Positions 1 through 64,000 of a stretch of 64,000 bases of DNA are shown piece after piece; within the stretch, counting starts at the first letter, position 1, and every line of letters begins with the position of its first letter. The DNA comes from Streptomyces sp. NP160. Its GTDB lineage: Bacteria > Actinomycetota > Actinomycetes > Actinomycetales > Quadrisphaeraceae. Where the stretch lies: NCBI RefSeq assembly GCF_006335115.1, contig NZ_VDMJ01000020.1, forward strand, positions 62,001 through 126,000, given 5' to 3'. A program made the position numbers and the translations under genes. The notes beneath the pieces are model-generated. The model saw nothing but the letters and a program-made list of their open reading frames with translations, had not been told where the DNA came from and did not search any database.

Positions 1-650
1 CGCTGACTCAGCTGGCCGACGGGCGCAGCATCCTCGCCCAGCAGGTCGACAACCTGCGGTCCGTGCTCGGCGAGCAGCTGTCCATCACCGCGGTGGTCGG
101 CTACAAGGCCCCCCTGATCATGGAGGCGCTGCCGACCCTCCTGTTCGCCTACAACGAGGACTACGAGGACACCAACACCTCCAAGTCCCTGCTGCGGGCG
201 CTGGAGCTGTCCGCCGACGGCCCGGTCGTCTGGCTCAACGGCGACGTCGTCTTCGAGCCCGCGCTGCTGGAGCTGCTGCTCGGGCCGATCGCCCGCGGCG
301 AGAGCGCGGTCTGCGTCAACACCTCCTCGGTGGCCGAGGAGGAGGTCAAGTACACGGTCGACGACGACGGCTTCATCAAGGAGCTCTCCAAGACCGTGGT
401 CGGCGGCCTCGGGGAGGCGGTCGGCATCAACCTCGTGGGCGCGGCCGACAAGGCGCTGCTCGTCGAGAACCTCCGCGCCTGCGGCGACCAGGACTACTTC
501 GAGCGGGGCATCGAGCTGTCCATCGCCCAGGGCATGAGGGTGCTCCCGGTGGACATCTCCGCGCACGTCGCGGTCGAGGTCGACTTCGAGGAGGACCTCG
601 CCCGCGCCGAGCGCCTCGTCGCCGAGCACCGCGAGGCGCTCGAGCACTGA
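1..650 (+). CDS. NTP transferase, LicC-like, 5' truncated
   Basis: The frame is open from base 3 and the start lies outside the window; probably only 20-25 N-terminal residues (the LAAGxGxR loop) are missing, because the visible part begins with LTQLADGRSIL, which normally follows the K-P of the nucleotide-binding loop. The remaining ~215 residues carry the GD pair of the family (VVWLNGDVVF) and a C-terminal EVDFEEDL stretch typical of phosphocholine/sugar-1-phosphate nucleotidylyltransferases. The family activates a phosphorylated alcohol or sugar with CTP, UTP or similar; the substrate cannot be read from the sequence. The gene converges on ackA, with a palindromic terminator between them. 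Confidence 0.75.
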   Translation, partial: LTQLADGRSILAQQVDNLRSVLGEQLSITAVVGYKAPLIMEALPTLLFAYNEDYEDTNTSKSLLRALELSADGPVVWLNGDVVFEPALLELLLGPIARGESAVCVNTSSVAEEEVKYTVDDDGFIKELSKTVVGGLGEAVGINLVGAADKALLVENLRACGDQDYFERGIELSIAQGMRVLPVDISAHVAVEVDFEEDLARAERLVAEHREALEH

Positions 651-655
651 CCCCG

Positions 656-710
656 TCCGTGATCATGGGAGGTCGGCCGCCCCGGGTGGCCGACCGCCCA
701 TGATCACGGA
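656..710. terminator. Bidirectional terminator palindrome
   Basis: A near-perfect inverted repeat: TCCGTGATCATGGG (656-669) pairs with 697-710, and GGTCGGCC (671-678) with 688-695, leaving one mismatch and a 9-nt loop. It fills the gap between the convergent nucleotidyltransferase and ackA stop codons. The outer arm recurs at 44510-44555, and its core at 45526-45537. There is no U-tract, as is common for actinobacterial terminators. Confidence 0.75.
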
Positions 711-712
711 GG

Positions 713-1849
713 TCAGGGGGTGACGACGGCGAGCACCTGGTCGGCGATCTCGGCCTCCTCGTCCGTGGGGACGACGACGACCTTCTCGCCGATCCGCACC
801 GGCTGGGCCGGGCTCCCCGGCGTCTGCGCGGCGCCGTTGAGCCCGGGGTCCACCCCGAAGCCCAGGTGCTCCAGGGGCGCGCACACGGCGGCCCGCACCG
901 CGGCGGCGTTCTCCCCCACCCCGGCGGTGAACACCACCGCCTGCACCCGCGGCACCAGCGCCAGGAACGAGCCCACGGCGGCGCTCAGGCGGTAGCAGTA
1001 GACCTCCAGCGCGGCCCGCGCCGCGTCGTCGCCGGCGTCGGCGCGGGCCTGCACGGCGCGCACGTCGGACTCCCCCGCCAGGCCCTTGAGGCCGCTGCGC
1101 TTGTTGAGCAGGTCGTCCACCTCGGCCGCGGTCATGCCCGCCTCGCGCACCAGGGTCATGACGATGGCCGGGTCCACGTCGCCGCTGCGGGTGCCCATCG
1201 CGGCGCCCGCCAGGGGGGTCAGGCCCATGGTCGTGTCGACGCTGCGCCCGCCCTGCACGGCCGTGACGGAGACGCCGTTGCCGACGTGCGCGACCACGAG
1301 GTCGCACCTCTCGACGGGCACCCCGAGGAAGGCCGCGGCCCGCTTGGTGACCACCTGCACGCTCGTGCCGTGGAAGCCGTACTTGCGCAGGCCGTACCGA
1401 CGGGCCACCTCCGCGTCCACGGCGTAGGTGGCGGCGCGCGCCGGGATGGTCGCGTGGAAGGCGGTGTCGAACACCGCCACCTGCGGCACGTCGGGCAGCG
1501 CCCTGCGCAGCGCCCGGATCGCCGCCAGCTGCGGCGGGTTGTGCAGCGGCGCCAGGGCGGAGAGCTCGTCGATGCCGCGCTCGACGTCGTCGTCGACGAC
1601 GGTCGGGTCGGTGTACCGCGTGCCCCCCTGCACCACCCGGTGGCCGACACCCGCGAGCCCGTCGAGCCCCGGCCCGTCCTGCAGGGCGTCCATGACCCGG
1701 GCGAGCGCGGCGGCGTGGTCCGGCACGTCGGAGGAGCCGATGCGCTCCACGGTCCCCTTGGCGAGGACCTCCGCCGAGCCGTCGCCGTGCTCGCGCAGCT
1801 GGTACTTCAGGCTCGAGGAGCCCGCGTTGACGACGAGGACCCTGCTCAT
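713..1849 (-). CDS. ackA: Acetate kinase
   Basis: 378 residues, normal family length. It converts acetyl phosphate plus ADP to acetate plus ATP in the cytosol, or the reverse. The N-terminal VLVVNAGSSSLKYQL signature, the HRVVQGG segment, FDTAFH, the HVGNGVSV phosphate-binding stretch and the late FTAGVGEN motif are all present. The ATG overlaps the pta stop codon (ATGA), so the pair is translationally coupled and forms the Pta-AckA pathway between acetyl-CoA and acetate. Identification is secure. Confidence 0.97.
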   Translation of the reverse strand: MSRVLVVNAGSSSLKYQLREHGDGSAEVLAKGTVERIGSSDVPDHAAALARVMDALQDGPGLDGLAGVGHRVVQGGTRYTDPTVVDDDVERGIDELSALAPLHNPPQLAAIRALRRALPDVPQVAVFDTAFHATIPARAATYAVDAEVARRYGLRKYGFHGTSVQVVTKRAAAFLGVPVERCDLVVAHVGNGVSVTAVQGGRSVDTTMGLTPLAGAAMGTRSGDVDPAIVMTLVREAGMTAAEVDDLLNKRSGLKGLAGESDVRAVQARADAGDDAARAALEVYCYRLSAAVGSFLALVPRVQAVVFTAGVGENAAAVRAAVCAPLEHLGFGVDPGLNGAAQTPGSPAQPVRIGEKVVVVPTDEEAEIADQVLAVVTP

Positions 1850-4005
1850 GCGGGTGCGGTCTCCCTGTTCTGGGCCTTGGCGGTGGTCTGGGACTGCACG
1901 GCGGTGATGGCGACGGTCGAGACGACGTCGGCCACGGTGCAGCCGCGGGAGAGGTCGTTGACCGGGCGGCGCAGGCCCTGCAGCACCGGCCCGACGGCCA
2001 CGGCGTCACCGGTGCGCTGCACCGCCTTGTAGGTGGTGTTGCCGGTGTTCAGGTCGGGGAAGACCAGCACCGTGGCGCGCCCGGCGACCGGGTTCCCCGG
2101 CATCTTGGCGGCGCCCGTGGCCGGGTCGACGGCGGCGTCGTACTGGATCGGTCCGGCGAGCGGCAGGTCCGGCGCGCGCTCGGCGACCAGGCGCGTGGCC
2201 TCGCGGACCTTGTCGACGTCGACGCCGGCGCCCGAGGTGCCGGTGGAGTAGCTCACCATCGCCACCCGCGGCTCCACCCCGAACGCCCGGGCGGTCTCGG
2301 CGCTGGACAGCGCGATGCCGGCCAGCTCCTCGGCGGTCGGGTCGAGGTTGACGGCGCAGTCGGCGAAGACGAGCACCCGGTCGGGCAGGCACATGAGGAA
2401 GGCGCCGGAGACGCGCTTGGCGCCGGGGAGCGTCTTGATGACCTCCAGCGCCGGCCGGATGGTCGCGGCGGTGGTGTGGGTGGCCCCCGAGACCATGCCG
2501 TCGGCGTGACCGGTCTCCACCATGAGCGTGCCGAAGTACGTCGGGTCGAGGAGCTGCTCGAGGGCCGCCTCGAGGGTCACGCCCTTGTGCTTGCGGCGCT
2601 CGGCGTACACGGGCGCCATCTCCTCGCGCAGCGGCGAGGTGGCGGGGTCGACGATCCGCGCGGACCCGAGGTCCACCCCGAGGCGGTCGGCGAGGGCGCG
2701 GACCGCGTCCTCGCGGCCCAGCAGCACGAGGTCGGCGACGTCGAGGTGGCTGAGCTCCTCGACGGCGCGCAGCACGCGGCTGTCCTCGCTCTCGGGGAGC
2801 ACGATGGTGCGCCGGTCCGCGCGGGCCGCCGCCAGCAGCCGGGCGTTGAACATCGCCGGGGTCACGGCCTCGGTGCGGACCAGCCGGATCTGCTCGGACA
2901 GCTCCTCGGCGTCCACGCCGGCGCTGAACGCCCCCAGGGCCGCGGTGATCTTCCGCTGGCTCGTGAGCTGGATCGCCCCGCTGGCGCCCTCGAGGCGGTG
3001 GATGGTCGTGTACGTGTCGGTGGGCACGCTGATCATGGGCAGTCCGCTGGGGCGCAGCAGCGTCAGCTGCAGGTCGTCGGGGCGGGTGCCGTTGGTGAGG
3101 ACCAGACCGCCCGGGGTCGGCAGCTCCCGGTGGATGGCGGCGCCGGCGGAGACGAGCATCAGGTCCAGGCGGTCACCGGAGGTCACCAGCAGGGTCCCCT
3201 CCCGCAGCAGCCGCAGGACGACGTCGGCGTGCGCCGAGCCGGCCAGGTACCCGCCCACCTCGCGCTCCAGCGCCGAGGCCGAGCCGGTGAGCACCACCCC
3301 GCCGAGGACGGAGGCGACCTCCCCCACGGTGAGCGCGCTCAGCAGCGGCACCTCGTCGAGCGCGTAGACCGGGTGGCGGGTGGCGCCGCCGGTGTGGCCG
3401 CCGTCCTGGCGCACCGCCGTCAGCACCGCCTCGCGCTGGGCGGGGTCCACGCGGTTGACCACCGTCGCCAGCTTGGTGCCGCCGCGGGCCGCCAGCGCGG
3501 AGCCCGCCTCGCGGGCGGCCGCGGCCACGGACCGCACGCCCTCGGCGTCGTCCACCCCCGCGGCGGAGACCACGACGACGACGGGAGCGCCGAGGTTGAC
3601 GGCGAGCAGCGCGTTGAGGTCGAGCTCGGTGGCTGGCGACGGTCCCGTGAAGTCCGTGCCGACCACCAGCACGAAGTCGGACCGCTCCGACAGCCGCTCC
3701 ACGCGCTCGACCAGGGTCGCGACCAGGCGGCGGGGGTCCGGTCCGGCGTCCGTGGCGTCCACGAGGGCCGCGGCCTCGCTCCAGGTGAGGCCCACCGCGT
3801 CGTCGTCGTCGATGTCGAGGTCGTAGCGGTGGCGCAGCAGCTCGACCAGGGGGTCGGGCTCGTCGCGGCTGGACACGACCGGCCGGAAGACCACCGGGCG
3901 GCGCACGGAGCTGGCCAGCAGGTCGAGCAGCCCCAGCGCCACGACGGTCTTGCCCGCCCCGGCGCGGTCCGCTGTCACGTACAGGCGCTGGTTCGCTGAC
4001 GACAC
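1846..4005 (-). CDS. pta: Phosphate acetyltransferase (long form)
   Basis: About 719 residues: the long Pta architecture with an N-terminal P-loop-like/BioD-type region (RAGAGKTVVALGLLDLL), a central DRTGG-like regulatory domain (about 200-330) and a C-terminal phosphotransacetylase domain (about 390-715, with LPESEDSRVLRA and the SYSTGTSGAG phosphate loop). It interconverts acetyl-CoA plus phosphate and acetyl phosphate plus CoA, feeding AckA, which overlaps it downstream. The start chosen is the GTG at 4005, because AGGG of the upstream AGGGTGG is 8 nt away; GTG 4014 is the alternative (722 residues). Confidence 0.95.
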   Translation of the reverse strand: MSSANQRLYVTADRAGAGKTVVALGLLDLLASSVRRPVVFRPVVSSRDEPDPLVELLRHRYDLDIDDDDAVGLTWSEAAALVDATDAGPDPRRLVATLVERVERLSERSDFVLVVGTDFTGPSPATELDLNALLAVNLGAPVVVVVSAAGVDDAEGVRSVAAAAREAGSALAARGGTKLATVVNRVDPAQREAVLTAVRQDGGHTGGATRHPVYALDEVPLLSALTVGEVASVLGGVVLTGSASALEREVGGYLAGSAHADVVLRLLREGTLLVTSGDRLDLMLVSAGAAIHRELPTPGGLVLTNGTRPDDLQLTLLRPSGLPMISVPTDTYTTIHRLEGASGAIQLTSQRKITAALGAFSAGVDAEELSEQIRLVRTEAVTPAMFNARLLAAARADRRTIVLPESEDSRVLRAVEELSHLDVADLVLLGREDAVRALADRLGVDLGSARIVDPATSPLREEMAPVYAERRKHKGVTLEAALEQLLDPTYFGTLMVETGHADGMVSGATHTTAATIRPALEVIKTLPGAKRVSGAFLMCLPDRVLVFADCAVNLDPTAEELAGIALSSAETARAFGVEPRVAMVSYSTGTSGAGVDVDKVREATRLVAERAPDLPLAGPIQYDAAVDPATGAAKMPGNPVAGRATVLVFPDLNTGNTTYKAVQRTGDAVAVGPVLQGLRRPVNDLSRGCTVADVVSTVAITAVQSQTTAKAQNRETAPA

Positions 4006-4069
4006 GGGCTCCACCCTGTCGGGCCGGGACGACCGGCGCCACGCCGGGGCGGCGTGGCGCCGATCACCC

Positions 4070-6157
4070 TCAGGCCTCGCGCAGGTCCAGCCAGGCGACC
4101 TGCTCGGCGGTCAGCTCCACGGCGAGGCCCTCCAGGGAGGACCGCAGCTCGGCGAGGGACCGCGGACCGATGAGCGCGAACGTCGGGAAGCGCTGGGCGA
4201 GCACGTAGGCCAGGGCCACCGCGGTGGTCGGGACGCCGAGGCGCTCCCCCAGGTGCTGCGCGCGGCGCTTGCGCTCGAGGTTGTCCTCGGAGAGGTAGCA
4301 GCGGACCAGCTCGGCGTCGCCGCGCATCTCGGCGTCGTCCCGGGCGAAGAACCCGCGGGCCTGGCTGCTCCACGGCAGCAGCGGCACCTGGCGCTCCTCG
4401 AGCCACGCGCGGGAGGCGGGGTCGGTGGCGTGCACGCAGCCCGCCCACGGCACGTCGAGGGCGCGGGCCAGGCCGAAGTGGTTGCTCAGCACCCCGAAGC
4501 CGGCCCGGCCGTGGGTCTGCGCGTAGGCGTTGGCCTCGTCGAAGCGCTCCGGCGTCCAGTTGGAGCCGCCGTAGACGCCGATGCGGCCGGCGCGGGCGTG
4601 CTCGTCCAGGACGTCGACGAACTCCCCCACCGGCACGGACGGGTCGTCGCGGTGCATGAGGTAGAGGTCGGCGCGCTCCAGGCCCTGCCGCTCGAAGGAC
4701 TCCAGCAGCTGGCGGGACAGCGACTCCGGGTCGCAGTGGGGCGTGTGGGCGCCCTTGACGATGACGGTGACCTGCTCGCGGATCCCGCGGTTCGCGAGCC
4801 AGCGGCCGAAGCGGCGCTCGTAGTCGCCGTCGCGGCCGTAGATCCAGGCGGTGTCGAAGGTGGTGCCGCCGGCCTCGACGAAGGCGTCGAACAGGGCGCT
4901 GGCGTGGGACAGGGTGGGCTGGTTGTCGCACCCCATGACCAGGCGCGAGACCGGGCTGGCGAGCCCGGGGACGGTGCCGACGGGGATGCTGGCGGTGCCC
5001 GGCTCCGGGACGCGCAGCGGCTGGCGGGACAGCGTCGGGATGCTCGCGGTCTCGGCCTCGAAGGGGTAGAGCAGGCCGGTGCCGGCCCGCCACCTGTCGA
5101 GGACGGCCAGGGTGCCCAGGGAGTCCTCGTGGGTCTGCTCCGGGGCCTCGCCGGTCCCGGTGCCGGCGGCCAGGGCGCGGGCGGCGGCGGCGAGGGCCTC
5201 GGCCTCCAGCGCGAAGGCCTGCTGCGCGGGGGCCGCGCCGTCCCAGGTCTGCTCCACCGGCTCCTCGCCGACCCGCCGCAGCACGAGGCGGGGTGCGGCC
5301 TGCACGGTCCAGGGGTCGTGCAGCTCGAGGGTGCCGAGGCTCCCGCGGACCACCGCGGTCTGCGGCTCCTCCAGGCGGACCCCGGTGCGGACGGTGGCCA
5401 GCAGCCCGCCGCCGAAGTCGAGGTGCGCCAGGGCCCACTCGTCCACGCCCGTGGGGCCCAGGTGCCCGACCGCCCGGACGCCCTCGGGGCCGGGCAGCGG
5501 GTCGGCGAAGGCCCTCCCCCTGGCGGCGCCGGCCACGGCGCGGGCGAAGGAGACCGGGTAGCAGCCGACGTCGAGGATCCCGCCGCCCGCGGTGGCGGGG
5601 TCGAACAGGCGCCCGGGGCCGCGCGGGTCCCCGGCGGGGTTCGGGGACGAGGCGAAGCAGAAGCTGGAGTCGATGTGCGAGACCTCCCCGACGGCGCCTG
5701 CGGCGACCAGCTCCAGCAGGCGGCGGGTGGCGGGGTGGAAGCGGTAGGCGAAGGCCTCCAGGAGCGCGACGCCGGCTTGGCGGGCGGCGTCGACGACGCC
5801 CGCCGCGGAGCCGCGGTCCGGCGTCAGCGGCTTCTCCACGAGCAGGTGCTTGCCCGCGCGGGCCGCCGCGACGGCCAGCTCGGCGTGGCGGGGGTGGACG
5901 ACGGCGATGTAGACGCCGTCGACGGACGGGTCCGCGAGGACCTCCTCGTAGGTCCCCGAGGTCACCCGCCCGCCCCGCGCGGCGCCCTGCTCCCCGCCGG
6001 CCTCGGCCTCGTCGGCCAGCGCGCGGGCGCGCGCGGGGTCGGAGCTGCCGACGGCGACGAGCACGCCGGTGGGGCTCGCGGGCAGCTCCCGCACGAAGCG
6101 GCGGGCGATGGACCCCGGGCCGAGCACGGCCCAGCGGAAGACGTCGGCGTCTGGCAC
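4070..6157 (-). CDS. Gfo/Idh/MocA oxidoreductase fused to aldo/keto reductase
   Basis: A 695-residue two-enzyme fusion. Residues 1-370 are a Gfo/Idh/MocA dehydrogenase: an N-terminal Rossmann start (WAVLGPGSIARRF) and the E-K-P motif (LLVEKPLT). Residues about 395-695 are an aldo/keto reductase with the D-Y-K-H tetrad visible in FDTAWIYG, VIVKGAH and LYLMHRDD. Both halves use NAD(P) and act on sugars or related carbonyl/polyol compounds, so the protein may pass an oxidised sugar from one site to the other; the substrate is unknown. The GTG start at 6157 is supported by TAGCCT exactly 6 nt upstream (leaderless). It stands alone, not in an operon. Confidence 0.9.
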   Translation of the reverse strand: MPDADVFRWAVLGPGSIARRFVRELPASPTGVLVAVGSSDPARARALADEAEAGGEQGAARGGRVTSGTYEEVLADPSVDGVYIAVVHPRHAELAVAAARAGKHLLVEKPLTPDRGSAAGVVDAARQAGVALLEAFAYRFHPATRRLLELVAAGAVGEVSHIDSSFCFASSPNPAGDPRGPGRLFDPATAGGGILDVGCYPVSFARAVAGAARGRAFADPLPGPEGVRAVGHLGPTGVDEWALAHLDFGGGLLATVRTGVRLEEPQTAVVRGSLGTLELHDPWTVQAAPRLVLRRVGEEPVEQTWDGAAPAQQAFALEAEALAAAARALAAGTGTGEAPEQTHEDSLGTLAVLDRWRAGTGLLYPFEAETASIPTLSRQPLRVPEPGTASIPVGTVPGLASPVSRLVMGCDNQPTLSHASALFDAFVEAGGTTFDTAWIYGRDGDYERRFGRWLANRGIREQVTVIVKGAHTPHCDPESLSRQLLESFERQGLERADLYLMHRDDPSVPVGEFVDVLDEHARAGRIGVYGGSNWTPERFDEANAYAQTHGRAGFGVLSNHFGLARALDVPWAGCVHATDPASRAWLEERQVPLLPWSSQARGFFARDDAEMRGDAELVRCYLSEDNLERKRRAQHLGERLGVPTTAVALAYVLAQRFPTFALIGPRSLAELRSSLEGLAVELTAEQVAWLDLREA

Positions 6158-6163
6158 GCCAGC

Positions 6164-6169
6164 AGGCTA
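6164..6169 (-). promoter_or_regulatory. -10 box, leaderless promoter for the Gfo/Idh::AKR gene
   Basis: TAGCCT on the minus strand, followed by exactly 6 nt and then the GTG start at 6157. Transcription would begin at the start codon. The identical hexamer and spacing occur before map (44485-44490). Confidence 0.6.
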
Positions 6170-6458
6170 GGCGAGGCCCCCGACGGCGGGTCCGGTCGGG
6201 CTGTCAGACCCCTCTGGAAGGGTGCTCGAGCACGACACGCCGAGCCCGGAGGGCGGTTCCGCAGGTGACGCGCCGAACAGTCGATTTCCCCAAATGTGCC
6301 CGCTGGCGCGTCGCCCGACACAAGATGTAGCGTCGGAGACACCGGAAGGCGCCCCGACGAGCGACCCGGTCACCCACTTCCCCCGGGACCTGCGGCGATG
6401 ACGCAGCGTTCCGGTCTCATCACGCGCTCACGCACCACGACGACCCGAGGAGACGCAC
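6170..6458 (+). other. nrdA upstream/leader region
   Basis: A gene-free stretch between the divergent Gfo/Idh::AKR gene and nrdA. It holds a 12-bp palindrome GTGCTCGAGCAC (6222-6233), a candidate NrdR box (6318-6333) and a Shine-Dalgarno GAGGAG (6447-6452) 6 nt before the nrdA ATG. I see no ORF or recognisable riboswitch; a long 5' leader (about 120 nt) is implied if transcription starts near the NrdR box. Confidence 0.5.
6318..6333 (+). promoter_or_regulatory. Candidate NrdR box
   Basis: ACACAAGATGTAGCGT matches 13 of 16 positions of the NrdR operator pattern acaCwAtATaTwGtgt as I know it. It lies about 125 nt upstream of nrdA and contains TAGCGT, a possible -10 hexamer, so a bound repressor would block the promoter. 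A second, clearly weaker AT-richer match lies about 31 nt upstream (6287-6302), the usual tandem spacing. nrdR itself is not in the window. Confidence 0.5.
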
Positions 6459-9400
6459 ATGACCCAGGTGGCAGACGAGGTCCTGGAGGTCACCACGGAC
6501 GGCTCCGCTGGCGGGTCCTCGAACAGCCCGAGCGTGCCGACGGCCGTGCTCAACCGGCGCGGCGAGGTCGTCCCCTTCGACGCCTCCCGCATCACCGTCG
6601 CCCTCCAGAAGGCGTTCCTCGCCACCGAGGGCCAGGCCGCCGGCAGCTCCGCCCGCGTGCGCGAGCTCGTCGAGGAGATGACCGCCACCGTCGTCGAGAC
6701 CCTGGTGCGCCGCTCCCTGGCGGGCACCGGCTCCTCCGGCCGCCCGGTGGCCGTCGAGGAGGTCCAGGACCAGGTCGAGCTGGTGCTCATGCGCTCGGGC
6801 GAGCACGCCGTCGCGCGCTCCTACATCCTCTACCGCGAGGAGCACGCCCGGGCCCGCCGCGAGCGCGAGGCCGCCACCCCCAGCGTGGAGAAGGTGCGCC
6901 AGCTGTCGGTGCGCACCACCGAGGGCACCCTGGTCCCGCTCGACCGCGACCGCGTGGCCGCCGTCGTCGCCGAGGCCTGCGCCGGCCTGCCCACCGTGGA
7001 CCCGGACGCCGTGGTCACCGAGGCCATGCGCACCCTGTACGACGGCGTCGGCGAGGTGGAGCTGGCCCAGGCCCTCGTGCTGGCCGCCCGCACCAAGGTC
7101 GAGGCCGACCCCGACTACACCTACGTCTCCGCGCGCCTGCTCATGGACATGCTGCGCACCGAGGCCCTCTCCCACGTCCTCGGCGAGCGCACGCAGGCCA
7201 CCGCGCCGCAGATGGCGCAGCTGTACCCGCGCTACCTCAAGGGCTACGTCGCCAAGGGCATCGCCCTGGGCATGCTCGACCCGCGCCTGGCCGAGTTCGA
7301 CCTCGACAAGCTGGGCCAGGCCATCGAGGCCGGTCGCGACGGCCAGTTCACCTTCCTCGGTCTGCAGACCCTGTACGACCGCTACTTCCTGCACGAGCAC
7401 GGCGTGCGCTACGAGCTGCCGCAGGCGTTCTTCCTCCGCGTGGCGATGGGCCTGGCCCTCAACGAGGAGCACAAGGAGGAGCGGGCGATCGAGTTCTACC
7501 GCCTGATCTCCAGCTTCGACTTCATGTGCTCCACGCCCACGCTGTTCAACGCGGGCACCACCCGGCCGCAGCTGTCCAGCTGCTTCCTCACCACCGTCTC
7601 GGACGACCTGTCCGGCATCTTCCAGTCCATCAAGGACAACGCGATGCTGGCCAAGTACTCCGGCGGCCTGGGCAACGACTGGACCCCGGTGCGCGGCATC
7701 GGCGCCCACATCAAGGGCACCAACGGCCAGAGCCAGGGCGTGGTCCCGTTCCTCAAGATCGCCAACGACACCGCCGTCGCGGTGAACCAGGGCGGCAAGC
7801 GCAAGGGCGCCGTCTGCGCCTACCTGGAGACCTGGCACATCGACGTCGAGGAGTTCCTCGAGCTCCGCAAGAACACCGGTGACGACCGCCGCCGCACGCA
7901 CGACATGAACACGGCCAACTGGGTGCCGGACCTGTTCATGCAGCGCGTCGCCGCCGGTGGCACCTGGACGCTGTTCTCCCCCGACGAGACCCCGGACCTC
8001 CACGACCTGTACGGCCCGGCCTTCGCCGAGCGCTACGCGGAGTACGAGGCGATGGCAGAGCGCGGCGAGCTGCGCGTGCACCGCACCGTGAACGCCGTCG
8101 ACCTGTGGCGCAAGATGCTGACGGCGCTGTTCGAGACCGGGCACCCGTGGATCACCTTCAAGGACCCGTGCAACCTGCGCTCCCCGCAGCAGCACGTGGG
8201 CGTGGTGCACTCCTCCAACCTGTGCACCGAGATCACGCTGAACACCAACGCCGACGAGGTCGCGGTCTGCAACCTCGGCTCGATCAACCTGGCCGCGCAC
8301 ACCACCGCTGACGGCCTGGACGTCGAGCGCCTGCGCCGCACGGTCCGCACCGCGGTCCGCATGCTCGACAACGTCATCGACCTGAACCTCTACACGATCC
8401 CCCAGGCCGAGAACGCCAACCAGCAGCACCGTCCCGTGGGCCTGGGCCTCATGGGCTTCCAGGACGCGCTGTTCGCCCTGCGCCTGCCCTACTCCTCGGA
8501 GGAGGCCGTGCAGTTCGCGGACACCTCCATGGAGCAGATCTCCTACGCGGCCATCGAGGCGAGCTCCGACCTCGCGGCCGAGCGCGGCTCGTACAAGAGC
8601 TTCGACGGGTCCCTGTGGAGCCGCGGCGTGCTGCCGATCGACTCCCTCGAGCTGCTCCGCGAGGCGCGCGGCGGCGACGTCGAGCTCGACACCTCCGCCA
8701 CGCTCGACTGGGCGCCGCTGCGCGAGAAGGTGCAGCGCCAGGGCATGCGCAACTCCAACGTCATGGCGATCGCGCCCACCGCGACGATCTCCAACATCGT
8801 GGGCGTCGCGCAGTCGATCGAGCCGATGTACCGCAACCTGTTCGTCAAGTCCAACATGTCCGGCGACTTCACCGTGGTGAACGCCTCGCTGGTGCGCGAC
8901 CTCGCCGACCGCGGCCTGTGGGACGAGGTCATGGTCTCCGACCTCAAGTACTTCGACGGCTCCCTCGGCGCCATCGACAGGGTCCCGGCGGACCTGCAGG
9001 CGCTGTACGCCACCGCCTTCGAGGTGGACCCGTCCTGGCTGCTGCGCTCCGCCGCCCGCCGCCAGAAGTGGATCGACCAGGCGCAGTCCCTGAACCTGTA
9101 CGTGTCCAGCCCGAACGGCCGCAAGCTCGACAACCTCTACCGCACGGCCTGGCAGCTGGGCCTGAAGACGACGTACTACCTGCGCTCGTCCTCGGCCACG
9201 CACGTGGAGAAGTCGACCCTGCGCGGCACCGACGGCAGGCTCAACGCCGTCTCCGCCGGCACGCCGGCCGCGGCTCCCGCCGCGGGCGTCCCGGTCCAGG
9301 GCGGCGCTGCCGCCGCAGCGGGCGGCGTCGCCGCCGCGGTGGCGGCCAGCCCGGCCGCGGCCGTCGCGTCGAGCCCCTCCCCGGTGGTGTCGCTGCCCGA

Positions 9401-9494
9401 CACCGCCGCCGCGGAGGAGGCCTCGCGCTACAGCGCCGAGTACGCCGCCGCCTGCTCCATCGAGAACGGCGAGGACTGCGAGGCCTGCCAGTGA
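6459..9494 (+). CDS. nrdA: Ribonucleotide reductase, large (alpha) subunit
   Basis: 1011 residues. It reduces ribonucleoside diphosphates to deoxy forms using a radical generated by NrdB. The N-terminus carries two consecutive ATP-cone regions (about 30-130 and 140-225), which are allosteric. Active-site elements are present: QLSSCFL (redox Cys), NLCTEI (Asn-Cys-Glu triad), VAVCNLGS (second redox Cys) and KTTYYLR (the Tyr pair of the radical path). The tail ends with a Cys cluster ([13 protein letters not shown]) for re-reduction, joined by an unusual Ala/Gly/Pro linker of about 70 residues. Start: ATG with GAGGAG 6 nt upstream. It forms an operon with nrdB. Confidence 0.96.
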
Positions 9495-9559
9495 GCACCA
9501 CGAGCAGCTCCGTCCCCGCCGCACGCACCGCCACCGACAGCTCTTCCGAGGAGATCTCC

Positions 9560-10651
9560 GTGACCACCACCGACGACGCCCCCGAGCTGACCGTCGAGAA
9601 CGTGACGGGCCTCGGCGCCATCCAGTCCGGCGCCGCCCGCGTCGACGTCAGCGAGAAGGCGATGATCAACTCGCGCGCTGACGTCAACCAGCTGCTGCCG
9701 CTGAAGTACGGCTGGGCGTGGGATAAGTACCTGGCCGGCTGCAACAACCACTGGATGCCCACCGAGGTGTCCATGCAGGCCGACATCGCCCTGTGGAAGA
9801 GCCGCGACGGCCTCACCGAGGACGAGCGCCTCATGCTCAAGCGCAACCTCGGCTTCTTCGCGACGGCCGAGTCGCTGGTCGCCAACAACATCGTGCTCGC
9901 GGTCTACCGCCAGCTGACCAACCCGGAGTGCCGGCAGTACCTGCTGCGCCAGGCCTTCGAGGAGGCCGTGCACACGCACACCTTCCAGTACATCTGCACC
10001 AGCCTCGGCCTCGACGAGGGAGAGCTGTTCAACATGTACCGCGAGGTCCCCTCCATCACCGCCAAGGACGCGTGGGCGCTCAAGCACACCCGCAACCTCG
10101 AGTCGGGCGAGTTCTCCACCGGCACGCCCGAGGCCGACCAGGACTTCCTGCGCGACCTGATCGCCTTCTACGTGGTCTTCGAGGGCATGTGGTTCTACAC
10201 CGGGTTCGCGCAGATCCTCAGCCTCGGTCGCCGCAACAAGATGGTCGGCATCGCCGAGCAGTACCAGTACATCCTGCGCGACGAGTCGATCCACCTGAAC
10301 TTCGGCATCGACGTCATCAACCAGATCAAGGCCGAGAACCCGCACCTGTGGTCCGCGGAGTTCCAGGCCGAGGTGCGCGGGATGCTCAAGGAGGCCTGCG
10401 AGCTGGAGATCGACTACGGCCGGGAGACGATGCCCCGCGGCATCCTCGGCCTGAACTCCGAGCTCACCTCCGAGTACATGCGCTTCATCACCAACCGCCG
10501 CTGCGTCCAGCTGGGCCTGGCCGAGGTGTTCCCCCCGGCGGAGAACCCCTTCCCGTGGATGAGCGAGACGATGGACCTCAAGAAGGAGAAGAACTTCTTC
10601 GAGACCCGCGTCATCGAGTACCAGACCGGTGGCGGCCTCTCCTGGGAGTGA
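9560..10651 (+). CDS. nrdB: Ribonucleotide reductase small (beta) subunit, class Ic type
   Basis: 363 residues from GTG 9560, which has GAGGAG 6 nt upstream; GTG 9491, overlapping the nrdA stop (GTGA), would add 23 low-complexity residues. The metal ligands line up as E104, E135, H138, E208, E242 and H245. At the position of the radical tyrosine (four after H138) there is F142, and the first ligand is Glu rather than Asp. Both are hallmarks of class Ic NrdB (Chlamydia trachomatis type), which uses a Mn(IV)/Fe(III) cluster instead of a tyrosyl radical. Y144 occupies the position of the Chlamydia electron-relay Tyr129. Assignment to class Ic is inference from residues. Confidence 0.93.
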
Positions 10652-10668
10652 CCCCTCCCCCACACCCG

Positions 10669-10712
10669 CGACGGCCCGTCACCTCCCCCGAGGAGGTGGC
10701 GGGCCGCCGTCG
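10669..10712 (+). terminator. Terminator hairpin after nrdB
   Basis: CGACGG-CCCG-x-CACCTCC on the left pairs with GGAGGTG-x-CGGG-...-CCGTCG on the right, with one mismatch and a 3-nt bulge around a short CCCGA loop. It begins 17 nt after the nrdB stop codon. Confidence 0.6.
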
Positions 10713-10734
10713 TCGTCGCGCCCCCTCCCGTCCC

Positions 10735-10796
10735 GCACTCGCACACCCCAGTGCTCCTTCAACCCTCCTCCAACCCGCACTCGCGTGACCGAGTGC
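10735..10796. repeat. Phased palindrome array 1 (2 units, 42-nt period)
   Basis: Unit 1 (10735-10754) is GCACTCG-cacaccc-CAGTGC, a degenerate copy. Unit 2 (10777-10796) is GCACTCG-cgtgac-CGAGTGC, whose arms extend to 10 bp with flanking CCC/GGG. Unit starts are exactly 42 nt apart. The 22-nt spacer holds TCCTTCAA, the reverse complement of the TTGAAGGA that precedes units at 29138 and 29180, so the array is inverted relative to array 3. Confidence 0.85.
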
Positions 10797-10874
10797 GGGA
10801 CGGGGAGGACCGATCGGCAGACGCGTCATCCACAGGCGGGCCGGGCGCGCCAGCGCGGTGGGAGCTCGAGCCGC

Positions 10875-10880
10875 CACAGT
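10875..10880 (+). promoter_or_regulatory. -10 box, leaderless promoter for DUF559 gene
   Basis: CACAGT followed by exactly 6 nt and GTG 10887. A at position 2 and T at position 6 are kept. It decides the start of the gene, for which no Shine-Dalgarno is visible. Confidence 0.45.
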
Positions 10881-10886
10881 GCGCGG

Positions 10887-11777
10887 GTGCCCGCCCGACG
10901 CGCCCCCTGGCCAGACCACCTGCCCGACGTCTTCGTCGGTTCCGAGCTCGTCGCGCAGGGCGCGCTCACCAAGGCCCAGCTGCGCGACCCCCGCGTGCGC
11001 CGGCTGTTCGTCGACGTCTACGCCCCCAGGCACCTCGAGCCCGACCACGGCCTGCGCTGCAGGGGAGCCTCACTCGTCGTCCCGCCCTCCGCGCGGCTCA
11101 CCGGCCGGTCGATGGCGACCGTCCTGGGTGCGCGCCTGCGCTCGGCCGGGGACCCGGTGGAGTTCGTCGTCCCCCACCGGGACCGCCGCCCAGGCCCGGC
11201 CGGCACCACCCTGCGCGGAGCTGTGCGCGGCCCCCTCGGGCACGGCTGCTGGAAGGGCGTCGCGCTGGCGAGCCCCGAGCGCATGGCCTTCGACCTCGCG
11301 GCGGGGCACCACGAGGAGGACGCGGTCGCCCACCTCGACGCCGCCCTCGGGCTCGAGCTCTTCGAGAAGGCGGCCGTGGGCGCGTGGCTGCTCGGACGGC
11401 ACGAAGACCACGTCGTCGGAGCGCGCACGGCGGTGGCCCTCGCCGACGGGCGTGCGGGGTCTCCACCGGAGTCACGTCTACGGGTCCGCCTGGTGAGAGC
11501 GGAGCTCGGCGTCACCTTCGAGCCGCAGCACGTCGTGACCCACCTCGGTCGCTTCCTCGCGAGGGTCGACCTGGCGATCGTCGACCTCAAGATCGCGATC
11601 GAGTACGAGGGTGCCTGGCACGGGCTCCTGGCCGAGCAGCTGGCCAGGGACCGCGAGCGGCTCGACCGCCTGCGGGAGGCCGGGTGGATCGTCGTCCACG
11701 TGACCGCGGAGACGATGCGCGACCGCGGCGCAGCGGTCGACGCGGTCCGCCGCGCCATCGCCCAGCGCCGTTCCTGA
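10887..11777 (+). CDS. DUF559 / Vsr-like endonuclease-fold protein
   Basis: About 296 residues. The N-terminal part (VGSELVAQGALTKAQLRDPRVRRLFVDVYAP) resembles the winged-helix AbiEi-antitoxin-like domain found in actinobacterial proteins of this type. The C-terminal 100 residues form a restriction-endonuclease-like DUF559 fold: VDLAIVDLKIAIEYEGAWH supplies the D...E pair, then RDRERLDRLREAGW. The family is common in actinobacteria, often many copies per genome; the substrate is unknown. No toxin partner is adjacent. The gene stands alone and is bracketed by the 42-nt palindromic arrays. The start is supported by CACAGT-N6-GTG. Confidence 0.75.
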   Translation: MPARRAPWPDHLPDVFVGSELVAQGALTKAQLRDPRVRRLFVDVYAPRHLEPDHGLRCRGASLVVPPSARLTGRSMATVLGARLRSAGDPVEFVVPHRDRRPGPAGTTLRGAVRGPLGHGCWKGVALASPERMAFDLAAGHHEEDAVAHLDAALGLELFEKAAVGAWLLGRHEDHVVGARTAVALADGRAGSPPESRLRVRLVRAELGVTFEPQHVVTHLGRFLARVDLAIVDLKIAIEYEGAWHGLLAEQLARDRERLDRLREAGWIVVHVTAETMRDRGAAVDAVRRAIAQRRS

Positions 11778-11791
11778 GGCCAACTCTCCTC

Positions 11792-11895
11792 GCACTCGCA
11801 CACCCCAGTGCTGCTTCAGAGCCAGCCGAAGGCGCACTCGGGTGCGCGAGTGCGGGAAAGGCACCCCAGGAAGGCGCACTCGGGTCCGCGAGTGC
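11792..11895. repeat. Phased palindrome array 2 (3 units, 42-nt period)
   Basis: Units start at 11792 (degenerate, right arm AGTGC), 11834 (GCACTCG-ggtgcg-CGAGTGC) and 11876 (GCACTCG-ggtccg-CGAGTGC), each 42 nt after the last. Unit 1 with its flank is almost identical to unit 1 of array 1. Units 2 and 3 are near-perfect tandem copies including the spacer (GGGAAAGGCACCCC). It fills the gap after the DUF559 stop; the rest of 11896-12046 shows nothing recognisable. Confidence 0.85.
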
Positions 11896-12046
11896 GGGAA
11901 AGGCACCCCTGGAAGCCCCGCCCCGCCCCCCGAAGGGATGACGATCTCGAGGTGCGGAGGTCAGCAGGACGCGGGAGGCTGAGCAGTTCGAGCGAATCTG
12001 CCCCTGCCCGCCCCACAGCCCGCGCAGGCCGTTATCGTTCCGTGAC

Positions 12047-12373
12047 ATGTGCCGGAACATCCGCACGCTGCACAACCTCGAGCCGGCGACGACGCACGAC
12101 GAGGTCCACGCGGCTGCGCTGCAGTACGTCCGCAAGGTGGCCGGGACGACGAAGCCCTCGCGCGCCAACGCCGACGCCTTCGACCGGGCGGTCGCCGAGA
12201 TCGCCCACGCCACCGAGCACCTCCTGGAGGCGCTCACCACCACCGCTCCCCCGCGCGACCGCGAGGTCCTCGCCGCACAGGCCCGCGCCCGCGCCGCCCA
12301 GCGCTACGGCTCCACGCCGATCGCCGCGTCCCCCACCGCGGCCGCCGCCGTCCTCGACGAGGTGGCGCCGTAG
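12047..12373 (+). CDS. DUF2277 family protein
   Basis: 108 residues starting with the family hallmark MCRNIRTLHNLEP, followed by a helical region (ALQYVRKVAGTTKPS) and AEIAHATEHLLEAL. Members are small, conserved in actinobacteria and some proteobacteria, and have no established function. TATCGT lies 8 nt before the ATG and could be a -10 box giving a nearly leaderless mRNA; no Shine-Dalgarno is visible. smpB starts 71 nt downstream, so the two may be co-transcribed. Confidence 0.85.
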   Translation: MCRNIRTLHNLEPATTHDEVHAAALQYVRKVAGTTKPSRANADAFDRAVAEIAHATEHLLEALTTTAPPRDREVLAAQARARAAQRYGSTPIAASPTAAAAVLDEVAP

Positions 12374-12444
12374 CCCGCCGCGGTGCCGGCGCCTGGGCGC
12401 GCCAGGCCAAGCCCTCCCGTCCCCGCGAGGAGGGCCTGCGCCTG

Positions 12445-12915
12445 GTGGCCCGCAACAAGCGCGCCGCGCACGACTACCAGCTCACCCACCGCTACGAGGC
12501 CGGCGTGGTCCTCGTCGGCACCGAGGTGAAGGCCCTGCGTGAGGGCCGGGCCTCCCTGTCGGAGAGCTGGGTGGAGATCGACGACGCCGGGGAGGCGTGG
12601 CTGCACGGCGCGCACATCCCGGAGTACTCCCAGGGCAGCTGGACCAACCACTCCGCACGGCGCCCCCGCAAGCTGCTGCTGCACGCCGCCCAGCTGCGGC
12701 GCCTGGCGGAGAGCTCCCGGGAGGGCGGCTGGACCGTGGTCCCCACGAGCCTGTACTTCCTCGGCTCGTGGGTGAAGGTCGAGGTGGCCGTCGCCCGGGG
12801 CAAGGCCGAGCACGACAAGCGGCAGGCGCTCCGCGAGCGCCAGGACGCCCGCGAGGCCGAGCGCGCCATGGCCGCCCACCGCCGCACCGCCAGGGGCGCC
12901 CGTGCTGCGTCGTGA
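12445..12915 (+). CDS. smpB: SsrA-binding protein SmpB
   Basis: 156 residues from GTG 12445, the usual size. SmpB binds tmRNA and brings it to stalled ribosomes for trans-translation. Visible are the N-terminal VARNKRAAHDY, the core YEAGVVLVGTEVKALREG, AHIPEY, RPRKLLLH and the basic C-terminal tail (KRQALRERQDAREAERAMAAHRR split over two helices). GAGGAGG is 11 nt upstream, a long spacing, so the exact start is uncertain. Unusually it is not next to prfB/ftsEX or ssrA; its neighbours are DUF2277 and a YdcF-like gene whose GTG overlaps its end. Confidence 0.93.
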   Translation: MARNKRAAHDYQLTHRYEAGVVLVGTEVKALREGRASLSESWVEIDDAGEAWLHGAHIPEYSQGSWTNHSARRPRKLLLHAAQLRRLAESSREGGWTVVPTSLYFLGSWVKVEVAVARGKAEHDKRQALRERQDAREAERAMAAHRRTARGARAAS

Positions 12916-13633
12916 CCCGGGCCGCCTGGGCGGTGGCCGCAGCTGGTCGCGCCGCCTGCAGCTGGCCAGCGCCGGCGTGGCGGCCCTCGTGCTGCTGTGG
13001 CCCGTCGTCGACATCACCGTCAACACCGCCTGGTCGCACCGCGGCGTCGACGCCGCGCACCTCGACGCCGTCGTCGTCCTCGGCTCCAGCCTCGACGCGG
13101 GGGCGGTGACCCCGCTGCTCGAGAGCCGGGCGCAGCGCGCGGCGGACCTCGTGGCGCAGGCGCGGCGCGACGGAGGGGACCCGTGGGTGGTCACCAGCGG
13201 CGGCGTGACCGGGCCGACGGCGTTCGACGCGCAGCCGGTCTCCGAGGCCCAGGCGCTGGGCGACCGGCTGGTGGCCCTGGGCGTGGACCCCGCCCGCCTG
13301 CTCCTGGAGGAGCGGGCGCTGACCACGGCTGACAACCTCGCCTACTCCCTGCCGCTGCTCACCAGGACCGACCCCTCGGTGCACCGCGTGGCGGTCGTCA
13401 CCTCCGACGGCCACGTCGCACGGGTCCGGCTGCTGCTGCGCCAGGCGATCGCCGACGGGCGCGTCGAGGACCGCTACGACGTCACCTTCGTCGGCGCCTG
13501 GACACCGCTGGCGGACGTGCGCGCGGCGCTGGTGCGCGAGGTCGGCCTGGTGGCCGGCCAGCGCGCCGACACCGCCGTCACCTCCGCGGTGCGGCAGTCC
13601 CGGCGCTGGACCGGCACGGCCGAGCCCGTCTGA
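12902..13633 (+). CDS. YdcF/DUF218-family membrane protein
   Basis: 243 residues. One N-terminal membrane segment (about 20-40, ASAGVAALVLLWPVVDI) is followed by an extracytoplasmic DUF218 domain: DAVVVLGSSLDAG, LESRAQRAADL, WVVTSGGVTGP, LLLEERALTTADNLAY, VVTSDGHVARV. The family includes E. coli YdcF and SanA; roles in envelope integrity are suggested, with no defined reaction. The gene overlaps the end of smpB by 14 nt and is probably cotranscribed with it. Confidence 0.85.
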   Translation: MLRRDPGRLGGGRSWSRRLQLASAGVAALVLLWPVVDITVNTAWSHRGVDAAHLDAVVVLGSSLDAGAVTPLLESRAQRAADLVAQARRDGGDPWVVTSGGVTGPTAFDAQPVSEAQALGDRLVALGVDPARLLLEERALTTADNLAYSLPLLTRTDPSVHRVAVVTSDGHVARVRLLLRQAIADGRVEDRYDVTFVGAWTPLADVRAALVREVGLVAGQRADTAVTSAVRQSRRWTGTAEPV

Positions 13634-13654
13634 GCGGGTGGCGTCGGCGTCTGT

Positions 13655-13660
13655 GACGCT
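13655..13660 (+). promoter_or_regulatory. Possible -10 box for the methyltransferase gene
   Basis: GACGCT (preceded by TGT) followed by exactly 6 nt and GTG 13667. It matches the window-wide leaderless pattern only at A2 and T6. Confidence 0.35.
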
Positions 13661-13666
13661 GTCGGG

Positions 13667-14629
13667 GTGGAGACGCCCCGCCCCGACGCCCCCGCCACCC
13701 CCTTCGCGCCCGGTCGTGGCGGGCGGGTGGACGAGCCCGGGCCCTGGGGCCCGGAGCGCGTCGCGGACGCCGTCGTCGCCGCGGAGGCGTCGATGGACCG
13801 GCTCGACGCGGTGCGCGCCCGGGTGGCGGGCGGTGCCGCCAACACCCACGGCGGCGACCCGGGCCTGCACCGCAACCGCAGCACCGTCGTCCGGCACGCC
13901 GTGAACTACCTCGTGGCGGTGCGAGCCGCTCAGGCGCTGGCCGCGGGGGTGGACGGTCCCGTCGTCGACGTCGGTGCCGGCACGGGGGCGTTCTCCCCGC
14001 TGCTCGCCGAGCGGCTGGGCCGCGAGCTGCACGTCGTCGACACCGACCCCCGCCACACCGCGCTCGCGGCCGCGGCCTTCCCCGGCACCGGGGTGCACAC
14101 CGACCTGGCCGCGGCCCCGCGCGGTGCGGTCGTCACCGCGATGGAGGTCATCGAGCACCTGGAGCCGGCGGACCAGGTCGGCTTCGTGGCCTCGCTGGCC
14201 TCGGCCGTGCTGCCGGGCGGGGCGGTGGTGCTCTCCACGCCGGACGAGTCCGGCTACCCGCGCGGCTGGTCCGGTTACGCCCCGCACGTGGGTCCCCTCG
14301 ACGCCGCGGGCCTGGCGCGCGCGGTCTCGCGGGGCACCGGGGGCTGGCCGGTCACGGTGCTGCGCGTGGACGGCCCGACGTTCTCGCTCACCCCCGTCGG
14401 CGCCCTGGTGCAGGGCACGGCGAACCGCGCCTGGAACCTCGTCTCCGGCGTCGCCGCCGGTCTCGAGCCCCGCGTCACGGGGCTGGTCCACCGGGTCACC
14501 AGGGACCGCCCGGCCGCCGCCGTCCCGCCCGAGGGCTCGTGGCGGGTGCGACCGGTGGGCGACGACGACGGCGGGTGGCGCTCCGGCACGGGCCTGCTCG
14601 CGCTCGCGACCGCTCCCGCCCAGGCCTGA
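13667..14629 (+). CDS. Class I SAM-dependent methyltransferase
   Basis: 320 residues. Motif I is clear (VVDVGAGTGAFSPLLAERLG), followed by the acidic residue at the end of the second strand (LHVVDTDPRH), VVTAMEVIEHLEP (post-motif typical of UbiG/COQ5-like enzymes) and SLASAVLPGGAVVLSTPDE. A 70-residue N-terminal extension with N-x-H-R-N-R-S-T-V-V precedes the fold. The acceptor is unknown. It starts 33 nt after the YdcF-like gene and converges on the sugar-phosphate isomerase gene. Confidence 0.85.
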   Translation: METPRPDAPATPFAPGRGGRVDEPGPWGPERVADAVVAAEASMDRLDAVRARVAGGAANTHGGDPGLHRNRSTVVRHAVNYLVAVRAAQALAAGVDGPVVDVGAGTGAFSPLLAERLGRELHVVDTDPRHTALAAAAFPGTGVHTDLAAAPRGAVVTAMEVIEHLEPADQVGFVASLASAVLPGGAVVLSTPDESGYPRGWSGYAPHVGPLDAAGLARAVSRGTGGWPVTVLRVDGPTFSLTPVGALVQGTANRAWNLVSGVAAGLEPRVTGLVHRVTRDRPAAAVPPEGSWRVRPVGDDDGGWRSGTGLLALATAPAQA

Positions 14630-14630
14630 C

Positions 14631-14699
14631 GGAACCGCAGCCGAGCGCCCGGCTGCGGTTCCGGAGGGGTCGGGAACCGCAGCCGGGCGCTCGGCTGCG
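14631..14699. terminator. Tandem palindromic terminators
   Basis: First hairpin: GGAACCGCAGCC (14631-14642) with GGCTGCGGTTCC (14651-14662), an 8-nt loop. Second hairpin: CGCAGCCG (14678-14685) with CGGCTGCG (14692-14699). The second copy repeats the left arm of the first (GGAACCGCAGCC). They fill the gap between two convergent genes. Confidence 0.7.
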
Positions 14700-14710
14700 A
14701 GGCGGCGGGG

Positions 14711-15676
14711 TCAGAGGGAGAGCAGCTCCGTGGCGGACGCGAGCAGGTGGCGCAGGTGCTCGCGGTTCTGCGCCGACACGCTCAGGCCGTCACCGCCGTA
14801 GTGCTCGGTGCAGAAGGGGCCCGTGAAGCCCACGCGCAGCGCCTCCTCCACCGCCCAGCGGTAGTCGATGACGCCCAGGGCCAGCGGCGCCGGCGCGGTG
14901 GCGTAGGAGCCGGTGGCCGGGTCGTGGTCGCGGTAGTAGTTCTTCACGTGCCAGAAGTTGGCGTGCGGCAGCACCGCGGCCAGCTGGTCGCGCCACGGCT
15001 GCACGGGCCGGTGGAGCCTGATGATGTTGGCGACGTCGGGGTTGAGCCCGACGTTCGGCAGGTCGATCGCCTCCTTGAGGCGCACGGAGCTCTGCGGCGT
15101 GCCGAGGTAGGTGTCCTCGTACATCTCCAGGCTCAGCTGCAGCCCCAGCTCCCCCGCGCGCCGGCCGAGCGCCGCGAAGCGCTCCACGGCCAGGTCGAAC
15201 GCCGCACCGCCGTCGGTCTCGGGGTCGGGGTCGGCCAGGCCCTGCTCCAGCCAGAACCACTCGGCGGCCTTCTGCGCGTCGGTGAGCACCGGCAGCAGGC
15301 CGGCGGAGACCACCGTCGTCCCCAGCTCGGCCGCGGCGACCAGCGTCCGCTCCAGGTACTCCTGGTTGGCGGCGGCCTCGCCGGCGTCCGGGGCGATGGG
15401 GCTGCGGCGGGCGGTCGTGATGGCGGTGACCCCGAGGCCCTCCTCGGCCAGCAGCCGCTTGAGGACGGCGAGGCGCTCGGGCGAGAGGTCCCCGGGGCGC
15501 ACCCAGGAGTCGGTGAGGTCGACGTGGTCGAACCCGGCCAGGCGCACGCGGCGCAGCACGCGGCGCCACTCGACCTCGGGGGCCTCCTGCGCGGGGGTGC
15601 CGTCGGGCAGCACCGGCGGGGCCTGCAGGAGCGCCGCGCCGATCGGCCAGGTCGTGGGGTCGGGGCGGGTGCTCAC
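14711..15676 (-). CDS. Sugar phosphate isomerase/epimerase (TIM barrel)
   Basis: 321 residues of an AP-endonuclease-2/xylose-isomerase-like TIM barrel. Visible elements: FDHVDLTDSWV (strand 1/2), LGTTVVSAGL, LQLSLEMYEDTYLG (metal-ligand Glu), VGLNPDVANIIRLH (Asp), ANFWHVKNYYRD (His) and FCTEHYGGDG (final Glu). Such enzymes isomerise or epimerise sugars or inositols with a divalent metal. Its GTG overlaps the stop of the upstream 3-hydroxyacyl-CoA-dehydrogenase-family gene, which points to a joint role, perhaps in sugar acid breakdown; this is inference. Confidence 0.8.
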   Translation of the reverse strand: MSTRPDPTTWPIGAALLQAPPVLPDGTPAQEAPEVEWRRVLRRVRLAGFDHVDLTDSWVRPGDLSPERLAVLKRLLAEEGLGVTAITTARRSPIAPDAGEAAANQEYLERTLVAAAELGTTVVSAGLLPVLTDAQKAAEWFWLEQGLADPDPETDGGAAFDLAVERFAALGRRAGELGLQLSLEMYEDTYLGTPQSSVRLKEAIDLPNVGLNPDVANIIRLHRPVQPWRDQLAAVLPHANFWHVKNYYRDHDPATGSYATAPAPLALGVIDYRWAVEEALRVGFTGPFCTEHYGGDGLSVSAQNREHLRHLLASATELLSL

Positions 15677-16737
15677 GGGCGGGCCTCCTGCTCGGCGACG
15701 ACGTCGGGGTCCTGGGCGGGCTCCGGCGAGGACGCCGGGGCGTCGGGGTGGGCGTGCGCCAGCTCGGCGAGCAGCTGGCCCTGCCTGGCGTAGGCGAGGT
15801 CGCGGTAGGCGATCATCCGCGCCAGCTTCTCGGGGTCGCCGTGGACGGTGAAGCCCTCGCCGTTCTTGGCGCCGTGGGCGCCGGCGTCGACGAGGTCGGT
15901 GAGGGCCTTGGGCGGCGAGATCCGCTCGCCGTAGGCCTCCTCCATGATCCGCATGCCGAGCACGTACACGTCGAGCCCCGCCATGTCGGCGATGGCGAAC
16001 GGGCCGAAGTACGGGTACCGGAAGCCGAACGTCGTCGAGACGATGGTGTCCACGGCCTCCGGCGTCGCGACGCCCTCGGCGACGATGTCGGCGGCCTCCT
16101 TGAACAGCACGTACTGCAGGCGGTTGAGCACGAACCCGGGGGTGTCGGCCACCTGGGCCGAGCGCCGCCCGGCCCGCTCGAGCATCTCCTGGACCACCGG
16201 CAGGACGGCGGCGTCGGTCGCCTCGCCCACCACCAGCTCCACGCCGGGGATGAAGGGCGCCGGGTTGGACCAGTGCACGGTGAGGAACCGCTCGGGCCGC
16301 ACCACGGCGGGCGCGAGCACCTTCACGGGGATGGTGGAGGTGTTGGTGCCGATGATGGCGTCGGGGCGGGCCGCGGCGGAGGCGCGGGCCAGCACGTCGT
16401 GCTTGACCTCGACCTTCTCGAAGACCACCTCGTGGACGAAGTCGACGTCGGCGACGGCCTCCTCCACGGACGTCGCGGCGCGCAGGTTGGCGGCCACCCG
16501 CTCGGCGTCGCCGGGGGCGAAGAGCCCCTGCTCCTCGTAGGTGCGGGCCTCGGCGAGCAGGCGCTCCAGCTGGCGGGCCGCGGCCTCGGCGGACACGTCC
16601 GCCAGGACGACGGGCAGCCCGGCGCGGGCCATGGACTGGGCGATCCCCCCGCCCATGTACCCGGCGCCGACCACGGCGGCCGTCTCGATGCGCCGCACCA
16701 CGGGTGCGCTGGCTGAGTTGTCGTCGGTGACGCTCAC
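15673..16737 (-). CDS. 3-hydroxyacyl-CoA dehydrogenase family protein
   Basis: 354 residues from GTG 16737, supported by CAGGCT exactly 6 nt upstream; GTG 16761 is the alternative. An N-terminal Rossmann domain ([21 protein letters not shown]) and [11 protein letters not shown] are followed by the catalytic [17 protein letters not shown] and a C-terminal dimerisation domain ([19 protein letters not shown]). The family includes 3-hydroxybutyryl-CoA, L-carnitine and L-gulonate 3-dehydrogenases. The partner gene is a sugar isomerase, not thiolase or crotonase, so a sugar-acid or carnitine-like substrate is at least as likely as an acyl-CoA. Confidence 0.82.
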
Positions 16738-16743
16738 GGCCCC

Positions 16744-16749
16744 AGCCTG
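16744..16749 (-). promoter_or_regulatory. -10 box, leaderless promoter for the dehydrogenase operon
   Basis: CAGGCT on the minus strand with exactly 6 nt before GTG 16737; it favours that start over GTG 16761. Confidence 0.5.
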
Positions 16750-16800
16750 CCGGGCCGGCACCCCGACCGCACGGTAGGGGTGGGCTCGCCGGGGCCGGGG

Positions 16801-18813
16801 TCAGCGCGTGCGGGCGGCCAGCACCGCGACGTCGTCGGACCCGCCGCCGCCCACGAGCTCGGCGATGACGGCGTCGAGCAGGTCCGGCAGGGGCAGGTGG
16901 GCCACCTCGGCGAGCGCCTCGGCGAGCCTCTCCACGCCCTCGCCCAGGTCGCTGTCGCGCCGCTCGACGAGCCCGTCGGTGTAGAGCAGCAGCGTGGACC
17001 CGGCCGGCAGGTCCACCTCGCTCTCGCTGCGCGGGCTGCCGGGGGCCAGCCCCAGCAGGAGGTCGGCCTCGTGGCCGTCGAGGGCGACGACGCCGGCGCC
17101 GGGCACCGCGAGCAGGGCGGGCAGGTGCCCGGCGCTGCTCCAGCGCATGCGCAGGTCGCCCTCGCCCCGGCCGTCGTCGGCGAGGCGGATGGCGAGCACG
17201 GTGGCGAGCACGTCCGCGCCCAGCACGTCGAGGGTGCCGTCCAGCCGGGCGAGCAGCTGCGCCGGGGAGTCCTCCGTGGCCACGGCCAGGGTGCGCAGCG
17301 CGCTGCGCACCTGCCCCATGGCGGCCGCCGCGCCGATGTCGTGGCCGGTCACGTCACCGATGACCAGCAGCGTGGACCCGTCGGGGTGGCGCAGCGCGTC
17401 GTACCAGTCGCCGCCCACCTGGTGGCCGGCGGCCGCGGGGGCGTAGCGGGCGGCGAGCTCGAGGTGGGGCAGGTCGGGCAGCTCGGTGAGCATGGCGCGC
17501 TGCAGGGTGCGGGCCGCCTCGCGCTCGGCGCGCAGGGACAGGCAGCGCTGGACGCCGTGGGCGACGGCCTCCGCGAGGGAGACCACCAGCTCCCGCTCGG
17601 CGGGCAGCAGCGCCCGGGCAGAGCCCCAGGCGACGGTGAGCACGCCCAGGCACTGGCCGTCGACGAGCAGCGGGGCGTGCACGGCCGCCTGGACGCCTGC
17701 CAGCACCGGTGCCGCCGAGGAGGCGGTCGCGGCGGCGGTGGCGGCGTCAGGGGTGAACACCAGGCGCGACTCCCGGGCCGCCAGGAGGGCGCCCTCGGGC
17801 ACGTCCAGCGGCTCGTGGTCACCCACTCCGCCGTCGTCGTCCTGCTCGGGCGCCGCCGGTGCCCTGTCGAGGGCGACGTACCGCAGCGCCCCCGACCCTC
17901 GCTCGTGGAGGGCGACGGCGGACAGCTGCGCCTCCAGTCCCGTGCGCACCCCGGCGACGGCGCTGGCGGCGACGTCCTCCACCTCGCGCGCGCGGGAGGT
18001 GGCCTGGCTGAGCTCGAGCAGGAGGCGGCTGCGGGCGGCGGCCACCTCCGCGTCGCGCCGCAGCCCCACGGCGCGCATCTGGGCCGTGGTGGCCTCGTCG
18101 CGCGCGCTCTCGGCCGCGGCCCGCACCTCGGCGGCGTCGGACAGGGCGCGCCGCAGCTGCAGCTCGGCGGAGCAGGCGGCGGCGAGGTCCGCGAGCAGCG
18201 CCACCTCGCGCCGGGTCCAGTCGCGCGGCTCGGGCGAGAGCGCGGCCAGGGCGCCGATCGCCTCGCCGTCCGAGCCCCGCAGGGGTGCGCCGAGGTAGCC
18301 GACCGCGCCGAGCTCGGTGACCACCGCGTCGTCGCGGAGGTCGGGGTCCTCGCGGGCGTCGCGCACGGCGAGCGGCTGGCCGCTGCCGACCACCTGCTGG
18401 CAGGAGGAGCGGGTCAGGTCCGCCAGGCGCGTCGTCTGCCACGGCTCCGGCAGCCCGACCGCGCCGGGGAACAGCTGCAGGCGGCGCGAGACCAGGCTCA
18501 CCACGGCGGCGGGCACGCCGAGCACCGAGCACACCAGGCGGGCGTGCCGGTCGAGGGCGCCGTCGCGGCCCGGGGCCGCGCCGGGCGCGACGGGGACGGC
18601 TGCGGCGGCCGCGGCGACGTCCAGCGGCAGCGCCGGCAGGGCTGCGGGCTGGGCGGGGGCGCTGGGCGTCGTCAGCACCTCCACGCGGTCGACCAGGGGC
18701 GTCTCGGGCAGCACCAGGGCGCCCTCGGCCGCGCCGAGGGCGTGGTCCTGCTCGCCAGCGGAGGGACCGCGCTGCGGGACCACCGCGGGCGAGGTCCCCC
18801 TGCTCGCCCCCAC
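16801..18813 (-). CDS. GAF-GAF-SpoIIE/PP2C phosphatase
   Basis: About 670 residues. A first GAF-like sensor (about 85-215, with [15 protein letters not shown] and [19 protein letters not shown]), a short coiled coil, a second GAF (about 255-420), then a SpoIIE-type PP2C domain (about 430-670) with GGDWYDAL and VIGDVTGHD metal sites, [17 protein letters not shown] and [11 protein letters not shown]. Such phosphatases dephosphorylate STAS anti-anti-sigma factors in partner-switching stress control. It is divergent from an RsbW-like kinase gene. The start (GTG 18813) is supported by CATCCT-N6-GTG; nearby in-frame GTGs exist. Confidence 0.88.
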
Positions 18814-18819
18814 ACCGCA

Positions 18820-18825
18820 AGGATG
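18820..18825 (-). promoter_or_regulatory. -10 box, leaderless promoter for the SpoIIE gene
   Basis: CATCCT on the minus strand, exactly 6 nt before GTG 18813; A at position 2 and T at position 6. Confidence 0.45.
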
Positions 18826-18906
18826 CCGCACGGGCGCCCGGCGCGAGGGCGTTCTGCGCAGCTCGCCCCGGCCCGTCCGCGCCGCCGCGCGCACCCGTCG
18901 GGAGGA

Positions 18907-18940
18907 TCTGGACCGGCGGAGCCGGCCCGGCCGGTCCAGA
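18907..18940. promoter_or_regulatory. Inverted repeat between divergent partner-switch genes
   Basis: Perfect 10-bp arms TCTGGACCGG (18907-18916) and CCGGTCCAGA (18931-18940) with a 14-nt centre. It lies between the SpoIIE phosphatase and the RsbW-like kinase starts and could be an operator for both. No matching regulator is known. Confidence 0.45.
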
Positions 18941-18996
18941 CTGGTGGCGGGGCCGGCGGAGGGCCGCTGGCGGTGCGAGGACCCCGGGGAGCAGCG

Positions 18997-19443
18997 GTGT
19001 GCGAGGTCACGGCGGCGGCGAGCACGAGGCTGCCCTCCGACGCCAGCGCGCCGAGGCTGGCGCGCCTGTTCCTGCGCGGCGCCCGCTGCCCGCAGCACCA
19101 CTCGACCGTCCTCGACGACGCCGAGCTGCTGACCTCCGAGCTCGTGACCAACGCCGTGGTCCACGGGGCGCCCCCGGTGACGCTCGCGGTGGAGTGCGAC
19201 ACCTCCAGCGGCATGCGGGTGCGCGTCACCGACGGCAGCTCCCGCACGCCGCTGCCCAGGGCGGCGCGACCGGCCGACGTCGACGGGCGGGGGATGGCCC
19301 TGGTGGACCTGCTGTCCGCGGCGTGGGGCGCCGAGCCGACCGAGCGCGGCAAGGAGGTGTGGTTCCTGCTGCGCCGCAGCTCCGGCAGCGGCCCGCGGGG
19401 CAGGTCGGCCCGCGACGAGGCCGCGCAGCGGTGGGGACCCTGA
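18997..19443 (+). CDS. Anti-sigma regulatory ATP-binding protein (RsbW-like HATPase)
   Basis: 148 residues. A single HATPase_c domain: the N box is LLTSELVTNAVVHGAP, the G box DGRGMALVDLLSAAWG, and the C-terminal KEVWFLLRR strand is typical of actinobacterial short RsbW-type kinases. Such proteins bind sigma factors or phosphorylate STAS antagonists. GGGGAG lies 6 nt before GTG 18997, which fixes the start. It is divergent from one SpoIIE phosphatase and upstream of mqo and a second one; no sigma factor or STAS gene is in the window. Confidence 0.85.
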   Translation: MCEVTAAASTRLPSDASAPRLARLFLRGARCPQHHSTVLDDAELLTSELVTNAVVHGAPPVTLAVECDTSSGMRVRVTDGSSRTPLPRAARPADVDGRGMALVDLLSAAWGAEPTERGKEVWFLLRRSSGSGPRGRSARDEAAQRWGP

Positions 19444-19609
19444 GCAGCGGCGCGGCCTGCGACGTCCGCCACAGGCGCCGCGGGCGGCGTCGACCGCCGG
19501 GGCAGGGGCACGCGATGATGGGCGGTGGTCCGCTCCCGCGGGTCCGAGAGCAACGCCGACGTCGACCGACGTCCTCACCGAGGAGGCAGCGCTGAGCGCT
19601 CAGGAGTCC

Positions 19610-21103
19610 GTGGTCAGCAGCGCCCGTGCGGCCAGCGCCGCACCCGACGTCGTCATGGTCGGCGGCGGCATCATGAGCGCCACCCTCGCCGCGCTGCTCG
19701 GGCTCGTGCAGCCGGACTGGTCCGTCGTCGTGCTGGAGTCCGGGCCGTCGGTCGGCCTGGAGAGCTCCGACCCGTGGAACAACGCCGGCACCGGGCACGC
19801 GGCCCTGTGCGAGCTCAACTACACGCCCGCGGGCCCCGACGGCACGGTCGACCCGACCAAGGCGGTCGGCATCAACGAGCAGTTCCAGGTGTCCCGGCAG
19901 CTGTGGTCCTCCCTGGTCCGCTCCGGGCTCACCGACGACCCGAAGACCTTCATCACCTCGGTGCCCCACGTCAGCTTCGTCACCGGCGAGGACGGGCAGC
20001 GCTACATGCGCGCCCGCTACGAGGCGCTGAAGTCCCAGCCGCTGTTCTCCGAGCTGGAGCACACCGCGGACCCGGACGAGCTGGCCGGGTGGGTGCCGCT
20101 GGTGATGGCCGGGCGCGACCCCGCGCAGCGGGTGGCCGCCACCCGCTCCCTGGCCGGCACGGACGTGAACTTCGGCGCACTGACCTCACTGCTGCTCGAC
20201 GCCGCACAGCGCCGCGGGGTGCACGTGGCCACCGGCACGCGCGTCACCGGCCTCAAGCGCACCCCCAGCGGGCGCTGGCAGGTCCTCGTGCAGGACGTCG
20301 CGACCGGCCACCGCAGCGCGCTCGTGACGCGCTTCGTCTTCGTCGGCGCCGGGGGCGGGGCCCTGCCGCTGCTGCAGCACTCGGGCATCAAGGAGATCCG
20401 CGGCTTCGGGGGCTTCCCCGTGAGCGGGCAGTTCCTGCGCACGCGGCGCAAGGACCTCGTGTCCCAGCACCACGCGAAGGTCTACGGGCAGGCCGAGGTC
20501 GGCGCCCCGCCGATGTCGGTGCCCCACCTGGACCTGCGCTCGGTGGGCGGCGAGCAGTCGCTGCTCTTCGGCCCCTACGCCGGGTTCTCCCCCAAGTTCC
20601 TCAAGGCGGGCTCGCTGCTCGACCTGCCGCGCTCGGTGAAGGCCAACAACCTCTCCTCGATGCTGGGCGTGGCCCGGTCGGAGCTGGCGCTGACCAAGTA
20701 CCTGGTGCAGCAGGTGCTGCAGACGCGCGGGCAGCGCATGGAGGCCCTGCGCACCTTCTTCCCCGAGGCCGGGGACGGCGACTGGGAGCTGATCACCGCC
20801 GGGCAGCGCGTCCAGGTGATCAAGAAGGACCAGAAGGGCCGCGGCGTGCTCCAGTTCGGCACCGAGCTGGTCACCGGCGCGGACGGCACCATCGCCGGTC
20901 TGCTCGGGGCGTCCCCGGGCGCCTCCACCGCGGCCTCGGCGATGCTCACGCTGCTCGAGCGGTGCTTCCCGGACCGGATGGACGCCTGGCGCCCGCTGCT
21001 GACCGACGTCATCCCCTCCTACGGACGGAAGCTGTCTGCGGACGCCTCCCTGGCACGCCAGGTGCGCGAGGAGACGGCGCGCACCCTGCAGCTGACTTCT
21101 TGA
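19610..21103 (+). CDS. mqo: Malate:quinone oxidoreductase
   Basis: About 497 residues. A peripheral membrane FAD enzyme that oxidises malate to oxaloacetate and passes electrons to the quinone pool. It has the FAD-binding VVMVGGGIMSATLAALL, WNNAGTGHAALCELNYTP, FGALTSLLL, FVGAGGGALPLLQ and GPYAGFSPKFLK, all characteristic of Mqo, plus the C-terminal WRPLLTDVIPSYG. The GTG at 19610 has AGGAG only 3 nt upstream, so the start is not certain. Its stop overlaps the TTG start of a SpoIIE phosphatase, an unexpected partner for a citric-acid-cycle enzyme. Confidence 0.95.
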   Translation: MVSSARAASAAPDVVMVGGGIMSATLAALLGLVQPDWSVVVLESGPSVGLESSDPWNNAGTGHAALCELNYTPAGPDGTVDPTKAVGINEQFQVSRQLWSSLVRSGLTDDPKTFITSVPHVSFVTGEDGQRYMRARYEALKSQPLFSELEHTADPDELAGWVPLVMAGRDPAQRVAATRSLAGTDVNFGALTSLLLDAAQRRGVHVATGTRVTGLKRTPSGRWQVLVQDVATGHRSALVTRFVFVGAGGGALPLLQHSGIKEIRGFGGFPVSGQFLRTRRKDLVSQHHAKVYGQAEVGAPPMSVPHLDLRSVGGEQSLLFGPYAGFSPKFLKAGSLLDLPRSVKANNLSSMLGVARSELALTKYLVQQVLQTRGQRMEALRTFFPEAGDGDWELITAGQRVQVIKKDQKGRGVLQFGTELVTGADGTIAGLLGASPGASTAASAMLTLLERCFPDRMDAWRPLLTDVIPSYGRKLSADASLARQVREETARTLQLTS

Positions 21104-23109
21104 CGGCCCCCGAGGACCCCTTCGCAGCTGCCGGCGAGCTGCGCAGCGCCTACGAGGCCGTCGACTGGAGCTCCACGCCCCTGGGCGCTCCCGAGACCTG
21201 GTCGACGGCGCTGCGCACGGCGCTCTCGCTCGCGTTCGCCACCAGCTTCCCGGTGACGCTGCTGTGGGGTCCTCGGTTCGTGCTGCTCTACAACGCGGCG
21301 TACGCGCGCATGTTCCCGGCCAAGCACCCGTGGGGCCTGGGCCGGCCGTGCGCCGAGGTCTTCCCCGAGGTCTGGGACCAGATCCGCCCCCTCATGGAGG
21401 GCGTGCTCTCCAGCGGCGAGGCCGTGCGCATGGTCGACCAGGAGCTCTACATCGACCGCCGCGGCTTCGCGGAGGAGAGCTACTTCGACTACTGCTACTC
21501 CCCCGTCGCGGGACCGGACGGACGGGTGGAGGGCGTGCTGGACATCGCCGTCGACACCACCGCGCAGGTGCTCGAGCGGCGGCGCTCGGCGCTGCTGCGC
21601 CGCCTGGCCGACCTCCCGCGGGTGCTGCGCACCACCGTGGACCTGGCCCGGGTGGCGCTGCCGGTGCTGCGCACCGACCCCGGGGACCTTCCCCGGGTCG
21701 AGCTGCTGGTGCCCGCCGAGGCACCGCGCAAGCGCGAGCCGCACCTGGACGCGGCGCCGCCGCAGCCGGTGGAGGACTCCCCCGTGGTGGGCACCACCGG
21801 CGCGGGCCGCACCGCGTGGGTCAGGGTCCCGGGCCTGGGGCCCGCCGAGGAGCGCCCGCTGCTCGTCGTGGCGCTCGCGCGCGGCCTGGCCGAGGACGAG
21901 CAGTACCTCGGCTTCCTGCGGCAGGTGGCCGCGGCGCTGGGGAACGCGCTCGCGGTGGCGTCCGCCGCCGAGGCCGCGCAGGCCCGGGTGGACCTGCAGA
22001 GCGCCCAGGTGCGGCGACTGCTCGGCCTGGTCCGGGTGCTGCAGGAGCTGCCCGACGCCGCGGACGTGACCCAGCTGGAGCAGGTGGTGGAGCGCGGGGC
22101 GGCCAGGCTGCTCGGCGCGGTCGGCGCGCAGCTGTCGATCGGCCACCCCGACGACGACGCCTCGGCCTCCGGCGAGGTCGTCGCGGCGGACCGCGGCGCC
22201 GTGCACCTCGACGTCGGCGACCGGCACCTGGGTCTGCTCGAGCTGGCCTGGGCCTCGGGCCAGCGGCAGACCGAGCTGGCCGAGGAGGAGCAGGCCGTGC
22301 TGTCGGTGCTGGCCAGCTCCACCGCGCAGGCCCTCGACCGAGCTGCGGCGCGCGAGGCCGAGCGCCGCGCGATGGAGGCGGTGCGCGCCATCGCCGAGGA
22401 GCTGCAGCGCAGCCTGCTCACCGAGCCGCCCATGGTCACCGGGCTGGACCTGGCGGTCCGCTACGTGCCGGCCGCCGAGCACGCGCAGGTCGGCGGGGAC
22501 TGGTACGACGCGTTCACCAGCGCCACCGGAGAGCTGCAGCTGGTGATCGGCGACGTCACGGGCCACGACCAGCGCGCCGCGGCGGCGATGGCCCAGCTGC
22601 GCAACCTGCTGCGCGGCATCGCCCACAGCGGCGCCCGGACCCCGGCGCGGGTGCTCACCGAGCTCGACGACGCGCTGCCGCACCTGGGCGTCACCTCGCT
22701 GGCCACGGCCGTGCTGGGCTCGCTGTCCCCCGCCGAGCCGGACGGCTCCCGGGAGCTGGTGTGGAGCAGCGCCGGTCACCTGCCGCCGCTGCTGCTGGTG
22801 CCCGGTGCCGCGCCGCGCCTCCTCGAGGAGCCGGCCGAGCTGCTGCTGGGGCTGCAGGCCGGCGTGCCCCGCACCGACCACCGCACGCTGCTGCCGCCCG
22901 GGGCGACCGTGCTGCTGTACACCGACGGCCTCGTCGAGCGGCGCGGCGTCGACCTGACCAGGGGGCTCGACTGGCTCACGGGCGCCGCTGCCGCCCTGGA
23001 CGGCGCCAGCCCCGACGAGGTGTGCGACGGGCTGCTGGACCTGGTCGGCGGGCGCGTCGACGACGACATCGCCCTCGTCGCCGTCCGCCTGGTGGGCCGC
23101 CAGCTCTGA
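21100..23109 (+). CDS. PAS-GAF-SpoIIE/PP2C phosphatase
   Basis: About 669 residues from TTG 21100, overlapping the mqo stop (TTGA). The N-terminus is the PAS type common in actinobacterial SpoIIE proteins: VDWSSTPLG, FPVTLLWGPRFVLLYNAAY, KHPWGLG, EVFPEVWD. A GAF-like region (about 300-430) follows, then the phosphatase domain (about 440-665) with [40 protein letters not shown] and VDDDIALVAVR. The likely target is a STAS protein. The absence of a Shine-Dalgarno near the TTG is compatible with coupling to mqo. Confidence 0.85.
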   Translation: MTAPEDPFAAAGELRSAYEAVDWSSTPLGAPETWSTALRTALSLAFATSFPVTLLWGPRFVLLYNAAYARMFPAKHPWGLGRPCAEVFPEVWDQIRPLMEGVLSSGEAVRMVDQELYIDRRGFAEESYFDYCYSPVAGPDGRVEGVLDIAVDTTAQVLERRRSALLRRLADLPRVLRTTVDLARVALPVLRTDPGDLPRVELLVPAEAPRKREPHLDAAPPQPVEDSPVVGTTGAGRTAWVRVPGLGPAEERPLLVVALARGLAEDEQYLGFLRQVAAALGNALAVASAAEAAQARVDLQSAQVRRLLGLVRVLQELPDAADVTQLEQVVERGAARLLGAVGAQLSIGHPDDDASASGEVVAADRGAVHLDVGDRHLGLLELAWASGQRQTELAEEEQAVLSVLASSTAQALDRAAAREAERRAMEAVRAIAEELQRSLLTEPPMVTGLDLAVRYVPAAEHAQVGGDWYDAFTSATGELQLVIGDVTGHDQRAAAAMAQLRNLLRGIAHSGARTPARVLTELDDALPHLGVTSLATAVLGSLSPAEPDGSRELVWSSAGHLPPLLLVPGAAPRLLEEPAELLLGLQAGVPRTDHRTLLPPGATVLLYTDGLVERRGVDLTRGLDWLTGAAAALDGASPDEVCDGLLDLVGGRVDDDIALVAVRLVGRQL

Positions 23110-23152
23110 CGGCCCGGAGGGCCCAGCGTGGCCCGCGCCGTCGTCGCCGTGC

Positions 23153-24061
23153 TCAGGCCAGCAGGACGGGACCGGTGGGGTCGGCCGGCAGGTCGCCACC
23201 GGTCACCACCGCCCGCACCTCCATCTCCTTCAGCGCCACCCCGCCGTGCAGCGAGGTGAGGAAGGCCGTGTCGGCGGCGTCGCGGCCGGTGCTGATCCGC
23301 CACAGCGACGGCCGCGGCGCCAGGTGCGTGGCGTCGTGCACCTGCCAGCTCCCGGCGCCCGGGGCGTCCTCCACCCGGATCTCGGCGACGGCGTGGAAGT
23401 CCATCGGCGACAGCCCGGGCGCGTACACGGCGGTCAGCCGCGCGGGCAGCTCGAGGGCGCGCGCGAGGGTCACCACGAGGTGCGCGTAGTCGCGGCAGAC
23501 GCCCTGCCCGCGCAGCAGCGTCTGCACCGCCCCGTCGAACGCCGTCGAGGAGCCGGAGGTGTAGACGAGCCGTTCGGCGACCCAGGCGGTGATGCGCTCG
23601 GCCAGCTCGGCGTCACCGTGCTGGGCGCGGGTGCCGAACTCCGAGGCGGCGAAGGCCGTCAGCTCGTCGGAGGGGCAGTACCGGCTGGGCCGGTTGGCCT
23701 CGAAGCGCTCCAGCAGGTCACGGGACTGCGCGTCGCCGTCGGCCGCCGCTGCGCCGTCCGTCGTCGCCGGGGTGAGACGGCCGGTGTACTCGACCACCAC
23801 GCTCCCGGCGGGCACGGCGGTGAGGACGTGCATGCGCTCACCGCGCTCACGCGGACCGACCGGCACCTCGACGGGGAGCGCCCCCTCGGGCAGCGGACCG
23901 TCGCCGTGGGTGACCACCAGCTGGTCCTCGACGGTCGAGCCGGGGGTCCTCGCCGCGGCCACGAGCAGCGAGAGGTCGGCCGGCGAGGACAGCTCCAGCA
24001 CCAGCCGGGCTGAGACCTCGCGGGTCAGCGGGGAGGGCGGGACGGGCGGGGCGGCGGTCAC
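23153..24061 (-). CDS. Transglutaminase-like protein
   Basis: 302 residues. An N-terminal beta-rich region is followed by a transglutaminase core whose papain-like triad is visible as Cys in GQGVCRDYAHL, His in PMDFHAVAEI and Asp in QVHDATHLAP. Actinobacterial members lie in the cytoplasm (no signal peptide here) and are usually of unknown substrate, probably peptidases or amidases. It stands alone; CAGAAT 8 nt before GTG 24061 is a weak promoter candidate. Confidence 0.85.
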   Translation of the reverse strand: MTAAPPVPPSPLTREVSARLVLELSSPADLSLLVAAARTPGSTVEDQLVVTHGDGPLPEGALPVEVPVGPRERGERMHVLTAVPAGSVVVEYTGRLTPATTDGAAAADGDAQSRDLLERFEANRPSRYCPSDELTAFAASEFGTRAQHGDAELAERITAWVAERLVYTSGSSTAFDGAVQTLLRGQGVCRDYAHLVVTLARALELPARLTAVYAPGLSPMDFHAVAEIRVEDAPGAGSWQVHDATHLAPRPSLWRISTGRDAADTAFLTSLHGGVALKEMEVRAVVTGGDLPADPTGPVLLA

Positions 24062-24142
24062 GGGCCCCCATTCTGGGGGTCCCGGCCGCCCCCGCGCCCG
24101 TCCGGGCCCGAGGTGGGCAGGACTGGTGCGCGCCGTGGTCCG

Positions 24143-25624
24143 TCAGCCGCGCGGCCGGTGCTCCGAGCCCGGCCGCTCGGCCACCACCGGGTACTCCCCG
24201 GTGTAGCCCTCGCGCTCGGCCGCCACCGCCAGCACCCGCCGGCGCACCGCGAACCACCCGACGATGAGCGCCGGGACGATGAGCACCAGCGTGGCGAGGG
24301 TGTAGGTGCCGATCGGGTAGTCGAACCCGATGAGCACGAGCACGGCGAGCAGGAACGCCAGCGTCGCGTACCCGGTGTAGGGGGCGCCCATCATCTTGAA
24401 GTGGGGGCGCTCGACCAGGCCCTGCTTCGAGAGGCTGAAGAGCTTGAGCTGGCAGATGACGATGGTCCCCCAGGCGGTGACGATGCCCAGGGCCGACATG
24501 TTGAGCACGATCTCGAAGGCCTGCCCGGGGACGACGGCGTTGAGACCGACGCCGAGCAGGGTGATGCAGCCGGTGAGCAGGATGCCGCCGAAGGGCACGC
24601 CGTTGCGCGTCATCTTCCCGGTGAAGCGCGGCGCGGAGCCGCTGACCGCCATCGAGCGCAGGATGCGCCCGGTGGAGTACAGCCCCGCGTTGAGGCTGCT
24701 CAGGGCCGCGGTGAGCACGATGACGTTCATGATGCTGCCGGCGCCGGGCAGGCCGATGCGCGCGAAGAAGGAGACGAAGGGGCTCGTGTCGGCGTCGTAG
24801 GCGGTGTACGGCAGCAGCAGCGCCAGCAGCACCAGGGAGCCGACGTAGAACAGCGCGATCCGGAAGATCACGGCGTTGATCGCCTTCGGCATGATCTTCT
24901 CGGGGTTCTCGGTCTCCCCCGCAGTGGTGCCCACCAGCTCCACGGCGGCGTAGGCGAAGACCACGCCGGAGACCACCAGCACCAGCGGCACGATGCCGGT
25001 GGGGAACAGGCCGCCGTTCGCGGAGATGACCGACGGGCCCGTGGTCTCCCCCGCCACGATGAACCGGCCCAGCAGGAACACCAGGCCGATGACGAGGAAC
25101 GCGGACAGCGCGACCACCTTGAGCAGCGCCGCCCAGAACTCCAGCTCGCCGAAGAGCTTGACGGAGATGAGGTTCATCGACAGGACGATGACCAGCGCGG
25201 CCAGCGCGATCACCCACTGGGGCACCACCTCGGTGGCGCCCCAGTAGTGGACGTACAGCGCGATGGCCGTGACGTCGACGATGGAGGTCATCGCCCAGTT
25301 GAGGAAGTACATCCACCCGGCGACGAAGGCGAACCGCTCCCCGAAGAACTCCCGGGCGTAGGAGACGAAGGAGCCCGACGAGGGCCGGTGCAGCACCAGC
25401 TCGCCGAGGGCCCGCAGGATGAAGAACACGAAGACGCCGCAGATCGCGTAGACGATGAACAGGCCCGGGCCGGCGTTGGCGAGACGCCCGCCGGCGCCGA
25501 GGAACAGGCCGGTGCCGATGGCCCCGCCGATGGCGATCATCTGGATCTGCCGCGGCTTGAGGCCCTTGTGGTAGCCCTCGTCCTCAGCGGTCAGGTCCGC
25601 CTGGCTGCGCGTCTGGGAGCTCAC
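24143..25624 (-). CDS. Amino acid permease, L-asparagine permease-like
   Basis: About 493 residues of an APC-superfamily (AAT family) transporter with 12 predicted membrane segments. The [20 protein letters not shown] signature, the [11 protein letters not shown] glycine loop and [14 protein letters not shown] match actinobacterial AnsP L-asparagine permeases best; CycA and GabP are relatives. Start: GTG 25624 has GAGGAGG 8 nt upstream, while GTG 25633 has that motif directly against it. It imports an amino acid with protons; the exact substrate is inferred. Confidence 0.88.
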
Positions 25625-25705
25625 GGGCTCCACCTCCTCGTGTCGGGGCGGGCCGACCTTAGGTGCCCCGGCGCACCAGTGCCCGTCGGGGGTGTTTCCG
25701 GCAGG

Positions 25706-26647
25706 TCACGCCTCCGGCGCGCCGCCCGCCGGCGCCAGGGCCGCGCGGAGCTCGTCCACGAGGTCGGTGCAGGTGGCGGGCCTGGCCGAGGGGTCGGCGG
25801 CCATTCCCCGGGCGACCACGCGGTCGAGCGCGGCGGGCAGCCACCGGCGCCTGCGGCTCAGCTTCGGGGGGCGCCCGGCCACGTGGGCCCGGGCCACCGC
25901 GAAGGTGGTGGAGAACGGGTAGGGCGGCTCCCCCGACAGCAGCTCGACCGCCGTGCAGGCCAGGGAGTACACGTCGGTGGCCGGGGTGACGCGCTGGGCC
26001 TGGAGCAGCTCGGGCGCGGCGTACGGCAGGGACCCGGCCACCCGGCCGTGACGGGCCAGCGGACGCGACTCGTCCACGCTGCGCGCCAGCCCGAAGTCGG
26101 TGACGGCGGCACGCGCGCTCGGAGGCGCGGCGAGCAGCACGTTGGCGGGCTTGACGTCCCCGTGGACCACGTCGACGGCGTGCACGGCGTCCAGCCCGGC
26201 CGCCGCCTGCGCGAGGACGTCGAGGATGCGCGGGACGTCGGGGCGGCTCCGCCCTCGCGGGCGCAGCACGGCCGACGTGCCGCCGTCGAGGAGCTCCACC
26301 GCCGCCCACAGCAGCGGCTCGCTCAGGGCGCTGCCCCGCGGCAGCTCCTCCCCGTGGGCGAGGACGGCGACGACGCCGGGGTGGTGCACCTGCGCGGCCA
26401 CCTCGCACTCGCGGTGGAAGCGGCGGCGCCCGGCGTCGGTGGCGGCGGCGGTCGGCTCGAGGACCTTGAGCGCCTCCTCGCGAGCACCGCGGCCGGCGCC
26501 CCGCAGCACGCGGTAGACCTGGGCGCTGCCGCCGCGGCCCAGAGGTGCGAGCACGAGGCGCCCGCCGATGACCTCCCCGGGGGCGAGCAGGTCCCGGCGC
26601 TCGGTCCGCAGGGCGAGCAGCTCCGCCTCGCGGTCCCACGGGATCAC
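25706..26647 (-). CDS. Serine/threonine protein kinase
   Basis: 313 residues, essentially just a Hanks-type kinase domain. The glycine loop is GRGGSAQVYR, the ATP-anchoring Lys is in EALKVLEP, the catalytic loop is VVHGDVKPANVLL (H-G-D in place of H-R-D), the metal loop TDFGLA and the activation end YAAPELL. There is no transmembrane segment and no PASTA repeats, so it is a soluble kinase. It is divergent from proC with only 32 nt between the starts. CACACT-N6-GTG suggests a leaderless mRNA. Target unknown. Confidence 0.9.
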   Translation of the reverse strand: MIPWDREAELLALRTERRDLLAPGEVIGGRLVLAPLGRGGSAQVYRVLRGAGRGAREEALKVLEPTAAATDAGRRRFHRECEVAAQVHHPGVVAVLAHGEELPRGSALSEPLLWAAVELLDGGTSAVLRPRGRSRPDVPRILDVLAQAAAGLDAVHAVDVVHGDVKPANVLLAAPPSARAAVTDFGLARSVDESRPLARHGRVAGSLPYAAPELLQAQRVTPATDVYSLACTAVELLSGEPPYPFSTTFAVARAHVAGRPPKLSRRRRWLPAALDRVVARGMAADPSARPATCTDLVDELRAALAPAGGAPEA

Positions 26648-26653
26648 CCCCGC

Positions 26654-26659
26654 AGTGTG
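26654..26659 (-). promoter_or_regulatory. -10 box, leaderless promoter for the kinase gene
   Basis: CACACT on the minus strand, exactly 6 nt before GTG 26647. It lies back to back with the proC -10 box 8 nt away, so polymerase can occupy only one at a time. Confidence 0.45.
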
Positions 26660-26667
26660 GTGGGTCC

Positions 26668-26673
26668 TACGCT
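26668..26673 (+). promoter_or_regulatory. -10 box, leaderless promoter for proC
   Basis: TACGCT followed by exactly 6 nt and GTG 26680. It fixes the proC start, which has no Shine-Dalgarno. Confidence 0.55.
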
Positions 26674-26679
26674 GCCGCG

Positions 26680-27486
26680 GTGGGTGAGCGCGAGCAGCAG
26701 CAGGTGTCGGTCCTCGGGACGGGGACGATGGGTGAGGCGGTGCTCGCCGCGGTGCTCGCCGGCGGTCAGCCGGCCGGGAGCACGCTCGCCACGGCGCGAC
26801 GCCCCCAGCGGGCCGCCGAGCTCGCCGAGCGGCACGGCGTCCGCGTGGTCCCCGTGCGGGAGGCGGCCGCCGCCGACGTCGTCGTCCTCGGGGTGAAGCC
26901 GCAGCAGCTCGAGGCCGTGGCCGCCGAGGTGGCGGGAGCGGTGCGCGAGGGAGCGCTGCTGGTGTCGCTGCTCGCCGGGGTCACCACCGCGCGGCTGGCG
27001 TCGCTGTTCCCCGGCGCGAAGGTGGTGCGCACCGTGGTGAACACCCCGGCCCTGGTGGGCGCGGGCGTCACGGTGCTGGCGGCCGGAGCCGGAGCCGGCG
27101 AGGCCGAGCTGGCCCGCGCCGAGGAGCTCCTCGCGGCCACCGGCACCGTGCTGCGCCTGGCCGAGGGCCAGCTCGACGCGGCCACCGGCGTCTCCGGCTC
27201 GGGACCGGCGTTCGTCTTCGCCGTGGCGGACGCCCTCGCCGAGGGCGGCGTGGGCGCCGGCCTGCCCCGCGCGGTGGCCCTGCAGCTGGCCGCCGCGACC
27301 GTGCTGGGCGCCGGGCGCCTCATGGTGGAGACCGGCACGCACCCCGCGCTGCTGCGCGAGCAGGTCACCTCCCCCGCCGGCACCACCGCGGCGGGCCTGC
27401 GGGAGCTGGACGCGCAGGGGATGAGGGCCGCGCTGGTCTCGGCGGTCATGGCCGCGGCGAAGAGGTCGGCCGAGCTCGCGGGCTGA
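26680..27486 (+). CDS. proC: Pyrroline-5-carboxylate reductase
   Basis: 268 residues. It makes L-proline from pyrroline-5-carboxylate with NAD(P)H. The N-terminal Rossmann loop VSVLGTGTMGEAVL, VVVLGVKPQQL, VVRTVVNTPALVGAG and the family signature near the C-terminus (LREQVTSPAGTTAAGLRELD) are clear, as is GVSGSGPAFVF. The start is a leaderless GTG. The next gene is nadK 60 nt downstream, perhaps cotranscribed. Confidence 0.96.
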   Translation: MGEREQQQVSVLGTGTMGEAVLAAVLAGGQPAGSTLATARRPQRAAELAERHGVRVVPVREAAAADVVVLGVKPQQLEAVAAEVAGAVREGALLVSLLAGVTTARLASLFPGAKVVRTVVNTPALVGAGVTVLAAGAGAGEAELARAEELLAATGTVLRLAEGQLDAATGVSGSGPAFVFAVADALAEGGVGAGLPRAVALQLAAATVLGAGRLMVETGTHPALLREQVTSPAGTTAAGLRELDAQGMRAALVSAVMAAAKRSAELAG

Positions 27487-27546
27487 CGGCGCCGTCCTGG
27501 CCCGGCTGCCCGCTCGCCGCCGGGCGGGTGGGGCAGAGTGGGTCGG

Positions 27547-28479
27547 GTGACGACTGCTGGGGGGCCGCCGCGCATCGGACTGGTGCTCCACCCGACCCGC
27601 GACGTCTTCTCCGTCTCCGAGCAGGTGGTGCGCTGGGCCGGCGAGCAGGGCGCCCAGGTGGTGGTGGCCGCCGGTGACGGCGGCCGCGTCGCCGGTCCGG
27701 TGGTCGAGGTGCCGCCGGAGGACCTGGCCCCGGGGTGCCACGCGCTGGTCTCCCTCGGCGGCGACGGCACCATGCTCGGCGCGCTGCGCGCCTCCGCCGG
27801 GACGGGCGTCCCGGTGCTCGGGGTGAACCTCGGGCGCGTGGGCGTGCTCGTGGAGGTCGAGCCGGCGGAGGTGGCGCCGGCGCTGCAGCGCGTCGTGGAG
27901 GGCCGCTACTCCGTGGAGGCCCGTCCGGCCCTGCGGGTGACCGGCGTGGAGCTGGAGGACGGCAGCACCTCGGCGGTCGCCTTCAACGACGTGGCGCTGT
28001 CGCGGTGCCCGGGTGACGGGATCGCGTCCGCGGCGCTGAGCATCGACGGGCAGGGCTACGGCGTGTACCGCTGCGACGCGGTCATCGTGGCAACCCCCAT
28101 GGGCTCCACGGCCTACAGCTACGCCGCCGGCGGCCCGGTGGTCTCGCCGACGCTGTCGGCGATGGTCGTGGCGCCGGCCTCCCCGTGGTCGGGCATCTCC
28201 CGGCCCGTCGTCCTGTCACCCGAGGACCACCTGGCGCTGGAGCTGCTGCCCGACAGCGGCGTGCTCGCGCTCGAGGTGGACGGGCGGGTGCTGGCGCCGC
28301 TGGCGCCCGGTGCGCGCATCGAGGTGGTCGAGGAGCGCGACGCCGGGCACGTGGTGCGCCTCGACAGGGCCCGCCACGACCGCCGCTCGCGCGTGAAGCT
28401 CAGCCTGCTCGACCTGCCGCTGCTGCCGGAGGAGCTGCGCGAGCTGCTCCCCCGCGAGCTGGGCCACGCCCCCGACTGA
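27547..28479 (+). CDS. nadK: NAD kinase
   Basis: About 310 residues. It phosphorylates NAD(H) to NADP(H). The GGDGT motif (ALVSLGGDGTMLG) and the second conserved block TPMGSTAYSYAAGGPVVSP are present, with VNLGRVGVLVEVEP between. The usual NE(D/N) is changed to FNDVALSR, an Asn-Asp variant. GTG 27547 is preferred because CAGAGT lies 7 nt upstream; GTG 27538 would add three residues. Making NADP(H) next to proC (an NAD(P)H user) is a sensible pairing. Confidence 0.93.
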   Translation: MTTAGGPPRIGLVLHPTRDVFSVSEQVVRWAGEQGAQVVVAAGDGGRVAGPVVEVPPEDLAPGCHALVSLGGDGTMLGALRASAGTGVPVLGVNLGRVGVLVEVEPAEVAPALQRVVEGRYSVEARPALRVTGVELEDGSTSAVAFNDVALSRCPGDGIASAALSIDGQGYGVYRCDAVIVATPMGSTAYSYAAGGPVVSPTLSAMVVAPASPWSGISRPVVLSPEDHLALELLPDSGVLALEVDGRVLAPLAPGARIEVVEERDAGHVVRLDRARHDRRSRVKLSLLDLPLLPEELRELLPRELGHAPD

Positions 28480-28527
28480 TCCGGCGTCTGACCCCGCGCG
28501 TGCCGCGACCCGTCGCAACCCCGCCCC

Positions 28528-28562
28528 GAGGTGTCGGAACCGTGGCCCGGTTCCGACACCTC
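28528..28562. terminator. Bidirectional terminator
   Basis: Perfect 14-bp arms GAGGTGTCGGAACC (28528-28541) and its complement (28549-28562) around a 7-nt loop. Part of the right arm is repeated at 28571-28580 (GTTCCGACAG). It sits between nadK and the convergent F420-reductase gene. Confidence 0.75.
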
Positions 28563-28602
28563 CCGGCAGGGTTCCGACAGCTCGAAGCCGGTCGGCGCGG
28601 GA

Positions 28603-29043
28603 TCAGGACTCGCGGGGTTCCATGACGACGACGGGGATCTCGCGGTCGGTCTTGGTCTGGTACTCGGCGTAGTCCGGCCAGACGGCCACGGCGCGCTCCC
28701 ACCACTGCGCCCGCTCCTCGCCGTGCACCTCGCGGGCGGTGTAGTCGGCCTTGTGCGGGCCGTCCTGCACCTCGACGTGGGGCTCGGCGAGCAGGTTGCG
28801 GTACCAGACGGGGTGCGTCGGGGCCCCGCCCTTGGAGGCCACGGCGGCGTAGGAGCCCTCGTGCTCGACGCGCATCAGCGGCGTCTTGCGGATCTTGCCG
28901 CTCTTGGCACCGCGGTTCGTGACGATCATCACGGGAACGCCCCGCAGCGTGGTGCCCTCGGTGCCGCCGGAGGACTCGTACTGCTCGACCTGGTCGCGGA
29001 CCCACTTCTCGGGGCTGGGCTCGTACTCACCGTGCAAAGGCAT
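28603..29043 (-). CDS. F420H2-dependent quinone reductase/nitroreductase family (DDN-like)
   Basis: 146 residues, the size of the deazaflavin-dependent DDN family. Visible: [25 protein letters not shown] (the phosphate-binding part of the family, split here by description: T-N-R-G-A-K-S-G-K then T-P-L-M), [28 protein letters not shown] and [11 protein letters not shown]. The family uses coenzyme F420H2 to reduce quinones or nitro compounds, which implies the host makes F420. Start: ATG 29043 with GAGGCT 6 nt upstream and GGAGG directly before it. Confidence 0.87.
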
Positions 29044-29049
29044 GCCTCC

Positions 29050-29055
29050 AGCCTC
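29050..29055 (-). promoter_or_regulatory. Possible -10 box for the F420-reductase gene
   Basis: GAGGCT on the minus strand, exactly 6 nt before ATG 29043. A GGAGG also lies directly against the ATG, so leaderless initiation is not certain. Confidence 0.4.
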
Positions 29056-29095
29056 TGCCACGCCCCGCGACGATCGCCACCCGGCCCCCCTCGCC

Positions 29096-29199
29096 GCACT
29101 CGCGCGACCGAGTGCGTCATCAGCTCCCCTTGAAGGAGCACTCGCGTGACCGAGTGCGTCATGAGGTCCTCTTGAAGGAGCACTCGCGTGAGCGAGTGC
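29096..29199. repeat. Phased palindrome array 3 (3 units, 42-nt period)
   Basis: Perfect units GCACTCG-N6-CGAGTGC start at 29096, 29138 and 29180 with centres cgcgac, cgtgac and cgtgag. The two 22-nt spacers both begin GTCAT and end TTGAAGGA. Here the array lies between the divergent starts of the F420-reductase gene and ogt, so a purely terminator role does not fit all loci. Confidence 0.9.
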
Positions 29200-29262
29200 G
29201 CTGTCCACAGGGTGGGGACCGGGCCGAGCGGGCGGGGGCGTCCAGCGGGCAGGGTGAGCGCC

Positions 29263-29853
29263 ATGGCCTCCACCCCGACGCGCGGGCTGCGGCACGCCCG
29301 CACCGACTCACCGCTCGGACCGCTGGTGGTGGTCGTCGACGACGACGGCGCCCTCGCCGGCCTCTACTACGCCGACGGGCACACGCCCGCCCCGCGGCCG
29401 GCGGCGCTCGGCAGCTGCGCCGACCCCGACGACCCGCAGGTCGCTGACGTCACCACCGCCGTCCTCGCCCGCCTGGAGGGCGCGTCCGACGTGCTCGAGG
29501 TCCCGCTGAGCTGGGCCGCCGTGCCCGGCGCCACCGACCTGCAGCGCGCGGTGTGGGCGCAGGTCGCCGCGATCCCCCGCGGCGAGACGCGCACCTACGG
29601 GGAGGTGGCGGCGGCGATCGGCAGGCCGACCGCCGTGCGCGCCGTCGGGCAGGCGGTCGGGCGCAACCCGCACTCGCTCGTCGTCCCCTGCCACCGGGTG
29701 GTCGGGTCCGGCGGGAAGATCACCGGCTACGCCGGCGGCGTGGACGTCAAGCGCCGCCTGCTGGAGCTCGAGGGCGTCGCGCTCGCCGCCGGCACGCCGG
29801 TCAGCGACGCGCCGGGGGCGCCGGCTCCAGGTGCACCGCCTTCAGCGCCGTGA
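29263..29853 (+). CDS. ogt: Methylated-DNA-protein-cysteine methyltransferase
   Basis: 196 residues. It repairs O6-alkylguanine by moving the alkyl group to its own Cys. The helix-turn-helix region ([23 protein letters not shown]), [11 protein letters not shown] and the active site VVPCHRVVG followed by GKITGYAGG are all present. The C-terminal ~18 residues are Ala/Pro-rich and extend 53 nt into the end of the opposite-strand aldehyde dehydrogenase gene. Start: ATG 29263; GTG 29254 is in frame and possible. This is a suicide enzyme acting on nucleoid DNA. Confidence 0.94.
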
Positions 29854-31258
29854 GCTCGCCCAGCAGGTCCGGCCCGTAGCCGCGCCCGCGCCCGGAAGAG
29901 CGGCGCGGGTCGGCTGAGCCACCCGGTGCGCCGCCCCACACGGCGTTGACCTTGACGGTGCCGACCTCCAGCTCGTCGGCGGCCTGCAGCGCGTGGGCGG
30001 TGTCGGGCGTCAGCACGGTGGCGGCGAGCCCGTAGGCGCCGGAGCCCGCCAGGCGCAGCCCCTCCTCCCAGTCGGCCACCACGCGCACCGCCGCGACAGG
30101 ACCGAAGGTCTCCTCGGCCATGACGTCCATGTCGTCGGTGCACCCGACCAGCACGGTCGGCGGGTACCAGGCACCGGGCCGGTCCAGCCGCGCCCCGCCG
30201 GCCAGCGCCGTCGCACCCGCCGCGAGCGCGTCGTCCACGTGCTGCGCGACCACGGCGATCTGCCGCTCGTCGACGAGCGGCCCGAGCTCGCTCGCGGGGT
30301 CGGACGGGTCGGCGACGACGACTCCCCGTGCCAGCGCCACCAGCTCCTCCAGCACGGCGTCGGCGACGTCGGCGTGCAGGTACACGCGCTCCACCGACGT
30401 GCACAGCTGACCGGTGTTGGTGAAGGCGCCGGCGGCGATCTGGGCCGCGGCCCAGGCCGGGTCGACGCCGGCGTCGACCAGGAGCGGGTCCTTCCCGCCG
30501 TTCTCGAGCAGGGCGACCGCACCGCGGCCGCCGGCCACGGCGCCGATGCGCCGCCCCGTGGCGGTGGAGCCGACCTGCGCCACCACGTCGACGCGGTCGT
30601 CGGCGACCAGCGCCTCCCCCACCTCGCCGTCACCGGTCACCACCTGGAGCACCCCCGGCGGCAGTGAGGCGGCGATGAGCGCGGCCATCGCCGCGCCGGG
30701 CGCGCTGGAGCGCTCCGACGGCTTGTGCACCACGGTGTTCCCGGCCACCAGCGCCGCGGCGAGCAGGCCCGCGGCGGCGGGGAACGGGTCGTTCCAGGGC
30801 GTGATGACGGCGACCGTGCCGCGCGGCTCGCGGCGCACCACGTCGATGGCGCCCGACGCCCCGGCCAGCGATCGGCCGGCGTCCAGCACCCCGGTCGTGG
30901 CGGCCTCCTCGAGCAGCTCGGCGGCCACCACCGCGGAGCCGCGGGCCTGCCCCACCAGGCGGCCGGTGGTGGCGACGAGCAGGTCGCCGAGGGCGTCGGC
31001 GTGCTCCCGCACGGACGCGGCGGCGGCCCGCAGGGCCGAGGCGCGCTCCCCCGCCGCCGTCGCCCTCCAGCCGCGGCGGGCGGAGCGAGCCCCCGCGAGC
31101 GCGGCCTCCACCTGCTCGGCGGTGGCGCACCGGACCCGTCCGGACGGCTCGCCGGTGGAGGGGTCGACCAGCGGGAGGGACCGGCCCGCGGCGTCGACGG
31201 GGGCTCCGTCCAGCCAGCAGCCGGTGGTCAGGGCGGTGCTCTCGGTGCTCAGCGTCAC
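29801..31258 (-). CDS. Aldehyde dehydrogenase (NAD(P)+)
   Basis: 485 residues of the ALDH superfamily. Active-site residues visible: Asn in TPWNDPFP, Lys in HKPSERSSAP, Glu in LLENGGKDPLLV (usually ELGGK) and the nucleophile in NTGQLCTSVERV. It oxidises an aldehyde to an acid; the substrate is unassigned, and the family includes succinate-semialdehyde and betaine-aldehyde enzymes. TAGACA-N6-GTG is a weak leaderless promoter match. The 3' end overlaps ogt tail to tail; the C-terminal PPARR is probably dispensable. Confidence 0.92.
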   Translation of the reverse strand: MTLSTESTALTTGCWLDGAPVDAAGRSLPLVDPSTGEPSGRVRCATAEQVEAALAGARSARRGWRATAAGERASALRAAAASVREHADALGDLLVATTGRLVGQARGSAVVAAELLEEAATTGVLDAGRSLAGASGAIDVVRREPRGTVAVITPWNDPFPAAAGLLAAALVAGNTVVHKPSERSSAPGAAMAALIAASLPPGVLQVVTGDGEVGEALVADDRVDVVAQVGSTATGRRIGAVAGGRGAVALLENGGKDPLLVDAGVDPAWAAAQIAAGAFTNTGQLCTSVERVYLHADVADAVLEELVALARGVVVADPSDPASELGPLVDERQIAVVAQHVDDALAAGATALAGGARLDRPGAWYPPTVLVGCTDDMDVMAEETFGPVAAVRVVADWEEGLRLAGSGAYGLAATVLTPDTAHALQAADELEVGTVKVNAVWGGAPGGSADPRRSSGRGRGYGPDLLGELTALKAVHLEPAPPARR

Positions 31259-31367
31259 GCGGCCTGTCTACCGGCTGGTCCGCGGTCCCGCCGCCGCGGC
31301 CCGTGTCGCCCGGGTGACCGCCGGGCACCGGGCGGGCGACGCCCACCCGTCGCACACGTGATCGACT

Positions 31368-31395
31368 TTGCAGATCGTCGGCGCTGCCCTACACA
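31368..31395 (+). promoter_or_regulatory. Possible promoter of the heptose operon
   Basis: TTGCAG (31368-31373) and TACACA (31390-31395) at 16-nt spacing, ending 7 nt before ATG 31403; no Shine-Dalgarno is present. The -10 match is poor at its last base. This AT-richer patch in a 144-nt gap is the only obvious promoter site for the operon. Confidence 0.35.
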
Positions 31396-31402
31396 CGTCC
31401 CC

Positions 31403-33118
31403 ATGAAGGTGCTGGGCGTCAACGCCGTCTTCCACGACTCCTCCGCCGCGCTCGTGGTGGACGGCGTCGTGGTGGCCGCCGCCGAGGAGGAGCGCTTCTC
31501 CCGGCGCAAGCACGGCAAGCGGCCGGTGCCGTTCTCGGCGTGGGAGCTGCCCGAGCTGGCGATGCGCTGGTGCCTGGAGCACGCGGGCCTGACCGTCGAC
31601 GACCTCGACGCCGTCGCCTACGGCTACGACCCGTCGATGGCGCTGAGCGAGGAGGAGGGCCACGAGCGCGGCCTGCGCGACCCGTGGGACCACCTGCGCA
31701 CCACCTACGCCTCCCGGGCCGCCGGCTTCCTCGCCACCGCGCTGCCGGGGCTGGACAAGAGCAAGGTCGTCTTCGTCCCCCACCACGTCGCGCACGCGGC
31801 GAGCTCAGGCCTGGCGGGGCCGTCCACCACGGGGAGCGTGCTCGTGCTCGACGGCCGCGGCGAGCGCGGCAGCCACCTGTCGGGCCGCTACGTCGACGGC
31901 AAGCTCGAGGTGCTGGCCACCACCGAGCTGCCGCACTCCCTCGGCCTGGTCTACGAGTCGCTCACCGACCACCTGGGCTTCCTGCGGTCCTCCGACGAGT
32001 TCAAGGTCATGGCGATGGCCTCCTACGGCACACCGCGCCACCTGGAGGCGCTGCGCGAGCACGTGCACGCCACCGGCGACGGCCGCTTCGTGGCGACCGA
32101 GCCCGACTGGGCCCGGTTCGCCCCGCGCCGCACCCCCGCCGAGGCCGCGGCCACCAGCGCGGAGGCCCTCCCGCCCGAGCACGCCGACCTCGCCGCGTCC
32201 GTGCAGGCGCTCACCGAGGAGGTCCTCGTCGACCTCGCGACCTGGCTGCACGAGCAGACCGGCGACACCCTGCTGACGATGGCCGGCGGCACCGCGCTGA
32301 ACTGCGTGGCCAACACGAAGATCTGGCAGCGCACCCCCTTCGAGCAGGTGTGGGTGCAGCCCGCCGCCGGTGACTCCGGCACGGCCCTGGGCGCCGCGCT
32401 GCAGGTGGCCGCCGAGCACGGTGACCGCATCCGCCCGATGGGCACCGCCGCGCTGGGCCGGGAGTGGACGGACGAGCAGCTGGCCGACTGGCTGCGCACC
32501 GCCAAGGTCCCCTTCACCACCCCCGGCAGCCGCGAGGCGCTCGCCGAGGAGGTCGCCGACGTGCTCGCCGCCGACGGCGTGGTCGCCTGGTTCGACGGGC
32601 GCAGCGAGTTCGGGCCCCGCGCCCTGGGCCGCCGCTCCCTCATCGCCCACCCCGGCCACGCGCACAACGTGGAGCGGATGAACGACGTCAAGGGCCGCGA
32701 GCAGTTCCGCCCCATCGCCCCCATGGTGCTGGCCGAGCGCGCGCAGGACGTCTTCGAGAACGGTCCGTTCCCGAGCCCGTACATGCTCTTCGTGCACGAC
32801 GTGAAGGCGGAGTGGCGCGAGAGGATCCCCGCTGTGACGCACGTCGACGGCACCGCCCGCATCCAGACCGTCAGCGACGGCGGAGCCGGGGTCTCCGGTG
32901 AGGTCGACGAGAGCGCCAACCCCGGCGTCCACGCCCTCATCACCGCCTTCGAGCGGCGCACCGGCCTGCCCGTGGTGGTGAACACCAGCCTCAACACCGC
33001 CGGCCGCCCCATGGTCGACGACCCCCGCGACGCGCTCGAGCTGTTCGGGTCCGCCCCCGTCGACGTGCTGGTCCTCGGCCCGCACCTCGTGCGCCGGCAG
33101 AGCTTCTTCGCCTCGTGA
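31403..33118 (+). CDS. NodU/CmcH-family carbamoyltransferase
   Basis: 571 residues. The N-terminal Kae1-like ATPase domain begins MKVLGVNAVFHDSSAALV and has the metal motif HHVAHA (VFVPHHVAHAASSG). GSVLVLDGRGE, SDEFKVMAMASYG and MAGGTALNCVANTKI follow. The C-terminal YrdC-like half has WFDGRSEFGPRALGRRSLIAHP and VVNTSLNTAGRPMV. These enzymes use carbamoyl phosphate and ATP to carbamoylate a hydroxyl on sugars or antibiotics (NodU, TobZ, CmcH). It leads the ADP-heptose/glycosyltransferase operon and overlaps the next gene, so the acceptor is probably a sugar of that product. Confidence 0.93.
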   Translation: MKVLGVNAVFHDSSAALVVDGVVVAAAEEERFSRRKHGKRPVPFSAWELPELAMRWCLEHAGLTVDDLDAVAYGYDPSMALSEEEGHERGLRDPWDHLRTTYASRAAGFLATALPGLDKSKVVFVPHHVAHAASSGLAGPSTTGSVLVLDGRGERGSHLSGRYVDGKLEVLATTELPHSLGLVYESLTDHLGFLRSSDEFKVMAMASYGTPRHLEALREHVHATGDGRFVATEPDWARFAPRRTPAEAAATSAEALPPEHADLAASVQALTEEVLVDLATWLHEQTGDTLLTMAGGTALNCVANTKIWQRTPFEQVWVQPAAGDSGTALGAALQVAAEHGDRIRPMGTAALGREWTDEQLADWLRTAKVPFTTPGSREALAEEVADVLAADGVVAWFDGRSEFGPRALGRRSLIAHPGHAHNVERMNDVKGREQFRPIAPMVLAERAQDVFENGPFPSPYMLFVHDVKAEWRERIPAVTHVDGTARIQTVSDGGAGVSGEVDESANPGVHALITAFERRTGLPVVVNTSLNTAGRPMVDDPRDALELFGSAPVDVLVLGPHLVRRQSFFAS

Positions 33119-34767
33119 GGCCCGCTCGCTGGGCCGTCGTCGTCCCCTCGGTCGGCCGGCCCAGCCTGCAGGTGCTGCTCGACTCCCTCGCCTCCCAGGA
33201 CGCGGCCCAGGACGCGGCCCAGGACGGCGGCGCGCGGCCGGCGCTGGTCGTCGTCGTCGACGACCGGCGGCTGACCGACGAGGGATCCGGACCGCCGGCG
33301 CTGGTGCCGGCGCTCGCCCTCGACGGCGTCGAGCTGGTCGTGGTGCGCTCCGGCGGCCGCGGCCCCGCCGCGGCGCGCAACCTCGGGTGGCGCACCGCCG
33401 CCGCGCGCGTGCCGGACCTGGAGTGGGTCGCGTTCGTCGACGACGACGTCGAGCTGCCCCCGGCGTGGTCCCGCGAGCTGCTCGCCGACCTCGCCGCGGT
33501 CGAGCGGGCGGTCCCGCGCGTCGGCGGCTCGCAGGGCCGGCTGCACGTGCCGCTGCCCACCGGCCGGCGCCCCACCGACTGGGAGCGCGGCACCGCGGGG
33601 CTGGCCGACGCGGCGTGGGCGACCGCCGACATGGCCTACCGCCTGGACGCCCTCGTGGCCGTGGGCGGCTTCGACGAGCGGTTCCCGCGGGCCTACCGGG
33701 AGGACGCCGACCTCGCGCTGCGCGTCGAGCGCGCCGGCTGGTCGCTGGTGCGCGGGCGGCGCACCGCCGTGCACCCCGTGCGCCCCGCCGACGACTGGGT
33801 GAGCGTGCGGGTGCAGCGCGGGAACGCCGACGACGTGCTCATGGCCGCCCTGCACGGCCCGACGTGGCGCCGCGACGCGCAGGCGCCGCCGGGTCGGCTG
33901 CGCTGGCACGTCGCCACCGCGGCGGCGCTCGCGGTGGCCGGCCTCGGGGCCGTCAGCGGTCAGCGGCGGGCCGCGGCGCTGGGGGCGGTGGCGTGGGCGG
34001 GCCTGACCGCGGACTTCGCCCGGCGGCGCCTCGCGCCGGGACCTCGTGACGCCGCCGAGGTGCGGCGGATGGCGCTCACGTCCGCAGCGATCCCGGTCGC
34101 GGCCGTCTGGCACCGCCTGCGGGGGCTGCAGCGCTGGCGGTCGGCGCCCCCCGCGCCCTGGCCGGCCGCGCAGCGCGACGAGCCGCTGGCCGCTGTGCTC
34201 TTCGACCGGGACGGCACCCTCGTCCACGACGTCCCCTACAACGGCGACCCGGCCCAGGTGCGCCTGGTCGACGGCGCCCTCGAGGCGCTCGCCCGCGTGC
34301 GGGGCGCCGGGCTGCGCACCGGCCTGGTGACCAACCAGTCCGGGGTGGCCCGGGGGATCATCACCCGCGACGAGGCCGACGCCGTCACGGCCGAGGTGGT
34401 CCGGCAGGTCGGCGGCCTCGACGTCGTCATGACCTGCCCGCACGGCCCGGAGAGTGGTGACGGGGCCTGCGCGTGCCGCAAGCCCGGCCCCGGCATGGTC
34501 CTCGAGGCCGCACGCCGGCTCGGGGTCCCCGCGTCGCGCGTCGCCGTGGTGGGCGACATCGCCGCCGACGTGGGCGCCGCGGTGGCCGCCGGCGCCCGGG
34601 GCGTCATGGTCCCCACGTCCGTGACACGCTCCGAGGAGATCGCCGCCGCACGTGCTGCGGCAGCGGCTGGCGGCCCCGTGCTCGGCGTCGCCCCTGACCT
34701 GGCCGGCGCCGTCGACCTGCTGCTCGGCGCCGGTGACCGTCACCCGACCCCCGGAGGCACCCCGTGA
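33115..34767 (+). CDS. Glycosyltransferase GT2 fused to GmhB-type HAD phosphatase
   Basis: 550 residues. Residues 1-250 are a GT2 transferase: GGRGPAAARNLGW, the metal motif AFVDDDVELP and GGFDERFPRAYREDADLALR. A hydrophobic stretch (about 265-335) could touch the membrane. Residues 355-530 are a HAD-IIIA phosphatase like D-glycero-D-manno-heptose-1,7-bisphosphate 7-phosphatase: D364-R-D366-G-T, LVTNQSGVARG and the zinc cluster C441-P-H443 ... C452-A-C454-RKPGPGM. It should remove the 7-phosphate in ADP-heptose synthesis while the other half transfers a sugar. Overlaps both neighbours (GTGA). Confidence 0.9.
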   Translation: MRPARWAVVVPSVGRPSLQVLLDSLASQDAAQDAAQDGGARPALVVVVDDRRLTDEGSGPPALVPALALDGVELVVVRSGGRGPAAARNLGWRTAAARVPDLEWVAFVDDDVELPPAWSRELLADLAAVERAVPRVGGSQGRLHVPLPTGRRPTDWERGTAGLADAAWATADMAYRLDALVAVGGFDERFPRAYREDADLALRVERAGWSLVRGRRTAVHPVRPADDWVSVRVQRGNADDVLMAALHGPTWRRDAQAPPGRLRWHVATAAALAVAGLGAVSGQRRAAALGAVAWAGLTADFARRRLAPGPRDAAEVRRMALTSAAIPVAAVWHRLRGLQRWRSAPPAPWPAAQRDEPLAAVLFDRDGTLVHDVPYNGDPAQVRLVDGALEALARVRGAGLRTGLVTNQSGVARGIITRDEADAVTAEVVRQVGGLDVVMTCPHGPESGDGACACRKPGPGMVLEAARRLGVPASRVAVVGDIAADVGAAVAAGARGVMVPTSVTRSEEIAAARAAAAAGGPVLGVAPDLAGAVDLLLGAGDRHPTPGGTP

Positions 34768-35930
34768 CCACCCCGCAGCAGGACCCCCTCCCCGATCCGC
34801 AGCCGGACCCGCGGAGGGTGCTCGCCGTCCGCCTCGACAGCGACGGCGACGTCCTCATGACCGGCCCCGCCGTCGCCGCGCTGCGCCGCGGACCGGGCGG
34901 CACCGAGGTCGAGCGCCTCGACCTGCTCGCCTCCCCCGGTGGTGCCGGCGCCGCGCGGCTGCTGCCCGGCGTCGACGAGGTGCTCGTGGCCGACGTCCCG
35001 TGGTCCGGCTACCGGCCGCCGGCACCCGACGCCGACGCGCTCACCGCGCTGGTCGAGCTGCTGCGCGAGCGCGAGTACGACGAGGTGGTCGTCTTCACCT
35101 CCTACCACCAGAGCCCCCTGCCGATGGCGCTCATCGCACGCCTGGCGGGCGTGCCCCGCGTCATCGCCGCCAGCGACGACTACCCGGGCTCCCTGCTGGA
35201 CCTGCGCCACAAGCGCCCCGGGAACCCCGACGGCACCGGCGGCGAGCACGAGGTCGTGGCCAGCCTCGGGCTCGTGGCCGCGAGCGGCCGCCGGATCCCC
35301 GACGCCCCCCGGACGGCGCTGCGCCGCCCGCTGCCCGACGTGCCCGCGTGGCTGCTCGAGCGGGCCGGGTCGGCCGCGGGTGGTCGGGGGGCGCTCGTCG
35401 TGGTCCACCCCGGCGCCTCCGTGCCGGCCCGCGCCGCGCACCCGGACGTCGTCGCCCGCGCCGTCCGCGCTCTCGTCGAGGCGGGGCACCACGTGGTGGT
35501 CACCGGCGGTCCGGGCGAGGTGGAGCTCACAGGCCGCGTCGCCGCAGCCGCTCCCGGCGCCGTCGACGCCGGCGGGCGCACGTCGCTCGGCGAGCTCGCC
35601 GCGCTGCTGGACGCGGCGGACGTCGTCGTCGTCGGCAACACCGGCCCGGCCCACCTCGCGGCCGCCGTCGGCACGCCCGTGGCCAGCCTCTTCTCCGCGG
35701 TGATGCCCGTGGAGCGCTGGGCGCCGTTCGGCGTGCCCGTGGTGGTGCTGGGAGACCTCACCGCGCCGTGCCGCCTCACGCGCGTGCAGGTGTGCCCGGT
35801 GGCGGGCCACCCGTGCCTGGACGTCTCCCCCGGGGCCGTCGTGGCCGCCGTCGCCGACCTCGCCGCCGGTCGCGTGCCCGTGCCCCCGCCCGCGCGGCCG
35901 GTGCCCGTCGAGACCGGCCAGGCCCTGTGA
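34764..35930 (+). CDS. GT9 heptosyltransferase-family glycosyltransferase
   Basis: 388 residues, GT-B fold. RRVLAVRLDSDGDVLMTGPAVAALR is the N-terminal acceptor domain, and the C-terminal half has VVHPGAS, HVVVTGGPGE and GNTGPAHLAAAVGTPVASLF, all typical of LPS heptosyltransferases (WaaC/WaaF/WaaQ), followed by a Cys-containing VCPVAGHPCL like that of WaaF. It would use an ADP-heptose donor, which this operon can make. Acceptor unknown, since the host should lack LPS. GTGA overlaps at both ends show translational coupling. Confidence 0.88.
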   Translation: MTTPQQDPLPDPQPDPRRVLAVRLDSDGDVLMTGPAVAALRRGPGGTEVERLDLLASPGGAGAARLLPGVDEVLVADVPWSGYRPPAPDADALTALVELLREREYDEVVVFTSYHQSPLPMALIARLAGVPRVIAASDDYPGSLLDLRHKRPGNPDGTGGEHEVVASLGLVAASGRRIPDAPRTALRRPLPDVPAWLLERAGSAAGGRGALVVVHPGASVPARAAHPDVVARAVRALVEAGHHVVVTGGPGEVELTGRVAAAAPGAVDAGGRTSLGELAALLDAADVVVVGNTGPAHLAAAVGTPVASLFSAVMPVERWAPFGVPVVVLGDLTAPCRLTRVQVCPVAGHPCLDVSPGAVVAAVADLAAGRVPVPPPARPVPVETGQAL

Positions 35931-36937
35931 GCGACGGGTCCCGCCGCCTGAGGGTGCTCCTCTGGCACGTCCACGGCTCGTGGACCACGGCCTTCGTGCA
36001 GGGCCGGCACGACTACCTCGTGCCCGTGCTGCCCGACCGGGGCCCCGACGGGCGCGGACGCGCCCGCACCTGGGACTGGCCGGCGTCCGTGCGCGAGGTC
36101 ACGCCCGAGCAGCTCGCGGCAGGCGGCGAGGCGCGGCCGGGCGTCGTCGTCCTCCAGCGGCCCCACGAGGCCGCGCTGCTGCGGGAGTGGACCGGGCTGC
36201 GCGCCGGGGTCGACGTGCCCGCGGTGTACGTCGAGCACGACTCCCCCCGAGAGCACGCCGCCCGCTCCCGCCACCCACTGCTCGACCTGGACGGGCAGCT
36301 GGGCGCCCGGCTGCCCGTGGTGCACGTGACGCACTTCAACGCGCTCATGTGGGACTGCGGCGACCTGCCCACCCGCGTGGTGGAGCACGGCGTCGTCGAC
36401 CCGGGGCACCTGGCCACCGGGGAGCGCGCGTCGCTGGCCGTGGTGGTCAACGAGCCGGTGCGCCGCTGGCGCGTGGCCGGCACCGACCTCGTGGTCGACC
36501 TCGCCCGGCGGGTGCCGCTGGACGTCTACGGCATGGGGATGGACGCGCTGCAGCGATGCGCGCCCCACCTCGCCGGCCACCTCCACGAGGACCTGCCGCA
36601 GGCGCGGATGCACGCCGAGGTGGCCCGCCACCGCGCCTACCTCCACCCCTACCGGTGGACCAGCCTGGGCCTGGCGCTCGTGGAGGCCATGACCATGGGC
36701 CTGCCGGTGCTGGCCCTGGCCACCACGGCGGCGCCCGAGTCGGTGCCACCGGAGGCGGGGTTCCTGTCCACGGACCCCGCCGCGCTGGAGCGGACGGCGC
36801 AGCGCTGGCTGGACGACCCGGCCGAGGCGCGAGAGCGTGGCCTCGCCGCCCGCGAGCACGCCCTGCGCCGCTTCGGGCTGGCGCGCTTCCTCGCCGACTG
36901 GGACGACGTCCTGGGAGGCGCCGGGGTCCAGCAGTAG
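35927..36937 (+). CDS. Glycosyltransferase, GT4-like
   Basis: 336 residues. It begins RRLRVLLWHVHGSWTTAFVQGRHDYLVPV and contains VYVEHDSPREH and VTHFNALMWDCG. The donor-binding half carries YGMGMDALQ, HLHEDLPQARMH, YLHPYRWTSLGLALVEAMTMGLPVLA (E-x7-E of GT4-type enzymes, given as separate parts: S-L-G-L-A-L-V-E-A-M). This sub-type is often annotated only as glycosyltransferase family 1/4. It overlaps the preceding GT9 gene by GTGA. Donor and acceptor unknown. Confidence 0.8.
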   Translation: MSDGSRRLRVLLWHVHGSWTTAFVQGRHDYLVPVLPDRGPDGRGRARTWDWPASVREVTPEQLAAGGEARPGVVVLQRPHEAALLREWTGLRAGVDVPAVYVEHDSPREHAARSRHPLLDLDGQLGARLPVVHVTHFNALMWDCGDLPTRVVEHGVVDPGHLATGERASLAVVVNEPVRRWRVAGTDLVVDLARRVPLDVYGMGMDALQRCAPHLAGHLHEDLPQARMHAEVARHRAYLHPYRWTSLGLALVEAMTMGLPVLALATTAAPESVPPEAGFLSTDPAALERTAQRWLDDPAEARERGLAAREHALRRFGLARFLADWDDVLGGAGVQQ

Positions 36938-36990
36938 GCCCCCGGGGTCGAGCCCACGGCCCCTCCTGGCTCCACCAGGGGAGACATCGG

Positions 36991-38286
36991 ATGAGGATCG
37001 CGATGGTCTCCGAGCACGCCAGCCCGCTGGCCGTCCTCGGAGGTGTCGACGCCGGCGGGCAGAACGTGCACGTCGCAGCGCTGGCGCAGGCGCTGGCCGC
37101 CCGCGGGCACCAGGTGGAGGTGTACACGCGGCGCGACGACGCGGTGCTCCCCCGGCGCGTGCGCATGGCGCCCGGTGTGGACGTGGTCCACGTCGACGCC
37201 GGCCCCGCCCGGCCGGTGCCCAAGGACGAGCTGCTGCCGTGGATGCCGGCGTTCGCGGCCTGGCTGCAGCGCGCCTGGGCGCCCCGCGAGACCCGCCCCG
37301 AGGTGGTGCACGCCCACTTCTGGATGTCCGGCCTGGCGGCGCTCGAGGCCGGGCGCGCGCTGGGCGTGCCCGTGGTGCAGACCTTCCACGCGCTCGGGTC
37401 CGTCAAGCGCCGCCACCAGGGCGACCACGACACCTCCCCCGCCCGGCGAATCGCCCTGGAGGCCGGCCTGGTCCGCGACGTCGACCTCGTGGTGGCCACC
37501 TGCCGCGACGAGGTGGCGGAGCTCGACGCGCTCGCGACGCCGCGCCGCCGCCCGGCGGTGGTGCCGTGCGGGGTGGACGTGGAGCACTTCGAGCCGGAGG
37601 GCCCCGCCGAGCCGCGCGCCGCGGGCAGCCCCAGGTTCCGCCTGGTGAGCGTGGGCCGGCTCGTGGAGCGCAAGGGCGTCGAGACGGCCGTGCGCGCCCT
37701 GGCGGTGCTCCCCGACGTCGAGCTGGTGGTGGCCGGCGGGCCCCCGCCGCACGAGCTGCACCTCGACCCGGAGGCCGTCCGGCTGCGCAGCGTCGCGCGC
37801 TCCCTCGGCGTGGCCGACCGCCTGCTGCTCGTGGGGCAGGTGGAGCAGCCCGACGTCCCGCGGCTGCTGCGCTCGGCGGACGTGTCGGTGAACGTGCCCT
37901 GGTACGAGCCGTTCGGCATCGCCCCGCTGGAGGCGATGGCGTGCGGCCTGCCCGTGGTCGGCACCGCCGTGGGCGGCCTCCTCGACACCGTCGTGGAGGG
38001 CTCCACCGGGGCCCTCGTCGAGCCCCGGGACGCCGCGGCGCTGGCCGCGGCGGTGCGCGGGCTCCTCGACGACCCCGCCCGTCGCCGCCGCTGGGGACGG
38101 GCGGGGCGCCGCCGCGCGCTGGCCCACTACGGCTGGGACCGCGTGGCGGCATCGACGGAGGACGCCTACGGTCGGGCCGTGAGGGGTGCCTCCCGCAGGG
38201 CGGTGGCTCCCGCGACGACGGTGGAGACGCGCCCTGACCAGCGCGCGGCCCTCCTCGCGCACTTCGACGAGCAGGAGGCTGTGTGA
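36991..38286 (+). CDS. Glycosyltransferase family 4
   Basis: 431 residues with a clear GT4 layout: MRIAMVSEHASPLA, GGVDAGGQNVHVAALAQALA (the GGx3GGxxxH-like start seen in sucrose-synthase/MshA-related enzymes), VVHAHFWMSGLAAL, RLVSVGRLVERKGVETAVRAL and the E-x7-E motif in YEPFGIAPLEAMACG. ATG 36991 has AGGGGAG 7 nt upstream. The closest general relatives are MshA and mannosyltransferases, but context (heptose genes on both sides) suggests transfer in the same glycan. Its stop overlaps the next start. Confidence 0.9.
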   Translation: MRIAMVSEHASPLAVLGGVDAGGQNVHVAALAQALAARGHQVEVYTRRDDAVLPRRVRMAPGVDVVHVDAGPARPVPKDELLPWMPAFAAWLQRAWAPRETRPEVVHAHFWMSGLAALEAGRALGVPVVQTFHALGSVKRRHQGDHDTSPARRIALEAGLVRDVDLVVATCRDEVAELDALATPRRRPAVVPCGVDVEHFEPEGPAEPRAAGSPRFRLVSVGRLVERKGVETAVRALAVLPDVELVVAGGPPPHELHLDPEAVRLRSVARSLGVADRLLLVGQVEQPDVPRLLRSADVSVNVPWYEPFGIAPLEAMACGLPVVGTAVGGLLDTVVEGSTGALVEPRDAAALAAAVRGLLDDPARRRRWGRAGRRRALAHYGWDRVAASTEDAYGRAVRGASRRAVAPATTVETRPDQRAALLAHFDEQEAV

Positions 38287-40463
38287 GCACGACGGGCGCT
38301 CCCCGCGACCCCAGCGGCCGGTCCCACCCGGGCAGCACCCCCGCGGCCGACTGGCTGGCGCAGCACCGCGGCGAGGTCGACGCGACGGTGGCCGGCCTGC
38401 AGGACGCCGCCGAGCTGCTCGACGCCTGGGGCCGCCACCTCGCCGAGGTGCTCGGGGGCGGCGGGCGGCTGCTCGCGGCCGGCAACGGCGGCAGCGCCGC
38501 CGAGGCGCAGCACCTCACGGCCGAGCTGGTGGGCCGGTTCGTGGCCGAGCGGCGGCCCCTGTCGGCCATCGCGCTGCACGCCGAGACCTCCTCCACCACC
38601 GCCATCGGCAACGACTACGGCGCCGCCGAGGTCTTCGCCCGCCAGGTGCAGGCCCACGGCCGCCCCGGTGACGTGCTGCTGCTGCTGTCGACGTCCGGGC
38701 GCAGCGAGAACGTCGTCCGCGCGGCGCAGGCGGGCCGCCGCGCCGGCCTGCGGGTGTGGGCGCTGACCGGTCCCGCCCACAGCCCGCTGGCGGAGGCCAG
38801 CGACGAGGTGCTGCGCGTCGGCGAGCCGGGCTCGTCCACCTCCGCGGTGCAGGAGGGCCACCTCGTGGTGGTCCACGCGCTGTGCGCCGCCGTCGACGCC
38901 CACCTCCTGGGGACGACGACGAGCGCGGCGGCGCCCGCCCCCGCTGCCGCGGCGGCCGTCTCGTCCGCGCCCCTCGACGTCCGTCCGTCCGCGGCGCGCG
39001 CGCCGCGCGCGGCGGGGGTGCGCCGCCCGCGCGTCGTCGTCGTGGGTGACGCGGTGCTCGACAGGGACCTGCTGGGGCGCAGCGACCGGGTGGCGCCCGA
39101 CGCGCCCGTGCCCGTCGTCGACCTCACCGGCCTGGACGAGAGCCCCGGCGGCGCCGGGCTCACCGCCCTGCTCGTGGCGGGGCGCGCGCAGACGTCGCTC
39201 GTCGCCCCGGTCGCCGACGACGACGCGGGCCGCCGCCTGCGCGAGGGTCTCGAGGGTGCGGCGGAGCCCGTCGAGGTCGTGGCGCTGGGCCACGCCGGCG
39301 GCACCCGCACCAAGACCCGCGTCCGCGTGGCCGGGCAGTCGCTCGTGCGCCTGGACGAGGGCGGCCCGGCCACCCCGGTCGACGTCGAGGCGTCCGTGCT
39401 CGCCGAGGCCCTGGCCGACGCCGACGTCGTGCTCGTCAGCGACTACGGCGCGGGCACCACACGCGACCCGGTGGTCCGCGAGGCGCTGGCCGCGGCTGCG
39501 CGCCGCGTGCCGGTGGTGTGGGACCCGCACCCCCGCGGCGGCGCCCCGGTGCCGGGCTGCGCGCTGGTGACGCCCAACCTCTCCGAGGCCCGTGCCGCCG
39601 CGTCCCAGGCGGTCGCCGGCGCCTCCCCCGACGTCCTCGCCGAGCACCTCGCCTCCACCTGGGGCGTGCGCGGCGTCTGCGTGACCACCGGTGCCCAGGG
39701 CGCCTGGCTCGCCTCTCCCGGCACCGACGCGGTCTTCGCGCCGGCGGCCGTGGTGGCCGGCGGAGACCCGTGCGGTGCCGGCGACAGCTTCGCGGCGTCC
39801 GCCGCCGTGTCGCTCGCCACCGGCCGGGTGCTCTCGGAGGCCGTGGTCGCCGCCGTGGCCGACGCCTCGGCGTGGGTCGCCGGGGGCGGCGCCTCCGGGT
39901 GGCGCGCCGCCCAGCGCGAGGCGGCCTCGCTGGGCGCCGCTGCCGCCAGCACGGCCGAGCGGAGCGCCCCGAGCAGCGCCGCCGACGTCGTCGCCCGCGT
40001 GCGCGCCACCGGCGGCACCGTGGTGGCCACGGGCGGCTGCTTCGACGTGCTGCACGCCGGCCACGTCGCCACCCTCGAGGCCGCGCGCCGGCTGGGCGAC
40101 GCGCTCGTCGTGCTGCTCAACGCCGACTCCTCGGTGCGCCGGCTCAAGGGCCCCACCCGGCCCGTCAACGACGAAGTGGACCGCGCCCGGGTGCTCGCCG
40201 CGCTCGACTGCGTGGACGCCGTCGTCGTCTTCTCCGAGGACGACCCCCGCACCGCCCTGGCCGACCTGCGTCCCGACGTGTGGGCCAAGGGCGGCGACTA
40301 CGGCGGGGCCGAGCTGCCCGAGGCGCCGCTGGTGCGCGGCTGGGGCGGCCGGGTCGTGCTGCTGCCCTACCTCGACGGGCGCTCCACCACCTCCATCCTC
40401 GCCCGCGGCGCCGTGCCCTCGGTGACGCCGGCCACCTCGAAGCACCAGGAGACGACCTCTTGA
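38283..40463 (+). CDS. Trifunctional GmhA-HldE: sedoheptulose-7-P isomerase, heptose-7-P kinase, heptose-1-P adenylyltransferase
   Basis: 726 residues in three modules. Residues 20-210 are GmhA (SIS fold: GNGGSAAEAQH77, E81, IGNDYG, STSGRSENV, Q190 and H198 as metal/catalytic sites). After an Ala-rich linker (211-248), residues 249-530 are the HldE kinase (VVVVGDAVLDRDL, RVAPDAPVPVV, SPGGAG, catalytic D501 in GAGD). Residues 575-715 are the HldE nucleotidylyltransferase (GGCFDVLHAGH with HxGH 591-594, RLKGPTRPVN, VWAKGGDY). With the GmhB domain at 33115-34767 this covers sedoheptulose-7-P to ADP-D-glycero-D-manno-heptose. Nucleotide choice (ADP) is inferred from HldE similarity. Confidence 0.93.
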   Translation: MSTTGAPRDPSGRSHPGSTPAADWLAQHRGEVDATVAGLQDAAELLDAWGRHLAEVLGGGGRLLAAGNGGSAAEAQHLTAELVGRFVAERRPLSAIALHAETSSTTAIGNDYGAAEVFARQVQAHGRPGDVLLLLSTSGRSENVVRAAQAGRRAGLRVWALTGPAHSPLAEASDEVLRVGEPGSSTSAVQEGHLVVVHALCAAVDAHLLGTTTSAAAPAPAAAAAVSSAPLDVRPSAARAPRAAGVRRPRVVVVGDAVLDRDLLGRSDRVAPDAPVPVVDLTGLDESPGGAGLTALLVAGRAQTSLVAPVADDDAGRRLREGLEGAAEPVEVVALGHAGGTRTKTRVRVAGQSLVRLDEGGPATPVDVEASVLAEALADADVVLVSDYGAGTTRDPVVREALAAAARRVPVVWDPHPRGGAPVPGCALVTPNLSEARAAASQAVAGASPDVLAEHLASTWGVRGVCVTTGAQGAWLASPGTDAVFAPAAVVAGGDPCGAGDSFAASAAVSLATGRVLSEAVVAAVADASAWVAGGGASGWRAAQREAASLGAAAASTAERSAPSSAADVVARVRATGGTVVATGGCFDVLHAGHVATLEAARRLGDALVVLLNADSSVRRLKGPTRPVNDEVDRARVLAALDCVDAVVVFSEDDPRTALADLRPDVWAKGGDYGGAELPEAPLVRGWGGRVVLLPYLDGRSTTSILARGAVPSVTPATSKHQETTS

Positions 40464-41215
40464 CCAGCACCACCCCGTCCACCGCCCCGTCCACCCCGCT
40501 GCTGGACGGGATGGAGCTCGAGCGCCCGCTCGGCACCGTCTACGTGACCGGCGGCTCCAGCGGCCTCGGCGCCGCCGTGGTCGAGGTGGTGACGGCCCTC
40601 GGCGGCACCGCCGCCGTCATCGACAGGGCCGCGCCGCCGGAGGGATCGCCCGCAGCGGCGCACGCCCTCGCCGACGTCTCCGACGCCGCCGCCGTCGAGC
40701 GCGCCGTGGCGTCCCTCGTGGAGCAGGTGGGCCCGCCCACCGCGCTGTTCACCGCCGCCGGCACCGACGCGGTGGGCCGGCTCGAGGACGTCCCCGCCGA
40801 CCGGTGGGAGAAGGTCATCGGGGTGAACCTCATCGGCACGGCCGCAGCCGTGCGGGCGTGCCTGCCGCACCTCGTGGCCGCGCGCGGCACCGTGGTGACG
40901 GTGGCCAGCTCCCTCGGGCTGCGCGCCGCCAGCGACGCCACCGCCTACTGCGCCAGCAAGTTCGGCATCGTCGGGTTCACGCGCTCGCTGCAGCTGGAGC
41001 TGGCCGGGCAGGTGGGCGTGACGATGCTCGTGCCCGCCGGGATGCGCACCGCCTTCTTCGACGGGCGCACCGAGCAGTACCGGCCCGGCCCGGACGCCGC
41101 GCTCATGGACCCGCGCCAGGTGGCGCTGTCGGTGGTGCACGCGCTGCGGCAGCCGGTCGGCACCGAGGTGCGCGAGATCGTGGTCACCGTCTCCACGGAG
41201 CCGTCCTGGCCCTGA
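40460..41215 (+). CDS. Short-chain dehydrogenase/reductase in heptose operon
   Basis: 251 residues from TTG 40460 (AGGAG 8 nt upstream; TTGA overlap with the preceding stop). Classical SDR: VYVTGGSSGLGAAV (TGxxxGxG), AAGTDAVG, catalytic Ser in VASSLG and Y-x3-K in AYCASKFG. It is too short and of the wrong type for HldD, the extended-SDR ADP-heptose 6-epimerase, so it may instead oxidise or reduce the heptose or a later product. Substrate unknown. Confidence 0.85.
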   Translation: MTSTTPSTAPSTPLLDGMELERPLGTVYVTGGSSGLGAAVVEVVTALGGTAAVIDRAAPPEGSPAAAHALADVSDAAAVERAVASLVEQVGPPTALFTAAGTDAVGRLEDVPADRWEKVIGVNLIGTAAAVRACLPHLVAARGTVVTVASSLGLRAASDATAYCASKFGIVGFTRSLQLELAGQVGVTMLVPAGMRTAFFDGRTEQYRPGPDAALMDPRQVALSVVHALRQPVGTEVREIVVTVSTEPSWP

Positions 41216-41225
41216 GGCCCCGCTC

Positions 41226-42173
41226 GTGACGACGGTGCTCGCGCTGCGGGCGCTGGGGCTCGGCGACGCCCTCACCGGCGTCCCCGCCCTGCGGGGCCTG
41301 CGGCGGGCCCGCCCGGACGCGAGGCTGGTGCTCGCCGGGCCGCCCGAGACGGGCGCGCTGCTCGTGGCCGAGGGCGTGGTCGACGCGGTGCTGCCCGTGC
41401 GCGGGCTGGCGCCGCTGGAGCCCGACGCGCTGCTGCGTGCCGCCGCCGACCACCCCGACGTGCTGGGCGGCGGCGGCCGGTCGACGGTCGACCTGGCGGT
41501 CAACCTGCACGGCCGCGGGCCGCAGAGCACGCAGGCGCTGGCCGCGCTGCGTCCCGCCCGGCTCGTGGCGTACGACGCCCCAAGCCAGGCCGCCTGGGAC
41601 GGCGAGGCGCACGAGGTGGAGCGCTGGTGCGCCCTCGTGCGCGGTCTCGGCGGGGCGTGCGGCCCGGAGGACCTCGTGCTGCGCGACGTGCCCCTCGAGG
41701 CGCGCGCGGGCCCGGTGGTGGTGCACCCCGGCGCCGCCTCGCCGTCGCGGCGCTGGCCGGCGCAGCGCTGGGCGCAGGTCGTGGCCGCGCTGCGGGACGC
41801 CGGCCGCGTCGTCGTCGTGACCGGGGGGCCGGACGAGGCGCCGGTGTGCGCGCAGGTGGCGGCCGCCGGTGCCGACGACCTGTGCGGGCGGCTGTCGCTG
41901 GCCCAGCTGCTGGACCTGGTGGCCTCCAGCCCGCTGCTGCTGTCCGGCGACACCGGCGCCGCGCACGTGGCCACGGCCACCCGCACGCCGTCGGTGCTGC
42001 TCTTCGGGCCCACGTCGCCGGCGCGGTGGGGTCCGGCGGTGGACGCCGACCGCCACCGGGTGCTCTGGCGTCCCCGCGCGGGGGACGCGCAGGGTGACCC
42101 GCACGGGTCGTCCCCCGACCCCGTCCTCCTCCGGACCACGGTGCACGACGTGCTCACGGGTACGGTGGACTGA
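41226..42173 (+). CDS. Second GT9 heptosyltransferase-family glycosyltransferase
   Basis: 315 residues. VLALRALGLGDALTGVPALRGLRRARP is the acceptor-side start (given in parts: L-G-L-G-D-A-L-T-G-V-P-A-L), VNLHGRGPQS follows, and the donor half has VVHPGAASPSRRWP, VVVVTGGPDE, LSGDTGAAHVATATRTPSVLLFG (key D-T-G-A-A-H). It is a closer match to the standard heptosyltransferase pattern than the gene at 34764. Two GT9 enzymes suggest at least two heptoses or two linkages. It overlaps the OhrR-like gene by one base. Confidence 0.88.
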   Translation: MTTVLALRALGLGDALTGVPALRGLRRARPDARLVLAGPPETGALLVAEGVVDAVLPVRGLAPLEPDALLRAAADHPDVLGGGGRSTVDLAVNLHGRGPQSTQALAALRPARLVAYDAPSQAAWDGEAHEVERWCALVRGLGGACGPEDLVLRDVPLEARAGPVVVHPGAASPSRRWPAQRWAQVVAALRDAGRVVVVTGGPDEAPVCAQVAAAGADDLCGRLSLAQLLDLVASSPLLLSGDTGAAHVATATRTPSVLLFGPTSPARWGPAVDADRHRVLWRPRAGDAQGDPHGSSPDPVLLRTTVHDVLTGTVD

Positions 42174-42652
42174 TGCAACCCACCGAGCAGGCGTCTCAGG
42201 AGGCCGCGGCGCCGGGCGGGGACTTCGAGGTCCGCGAGATGCTGTGCCTCGCCCTGCACCGCGCCTCGCGGGCCATCACGTCGCAGTACCGGCCGCTGCT
42301 CGCGCCCCACGGGCTGACCTACCCGCAGTACCTCGTCATCACGCTGCTGCGCATCAGCGGCACCACCACGGTGGGCGGGGTCGGCGAGGAGCTGGGCCTG
42401 GAGTCGAGCACGCTGTCCCCGCTGCTGACGCGCCTGGCCGAGCGCGGGCTGGTCACCCGGACCCGCTCCACCGACGACGAGCGGCGCGTGGAGGTCTCGC
42501 TGACGCCCCAGGGCAGGGCGCTCGGCGAGGAGCTCGCCGACGTGCCCTGGGCCGTGTGCCGCGCCACGGGGCTGAGCGTCCCGGAGATGAAGGGCGTGGT
42601 GGCGCAGCTGACCGAGATGGTCGACCGGCTGGAGAGGCCTCCGGCCGCCTGA
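42173..42652 (+). CDS. MarR/OhrR-family regulator
   Basis: 159 residues with the winged-helix core (YPQYLVITLLR, VGGVGEELGLESSTLSPLLTRLAERGLVTR, RRVEVSLTPQG). MLCLALHRASRAI carries the N-terminal reactive Cys at the position used by OhrR to sense organic peroxides. No ohr gene is adjacent; the downstream hydrolase may be a target. A short inverted repeat GGTCG-N9-CGACC (42663-42681) lies just after the gene and before the hydrolase, a weak operator candidate. It overlaps the GT9 gene (TGATG), so it is cotranscribed with the glycan operon. Confidence 0.87.
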   Translation: MQPTEQASQEAAAPGGDFEVREMLCLALHRASRAITSQYRPLLAPHGLTYPQYLVITLLRISGTTTVGGVGEELGLESSTLSPLLTRLAERGLVTRTRSTDDERRVEVSLTPQGRALGEELADVPWAVCRATGLSVPEMKGVVAQLTEMVDRLERPPAA

Positions 42653-42740
42653 CGGACCTTCAGGTCGCGCACGACACGACCCTGCGGGACGGTGGAGGAG
42701 CAGCCAGCACGGCTGCGGACCCCCACCGAAGGGAAGATCG

Positions 42741-43607
42741 ATGCCCCGCCTCGTCGTCGGACAGAGCACCACGGGTTCCACGCCCGAGGTCGACCTGTAC
42801 TACGAAGACCACGGCACGGGTGCCCCCGTGGTGCTCATCCACGGGTGGCCGCTGTCCGGCCGCTCCTGGGAGGCCCAGGTCCCCGCGCTCGTGGAGGCCG
42901 GCCACCGCGTCATCACCTACGACCGCCGCGGCTTCGGCGACAGCTCCCAGCCGTGGGACGGCTACGACTACGACACCTTCGCCGCCGACCTCGACGCGCT
43001 GCTCACGCACCTCGACGTCACCGGCGCCACCCTCGTCGGCTTCTCCATGGGCGGCGGTGAGGTGGTGCGGTACGTCTCCCGCTACGGCACCTCGCGGGTC
43101 GCCAAGGCCGTGCTGGCCGCCGCCGTGCCGCCCTACCTGTACAAGTCGGCCGACAACCCCGACGGCGGGCTGGACGACGACACCATCGCCCAGTTCCAGC
43201 AGGGCGTGAAGACCGACCGGATCGACTTCCTGGAGGAGTTCACCACCAACTTCTTCAGCGCCGGCAAGGGCCTGACCGGCCCCAAGGTCAAGGTCAGCGA
43301 GCCGCAGCGGCAGTACGCCCGCCACATCGCGGAGTTCGCCTCGCCCAAGGGCACCCTGGACTGCATCACCGCGTTCGGGCGCACCGACTTCCGCGGTGAC
43401 GTGGAGGCGGTGGCCGCCGCTGGCATCCCGGTGCTCGTCATCCACGGCGACAGCGACGCGATCGTCCCGTTCGAGGTGTCCGGCAAGCGCAGCCACGAGG
43501 CCATCCCCGGCTCGCAGCTGCACGTCGTGGAGGACGGCCCGCACGGCATCAACGCCTCGCACGCCGAGGAGTTCAACCGGGTGCTGCTCGGCTTCCTCGC
43601 CAGCTGA
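42741..43607 (+). CDS. Alpha/beta hydrolase, cofactor-free haloperoxidase type
   Basis: 288 residues. Alpha/beta-hydrolase fold with VVLIHGWPLSGRSWE (oxyanion HG), DRRGFGDSSQPW, nucleophile elbow LVGFSMGGGEVVRY, acid Asp in VIHGDSDAIVPFE and His in DGPHGINASH. This is the pattern of non-heme chloroperoxidases (perhydrolases), which may act as esterases in vivo. GAAGGGA lies before ATG 42741. It follows the OhrR-like regulator by 88 nt, compatible with a peroxide link, which is inference. Confidence 0.88.
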   Translation: MPRLVVGQSTTGSTPEVDLYYEDHGTGAPVVLIHGWPLSGRSWEAQVPALVEAGHRVITYDRRGFGDSSQPWDGYDYDTFAADLDALLTHLDVTGATLVGFSMGGGEVVRYVSRYGTSRVAKAVLAAAVPPYLYKSADNPDGGLDDDTIAQFQQGVKTDRIDFLEEFTTNFFSAGKGLTGPKVKVSEPQRQYARHIAEFASPKGTLDCITAFGRTDFRGDVEAVAAAGIPVLVIHGDSDAIVPFEVSGKRSHEAIPGSQLHVVEDGPHGINASHAEEFNRVLLGFLAS

Positions 43608-43624
43608 CCCAGCCCCACCCCTCT

Positions 43625-43677
43625 GCGACGGTCGAGGCCGGCGCGCGCCCCGCGCCCGCGCCGGCCCCGGTCGTCGC
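43625..43677. terminator. Bidirectional terminator
   Basis: 21-bp arms (43625-43645 and 43657-43677) with 3 mismatches and an 11-nt loop; the cores are GAGGCCGGCGCG and CGCGCCGGCCCC. It separates the convergent hydrolase and map genes. Confidence 0.7.
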
Positions 43678-43689
43678 CAGGTCCGGGGG

Positions 43690-44478
43690 TCAGGGGGCGG
43701 TGAGCACGACGGGGCCGTCGTCGGTGACGGCCACCGTGTGCTCGAAGTGCGCCGCGCGGCGGCGGTCGCGGGTCACCACCGACCAGCCGTCGCGCGCGGT
43801 CCGGTACTCCGGCGAGCCCAGCAGCAGCATCGGCTCGATGGCGATCGTGTGACCGGCCTCCAGGCGGACGTCGCGGGCGCCCGCGAGCGGCTGGTTGGGC
43901 ACGAACGGCGCCTCGTGCATGGCGCGGCCGATGCCGTGACCGCCGTGGTCGGGCAGGTGGGCGAACCCGTGCCGCCTCGCCACCGCGTCGACGGCGGTGG
44001 CGACGTCGAGCAGGGTGGCCCCAGGCACCGCGGCGGTGACGCCGGCCGCGAGCGCCTCCTCGGTGGCCGCGACGAGCCGGCGGTCCTCCTCGGTGGAGGT
44101 GCCGGCGATGACGGTGATCGCGGCGTCGCCGTGCCAGCCGTCCACGGCGGCGCCGAAGTCGATGCTCAGCACGTCGCCGTCGGCGAGCCTGCGCCCCGTC
44201 GGCGGGCCGTGGACGACCACCTCGTTGGGCGACAGGCACAGCACGCCCTTGTACGGGGTGGGGGCCCAGGCCGGGGCGTAGCCGAAGAAGCTGCTCTCCG
44301 CCCCCGCCTCGTGCAGGGCGGTGCGGGCGATGTCGTCGAGGTCGCGCAGCTTCACGCCGGGCACCGCGGCGGCCTTCACGGCCTGCAGCGCCAGCGCGAC
44401 CACGCGACCGGACTCGCGCATGGTCTCCAGCTCCGCGGCGGACCTGACGGGATGCTCTGCCGTGGACGTGCTGGCCAT
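43690..44478 (-). CDS. map: Methionine aminopeptidase, type I
   Basis: 262 residues. It removes the initiator Met from nascent proteins using two metal ions. The ligands are visible: Asp in LSIDFGAAVDGWHGDAA (two Asp), His in GHGIGRAMHEAP, Glu in HTIAIEPML and Glu in AHFEHTVAV. It has no N-terminal SH3 or zinc extension. ATG 44478 has TAGCCT exactly 6 nt upstream, so the mRNA is probably leaderless. It is not next to adk or secY, so it may be a second map copy. Confidence 0.95.
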   Translation of the reverse strand: MASTSTAEHPVRSAAELETMRESGRVVALALQAVKAAAVPGVKLRDLDDIARTALHEAGAESSFFGYAPAWAPTPYKGVLCLSPNEVVVHGPPTGRRLADGDVLSIDFGAAVDGWHGDAAITVIAGTSTEEDRRLVAATEEALAAGVTAAVPGATLLDVATAVDAVARRHGFAHLPDHGGHGIGRAMHEAPFVPNQPLAGARDVRLEAGHTIAIEPMLLLGSPEYRTARDGWSVVTRDRRRAAHFEHTVAVTDDGPVVLTAP

Positions 44479-44484
44479 CGCCCC

Positions 44485-44490
44485 AGGCTA
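44485..44490 (-). promoter_or_regulatory. -10 box, leaderless promoter for map
   Basis: TAGCCT on the minus strand, exactly 6 nt before ATG 44478; the same hexamer and spacing as at 6164-6169. Confidence 0.6.
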
Positions 44491-44509
44491 CGACCCCACC
44501 CCCACCCCC

Positions 44510-44555
44510 TCCGTGATCATGGGCGTCCGGACCACCTCCCGCCCGTGACCACGGA
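44510..44555. repeat. Imperfect palindrome between map and alkA
   Basis: TCCGTGATCATGGGCG (44510-44525) pairs with 44540-44555 at 14 of 16 positions. The left arm is the same as the arm of the palindrome at 656-710. The alkA GTG (44545) lies inside the right arm, so folding or a bound protein could hide the start codon. Confidence 0.6.
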
Positions 44556-45510
44556 CCTCCCGAACACCGCGCAGCACCCGCCCACCAGGCTGGTCGTCGT
44601 GGACCTGCCCTTCACGCCGCCGCTGCACGCCGCGCAGCTCTTCGGCCACCTCGCGGCGACGGCCGTTCCGGGCGTCGAGGAGTGGCTGCCCGCCACCACC
44701 ATGTATCGCGGGGCGCTGCGGCGCAGCCTGCGCCTGCCCGGCGGGCCCGGCGTCGTCGTCGTCCACGTCCCGCGGCCGGACGCGACGTCCGTGCGAGCCG
44801 ACGTCACCACCACCGACCCCGCCGACGAGCCGCTCGCGGTGCAGCTCTGCCGGCGGCTGCTCGACCTGGACCTCGACCCGTCGCTGCCCGACACCGCGCT
44901 CTCGCAGGACCCGGTGCTCGCGCCGCTCGTCGCCGCGGTGCCGGGGCGCCGCACGCCCGGCTCGCCGAGCGCGGAGGAGGTGGCGCTGCGCGCCGTGCTC
45001 GGCCAGCAGGTGTCCACGGCGGCCGCCCGCACGCACGCCGCACGGCTCGCGGCGGCCCTCGGCGAGCCCGCCGGGTCCAGCGGGTTGCGGCTGTTCCCCA
45101 GCGCTGCGTCCGTGGCCGCTCTCGACGACGACGAGGCGACGCGCCTGCTCGCGCTGCCCGTCCGGCGCCGCGAGACGCTGCGGAACCTGGCCCGGGTGCT
45201 CGCTGCCGGCACCCTCGACCTGCGCCACGTCGACGACGGCGGTGACCCCGAGCGGGCGCGCGCGCAGCTGCTGGCACTGCCCGGCATCGGTCCGTGGACG
45301 GCGCAGACGGTGACGATGAGGGCCCTCGGTGACACCGACGCGTTCCTCGCCAGCGACCTGGGGGTGCTCGCGGCGGCGCGCGAGCTGGGGCTGCCGGGGG
45401 ACGCCCGCCCGCTGGACCGCCGGGCCGCGGCGTGGGCGCCGTGGCGGTCCTGCGCCGTGCAGCACCTGTGGGGGGTGCTGCCGCACGCCATCAACGCCCT
45501 GCCGGGATGA
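44545..45510 (+). CDS. DNA-3-methyladenine glycosylase, AlkA type
   Basis: About 321 residues. It excises alkylated bases from DNA. An AlkA-N-like region (VVDLPFTPPLHAAQLFGHLA) precedes the HhH-GPD domain: VALRAVLGQQVSTAAART, the hairpin LLALPGIGPWTAQTVTMRAL, and DTDAFLASDLG with the catalytic Asp position in SDLG. The Ada regulatory part is absent. No Shine-Dalgarno is visible; the GTG lies inside a palindrome arm. Together with ogt elsewhere in the window this gives alkylation repair. Confidence 0.88.
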   Translation: MTTDLPNTAQHPPTRLVVVDLPFTPPLHAAQLFGHLAATAVPGVEEWLPATTMYRGALRRSLRLPGGPGVVVVHVPRPDATSVRADVTTTDPADEPLAVQLCRRLLDLDLDPSLPDTALSQDPVLAPLVAAVPGRRTPGSPSAEEVALRAVLGQQVSTAAARTHAARLAAALGEPAGSSGLRLFPSAASVAALDDDEATRLLALPVRRRETLRNLARVLAAGTLDLRHVDDGGDPERARAQLLALPGIGPWTAQTVTMRALGDTDAFLASDLGVLAAARELGLPGDARPLDRRAAAWAPWRSCAVQHLWGVLPHAINALPG

Positions 45511-45525
45511 CAGTGCTCGGGAGGT

Positions 45526-45537
45526 CCGTGATCACGG
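45526..45537. repeat. Perfect 12-bp palindrome CCGTGATCACGG
   Basis: Core of the TCCGTGATCATGGG palindrome family (656-710 and 44510-44555), here between the convergent alkA-type and RNA-ligase-family genes and covering the stop codon of the latter. It may be a minimal terminator or a protein site. Confidence 0.55.
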
Positions 45538-46068
45538 GGACAGCGGCAGGGTCCGCACGGGCTCCCAGGGGCCGCCGTCGTAGCGCCACAGCTCCAGCGC
45601 CGCCGCGCGGGCGTGCCACGGGGCCACCTCCACCTCGAGGCGGTCCGCGAGCGCCCGGGCGCGGGCCGGGTCGACCTTGTTCTGCACGGTGACGTGCGCG
45701 CGCAGGCGGTGGCGGTCCTGGGCCGTGAGGGCGTCGTCGCCGAGCTCGGAGCGCAGGCGCGACAGCAGCTGCGCGTGCAGTGCGTCGAGCTCCCGGGAGA
45801 CCACCTTCAGGGCGGTCCCGCGCCCCAGCCGCATGACCTCGCCGACCCTCGCGCCGAAGGCCGGGGTGGCGGCCGCCCGCTCGGCGAGCACCTCCTGCAC
45901 GCGCTGGGCCTCGGCTCCCGGCAGCGCGTGGAAGAAGGTCACGTGGGCGGGCAGGTGGTTGCGGTCCGCGGGGAAGTGCGCGCGGCGCAGGCCGTCGAGG
46001 CGCTGCTGGCTCTGCTCGTCCAGGGCCAGGGTCACCACGAGCGGCCGTGCGTCCGCGCGGTCCGTCAC
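45532..46068 (-). CDS. 2'-5' RNA ligase family protein
   Basis: 178 residues from GTG 46068, overlapping the UXS stop (GTGA). The 2H phosphoesterase fold is shown by its two H-x-T motifs, in [12 protein letters not shown] and [10 protein letters not shown]. Such proteins (ThpR/LigT) join or open 2'-5' RNA bonds or act as cyclic phosphodiesterases. Its coupling to a sugar-nucleotide enzyme may be accidental. Confidence 0.85.
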
Positions 46069-47078
46069 GCGGCCTGCCGCAGCCCCGTGAAGAAGTCCAC
46101 GGTGCTGGCCAGGCCCTGCTCCCACGGCACGGCAGGCTCCCAGCCCAGCAGCGTGCGCGCCAGCGTCGTGTCGGGACGGCGCACCTGCGGGTCGTCCACG
46201 GGACGCTCCACGAACCGCACCTGCGAGCGCGAGCCGGTGGCTGCCACGACGTCCTCGGCGATCTGCCGGACGGTCATCTCGTGCGGGTTGCCCACGTTCA
46301 CCGGACCCGGGTGCCCGCTGCCGGCCAGCGCGAGGATGCCGCGCACCAGGTCGTCGACGTAGCAGACCGACCGCGTCTGCATCCCGTCACCGGCCACGGT
46401 GATCGGCTCCCCCGCGAGCGCCTGGCGGATGAAGGTGGGGATGGCGCGCCCGTCGTGCGGGCGCATCCTCGGGCCGTAGGTGTTGAAGATCCGCACGATG
46501 GCGGTGTCGACGTCGTGGGTGGTCCGGTAGGCCGTGGTCATCGCCTCGGCGTAGCGCTTGGCCTCGTCGTAGACCCCGCGCGGGCCGACGGGGTTGACGT
46601 GGCCCCAGTAGTCCTCCGGCTGGGGGTGCACCTGCGGGTCCCCGTAGACCTCGCTGGTGGAGGCCAGCAGGAACCGCGCGCCCTTCTCCTTGGCCAGGCC
46701 GAGCGCGTGCAGCGTGCCGATCGCGCCGACCTTGAGGGTCTCGATGGGCAGCTGCAGGTAGTCGATCGGGGACGCCGGCGAGGCGAAGTGCAGCACCAGG
46801 TCGACCTCGCCCGGGACGTGCACGAAGTCGGTGATGTCGCAGCGCACCATCCGGAACTGCGAGGACGGGTACCGCTCGGCCAGGTGGGCCACGTTGCCCG
46901 GCCCGCCGGTGAGGAAGGAGTCCAGGCACACCACCTGGGTGCCGCGGGCGAGCAGCTCCTCGCACAGGTGGCTGCCGAGGAACCCGGCGCCACCGGTCAC
47001 CACCGCGCGGCGGAACCCGCGCTGGGGCAGCACGGTCGACGGGGTCGGGTCGGGCTGGGTGGGGCTGGGCTGGGCCAC
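46065..47078 (-). CDS. UDP-glucuronate decarboxylase-like (UXS) NAD-dependent epimerase
   Basis: 337 residues, an extended [24 protein letters not shown] is the NAD loop (TGGAGFLG). [13 protein letters not shown] and [10 protein letters not shown] are characteristic of UDP-xylose synthases, followed by [10 protein letters not shown]-x3-K in [11 protein letters not shown] and [14 protein letters not shown]. The predicted reaction converts UDP-glucuronate to UDP-xylose and CO2. GGGAG lies 7 nt before GTG 47078. It is divergent from two GT2 genes that may use the product. It is not an HldD, whose signatures are absent. Confidence 0.87.
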
Positions 47079-47205
47079 GGCAGGACTCCCGGTTCACGGC
47101 GCAGCCGGGCCGCTGTGCTCGACCTCGCTGGCGCTGTCCGGGGACAGTGGACCCCACCGGCGCTGGGCGCGCGAACCGAGCGGGCCCGGTGCAGGATCGG
47201 CCGCG

Positions 47206-48159
47206 ATGCCCAGCACCGAGCCCGCCGACGACAGCCTCGACCCGCGCCTGGGCGTGGTGGTCATCACCTGGCAGCGCCGTGACGAGGCCCTCGCGGCCGT
47301 CGCGCGCCTGGTGGAGCTGCCCGAGCGGCCGCGCGTCGTCGTCGTCGACAACGGCTCCACCGACGGCACGGCCGGCGCGCTGCGCCGAGCCTTCCCCGCG
47401 GCGGTGGCCTCCGGGCAGCTGGAGGTGGTGGCGCTGGCGCACAACGCCGGCGCCGTGGGGCGCAACACCGGGGTGGCGCGCCTGGCGGAGCTGGGGCTGC
47501 GCTACGCCGCCTTCTGCGACGACGACACCTGGTGGGAGCCGGGCAGCCTCGCCCGCGCCGCCGACGTGCTGGACGCCCACCCCGACGTCGCCGTCCTCAC
47601 CGCGCGGATCGTGGTGGAGCCCAGCGGGCGGGAGGACCCGATCGTCGCGGAGCTGCGCGACTCCCCCGTGGTGGGGTCTCGTCCGGACCTGCCGGGCCCG
47701 GCGCTGGGCAGCTTCCTCGCGGGGGCCTCCGTGGTGCGCGTCGACGCCTTCCAGCAGGTGGGCGGCTTCTCCCCGCGGCTGTGGCTGGGCGGTGAGGAGG
47801 AGATGTGCGCGGCCGACCTCGCCGCCGCCGGCTGGGAGCTGTGCTACCTGCCCGACCTCACCGTGCACCACCTGGCCTCGACGCTGCGCGACTCCTCCCT
47901 GCGGCGCCGCCACGGCATCCGGAACACCGTCTGGTTCACGCTGCTGCGCCGCCCCTGGCCCGCGGCGCTGCGGCGGCTGCGCGTGCTCGCCCGGCAGGTG
48001 CCCAAGGACCGGACGACGGCGCTGGCCGTCGCGGACGCCGTGCGCGGCCTGCCGTGGGTGCTGCGCGAGCGGCGCCCGCTGCCACCGCACGCCGAGGCGC
48101 GCTTCCTGGCCCTGGAGGACGCCCAGACCCGCTCGACGGCGAGGAGCTACGTCGGATGA
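47206..48159 (+). CDS. Glycosyltransferase family 2
   Basis: 317 residues from ATG 47206; CAGGAT 8 nt upstream is a likely -10 box. GT2 features: LGVVVITWQRRDEALAAVARL, VVVVDNGSTDGTAGAL, NAGAVGRNTGVARL, FCDDDTWWEPGS (metal motif) and GGFSPRLWLGGEEEMCAADL. It is related to rhamnosyl- and galactofuranosyl-type enzymes. It overlaps the next GT2 (ATGA), which is clearly a paralogue. Confidence 0.9.
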   Translation: MPSTEPADDSLDPRLGVVVITWQRRDEALAAVARLVELPERPRVVVVDNGSTDGTAGALRRAFPAAVASGQLEVVALAHNAGAVGRNTGVARLAELGLRYAAFCDDDTWWEPGSLARAADVLDAHPDVAVLTARIVVEPSGREDPIVAELRDSPVVGSRPDLPGPALGSFLAGASVVRVDAFQQVGGFSPRLWLGGEEEMCAADLAAAGWELCYLPDLTVHHLASTLRDSSLRRRHGIRNTVWFTLLRRPWPAALRRLRVLARQVPKDRTTALAVADAVRGLPWVLRERRPLPPHAEARFLALEDAQTRSTARSYVG

Positions 48160-49016
48160 GCGCGCTCGAGGACGCCGTGACCGTGGTCGTGGCGAGCATG
48201 GACCGCCGCGAGGAGCTGCTGGCGTCGCTGCCGCGCCACCTCGAGCAGGGGCTGGGCGTGCTGCTGGTCGACAACGGCAGCCGCGACGGGACCGTCGACG
48301 CCGTGCGCGCCGCGCTGCCGCAGGTGGAGGTGGTGCCGCTGCCGGCCAACCGCGGGGCCGCGGCGCGCACCCTCGGCGTCCAGCGGGCGTCCACCCGCTA
48401 CGTGGCCTTCGCCGACGACGACTCCTGGTGGGCGCCCGGCTCGCTGGAGCGCGCCGTGGAGCTGCTCGACGCGCACCCGCGGGCGGGTCTGCTCACGGCC
48501 CGGATCCTCGTGGGCGAGGCGGAGCGGCCCGACCCCTTCAACGACGTGCTGGCCGCCGCGCCGCTGGGCACCGAGCCCGACCTGCCCGGGCCGTCCACGC
48601 TGGGGTTCATCGCGTGCGCCGCCGTGGTCCGCCGGTCGGCGTTCCTGGCCGTCGGCGGCTTCGACGACGTGGTGGTCTTCCCCGGCGAGGAGGAGCGCGT
48701 GGCGCTCGACCTCGCCCGCGACGGCTGGGGCAGCGCCTACGTGCCCGAGCTCGTCGTGCACCACCACCCGAAGCGGTCGGCCTCGCGCGACACCGACGTG
48801 CGCCGCCGCACCCGCATCACCCGTTCGGCCCTGCTGACCGCCCTCATGCGACGGCCCTGGCCGGTGGTGGCGGCGCGGGCCGCGCGCGCGTGGCGCGCCG
48901 GCGGGCCCGAGCGCGCAGCGCTCCTGCCGGCGCTGCGGGACGCCCCGCGCGCCCTGCGGGCGCGCCGCGTGGTGCCGGCGCCGCTGGAGGCCGTGGCGCG
49001 GTCCCTGGGCCAGTGA
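48156..49016 (+). CDS. Glycosyltransferase family 2 (paralogue of upstream gene)
   Basis: 286 residues. VTVVVASMDRREELLASLPRHL, LLVDNGSRDGT, ANRGAAARTLGVQRA, FADDDSWWAPGS (metal motif) and GGFDDVVVFPGEEERVALDL line up with the preceding gene, so the pair arose by duplication. It overlaps both neighbours. Together they likely add two sugars to the same cell-surface glycan. Confidence 0.9.
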   Translation: MSALEDAVTVVVASMDRREELLASLPRHLEQGLGVLLVDNGSRDGTVDAVRAALPQVEVVPLPANRGAAARTLGVQRASTRYVAFADDDSWWAPGSLERAVELLDAHPRAGLLTARILVGEAERPDPFNDVLAAAPLGTEPDLPGPSTLGFIACAAVVRRSAFLAVGGFDDVVVFPGEEERVALDLARDGWGSAYVPELVVHHHPKRSASRDTDVRRRTRITRSALLTALMRRPWPVVAARAARAWRAGGPERAALLPALRDAPRALRARRVVPAPLEAVARSLGQ

Positions 49017-49348
49017 CCGCGCGGGAGGAGCTGCTGGCCCGCTACCGCGCGCTGGTGCTGCGCGAGCTGCCGGAGCGGGCCGCCCGCGAGCGGTGGGTGG
49101 TGCACGCCGACCACTGCCTGGGCCGGGTGGTGCTCGACCACGCGGTCGGCGGGCGCTGGTACGACGCCCTCGGCCGGGGCCGGGGCGCCGCCTTCGAGCG
49201 GCTCTCCGACGAGCAGCTGGCGCGGGCGGTGTCGCTCGCGGAGTCCATCGCCGACGGCGGCGACGAGGTGCTGCGCCCCCTGGACGCGCAGTCCCTGGCC
49301 TGGCGCGGGAAGGCCCCTCGCCGGCGCGCGGCTCCCGCGCGAGGATGA
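49013..49348 (+). CDS. Small conserved protein in GT2 operon, unknown function
   Basis: 111 residues starting at a GTG that overlaps the GT2 stop (GTGA). I do not recognise the family. REELLARYRALVLRELPERAARE is helical and basic/acidic mixed, then HADHCLGRVVLDHAVGGRWYDAL, LSDEQLARAVSLAESIADGGDEVL and SLAWRGKAPRRR. The DHC...H...W pattern hints at a small catalytic or DNA-binding fold, but no function can be assigned. No membrane segment or signal peptide. Codon use and tight coupling indicate a real gene. Confidence 0.7.
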   Translation: MTAREELLARYRALVLRELPERAARERWVVHADHCLGRVVLDHAVGGRWYDALGRGRGAAFERLSDEQLARAVSLAESIADGGDEVLRPLDAQSLAWRGKAPRRRAAPARG

Positions 49349-49352
49349 GCCG

Positions 49353-49493
49353 GTGAGCACGAGCGACGAGGTGCGCCTGGTCAGCGAGGGCGTCGTGGAC
49401 GGCGTGGAGCTGTTCACCTGGTACGACGGCGAGGGCCGCGTCATCGCCGAGCACGCCCCGCTCGACCCGACCCTGAAGAGCTGCGGCTGCTGA
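49353..49493 (+). CDS. 46-residue miniprotein ending in Cys-Gly-Cys
   Basis: GTG 49353 to TGA 49493, 4 nt after the preceding gene. The product is acidic and ends LDPTLKSCGC; the middle reads VDGVELFTWYDGEGRV. Third-position G/C bias continues, and the gene lies in tandem with the GT2 operon, so it is likely expressed. GAGGATGAG before the start could serve as ribosome site. A terminal CGC suggests metal binding, thiol chemistry or a modified peptide, all inference. Confidence 0.55.
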   Translation: MSTSDEVRLVSEGVVDGVELFTWYDGEGRVIAEHAPLDPTLKSCGC

Positions 49494-49532
49494 CCGCTCA
49501 CCCGACCGCGCCGCGCGGACCCCGGTGGTCCG

Positions 49533-50222
49533 TCAGAAGGCGGAGGAGGGGACCTCGCGCTCGTCGTCGACGAGGGCCTTCACGAGGCGGGCGGCGACCT
49601 CCTCGGGGTCCTTGCCCTGCGGGAGCTTGGGCGCGGTGCCCGTGAGCGGGCGGTCGGCCAGGCCGGTCTCGGTGTGCGGCGGGCGCGCGTCCACCACGCG
49701 GACGCCGCTGCGGCGCAGCTCCTTGGCAGCTGCGCCGACGTAGCTGGACAGCGCCGCCTTCGCCGCGCCGTAGGCGGCCATGCCCGCGACGGGTCCCTCG
49801 GCGAGCACCGCGGTCACCACGAGCGCGGTCCCTTTCGCCTCCCGCAGCGCCGGCAGGGCGGCGCGCAGCAGGCGCACCGGGGCCAGGTAGTCGACGAGGA
49901 GCAGCTCGTCGAGGGCGTCGTCGTCCTCGGTGCCCACCGCGGCGAAGCCCGACGCACCCGCCAGGTGGACGACGGCGTCGAGGCCGCCGAGGTGCTCCAC
50001 GGCCGCGTCGACGACGGCCTGCGGCTGGTCGGGCAGCGTGAGGTCGGCGGCCACGGTCAGCGGCCGGTCGCCCCCCAGCGAGCCGGCCACCTCCTCCAGG
50101 CGGCCCTCGTCGCGGCCGGTGAGCGCCAGGCGCGCCCCCGCGGCCGCGAGGCGGGTCGACACCGGTCGCCCCAGCCCTCCGGTCGCACCCGTCACCAGCA
50201 CCCGAGCGTCCTGCAGGTCCAC
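49533..50222 (-). CDS. Short-chain dehydrogenase/reductase
   Basis: 229 residues. VLVTGATGGLGRPVSTRLAAAG carries the TGxxxGxG loop, then VAADLTLPDQ, HLAGASG and Y-x3-K in AAYGAAKAAL. The catalytic Ser, normally 13 residues before the Tyr, is Ala here (VVTAVLAEG), so activity is doubtful or relies on the neighbouring Thr. GGAGAGG lies 8 nt before GTG 50222. Substrate unknown. Confidence 0.85.
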   Translation of the reverse strand: MDLQDARVLVTGATGGLGRPVSTRLAAAGARLALTGRDEGRLEEVAGSLGGDRPLTVAADLTLPDQPQAVVDAAVEHLGGLDAVVHLAGASGFAAVGTEDDDALDELLLVDYLAPVRLLRAALPALREAKGTALVVTAVLAEGPVAGMAAYGAAKAALSSYVGAAAKELRRSGVRVVDARPPHTETGLADRPLTGTAPKLPQGKDPEEVAARLVKALVDDEREVPSSAF

Positions 50223-50258
50223 CGGGGAAGCCTCTCCTGATCACCGCGCGCCCGCACG

Positions 50259-53200
50259 TCAGCCGTAGAAGACGCGCTCCACCACGGCGCGGGCGCGGCG
50301 CGCCGAGCGGCGCAGGTCGTCCTCGACCTTCGTGGCCGACCCGGCCGGGTACCCCAGCAGCCGGGCCGCGGCGTCGAGGTCGCGCGCCTCCCGGGGCAGC
50401 ACGTCGGTGGGGCGGCCGCTGTGCAGCACCAGCGCGTCGCGCAGCCGGGAGGCGAACTCCCAGGCCTCGACGAGCACCTCGACGTCGCGCTCGGCCACCA
50501 GGCCGGCCTCCGCGGCGGCGCGCAGCGCCCCCGTGGTCGACGGCGTGCGCAGGGCCGGGAGGTCGCCGCTGTGGCGCAGCTGCAGCAGCTGGGCGGTCCA
50601 CTCGACGTCCGCCAGCCCGCCGGGCCCGAGCTTGAGGTGGCGGCGGGGGTCGATGCCGCGCGGCAGCCGCTCGCCCTCCACGCGCGCCTTGACGCGGCGC
50701 ACCTCGCGCAGCACCGCCTCGTCGGCGCCGTCGTCGGGGTGGCGCAGCGGGTCGACCAGGGAGCAGAACGCGCGGCCCACCGAGAGGTCGCCGGCCGTCG
50801 GCACCGCGCGCAGCAGCGCCTGCGCCTCCCACGGCTCCGACCAGCGCCGGTAGTACTCCCGGCAGGAGCCCAGCGAGCGCGCCAGGGGCCCGTTGCGGCC
50901 CTCGGGACGCAGCCGTGCGTCCACCTCCAGGGCGGGCTCGGGTCCGGGCGCGGTGAGGATCCGCGTCAGCTCCGAGGCCAGCAGCAGGGCCTGGTCCTGC
51001 GCGTCGGCGCCGCGCACGCCGGGCAGCGGGTCGTGGACGAAGACGACGTCGGCGTCGGAGCCGTACCCCATCTCCGCACCGCCCAGGCGGCCCATCCCGA
51101 CGACGGCGAAGCGCGTCAGCCGCTCCCCGCCGCCCGCGGCCAGCACCGCCGGGGCCCGCCAGGCCACGTCGACGGCGGCGTCCAGCACGGCGCCGGTGGA
51201 GGTGCTGAGGGCCTCGCGCACGGCGGCTGCGTCCACCAGGCCGAGCACGTCGGCCAGGGCCGTGCGGAGCATCTCCCGGCCGCGCAGCCGCCGGACGACC
51301 CCCGCGGCGGCGGCGAGGTCCTCCTGGCGGGCGGTGGCGCGGTCCACCTCCGCCCGCAGCGCGGAGCGCGAGCGGGGGGCCAGCTCGGCGTCGTCGCCCA
51401 GCCAGCGCACGGCCTCCCCGTCGCGCTCGAGCCCGTCGGCCACCAGCCGCGACGACGACGTCGCCACCGCCACCCGCTGCGCCGCCGCCCCCTCGTCGCG
51501 GAGCATCTTCAGGTACCAGTGCGAGCCGCCGAGCTTCTCGCTGATGCGCCGGAAGCTCAGCAGCCCCTCGTCGGGCCCGGCACCGTCGGCGAACCACCCG
51601 AGCATCACCGGCAGCAGCTGGCGCTGGATGGCGGCCCGCCGGCTCACCCCCGAGCTCAGCGCGGCGATGTGCCGCAGCGCCCCGGCCGGGTCGCGGTAGC
51701 CCAGCGCCCCCAGCCGCGCCTGCGCCGCCGCGGGCGACAGGCGCACCTCGTCGGGCTTGAGCGCGGCGACGGCGGCGAGCAGCGGCCGGTAGAACAGCGC
51801 CTCGTGCAGGCGGCGCACCCGCCGGCGCACCACGGCGAGCTCGCGCTGCAGGCCCTCCGCGCCGCCGGGGACGCCGGCGGCGCGGCCCAGGCGCCGCAGG
51901 TCCGCCTCGGACGTGGGCAGCAGGTGGGTGCGCTGCACGGCCTTGAGCTGCAGCCGGTGCTCCAGCACCCGCAGGAAGCGGTAGTCGTGGTCGAGCTCGG
52001 CGGCGTCGTGGCGGCCGACGTAGCCGTAGGCGGCGAGGCGCTGCAGGGCGTCGAGCGTGTTGGACGTGCGCAGGGCGGGGTCGGTGCGCCCGTGCACCAG
52101 CTGCAGCAGCTGCACGCTGAACTCGACGTCGCGCAGGCCGCCGCGTCCCAGCTTCAGCTGCCGGTCGCGCTCCTTGGCGGGCACGTGCTGCTCCACCCGC
52201 CGGCGCATCGCCTGCGCTCCCGGCACGAGGTCGGGGCGGTCGGCGGCGCGCCACACGAGGTCGGCCGTGGCGGCGGCGTACGCGGCGCCCAGGTCGGGGT
52301 CGCCCGCGGCCGGGCGCGCCTTGAGCAGCGCCTGGAACTCCCAGGTCTTCGCCCACCGCCGGTAGTACTGCAGGTGGCTCTCCAGGGTCCGCACCAGCGG
52401 CCCGTCGCGGCCCTCGGGGCGCAGGTTGGCGTCCACCGGCCACAGCACGCCCTCGGCGGTGGTCGCCGAGCACGCCAGCGCCAGCTCGCTGGCCAGCCGC
52501 GTGCCGACCGCGATCGCCGCCTCCTCGTCGGCCGCCCCGCCCTCGGAGGCGAGGCCGGGGGCCACCACGTAGACCACGTCGACGTCGCTGACGTAGTTCA
52601 GCTCCCGCGCCCCGCACTTGCCCATGGCGATGACCGCGAGCCGGCAGGCCTGCGAGCCCTCCACCGCGGCGCGCGCCAGCGCCAGCGCGGTCTCCAGGGC
52701 GGCGTCGGCGAGGTCCGACAGCGAGCGCGTCACGGCGTCCACCGCGGCCAGCGGCGCGGTGCTGGCGAGGTCCGCCCCGGCGATCGCCAGCAGCCGCTCG
52801 CGGTACGCCAGGCGCAGCGCGTCGCGGCCCTCGTCACCGGTCAGCGCCGCCACGGGCGCCGGGGCGGCGGGGTCGGCCCCCACGGCCCGCAGGAGCAGCG
52901 CGCGCACCGCGCAGCGGTCACCGCCGCGGTCGGCGTCGTCGTCGTCCCCGATGCCGTCCACGCCCTCGTCGACCGGCGGGAGCAGCGGGTCCTCGGTGAC
53001 GGCGCGCCACTGCTCGGGGTGGCGCACCAGGTGCTCCCCCAGCGCCACGGAGCCCCCGAGCACCGCCAGCAGCCGGTCGCGCACGGCGGAGGGCTCGGCC
53101 AGGACGGCGAGCAGGGCCGCCTCGTCGGTGCGCTCCAGGAGGCGCACCAGCGCCAGCAGGGCGCGGTCGGGGTCGGCGGTGGCGCCCAGCGCACCGACCA

Positions 53201-53381
53201 CCCCGTCCAGCCCGCCCGCACGGCGCGCGAGGGGCTCCAGGGCGCGGTCGGACAGCAGCTTGACGGCGCTGCGGCCCCCGGTGAAGCCCTGGCGCAGCAG
53301 CTGGGCGGCGGCGCTGTCGAGGCGCGCGCCCGGCTCCTGGCCGGCGGCGCTGCCGGTGGGAGTGCCCGTCACGGGGCTCAC
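50259..53381 (-). CDS. glnE: Bifunctional glutamine synthetase adenylyltransferase/deadenylylase
   Basis: 1040 residues from GTG 53381, overlapping the preceding stop (GTGA). Two nucleotidyltransferase domains are visible: the N-terminal deadenylylase motif GARELNYVSDVDVVYV and the C-terminal adenylylase motif GGAEMGYGSDADVVFV, each followed by HD-like helical regions (DVEFSVQLLQLVHG and DVEWTAQLLQLRHS). It adds AMP to or removes it from GlnA1 according to nitrogen state. Adjacent glnA2 lacks the adenylylation site, so the target must lie outside the window. Confidence 0.97.
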   Translation of the reverse strand: MSPVTGTPTGSAAGQEPGARLDSAAAQLLRQGFTGGRSAVKLLSDRALEPLARRAGGLDGVVGALGATADPDRALLALVRLLERTDEAALLAVLAEPSAVRDRLLAVLGGSVALGEHLVRHPEQWRAVTEDPLLPPVDEGVDGIGDDDDADRGGDRCAVRALLLRAVGADPAAPAPVAALTGDEGRDALRLAYRERLLAIAGADLASTAPLAAVDAVTRSLSDLADAALETALALARAAVEGSQACRLAVIAMGKCGARELNYVSDVDVVYVVAPGLASEGGAADEEAAIAVGTRLASELALACSATTAEGVLWPVDANLRPEGRDGPLVRTLESHLQYYRRWAKTWEFQALLKARPAAGDPDLGAAYAAATADLVWRAADRPDLVPGAQAMRRRVEQHVPAKERDRQLKLGRGGLRDVEFSVQLLQLVHGRTDPALRTSNTLDALQRLAAYGYVGRHDAAELDHDYRFLRVLEHRLQLKAVQRTHLLPTSEADLRRLGRAAGVPGGAEGLQRELAVVRRRVRRLHEALFYRPLLAAVAALKPDEVRLSPAAAQARLGALGYRDPAGALRHIAALSSGVSRRAAIQRQLLPVMLGWFADGAGPDEGLLSFRRISEKLGGSHWYLKMLRDEGAAAQRVAVATSSSRLVADGLERDGEAVRWLGDDAELAPRSRSALRAEVDRATARQEDLAAAAGVVRRLRGREMLRTALADVLGLVDAAAVREALSTSTGAVLDAAVDVAWRAPAVLAAGGGERLTRFAVVGMGRLGGAEMGYGSDADVVFVHDPLPGVRGADAQDQALLLASELTRILTAPGPEPALEVDARLRPEGRNGPLARSLGSCREYYRRWSEPWEAQALLRAVPTAGDLSVGRAFCSLVDPLRHPDDGADEAVLREVRRVKARVEGERLPRGIDPRRHLKLGPGGLADVEWTAQLLQLRHSGDLPALRTPSTTGALRAAAEAGLVAERDVEVLVEAWEFASRLRDALVLHSGRPTDVLPREARDLDAAARLLGYPAGSATKVEDDLRRSARRARAVVERVFYG

Positions 53382-54160
53382 CGCGCCCGCGCTCCCGCCG
53401 CCTCGAGCAGCACCCGCGCGTGCACGGCGGCCAGCTGCGCCAGCCGCGGCTCGGCCTGCGCCACGGCCGTGCGCTGGGCGTCCACGCCGCTCCCGCGCGC
53501 GGCCAGCTCCTCGGCGTGGTGGTCGGCCAGCCACCCCAGCAGGTCCGCCGGGGTGACCTCGGGGTGGTACTGCACGCCCCAGGCGCTCTCCCCCACGCGC
53601 AGGGCCTGCACGCGGTAGAGGTCGGAGGAGGCGAGCAGCTCGGCGTCCGGCGGCAGCGCGGTCACGGCATCACCGTGCGCCTGCGGGGCCTCCCACCGCT
53701 CGCCGAGGTCGGCGACGACGGCGCCCACCAGCGCGTCGGCCCGGCCCGCGTCCGTGGCGCGCACGGGCAGCAGCCCCGCCTCGGGTCCGGCCGGGCCCCG
53801 CTCCACGCGGCCGCCGGTGGCGAGCGCCAGCAGCTGGGCGCCCAGGCAGAGCCCGAGCGCCGGCACGCCGCCCGACGCCGCCCGCGCGAGCAGCGCCCGG
53901 GTGGCCGGGAGCCACGGCGCGACGTCGTCGTCCCAGGCGGCCACCTGGCCGCCGAGGACGACGAGCGCGTCCACGCCGTCGAGCGCGCCGCGCCCGGTCG
54001 GCAGCGGGTCACCCGCCCAGGGCCGGCGCACGTCGAGCCGCGAGGAGCCCGCCAGCAGCGGCTCCAGCCGCCCCAGCGGGCAGCCGGCCTCGTGCTCGAC
54101 CACGAGGACGACGGGACCCCCGTGCGCACTCCTCACAGCACTCCTCACAGCACCGCTCAC
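53378..54160 (-). CDS. Class I glutamine amidotransferase
   Basis: About 260 residues. GATase class I triad: Cys in GLCLGAQLLA, His and Glu in GVQYHPEVTP. VLVVEHEAGCPLGRLEPLL and VVLGGQVAAWDDD match the GMP-synthase-like GATase subfamily common in actinobacteria. The N-terminus is uncertain: GTG 54160 overlaps the glnA2 stop, but two further in-frame GTGs follow in a GTGAGGAGTGCT repeat. It hydrolyses glutamine or a gamma-glutamyl compound; no synthetase partner is fused. It lies between glnA2 and glnE. Confidence 0.85.
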   Translation of the reverse strand: MSGAVRSAVRSAHGGPVVLVVEHEAGCPLGRLEPLLAGSSRLDVRRPWAGDPLPTGRGALDGVDALVVLGGQVAAWDDDVAPWLPATRALLARAASGGVPALGLCLGAQLLALATGGRVERGPAGPEAGLLPVRATDAGRADALVGAVVADLGERWEAPQAHGDAVTALPPDAELLASSDLYRVQALRVGESAWGVQYHPEVTPADLLGWLADHHAEELAARGSGVDAQRTAVAQAEPRLAQLAAVHARVLLEAAGARAR

Positions 54161-55503
54161 AGCACGGGGAGGTGCCGCCGCAGCTCGTACGGCGTGACCT
54201 GCGCCCGGTACTGGCTCCACTCCTCGCGCTTGTCGCGCAGGAGGTAGTCGACCACGTGCTCGCCGAGGGTCTCGGCCACCAGGTCGGAGGACTCCAGCAC
54301 GGTGAGCGCGCGGTCCAGGCTGGCCGGCAGCGGGGTGATGCCCATGACGCGGCGCTCCGCGTCGGTCATGCGCGTGACGTCCTCGTCGGTGGGCTCGGGC
54401 AGCTCGTAGCCCTCCTCCACGCCCTTGAGGCCGGCGGCCAGCAGCAGCGCGAAGGACAGGTAGGGGTTGGCGGCCGAGTCCAGCGCCCGGTACTCCACGC
54501 GCGCGGCCCCCGCCTTGCGCGGCTTGTACATGGGCACGCGCACCAGCGCGGAGCGGTTGTTGTGCCCCCAGCAGACGTAGGACGGCGCCTCGTCACCGCC
54601 CCACAGGCGCTTGTAGGAGTTCACGTACTGGTTGGTGACCGCGGTGATCTCGTGGGCGTGCCGCAGCAGGCCCGCGATGAAGGCCCTGCCGGTCTTGGAG
54701 AGCCCGTACTGGCCGCCCGGGTCGTGGAAGGCGTTGCGGTCGCCCTCGAACAGGGACATGTGGGTGTGCATGCCCGAGCCCGGCTGCCCCGCGATCGGCT
54801 TGGGCATGAAGGTCGCGTAGACGCCCTGCTGGATCGCGACCTCCTTGATCACCGTGCGGAAGGTCATGATGTTGTCCGCCGTGGACAGCGCGTCCGCGTA
54901 GCGGAGGTCGATCTCGTTCTGGCCCGGGCCGGCCTCGTGGTGGCTGAACTCCACCGAGATGCCCATCGCCTCGAGCATCGAGATCGCCTGCCGGCGGAAG
55001 TCCTGCCCCTCCCCGCGGGCCACGTGGTCGAAGAAGCCGCCGGAGTCGATCGGCACCGGGACGCCGGTCTTCCGCGCGTCGTCCTGGAGCAGGTAGAACT
55101 CCACCTCGGGGTGCGTGTAGAAGGTGAAGCCGGCGTCGGCGGCCCTCGCCAGCACCCGCTTGAGCACCTGCCGGGAGTCCGAGGCGGCGGGCGTGCCCTC
55201 CGGCGTGAGGATGTCGCAGAACATCCTCGCCGTGCCCTGCCCCGAGACGGAGTCGGTGCGCCACGGCAGCACCTGGTAGGTCGCCGGGTCGGGGCGCATC
55301 AGCATGTCCGCCTCGGAGACGCGGGTCAGCCCCTCGATGGCGCTGCCGTCGAAGCCGATGCCCTCGGAGAAGGCGCTCTCCAGCTCCGCGGGCGCCACGG
55401 CCACCGACTTCAGCGACCCGTTGACGTCGGTGAACCACAGCCGGATGAACCGGATGTCGCGCTCCTCCACCGAACGGAGCACGAACTCCTGCTGCCTGTC
55501 CAT
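54157..55503 (-). CDS. glnA2: Glutamine synthetase, GlnA2-type
   Basis: 448 residues. A type I glutamine synthetase fold: LWFTDVNGSLKSVAVAP, GIGFDGSAIEG, FYTHPEVEFYLL (metal Glu), EFSHHEAGPGQNEIDLR, GSGMHTHMSLF and NNRSALVRVPMYKP. It matches the M. tuberculosis GlnA2 pattern, and the neighbour order (glnE adjacent) is the same. The adenylylation tyrosine motif is absent. Its true substrate may be glutamate or a related amine. ATG 55503 has CATGAT exactly 6 nt upstream (leaderless). Confidence 0.93.
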   Translation of the reverse strand: MDRQQEFVLRSVEERDIRFIRLWFTDVNGSLKSVAVAPAELESAFSEGIGFDGSAIEGLTRVSEADMLMRPDPATYQVLPWRTDSVSGQGTARMFCDILTPEGTPAASDSRQVLKRVLARAADAGFTFYTHPEVEFYLLQDDARKTGVPVPIDSGGFFDHVARGEGQDFRRQAISMLEAMGISVEFSHHEAGPGQNEIDLRYADALSTADNIMTFRTVIKEVAIQQGVYATFMPKPIAGQPGSGMHTHMSLFEGDRNAFHDPGGQYGLSKTGRAFIAGLLRHAHEITAVTNQYVNSYKRLWGGDEAPSYVCWGHNNRSALVRVPMYKPRKAGAARVEYRALDSAANPYLSFALLLAAGLKGVEEGYELPEPTDEDVTRMTDAERRVMGITPLPASLDRALTVLESSDLVAETLGEHVVDYLLRDKREEWSQYRAQVTPYELRRHLPVL

Positions 55504-55509
55504 GGGGGC

Positions 55510-55515
55510 ATCATG
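55510..55515 (-). promoter_or_regulatory. -10 box, leaderless promoter for glnA2 operon
   Basis: CATGAT on the minus strand, exactly 6 nt before ATG 55503. Confidence 0.5.
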
Positions 55516-55558
55516 CCGAACGCGCGCGACCGCTCGTCCGCGGTGAGGATGGTCAGTC

Positions 55559-57118
55559 GTGACCACCCACTCCTCCGCGCAGCCGGAGAGCTCCACCGGA
55601 CCCGCCGGCAGCCCCGGCGGGGGCGGCGGCGGCGGGGTGGACCCCCGGCGCTGGCAGGTGCTGTGGGTCTGCCTCGTCACCGGCTTCATGACCCTGCTCG
55701 ACGTCAGCATCGTCAACGTCGCGCTGCCGTCCATCTCCTCCGGCCTGGGGGCCTCCGGCAGCCAGCTGCAGTGGGTCGTCACCGGCTACGCGGTGGTGTT
55801 CGGCCTGGCCCTGGTGCCCGCGGGGCGCCTGGGCGACTCCTACGGCCGCAAGAAGATCTTCCTCGTCGGCCTGGTCCTCTTCGCCCTCGGCTCGCTGGCC
55901 TGCGGCCTGGCGCCGAACCCCGAGGCGCTCATCGCCGCCCGCATCGCGCAGGGACTGGGCGCGGGGGTCCTCAACCCCCAGATCACCGCGATCATCAACT
56001 CCGAGTTCCGCGGCGCGGAGCGCGGCCGGGCCTTCGGCAGGTTCGGCGCCACCGTCGGCCTGTCGACGGCGGTCGGCCCGCTGCTCGGGGGCGTCATCAT
56101 CACGCTGGTGCCGTGGGAGGAGTCGTGGCGGCTCGTCTTCCTCGTCAACATGCCGGTGGCCGCGGTGGCGTTCGTGCTGGGGCTCAAGCTCATCTCCGAC
56201 CGCGCCAGCGCCGAGCGCTCGCGGCTGGACTGGGTGGGCACCGTGCTGCTCGCCGTCGCGGTCGGGCTCGTGCTGGGCGCCGTGCAGGAGCGCTCGGTGC
56301 TCGGCCCGCTGCTGGTGGTGGTGGCGCTCGTGGTGGCCGCGGCCAGCGGCTGGGCGTTCGTGCGCTGGGAGCGCCGCTACGCCGCCGCCGGTCACCTGCC
56401 GCTGGCGCGCCCGGGGCTGCTCGGGGCGCCCGGCTTCGGGCCCGGGGTGCTGCTCGGGTCGCTGTACTTCGGCGGGTTCATCGCCATCTTCTTCACGGTC
56501 ACGCTCTACCTGCAGGACGCGCTGCGCTACTCCGCGCTCGAGGCCGGCCTGACCCAGACGCCGTTCGCGCTGGCCTCCGCGGTCGCCGCGCCGTGGGCCG
56601 GCAAGCGGGTGGCGGCCCAGGGGCGCCAGCTGGTGGTGCGCGGGCTGGTCGGCGTCGTCGTCGGCCTGCTGGCCGTCATCGCCGTGGTCGAGCTCGTGGC
56701 CCCGGCCGTGGGCGACTCCTGGACCGGTCTGCTCCTGCTGGTGCCGTTCCTCGTGGCCGGCTTCGGCAGCGGCGTGGTCATCGGCCCCAACGTCAACCTG
56801 TCGCTGGCCAACATCGACGGCCGCGACGCCGGCAGCGCCTCCGGGGTGTTCCAGACCTTCCAGCGCGTGGGGTCCGGCATCGGGCTGGCCGTGGTGAGCG
56901 CGGTGTTCCTCTCCGTCAGCGGCGCCGGGGACCCCCGCGACGGCCTGTCCGCGGCCCTCGGCATGAGCGCGCTGCTCGTGCTGGCGGCGCTGGTGGTCGC
57001 CCTGGTCGACGTCCGCCGCAGCGGTCGCGGCGACGGCTCCTCAGCCGCTGGCGGCGACGACGACGAGCGGTCGGGCGCCGGCGCGAGCGATGGCGGACGC
57101 CCCCGCAGCGCTGGCTAG
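55559..57118 (+). CDS. MFS exporter, DHA2 (14-TM) family
   Basis: 519 residues with 14 predicted membrane segments. FMTLLDVSIVNVALPSI (D1-type motif), the G-R-L-G-D-S-Y-G-R-K loop 2-3 motif and LGAGVLNPQITAIINSEF with AVGPLLGG identify an EmrB/QacA-like proton antiporter exporting drugs or metabolites. The N-terminus is Gly/Ser/Pro rich and cytosolic. GAGGAT lies 8 nt before GTG 55559, a possible -10 box. Divergent from glnA2. Its 3' end contains the nadE promoter. Confidence 0.9.
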   Translation: MTTHSSAQPESSTGPAGSPGGGGGGGVDPRRWQVLWVCLVTGFMTLLDVSIVNVALPSISSGLGASGSQLQWVVTGYAVVFGLALVPAGRLGDSYGRKKIFLVGLVLFALGSLACGLAPNPEALIAARIAQGLGAGVLNPQITAIINSEFRGAERGRAFGRFGATVGLSTAVGPLLGGVIITLVPWEESWRLVFLVNMPVAAVAFVLGLKLISDRASAERSRLDWVGTVLLAVAVGLVLGAVQERSVLGPLLVVVALVVAAASGWAFVRWERRYAAAGHLPLARPGLLGAPGFGPGVLLGSLYFGGFIAIFFTVTLYLQDALRYSALEAGLTQTPFALASAVAAPWAGKRVAAQGRQLVVRGLVGVVVGLLAVIAVVELVAPAVGDSWTGLLLLVPFLVAGFGSGVVIGPNVNLSLANIDGRDAGSASGVFQTFQRVGSGIGLAVVSAVFLSVSGAGDPRDGLSAALGMSALLVLAALVVALVDVRRSGRGDGSSAAGGDDDERSGAGASDGGRPRSAG

Positions 57119-57121
57119 GCT
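57116..57121 (+). promoter_or_regulatory. -10 box, leaderless promoter for nadE
   Basis: TAGGCT followed by exactly 6 nt and ATG 57128. It overlaps the stop codon of the MFS gene (TAG 57116-57118). Confidence 0.6.
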
Positions 57122-57127
57122 CGAACC

Positions 57128-58948
57128 ATGACGCAGCTGCGCCTCGCGCTGGCCCAGGTCAACGCCACGGTCGGGGACCTGCCCGGCAACGCCGCCCTGG
57201 TGCGGGAGCGCGCCGCGAGCGCCGCCGCCGCCGGCGCGGACCTCGTGGCCTTCCCCGAGATGGTGCTCACGGGCTACCCCGTGGAGGACCTCTCGCTGCG
57301 CTCCTCCTTCGTCGAGGCCTCCCGCGCGTGCGTGCAGCAGCTGGCCCGCGACCTCGCCGCGGACGGCCTGGGCGAGACCCCCGTCGTCGTCGGCTACCTC
57401 GACCGCGTCACCGACGTGGAGAGCCAGCTCGACGTCGAGGCAGCCGCCCGCGCCGGCTCGGGCCGCGACGAGCGCGGCGTGGTCGGCGTGCCCAAGGGCA
57501 TGCCGCAGAACTGCGCGGCCGTGCTCCACCGCGGCCTGGTGGTCGCCCGGTACGCCAAGCACCACCTGCCCAACTACGGCGTCTTCGACGAGTTCCGCTT
57601 CTTCGTGCCCGGCCGCGACCTGCTCGTGGCGCGCATCGGCGGTGTCGACGTGGCCGTGGTCATCTGCGAGGACCTCTGGCAGGACGGCGGCCCGGTCGAG
57701 CGCGCCCGGGAGGCCGGTGCGGAGCTGCTGCTGGTGGTCAACGGCTCGCCGTGGGAGCGCGACAAGGACGACACGCGCCTGGAGCTCGCGCAGCGGCGGG
57801 CCCGCGAGGCCGGCTGCCCGCTGGCGTGGCTGAACCTCGTCGGCGGTCAGGACGACCTCGTCTTCGACGGCGACTCGCTCGTGGTCGCCGCCGACGGCGA
57901 GCTCCTGGCCCGCGGCGCCCAGTTCGCCGAGGACCTGCTCGTGGTGGACGTCGACCTGGCGCAGAACGGGCTCGACCCGCAGGCGCTGCCCGCGGGCGTG
58001 CAGCACGTCGTCGTCAGCGACCGCCCGGCCACCGCGGGCCGCGAGCGCCCGGCCGTCGAGGCGGTCGAGCGCGAGCGGCTCGACGAGGTGGGCGAGGTGT
58101 GGGCCGCGCTGCAGCTGGGCCTGGGCGACTACGTCCGCAAGAACGGCTTCCGCAGGGTCGCCCTCGGCCTGTCCGGCGGCATCGACTCGGCGCTCGTGGC
58201 GGCCATCGCCGTGGACGCGCTGGGGCCGCAGGCCGTGACGGGCATCTCCCTGCCGTCGTCGTACTCCAGCGAGCACTCCCGCAGCGACGCCGACGACCTC
58301 GCCGCCCGCACGGGTCTGGACTACCGGACCATCCCCATCGCGCCGATGGTCGACGCGTTCACCGCCGGTCTGGGCGACGCCATGACCCTGTCGCCGGTCG
58401 CCGAGGAGAACCTCCAGGCGCGCGTCCGCGGCACCACGCTCATGGCGCTGAGCAACTCCGAGGGGCACCTCGTGCTGGCGACGTCCAACAAGTCCGAGCT
58501 GAGCGTCGGGTACTCGACGCTCTACGGGGACTCCGTCGGCGGGTACGCCCCGCTCAAGGACGTGCCCAAGATGCTCGTGTGGGAGCTGGCCCGCTGGCGC
58601 AACGCGCAGGCCGTCGCGCGCGGCGAGGTCCCGCCCATCCCCGAGAACTCGATCTCCAAGGTGCCCTCGGCGGAGCTGCGCCCCGGTCAGACCGACCAGG
58701 ACTCGCTGCCCCCCTACGAGGTGCTCGACGACGTGCTCGAGCACTACGTGGTGGGCGCGCAGGGCCGCAGCGAGCTGCTCGAGGCGGGGTTCGAGGCGGA
58801 GGTGGTGGACGAGGTCGTCGGGCTCGTCGACCGCGCCGAGTGGAAGCGGCGGCAGTTCGCCCCGGGCGTCAAGATCAGCTCCGTGGCGTTCGGTCGCGAC
58901 CGGCGCCTGCCCATCACCACCCACTGGCGGGAGCAGCAGTCCCGATGA
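57128..58948 (+). CDS. nadE: NAD+ synthase, glutamine-dependent
   Basis: 606 residues. The N-terminal nitrilase-type glutaminase (1-280) shows the Glu (FPEMVLTGYP), Lys (KHHLPNYGVFDE) and Cys (VVICEDLWQ) triad. The C-terminal synthetase (310-600) has the P-loop LGLSGGIDSALVAAIA and LATSNKSELSVGYSTLYGD. It amidates nicotinate adenine dinucleotide with ATP and glutamine nitrogen. It overlaps panB (ATGA), so NAD and pantothenate synthesis are coupled. Confidence 0.97.
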   Translation: MTQLRLALAQVNATVGDLPGNAALVRERAASAAAAGADLVAFPEMVLTGYPVEDLSLRSSFVEASRACVQQLARDLAADGLGETPVVVGYLDRVTDVESQLDVEAAARAGSGRDERGVVGVPKGMPQNCAAVLHRGLVVARYAKHHLPNYGVFDEFRFFVPGRDLLVARIGGVDVAVVICEDLWQDGGPVERAREAGAELLLVVNGSPWERDKDDTRLELAQRRAREAGCPLAWLNLVGGQDDLVFDGDSLVVAADGELLARGAQFAEDLLVVDVDLAQNGLDPQALPAGVQHVVVSDRPATAGRERPAVEAVERERLDEVGEVWAALQLGLGDYVRKNGFRRVALGLSGGIDSALVAAIAVDALGPQAVTGISLPSSYSSEHSRSDADDLAARTGLDYRTIPIAPMVDAFTAGLGDAMTLSPVAEENLQARVRGTTLMALSNSEGHLVLATSNKSELSVGYSTLYGDSVGGYAPLKDVPKMLVWELARWRNAQAVARGEVPPIPENSISKVPSAELRPGQTDQDSLPPYEVLDDVLEHYVVGAQGRSELLEAGFEAEVVDEVVGLVDRAEWKRRQFAPGVKISSVAFGRDRRLPITTHWREQQSR

Positions 58949-59760
58949 GCGAGCAGATCGCCCCGAAGCGCGTGCGGGTGCACCACCTGCGCGCGATGAA
59001 GGCGGCCGGGCAGCCCATCACCATGCTCACCGCCTACGACGCGGTGACCGCGGACGTCTTCGCCGAGGCGGGCATCGACGTGCTGCTCGTGGGCGACTCC
59101 GTGGGCGACAACCTGCACGGCCACGCCACCACCCTCCCCGTGACCGTCGAGGACCTGCTGCCCCACGTGCGGGCCGTCGCCTCGCGCGGCGGCCGGCCGT
59201 TCGTCGTCGCCGACCTGCCGTTCGGCTCCTACGAGGAGGGCCCGGCGCAGGCGCTGCGCACGGGCGTGCGCATGCTCAAGGAGGGCCTCGCGCACGGCGT
59301 GAAGCTGGAGGGCGGCCGCCGCGTGGCCCCGCAGGTGAAGGCCCTCGTGGACGCCGGCATCCCCGTGATGGGCCACCTCGGCTTCACCCCGCAGTCCGTC
59401 AACGCCATGGGCGGGCCCCGCGTGCAGGGGCGCGGCGCCGCCGCCGACGAGCTGCTGGCCGACGCCCTCGCGCTGCAGGAGGCCGGTGCTTTCGCCGTCG
59501 TCCTCGAGGTGGTCCCGGGACCGGTCGCCGAGCGCGTGACGGCAGCGCTGGACATCCCCACCATCGGCATCGGCGCGGGGGCCGGCTGCGACGGGCAGGT
59601 GCTCGTGTGGCTGGACATGGCGGGCCTGTCGGCGCGCTCGCCCAGGCTGGCCAAGGCCTACGCGCAGCTGCGCACGGCGCTGCGGGACGCGGCGGCCGAG
59701 TACGCCGCCGAGGTCCGCTCCCGCGCCTTCCCCGGTCCGGAGCACACCGTCCCCGAGTAG
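58945..59760 (+). CDS. panB: 3-methyl-2-oxobutanoate hydroxymethyltransferase
   Basis: 271 residues. It makes ketopantoate from ketoisovalerate with methylene-THF, the first step of pantothenate synthesis. Clear features: MLTAYDAVTADVFAEAG, VLLVGDSVGDNLHGH, VVADLPFGSYEEG, VKLEGG, GHLGFTPQSV and VLEVVPGPVA, with IGIGAGAGCDGQVLVWLD at the end. ATG 58945 overlaps the nadE stop, so coupling fixes the start. Magnesium ligands are the Asp residues in GDSVGD and VADLP. Confidence 0.97.
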   Translation: MSEQIAPKRVRVHHLRAMKAAGQPITMLTAYDAVTADVFAEAGIDVLLVGDSVGDNLHGHATTLPVTVEDLLPHVRAVASRGGRPFVVADLPFGSYEEGPAQALRTGVRMLKEGLAHGVKLEGGRRVAPQVKALVDAGIPVMGHLGFTPQSVNAMGGPRVQGRGAAADELLADALALQEAGAFAVVLEVVPGPVAERVTAALDIPTIGIGAGAGCDGQVLVWLDMAGLSARSPRLAKAYAQLRTALRDAAAEYAAEVRSRAFPGPEHTVPE

Positions 59761-59816
59761 CCCCCTCCGCGGCCGTCGAGCGCTCGGCGCCACCGCACGG
59801 CACCAGCTCGCAGGGG

Positions 59817-61538
59817 TCAGCGACCCGCAGGCTGGCCGCCGGGCCCGGAGATGGCCAGCTGGGACCACACGGTCTTGCCGGTCGGGCGCATCACCACGCC
59901 CCAGTCCTCGCTCATCGCCTCGACGATCGCCAGGCCCCGCCCGCCCAGGGCCCCCTCCTCGGCCTGGCGCTGGCGCGGACGGCCGGTGGAGGCGTCGGTG
60001 ACGCTGATCCGCAGCCGTCCGTCCACCACCTCCAGCTTCAGCCGCACCCGCCCGTGGGCGTGGATGGCGGCGTTGGTCACCAGCTCCGAGAGGACCACCG
60101 CGGCGGAGTCCGTGGTGTCCTCGTCCACGCCCCACAGGTCCAGCTGGCGGTGCAGGAAGCGCCGGCACAGGCCCGGGGCGCCGACAGACCCCTCCACGTC
60201 CAGCTCGGCGGCCTGCCCGACCGGGCCGGCGTAGGACAGGCCCAGCAGCGCCACGTCGTCGGTCAGGTGGGAGGCCACCCCGGACAGCACGGCCTCCACC
60301 ACCGCCTCGATGTCGCGGTGGGGCTCCGCGGCGATCGACATCACCCTCGGCAGGTCCGCGGTGACACCACCAGCAGCCGTCTCCACCAGCCCGTCGGTGT
60401 ACAGGAGCACCTCAGCGCGCCCGGTCAGCTGCACCAGGGTCTCGGGGTAGGTCGTGCCGGGCGCGACTCCCAGCGGGACCCCCGGCTCGACCTCGACCTC
60501 GCAGACGGCCCCCTTGCGCACCACCAGCGGCGGGGGGTGACCGGCGGAGGCCACCCGCATCGCGCCGGTGTGCTGGTCCAGCTGCACCAGGGCACAGGTG
60601 GCGAACAGGTCCGAGCCCAGGTCGTCCAGCAGGGCGTTGGTGCGCGCCAGCGCCGCCCCCGGCGCGTGGCCCTCGGACACGTAGGCGCGCACCGCGGTGC
60701 GCAGCTGGCCCATCAGGGCGGCCGCAGCGGTGGAGTGCCCCTGCACGTCCCCGATGACGAAGGTGACCTGGTGGTCGGAGACCACGGCGTCGTACCAGTC
60801 GCCGCCGACCTCCTGCCCGGCCTCCGCGGGCAGGTAGCGCACGGCCACCTCCACCCGGTCCAGCGAGGGCAGGGCGCGCGGGAGGAGGGAGCGCTGCAGG
60901 ACCTGCGCCAGCTCGCCCAGGCGAGCCATCGCCAGCTGCTCGGCCTCGTAGGAGCGGGCGTTCTCGATCGCCACCGCGGCGTAGGTCGCCACCGCCTCGG
61001 CCTGGTGGCGGCTGGCGTCGTCGAAGCGCCCCGGCTCGACGTGGGCGAGCAGGATCGCTCCGAGCATGACGCCCTGGATGCTCTTGACCGGCACCGCCAG
61101 GTAGGAGCGCACCGGTGGGTGGCCGGGCGGCATCCCGCCCATCCTCCCGTAGCGGTCGTCGGCGAACAGGTCGTCGATGAGCACGCTGCTGCCCCCCTCG
61201 GAGACCGTGGGGGCGAAGACGTCGGTGATGCGCACCGGGGGGAGGCCCACCTCCGCCGGGCGCGGGAAGACGTCGCGGGGGATGCCCGACAGGGCGAAGG
61301 CGTCCAGGCGCTCGGTGCCGACGGTCTTGAAGTAGGCCCCGTAGGAGGCCCCCGTCATCCGCACGGCCAGGTCGACGGCCTCCTCCAGGAGGGGCTTGGA
61401 GCGCTCCCCGCGGTAGGTCGCCAGGTGCGCCAGGTCCCAGTGGAAGGGGCGCAGCCACTCCGGCTCGGCGGTCAGCACGACACGAGGGGCTTCGACGGCG
61501 AAGAGGTGCGCATGGCGGTCCAGAGCAGGTGCGGGCAC
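59817..61538 (-). CDS. GAF-SpoIIE/PP2C-HATPase partner-switch protein
   Basis: 573 residues combining three modules: a GAF sensor (about 45-205, ASYGAYFKTVGTERLDAF and YLAVPVKSIQGVMLGA), a SpoIIE phosphatase (about 215-420, [49 protein letters not shown]) and a HATPase_c kinase-like module (about 435-560, VLSELVTNAAIHA and GGRGLAIVEAMSEDWGV). Phosphatase and kinase activities in one chain fit anti-sigma partner switching. TAGCGT at 61586-61591 (minus) is a possible -10 box, implying a ~40-nt leader. Confidence 0.87.
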   Translation of the reverse strand: MPAPALDRHAHLFAVEAPRVVLTAEPEWLRPFHWDLAHLATYRGERSKPLLEEAVDLAVRMTGASYGAYFKTVGTERLDAFALSGIPRDVFPRPAEVGLPPVRITDVFAPTVSEGGSSVLIDDLFADDRYGRMGGMPPGHPPVRSYLAVPVKSIQGVMLGAILLAHVEPGRFDDASRHQAEAVATYAAVAIENARSYEAEQLAMARLGELAQVLQRSLLPRALPSLDRVEVAVRYLPAEAGQEVGGDWYDAVVSDHQVTFVIGDVQGHSTAAAALMGQLRTAVRAYVSEGHAPGAALARTNALLDDLGSDLFATCALVQLDQHTGAMRVASAGHPPPLVVRKGAVCEVEVEPGVPLGVAPGTTYPETLVQLTGRAEVLLYTDGLVETAAGGVTADLPRVMSIAAEPHRDIEAVVEAVLSGVASHLTDDVALLGLSYAGPVGQAAELDVEGSVGAPGLCRRFLHRQLDLWGVDEDTTDSAAVVLSELVTNAAIHAHGRVRLKLEVVDGRLRISVTDASTGRPRQRQAEEGALGGRGLAIVEAMSEDWGVVMRPTGKTVWSQLAISGPGGQPAGR

Positions 61539-61698
61539 GTCGCAGTGCAGCTTGCCGCGCGGAGTTGCATGGCGTGTGTCACCGAACGCTACACGTGGTC
61601 ACGCTGACGTAACCAGCGCCTGCGCGTCCGACGTGCGGCCGAGTCGGCAGACCGCGGACGGAGCGAGGGGCTGACGGCCGCCCCCACCGCTCAGACCA

Positions 61699-61727
61699 TT
61701 GACTGTCGATAGATGGTGGACGATTAT
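61699..61727 (+). promoter_or_regulatory. Promoter (-35 and -10), leaderless, for DUF2975-XRE operon
   Basis: TTGACT (61699-61704) and GATTAT (61722-61727) with the ideal 17-nt spacer. The -10 ends 6 nt before GTG 61734, so the transcript would begin with that GTG. It is the best two-box promoter in the window and argues against the in-frame ATG at 61713, which would lie upstream of the transcription start. Confidence 0.65.
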
Positions 61728-61752
61728 CGATGCGTGCCTCTCGCGCATCGAT
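61726..61752. promoter_or_regulatory. Inverted repeat over the DUF2975 start
   Basis: Perfect 9-bp arms ATCGATGCG (61726-61734) and CGCATCGAT (61744-61752), 9 nt apart. It overlaps the end of the -10 box and the first codons, an ideal repressor site, possibly for the XRE protein encoded by the second gene of the operon. Confidence 0.55.
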
Positions 61753-62222
61753 TGACTCGCCCGCTGCAGGTGCTGCTGCTGGCGCTGTTCGCAGCCCTCG
61801 CAGGTGCGCAGGTCCTCCTCGTGGTGGGGCTGACCCAGCTGGCGCCCGTGGACTCCGCGGAGCTGGCCCGCTTCCGGTGGACGGTCGTGGTGGCGGCGCT
61901 CGCGGGGCTGGTCTGCCTGCAGGTGGTGCTGGTCGCCACGTGGCGCCTGCTGGGCCTGGTCCGCGCCGACCGCATCTTCAGCGACAGCGCCCTGCCCTGG
62001 GTCGACACCATCGTGGCCGCCCTCGCCGCGGTCTGGGTCGTGCTGGCCGCCGCGGTCGTCCCGGTCTTCCAGTTCGCCCAGGCCGACGACGCGCCCGGAC
62101 TGGGCGGGCTGCACCTGCTGCTGCTCCTGGTCGCGGCGGTGCCCGTGCTGATGATGGTCGTCATGCGCGCGCTGCTGACCCAGGCGACCAGGCTGCGCTC
62201 CGACCTCGAGGAGGTCATCTGA
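61734..62222 (+). CDS. DUF2975 membrane protein
   Basis: About 162 residues with four hydrophobic segments (VLLLALFAALAGAQVLL, VVVAALAGLVCLQVVLV, IVAALAAVWVVLAAAVV, LLLLLVAAVPVLMMVV). DUF2975 proteins are typically paired with a small XRE regulator, as here. Start: GTG 61734 on promoter evidence; ATG 61713 is in frame and would add 7 residues. Function unknown, perhaps a membrane stress sensor. It is directly followed by the XRE gene with no gap. Confidence 0.82.
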   Translation: MPLAHRLTRPLQVLLLALFAALAGAQVLLVVGLTQLAPVDSAELARFRWTVVVAALAGLVCLQVVLVATWRLLGLVRADRIFSDSALPWVDTIVAALAAVWVVLAAAVVPVFQFAQADDAPGLGGLHLLLLLVAAVPVLMMVVMRALLTQATRLRSDLEEVI

Positions 62223-62459
62223 GTGGCGATCGTGGTGCGCATCGACGTCGAGCTGGCGCGTCGCAAGATGTCGGTCGGCGACTTCGCCGAGCGGGTCGGC
62301 CTGACCCCCGCCAACGTGGCCGTGCTCAAGAACGGCCGCGCCAAGGCCGTCCGCTTCTCCACGCTGGAGGCGATGTGCCGGGTCCTGGGCTGCCAGCCCG
62401 GCGACCTGCTGGAGTGGGTGCCCGACGAGGTGAGCGGCGCCGACGTCCTGGGCGGCTGA
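62223..62459 (+). CDS. XRE-family HTH regulator, YozG-like
   Basis: 78 residues. The Cro/C1-type helix-turn-helix is visible in SVGDFAERVGLTPANVAVLKNGRAK with STLEAMCRVLGCQPGDLLEW. Proteins of this size and pairing (DUF2975 plus YozG-type HTH) are common in Firmicutes and Actinobacteria. It starts one base after the DUF2975 stop and is likely an autoregulator of the pair, via the inverted repeat at 61726-61752 (inference). Confidence 0.88.
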   Translation: MAIVVRIDVELARRKMSVGDFAERVGLTPANVAVLKNGRAKAVRFSTLEAMCRVLGCQPGDLLEWVPDEVSGADVLGG

Positions 62460-62532
62460 CCCACCAGACCCACCGCTCACCCCCCGCTGCCGGTCGCCGT
62501 GGGCGGAGGTGGTGACCACGGCGGTCGAGGAG

Positions 62533-62538
62533 TAGGAC
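62533..62538 (+). promoter_or_regulatory. Possible -10 box for the GlgC-like gene
   Basis: TAGGAC followed by exactly 6 nt and ATG 62545. The last base is C rather than T, so the match is partial. Confidence 0.4.
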
Positions 62539-62544
62539 TGGGCG

Positions 62545-63792
62545 ATGGCCCCCCCGCGCGTCCTGGCCCTGGTGCTGGCCGGTGGAGCAGGCAGCCGCCT
62601 GGAGCTGCTCACCGAGCACCGCGCGAAGGGCGCGGTGCCGGTGGCCGGGACCCACCGGCTCGTCGACTTCGCGCTCAGCAGCTGCGCGCACTCGGGCATC
62701 AGCGACGTGTGGGTCTCGGTGCAGTTCCACCCCGCCTCCCTGGCCCACCACCTGGCCAACGGCCGCCCCTGGGACCTGGACCGCACCGGCGGGGGGCTGG
62801 TGGTGCTGCCTCCCCACCGCGGCACGCCGCGTGAGGGCTGGCACACCGGGACCGCCGACTCCCAGTGGCGCAACGCCGACCTGGTGCGCCAGCACGACCC
62901 CGAGGTGCTCCTGGTCATGAGCTCGGACTCCGCCTGCACCCTGGACCTGTCCGACGTGGTGGAGGACCACCTGGGCTCCGGAGCCGAGGCGACGATGGTG
63001 GTCACGCGAGTGGCGCACGAGGAGGCCTCCCGCTACGGGGTGGTCGAGGTCGAGGAGGGTCCCTCCCCGTCGTCCGGTCCCGACGAGCCGTCCTCGGTCC
63101 GCGTGCGGCGCTACGAGTACAAGCCGGAGGAGCCCCGCAGCGACCTGGTCACCACCGAGGTGTTCGCCTTCGCCCCCCGCCAGGTGCTCGACCGGCTGGA
63201 GGAGCTGGCGCGGGCCGTGCGCCGCGGTGACGACGACGCCGGTGACGACGACGGCGGGCTGGGCGACCTCGGGCACGCCCTCCTGCCCGGTCTGGCCGCC
63301 GACGGAGCGGCCCGCACCCACCCCCAGCGCGGCTACTGGCGCGACCTGGGGACGGTGCCGGCCTACTGGACCGCGCACCAGGAGCTGCTCGGCCCGGAGC
63401 CCCCGCTCGACCTGGACGACCCGGCGTGGCCGGTGCTCACCCGCGGCGGTCGGCGCGGGCCGGCGCGGGTCATGGCCGGCGCGCGCGTCGAGCACAGCCT
63501 GGTCTCGCCCGGCGCGGTGGTCGCCGGCGAGCTGCGAGGTTCGGTGCTCTGCCCCGGTGCGGTCGTCGAGGAGGGAGCACAGGTGCTCGACTCCGTGCTG
63601 CTGCCGGGCGCCCGGGTGCTGGCCGGAGCACGGGTCGAGCGCGCGATCGTCGACGACGGCGTCGTCGTCGGCCGTGGCGCCCGTGTCGGTGGCCCGGAGG
63701 ACATCACGCTGCTGGGAGGCGCAGTCCGCGTCCACGACGGTGCACACCTCCCGGCGGGGTCACGGCTCCCCGAGCCGCAGCCCGGCCGCTGA
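62545..63792 (+). CDS. GlgC-like glucose-1-phosphate adenylyltransferase family protein
   Basis: 415 residues. The N-terminal nucleotidyltransferase domain has LVLAGGAGSRLELL and HRAKGAVPVAG (K retained, but KPAVPFGG of GlgC is changed to KGAVPVAG). SSDSACTLD replaces the usual GxDHxYxMD motif but keeps an Asp. YKPEEP and GYWRDLGTVPAYW are GlgC-like. A left-handed beta helix fills the C-terminus (about 290-400). The altered motifs suggest a paralogue rather than the housekeeping enzyme; nucleotide and sugar specificity are uncertain. Confidence 0.8.
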   Translation: MAPPRVLALVLAGGAGSRLELLTEHRAKGAVPVAGTHRLVDFALSSCAHSGISDVWVSVQFHPASLAHHLANGRPWDLDRTGGGLVVLPPHRGTPREGWHTGTADSQWRNADLVRQHDPEVLLVMSSDSACTLDLSDVVEDHLGSGAEATMVVTRVAHEEASRYGVVEVEEGPSPSSGPDEPSSVRVRRYEYKPEEPRSDLVTTEVFAFAPRQVLDRLEELARAVRRGDDDAGDDDGGLGDLGHALLPGLAADGAARTHPQRGYWRDLGTVPAYWTAHQELLGPEPPLDLDDPAWPVLTRGGRRGPARVMAGARVEHSLVSPGAVVAGELRGSVLCPGAVVEEGAQVLDSVLLPGARVLAGARVERAIVDDGVVVGRGARVGGPEDITLLGGAVRVHDGAHLPAGSRLPEPQPGR

Positions 63793-63797
63793 CGACC

Positions 63798-63831
63798 GCT
63801 GACCCGCACGCCCGCGGGCGTGCGGGTCAGC
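63798..63831. terminator. Bidirectional terminator, perfect 34-bp palindrome
   Basis: Uninterrupted palindrome with arms GCTGACCCGCACGCCCG and its complement, without a spacer. It separates the GlgC-like gene from the convergent VOC gene. Confidence 0.75.
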
Positions 63832-63888
63832 GGGGGTGCCGCAGTCCCGCAGTCCCTGCCGGAGCCGTCCGGGAGCTTCCCGCCGCAG

Positions 63889-64000
63889 TCAGCTCAGGCA
63901 CAGCTCGTTGCCCTCGGGGTCGGTCATGACCACCCACCGCTGCGGGCCCTGGCGGCCCTCCCCCGCGCGCGTCGCGCCCAGACCCTCGAGCCGCGACACC
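63889..64000 (-). CDS. VOC/glyoxalase-like protein, 5' part cut by window end
   Basis: Only the last 37 codons are visible. They end W-V-V-M-T-D-P-E-G-N-E-L-C-L-S, the typical C-terminal beta strand of small vicinal-oxygen-chelate (glyoxalase-like) proteins, including the metal-ligand Glu position. Function cannot be narrowed further. Confidence 0.65.
   Translation of the reverse strand, partial: VSRLEGLGATRAGEGRQGPQRWVVMTDPEGNELCLS

Follow-up and report, generated by a model that had tools for sequence, protein, structure and literature searches.

What does a heptose operon make in an actinobacterium whose genome lacks a marker of lipopolysaccharide (LPS)? The locus in question lies in a 64-kb stretch of DNA from Streptomyces sp. 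NP160, hereafter the window, where gene models place nine co-directional plus-strand genes at 31403-42652. LpxC, the one LPS marker searched for, has 0 matches in the genome (4 of 14 control genomes have a match); by that marker there is no LPS, and the use of heptose is thus non-LPS. In this respect the sequence-only reading held, and the heptose-containing, perhaps carbamoylated surface glycan that it proposed stays the best inference. Judging from sequence, we consider that the operon is of the cwg type described in Streptomyces coelicolor and probably builds a heptose-containing envelope glycan bearing xylose and carbamoyl groups, with a probability of about 0.7.

The nine genes form a tight run, as had been claimed: seven of the eight junctions overlap or are at most 10 nt apart, and the other is a gap of 53 nt. 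In gene order, three overlaps of 4 nt are followed by the 53-nt gap, two overlaps of 4 nt, a gap of 10 nt and an overlap of 1 nt. The first gene (31403-33118; PF02543 and PF16861) encodes a cwgB-like O-carbamoyltransferase of the NodU/CmcH type. The second (33115-34767) is a fusion, cwgC- and cwgD-like, of a GT2 glycosyltransferase (about residues 1-345; PF00535) and a GmhB-like heptose bisphosphate phosphatase (about residues 353-550; HAD-IIIA/GmhB models). It is followed by a putative heptosyltransferase of family GT9 (GT9a, cwgE-like; 34764-35930; PF01075, 60.9 bits), a GT4-like enzyme (cwgF-like; 35927-36937; PF13692, PF00534 and PF13524) and a GT4 enzyme (cwgG-like; 36991-38286; PF00534 and PF13439). 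The sixth gene (38283-40463; PF13580, PF00294 and PF01467) encodes a three-domain protein, cwgH- and cwgI-like, that joins a GmhA isomerase, an HldE kinase and an HldE nucleotidylyltransferase. An accessory classical short-chain dehydrogenase/reductase (SDR; 40460-41215; PF00106, 115.8 bits; motifs TGGSSGLG and YCASK), a second putative heptosyltransferase (GT9b, cwgJ-like; 41226-42173; PF01075, 92.9 bits) and a MarR/OhrR-like regulator (42173-42652; PF01047; OhrR model 95.9 of 200 bits) complete the run. The two GT9 enzymes, the carbamoyltransferase and the further glycosyltransferases were thereby recovered with Pfam above curated cut-offs. No Rfam family above its gathering score and no tRNA or tmRNA gene was found within the 64-kb window.

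Three more genes, absent from the earlier list, accompany the same gene set in many relatives and lie 3.4-6.4 kb downstream of the nine-gene run. These are a detached, cwgA-like UDP-glucuronate decarboxylase, or UDP-xylose synthase (UXS; 46065-47078, minus strand), and two plus-strand GT2 enzymes, GT2x (cwgL-like; 47206-48159; PF00535, 58.3 bits) and GT2y (cwgK-like; 48156-49016; PF00535, 79.2 bits). The best solved relative of UXS is 2b69 (UDP-glucuronate decarboxylase 1), at 345 bits; the next kind of enzyme reaches 128, and the Y-x3-K motif of UXS reads YDEAK.

By domain, the early ADP-heptose pathway is complete, as the sequence-only reading held: Pfam and NCBIfam models place the GmhA, HldE kinase and HldE nucleotidylyltransferase domains in the three-domain protein, and GmhB in the C-terminal half of the 33115-34767 product. 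Most of these domains fall below the NCBIfam equivalog cut-offs, namely the GmhA domain (TIGR00441, 146.7 of 209.45 bits), the kinase (TIGR02198, 147.1 of 345 bits; NF008454, 298.8 of 521 bits) and the GmhB domain (NF006506, 111.7 of 178 bits; a second GmhB model, 77.7 of 149.6). The nucleotidylyltransferase is borderline, with TIGR02199 scores of 179.4 in one search and 182.9 in another against a cut-off of 181.5. In the GmhB-like half, the motifs DRDGT, CPH and CACRKP fit the phosphatase patterns DxDGT, C-x-H and C-x-C and align with Escherichia coli GmhB. The fusion of GT2 and GmhB in one reading frame recurs in 34 of the 52 loci that have both, and GmhA and kinase share a frame in all ten fetched loci of the same family; two further genomes of that family gave only partial matches.

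The kinase domain departs from the LPS-type HldE kinase. Besides the low TIGR02198 and NF008454 scores, the Asn of its GGAAN motif is replaced by Leu in 94 of 96 loci (the four delta-type loci left out), and eight residues of E. coli HldE (N55, N59, E122, K154, K179, D182, Y186 and N288) are replaced in 24 of 24 hand-picked rows; each of the eight is retained by 12 or all 13 of the LPS-type references. Since this pocket has lost residues that LPS-type kinases keep strictly, the sugar could differ, and the changes together with the scores under the equivalog cut-offs might mark another sugar phosphate and a product other than manno-heptose. We regard this as improbable: the catalytic GAGD, GD..LD, K106, R108 and D120 are kept, the nucleotidylyltransferase stands at its cut-off, GmhA and GmhB domains with checked motifs are encoded in the same operon, and HldA is the best fold match of the predicted structure (an AlphaFold2 model of the three-domain protein, whose best folds in the PDB are HldA, ribokinases and GmhA).

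The form of the heptose and of its nucleotide carrier was considered as well. HldD is an extended-type SDR. A profile search of the genome gave no convincing HldD (best score 94.3, cut-off 274.6 bits), and the heptose is therefore probably used in its D,D form. UXS was rejected as HldD, with 59.1 of 274.6 bits for TIGR02197 against its 345 bits to UDP-glucuronate decarboxylase. The SDR of the operon was likewise rejected as an essential heptose epimerase, as it is a classical short SDR and is absent from the S. coelicoflavus L123 locus; it is present in 53 of 76 named loci (the four delta-type loci left out). An Arg of the nucleotidylyltransferase that is linked to CDP-/UDP-heptose synthesis is present in 79 of 96 loci. 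In the window, the STT motif reads YLDGRSTT, in which Arg-5 and GRSTT match (F/L)XXGRSTT and the first position is Tyr. A tentative and rather doubtful extension is that a widespread envelope glycan of actinobacteria is made from D-glycero-D-manno-heptose with a donor other than ADP-heptose, or one in addition to it: the Arg-5 enzymes would make CDP- or UDP-heptose, the GT9 enzymes would use it, and the kinase, its sugar pocket rebuilt, would represent a distinct actinobacterial subfamily of heptose kinases. If true, this would be the first physiological role for CDP-/UDP-heptose donors.

The genome has just two GT9 matches, both in the operon (5 of 14 control genomes have a GT9 match), and GT9a is retained in the most reduced locus of the same genus. 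The solved structures nearest to GT9b are WaaC and WaaF, at 41-43 bits; the WaaC/WaaF subfamily scores (best 59.8 of 170.2 and 60.4 of 185.3) stay below their cut-offs, and the GT9 family itself is matched above its own. The best solved relatives of the carbamoyltransferase are the carbamoyltransferase 7xb6 (286 bits) and TobZ (284 bits). For the GT4 enzyme at 36991-38286, the mycothiol enzyme MshA is the nearest NCBIfam model, and this assignment was rejected at 243 bits against a cut-off of 462.5.

How does this layout compare with known operons? The sequence-only reading had been unable to match the locus to a described product, and here it needs correction: gene content and order follow the cwg operon of S. 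coelicolor. That operon comprises twelve genes, cwgA-L (SCO6179-SCO6190), with a cell-wall glycan as its predicted product, and is under sigma-E control and inducible by vancomycin, according to the accessible part of PMC6767563; it was named in 2002, in work cited through the accessible parts of PMC13011467 and PMC3123327. The order was compared through a close stand-in, S. coelicoflavus L123, in which it runs UXS, carbamoyltransferase, GT2, GmhB, GT9a, two GT4 genes (GT4a, GT4b), GmhA, HldE, GT9b, GT2y and GT2x; the L123 and window proteins share 47-68% identity over the best aligned piece. Of eight cwg products printed in the part of PMC5839063 available, seven (those of cwgB, C, E, G, H, I and J) are compatible with this order, the telling matches being cwgH (phosphoheptose isomerase) and cwgI (bifunctional synthase/transferase). 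In the same part of PMC5839063, most products are printed as "putative transferase" only, and cwgD as a dehydratase, where L123 has a GmhB-like phosphatase. As to the product, the sequence-only reading could name no described one, and the open literature searched likewise yielded no structure for what cwg makes.

Regulation does not appear to be shared. The published S. coelicolor cwg promoter was found in L123 with 3 mismatches (0 expected by shuffling), 161 nt before the first possible UXS start. Upstream of the window operon, positions 31259-31402 contain neither AAC nor a match to a lenient sigma-E-type pattern, which does find the L123 site. A strict pattern, which misses the L123 site, occurred in 8 of 102 upstream stretches from relatives and in 152 of 3000 random stretches, with no clear enrichment. 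With no upstream site and no clear enrichment in relatives, sigma-E regulation of the window operon was rejected. The OhrR-like gene was correctly reported in the run; it is not a conserved part, as none of 80 named loci has it at 40% identity. Within the same taxonomic order 6 of 20 loci carry it, all six from the same family, and the regulator is probably not a part of the pathway.

The suggested check of gene order against actinobacterial genomes found this gene set in many of them, with a wide but patchy distribution across Actinomycetota. Eight or more of the ten core domains occur in 54 of 76 named loci and all ten in 32 (the four delta-type loci left out), and within the same taxonomic order 13 of 20 loci have the full ten. 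Two genomes of the same genus have lost parts of the cluster. TIGR02199 matched at E <= 1e-30 in 27 of 118 genomes of the class, the own genome included, a count of the nucleotidylyltransferase and not of the cluster. For the phylum the count was at least 23 of 149 genomes, the own genome included; since no more than 7 candidates were scored in each genome, this figure is probably an underestimate, and the class-level count is the better guide. With the window fusion as query, plasmids yielded no match at 1e-40. Copies from actinobacteria did turn up on plasmids with the E. coli protein as query, and the negative result was given no weight.

This recurrence also bears on whether the product could be a septacidin-like heptose metabolite, secreted or kept inside the cell, instead of an envelope glycan. 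Precedents exist: septacidin of Streptomyces fimbriatus is an actinomycete metabolite that uses heptose (PMC11461863), and the Streptomyces plasmid pFRL5 carries a GmhA-HldE-type gene, a GT9 and a carbamoyltransferase in a natural-product-type cluster that also encodes radical SAM, P450 and hydroxymethyltransferase enzymes. However, tailoring genes of this kind are missing from the window cluster, which encodes five glycosyltransferases, or seven if the detached GT2s are counted, and whose gene set recurs across families. In the kinase tree, pFRL5 groups apart from the window with L056, L060, L061, L062 and L064, at which cwg neighbours are largely absent. As pFRL5, the sole annotated metabolic-looking cluster, has other neighbours, the metabolite offered earlier as an alternative is weakened, and we consider it distinctly improbable.

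A cwg-type envelope glycan remains the preferred product, and its assembly may be envisaged as follows. The three-domain protein and the GmhB domain would supply NDP-D,D-heptose, which the two GT9 enzymes would transfer. The GT4 and GT2 enzymes, with UDP-xylose from the detached UXS, may extend or decorate the chain, and the carbamoyltransferase would O-carbamoylate it. An LCP protein might anchor the glycan; the genome has five LCP matches. Gene content, order, domain signatures, the cwg-like layout and the absence of LpxC are seen directly; the substrates, transfer order, carbamoylation site, export route and wall attachment are what we infer from them. The Pfam search found no flippase, polymerase or transporter among the twelve cwg-type genes. 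The lack of a polymerase or flippase would suit sugars that modify a protein or glycolipid rather than a wall polymer, as would a weak match of GT9b to the autotransporter O-heptosyltransferase model TIGR04414. That match reaches only 19.1 of 200 bits, and in S. coelicolor the cwg genes share their regulation with wall genes (accessible part of PMC6767563), which makes such a target unlikely.

The significance of these results is threefold. The reading of a pathway with NDP-heptose, UDP-xylose and carbamoyl groups gives concrete sugars to look for as the cwg product; heptose supply together with GT9 enzymes emerges as a recurrent trait of Actinomycetota; and the loci offer a large natural set for testing the Arg-5 nucleotide preference rule and the changed kinase pocket.

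Several known systems share parts of this locus. The E. coli LPS inner-core pathway (GmhA, HldE, GmhB, HldD and WaaC/F) has the first four steps by domain and the GT9 family in common with it, whereas the window lacks HldD above cut-off and LpxC, its kinase pocket is altered, and its GT9s are remote from the solved LPS enzymes (21-43 bits). Carbamoylated heptose occurs in Pseudomonas LPS; a link to it was considered, and no paper on it was found in the literature searched. In the tree, the HldE of the pFRL5 heptose cluster falls on the window's side, and the cluster shares a GT9 and a carbamoyltransferase, but the natural-product heptose clusters of actinobacteria (septacidin and pFRL5) have other tailoring genes, and pFRL5 belongs to a separate subgroup of the tree. 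The isomerase-kinase-nucleotidylyltransferase fusion is an already described enzyme type: the tridomain isomerase/kinase/nucleotidyltransferase HENase (Tang et al. 2024), as cited in the accessible parts of PMC11573728 and PMC11461863, likewise has three activities in one chain and an STT motif with Arg as its fifth residue. In HENase, by the same sources, position 1 of the motif is Phe or Leu; in the window it is Tyr, and the phosphatase is fused to GT2. Two details look new, the Leu-for-Asn exchange in the kinase with its other pocket changes, and the Arg-5 of the nucleotidylyltransferase. The closest likeness is to cwg, of which the window operon, on sequence grounds, is a relative. All of the twelve-gene set is present, in an order like that of L123; whereas cwg is one contiguous run of twelve genes, the window has nine contiguous genes, with UXS and two GT2s split off, an SDR added, GmhA fused to HldE, GT2 fused to GmhB, and a MarR gene following.

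The gene run that the sequence-only reading had described is real, and the domains listed there were recovered with Pfam and NCBIfam. Nine genes on the + strand extend from 31403 to 42652, and in the gene models their successive junctions are -4, -4, -4, +53, -4, -4, +10 and -1 nt. The heptose enzymes are housed in two fusion proteins: a three-domain protein of 726 aa (38283-40463, +) that joins GmhA, HldE kinase and HldE nucleotidylyltransferase, and a fusion of a GT2 glycosyltransferase with GmhB (33115-34767, +). The checked motifs are intact in the window: GmhA has GNGGSA, the kinase GAGD, the nucleotidylyltransferase GCFDVLHAGH, and GmhB DRDGT, CPH and CACRKP; E. coli GmhA and GmhB align with the window domains across these sites. 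The nucleotidylyltransferase lies at its cut-off (182.9 in one run and 179.4 in another, versus 181.5), and the remaining heptose enzymes score below the NCBIfam equivalog cut-offs. An AlphaFold2 model of the three-domain protein, built from ten sequences, has a mean pLDDT of 75.8 and a pTM of 0.48, with low-confidence stretches between the domains (211-245 and 553-563); its best PDB folds are Burkholderia HldA, followed by ribokinases and GmhA structures.

LpxC, the sole LPS marker searched, has no match in the genome (4 of 14 control genomes match). HldD gives nine genome matches, none over the cut-off (best 94.3 versus 274.6 bits; two of 14 controls pass). Exactly two GT9 matches occur in the genome, both within the operon (5 of 14 controls match), and the five LCP matches all lie elsewhere. 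We consider it probable, at roughly 70%, that the operon builds an envelope glycan.

A - strand gene at 46065-47078 scores 345 bits to UDP-glucuronate decarboxylase 1, versus 128 bits for the next enzyme kind, and is followed by two GT2 genes starting at 47206 and 48156. In many relatives this UDP-xylose synthase (UXS) and two GT2 genes adjoin the operon; in the window they are detached. A divergent aldehyde dehydrogenase gene (29801-31258, -) also adjoins the operon; relatives of it occur in 13 of 20 loci from other genomes of the order and, among the matches listed, in 29 of the 76 named loci outside four from delta-type proteobacteria. Several Microbacteriaceae/Micrococcaceae loci (L069, L073, L079, L084 and others) carry a second, more distant HldE copy with an aldehyde dehydrogenase downstream of a cwg-type cluster.

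Across the 20 loci of the order, two of which (L043 and L051) end at contig ends, a gene was counted as present at 40% identity or more in the best aligned piece spanning at least 35% of the query. GmhB, GT9a and GmhA were each present in 18, GT4a and GT4b in 17, GT2c, SDR and GT9b in 15, the carbamoyltransferase (CbmT) in 14, UXS in 12, and GT2x and GT2y in eight each; all ten core domains were found in 13. Three loci of one family (L047-L049) are without CbmT and the GT2 parts. The named search, seeded with GmhA peptides and scored on the window protein, took the best 80 loci of a longer list; the way they were selected thus guarantees GmhA and HldE. The matches listed include Streptomyces, Micromonospora, Actinoplanes, Actinomadura, Nocardia, Mycobacterium, Amycolatopsis, Lentzea, Arthrobacter, Cellulomonas, Kineococcus, Knoellia, Frankia relatives, Solirubrobacter and a Dormibacteraeota MAG, among others; four are the delta-type loci. 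In the other 76, among the matches listed and counted with the identity and coverage limits used for the order, GT4b occurs in 67, GT9a and GmhB in 65 each, GT4a in 64, GT9b in 59, SDR in 53, CbmT in 40, GT2c in 39 and UXS in 34; with contig-end loci kept, 32 have the full set of ten core domains and 54 have eight or more. The nucleotidylyltransferase, found at E <= 1e-30 in 27 of 118 sampled genomes of the class (own included), is widespread yet patchy there. The Candidatus Dormibacteraeota MAG contig (L118) holds a partial actinobacterial-type cluster, by transfer or misbinning.

Within the genus, the whole operon is present in three of five genomes. On the contig stretches examined, G002 (L035, 8646-11320) is missing SDR and GT9b, and G005 (L036, 1852-7773) retains GT2-GmhB, GT9a, the GmhA-HldE fusion and MarR without CbmT, GT4a, GT4b, SDR and GT9b. 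CbmT was not found at E <= 1e-100 in the whole G005 assembly, which consists of 290 contigs and is 94% complete. If this is not assembly loss, the retained core would be heptose supply plus GT9a.

Among the matches listed, 94 loci have both GmhA and HldE, and 20 of these encode the two in one frame; GmhA is fused to GT4b in 6/84, GmhB to GT9a in 11/82, and GT2 to GmhB in 34/52. Such repeated fusion of neighbours suggests that these genes act jointly. Tridomain enzymes of the GmhA-HldE kind have already been described (PMC11573728, PMC11461863). On a kinase-domain tree of 113 rows, rooted by midpoint only, a split with support 100/100 separates an actinobacterial side of 98 rows, including the Dormibacteraeota row, from a side with 13 LPS-type rows. 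Many families cluster within the 98 rows, but Pseudonocardiaceae stand at several places. GmhA-HldE fusions also appear at several places (the window's family, Cellulomonas hominis, Actinoplanes, Frankia relatives, and a group mostly without cwg neighbours); the one-change count compares fused rows with the LPS-type group only and leaves out 79 rows, so a single fusion origin is not shown by the tree. The HldE of G025 (L043) is nested inside the window's genus, although this genome is filed in family f14, which points to contamination, transfer or a filing error.

Residue columns were read in 96 loci outside the delta-type four, among the matches listed. Where E. coli HldE has the Asn of GGAAN (residue 55), as do all four delta-type loci, 94 of the 96 have Leu, one has Met and one a gap. 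The corresponding Asn of ribokinase touches the sugar. In 24 of 24 hand-picked actinobacterial-type rows N55, N59, E122, K154, K179, D182, Y186 and N288 are replaced, although 12 or more of the 13 LPS-type references retain each of them, whereas GAGD, GD..LD, K106, R108 and D120 are kept. In the plasmid collection, two further HldEs of actinobacteria (Nonomuraea and Arthrobacter) retain the Asn and fall, with a long-branch warning, beside LPS-type rows; thus its loss marks the cwg-side type rather than all actinobacteria. In the nucleotidylyltransferase, position 5 of the STT motif is Arg in the window and 79 of the 96 loci (otherwise Tyr 11, His 3, Trp 2, Val 1), Lys in the delta-type four and Cys in E. 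coli; the window has Tyr at the motif place given as Phe/Leu. Arg at this position is reported to permit CDP- and UDP-heptose synthesis (PMC11573728, PMC11461863), and is said not to be strictly required for promiscuity (PMC11461863). The kinase pocket changes and this Arg may be two new details.

A metabolic-looking cluster on Streptomyces sp. F8 plasmid pFRL5 (L154, 1-12122) carries a 653-codon GmhA-HldE-type gene with GT9, carbamoyltransferase, radical SAM, P450, serine hydroxymethyltransferase and epimerase genes, and its product may be a heptose natural product. On the kinase tree, the HldE of this cluster is grouped with that of Streptomyces bambusae (L056).

The earlier interpretation is partly right: this is probably an operon for a heptose glycan, in a genome with no LpxC match, but it is of a known kind, that of the cwg operon. 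In S. coelicolor this comprises twelve genes, SCO6179-6190 (PMC6767563), is induced by vancomycin and depends in part on sigma-E (PMC6767563), and is upregulated in an argR mutant (PMC5839063); cwgA rises with salt (PMC13011467), and SCO6185 was one of the five genes with the steadiest transcription in a set of 13 candidate reference genes (PMC4630627). No structure of the cwg product was found in searches of open-licence papers on cwg or actinobacterial heptose glycans. The comparison was made through S. coelicoflavus (L123) as a stand-in for S. coelicolor; the twelve genes of L123 run UXS, CbmT, GT2, GmhB, GT9, GT4, GT4, GmhA, HldE, GT9, GT2, GT2. Products are printed for eight cwg genes (PMC5839063): five (cwgB, C, E, G and J) as putative transferases, with cwgE elsewhere named a putative heptosyl transferase (PMC5882110), cwgH as phosphoheptose isomerase and cwgI as bifunctional synthase/transferase, all seven fitting this order. 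The eighth, cwgD, is printed as a putative dehydratase (PMC5839063), whereas a GmhB-like phosphatase stands at its place; we suspect a HisB-derived name. The published cwg promoter recurs, 3 mismatches apart, in S. coelicoflavus, where it lies 161 nt upstream of the earliest possible UXS start, compared with the printed 147 bp in S. coelicolor (PMC6767563).
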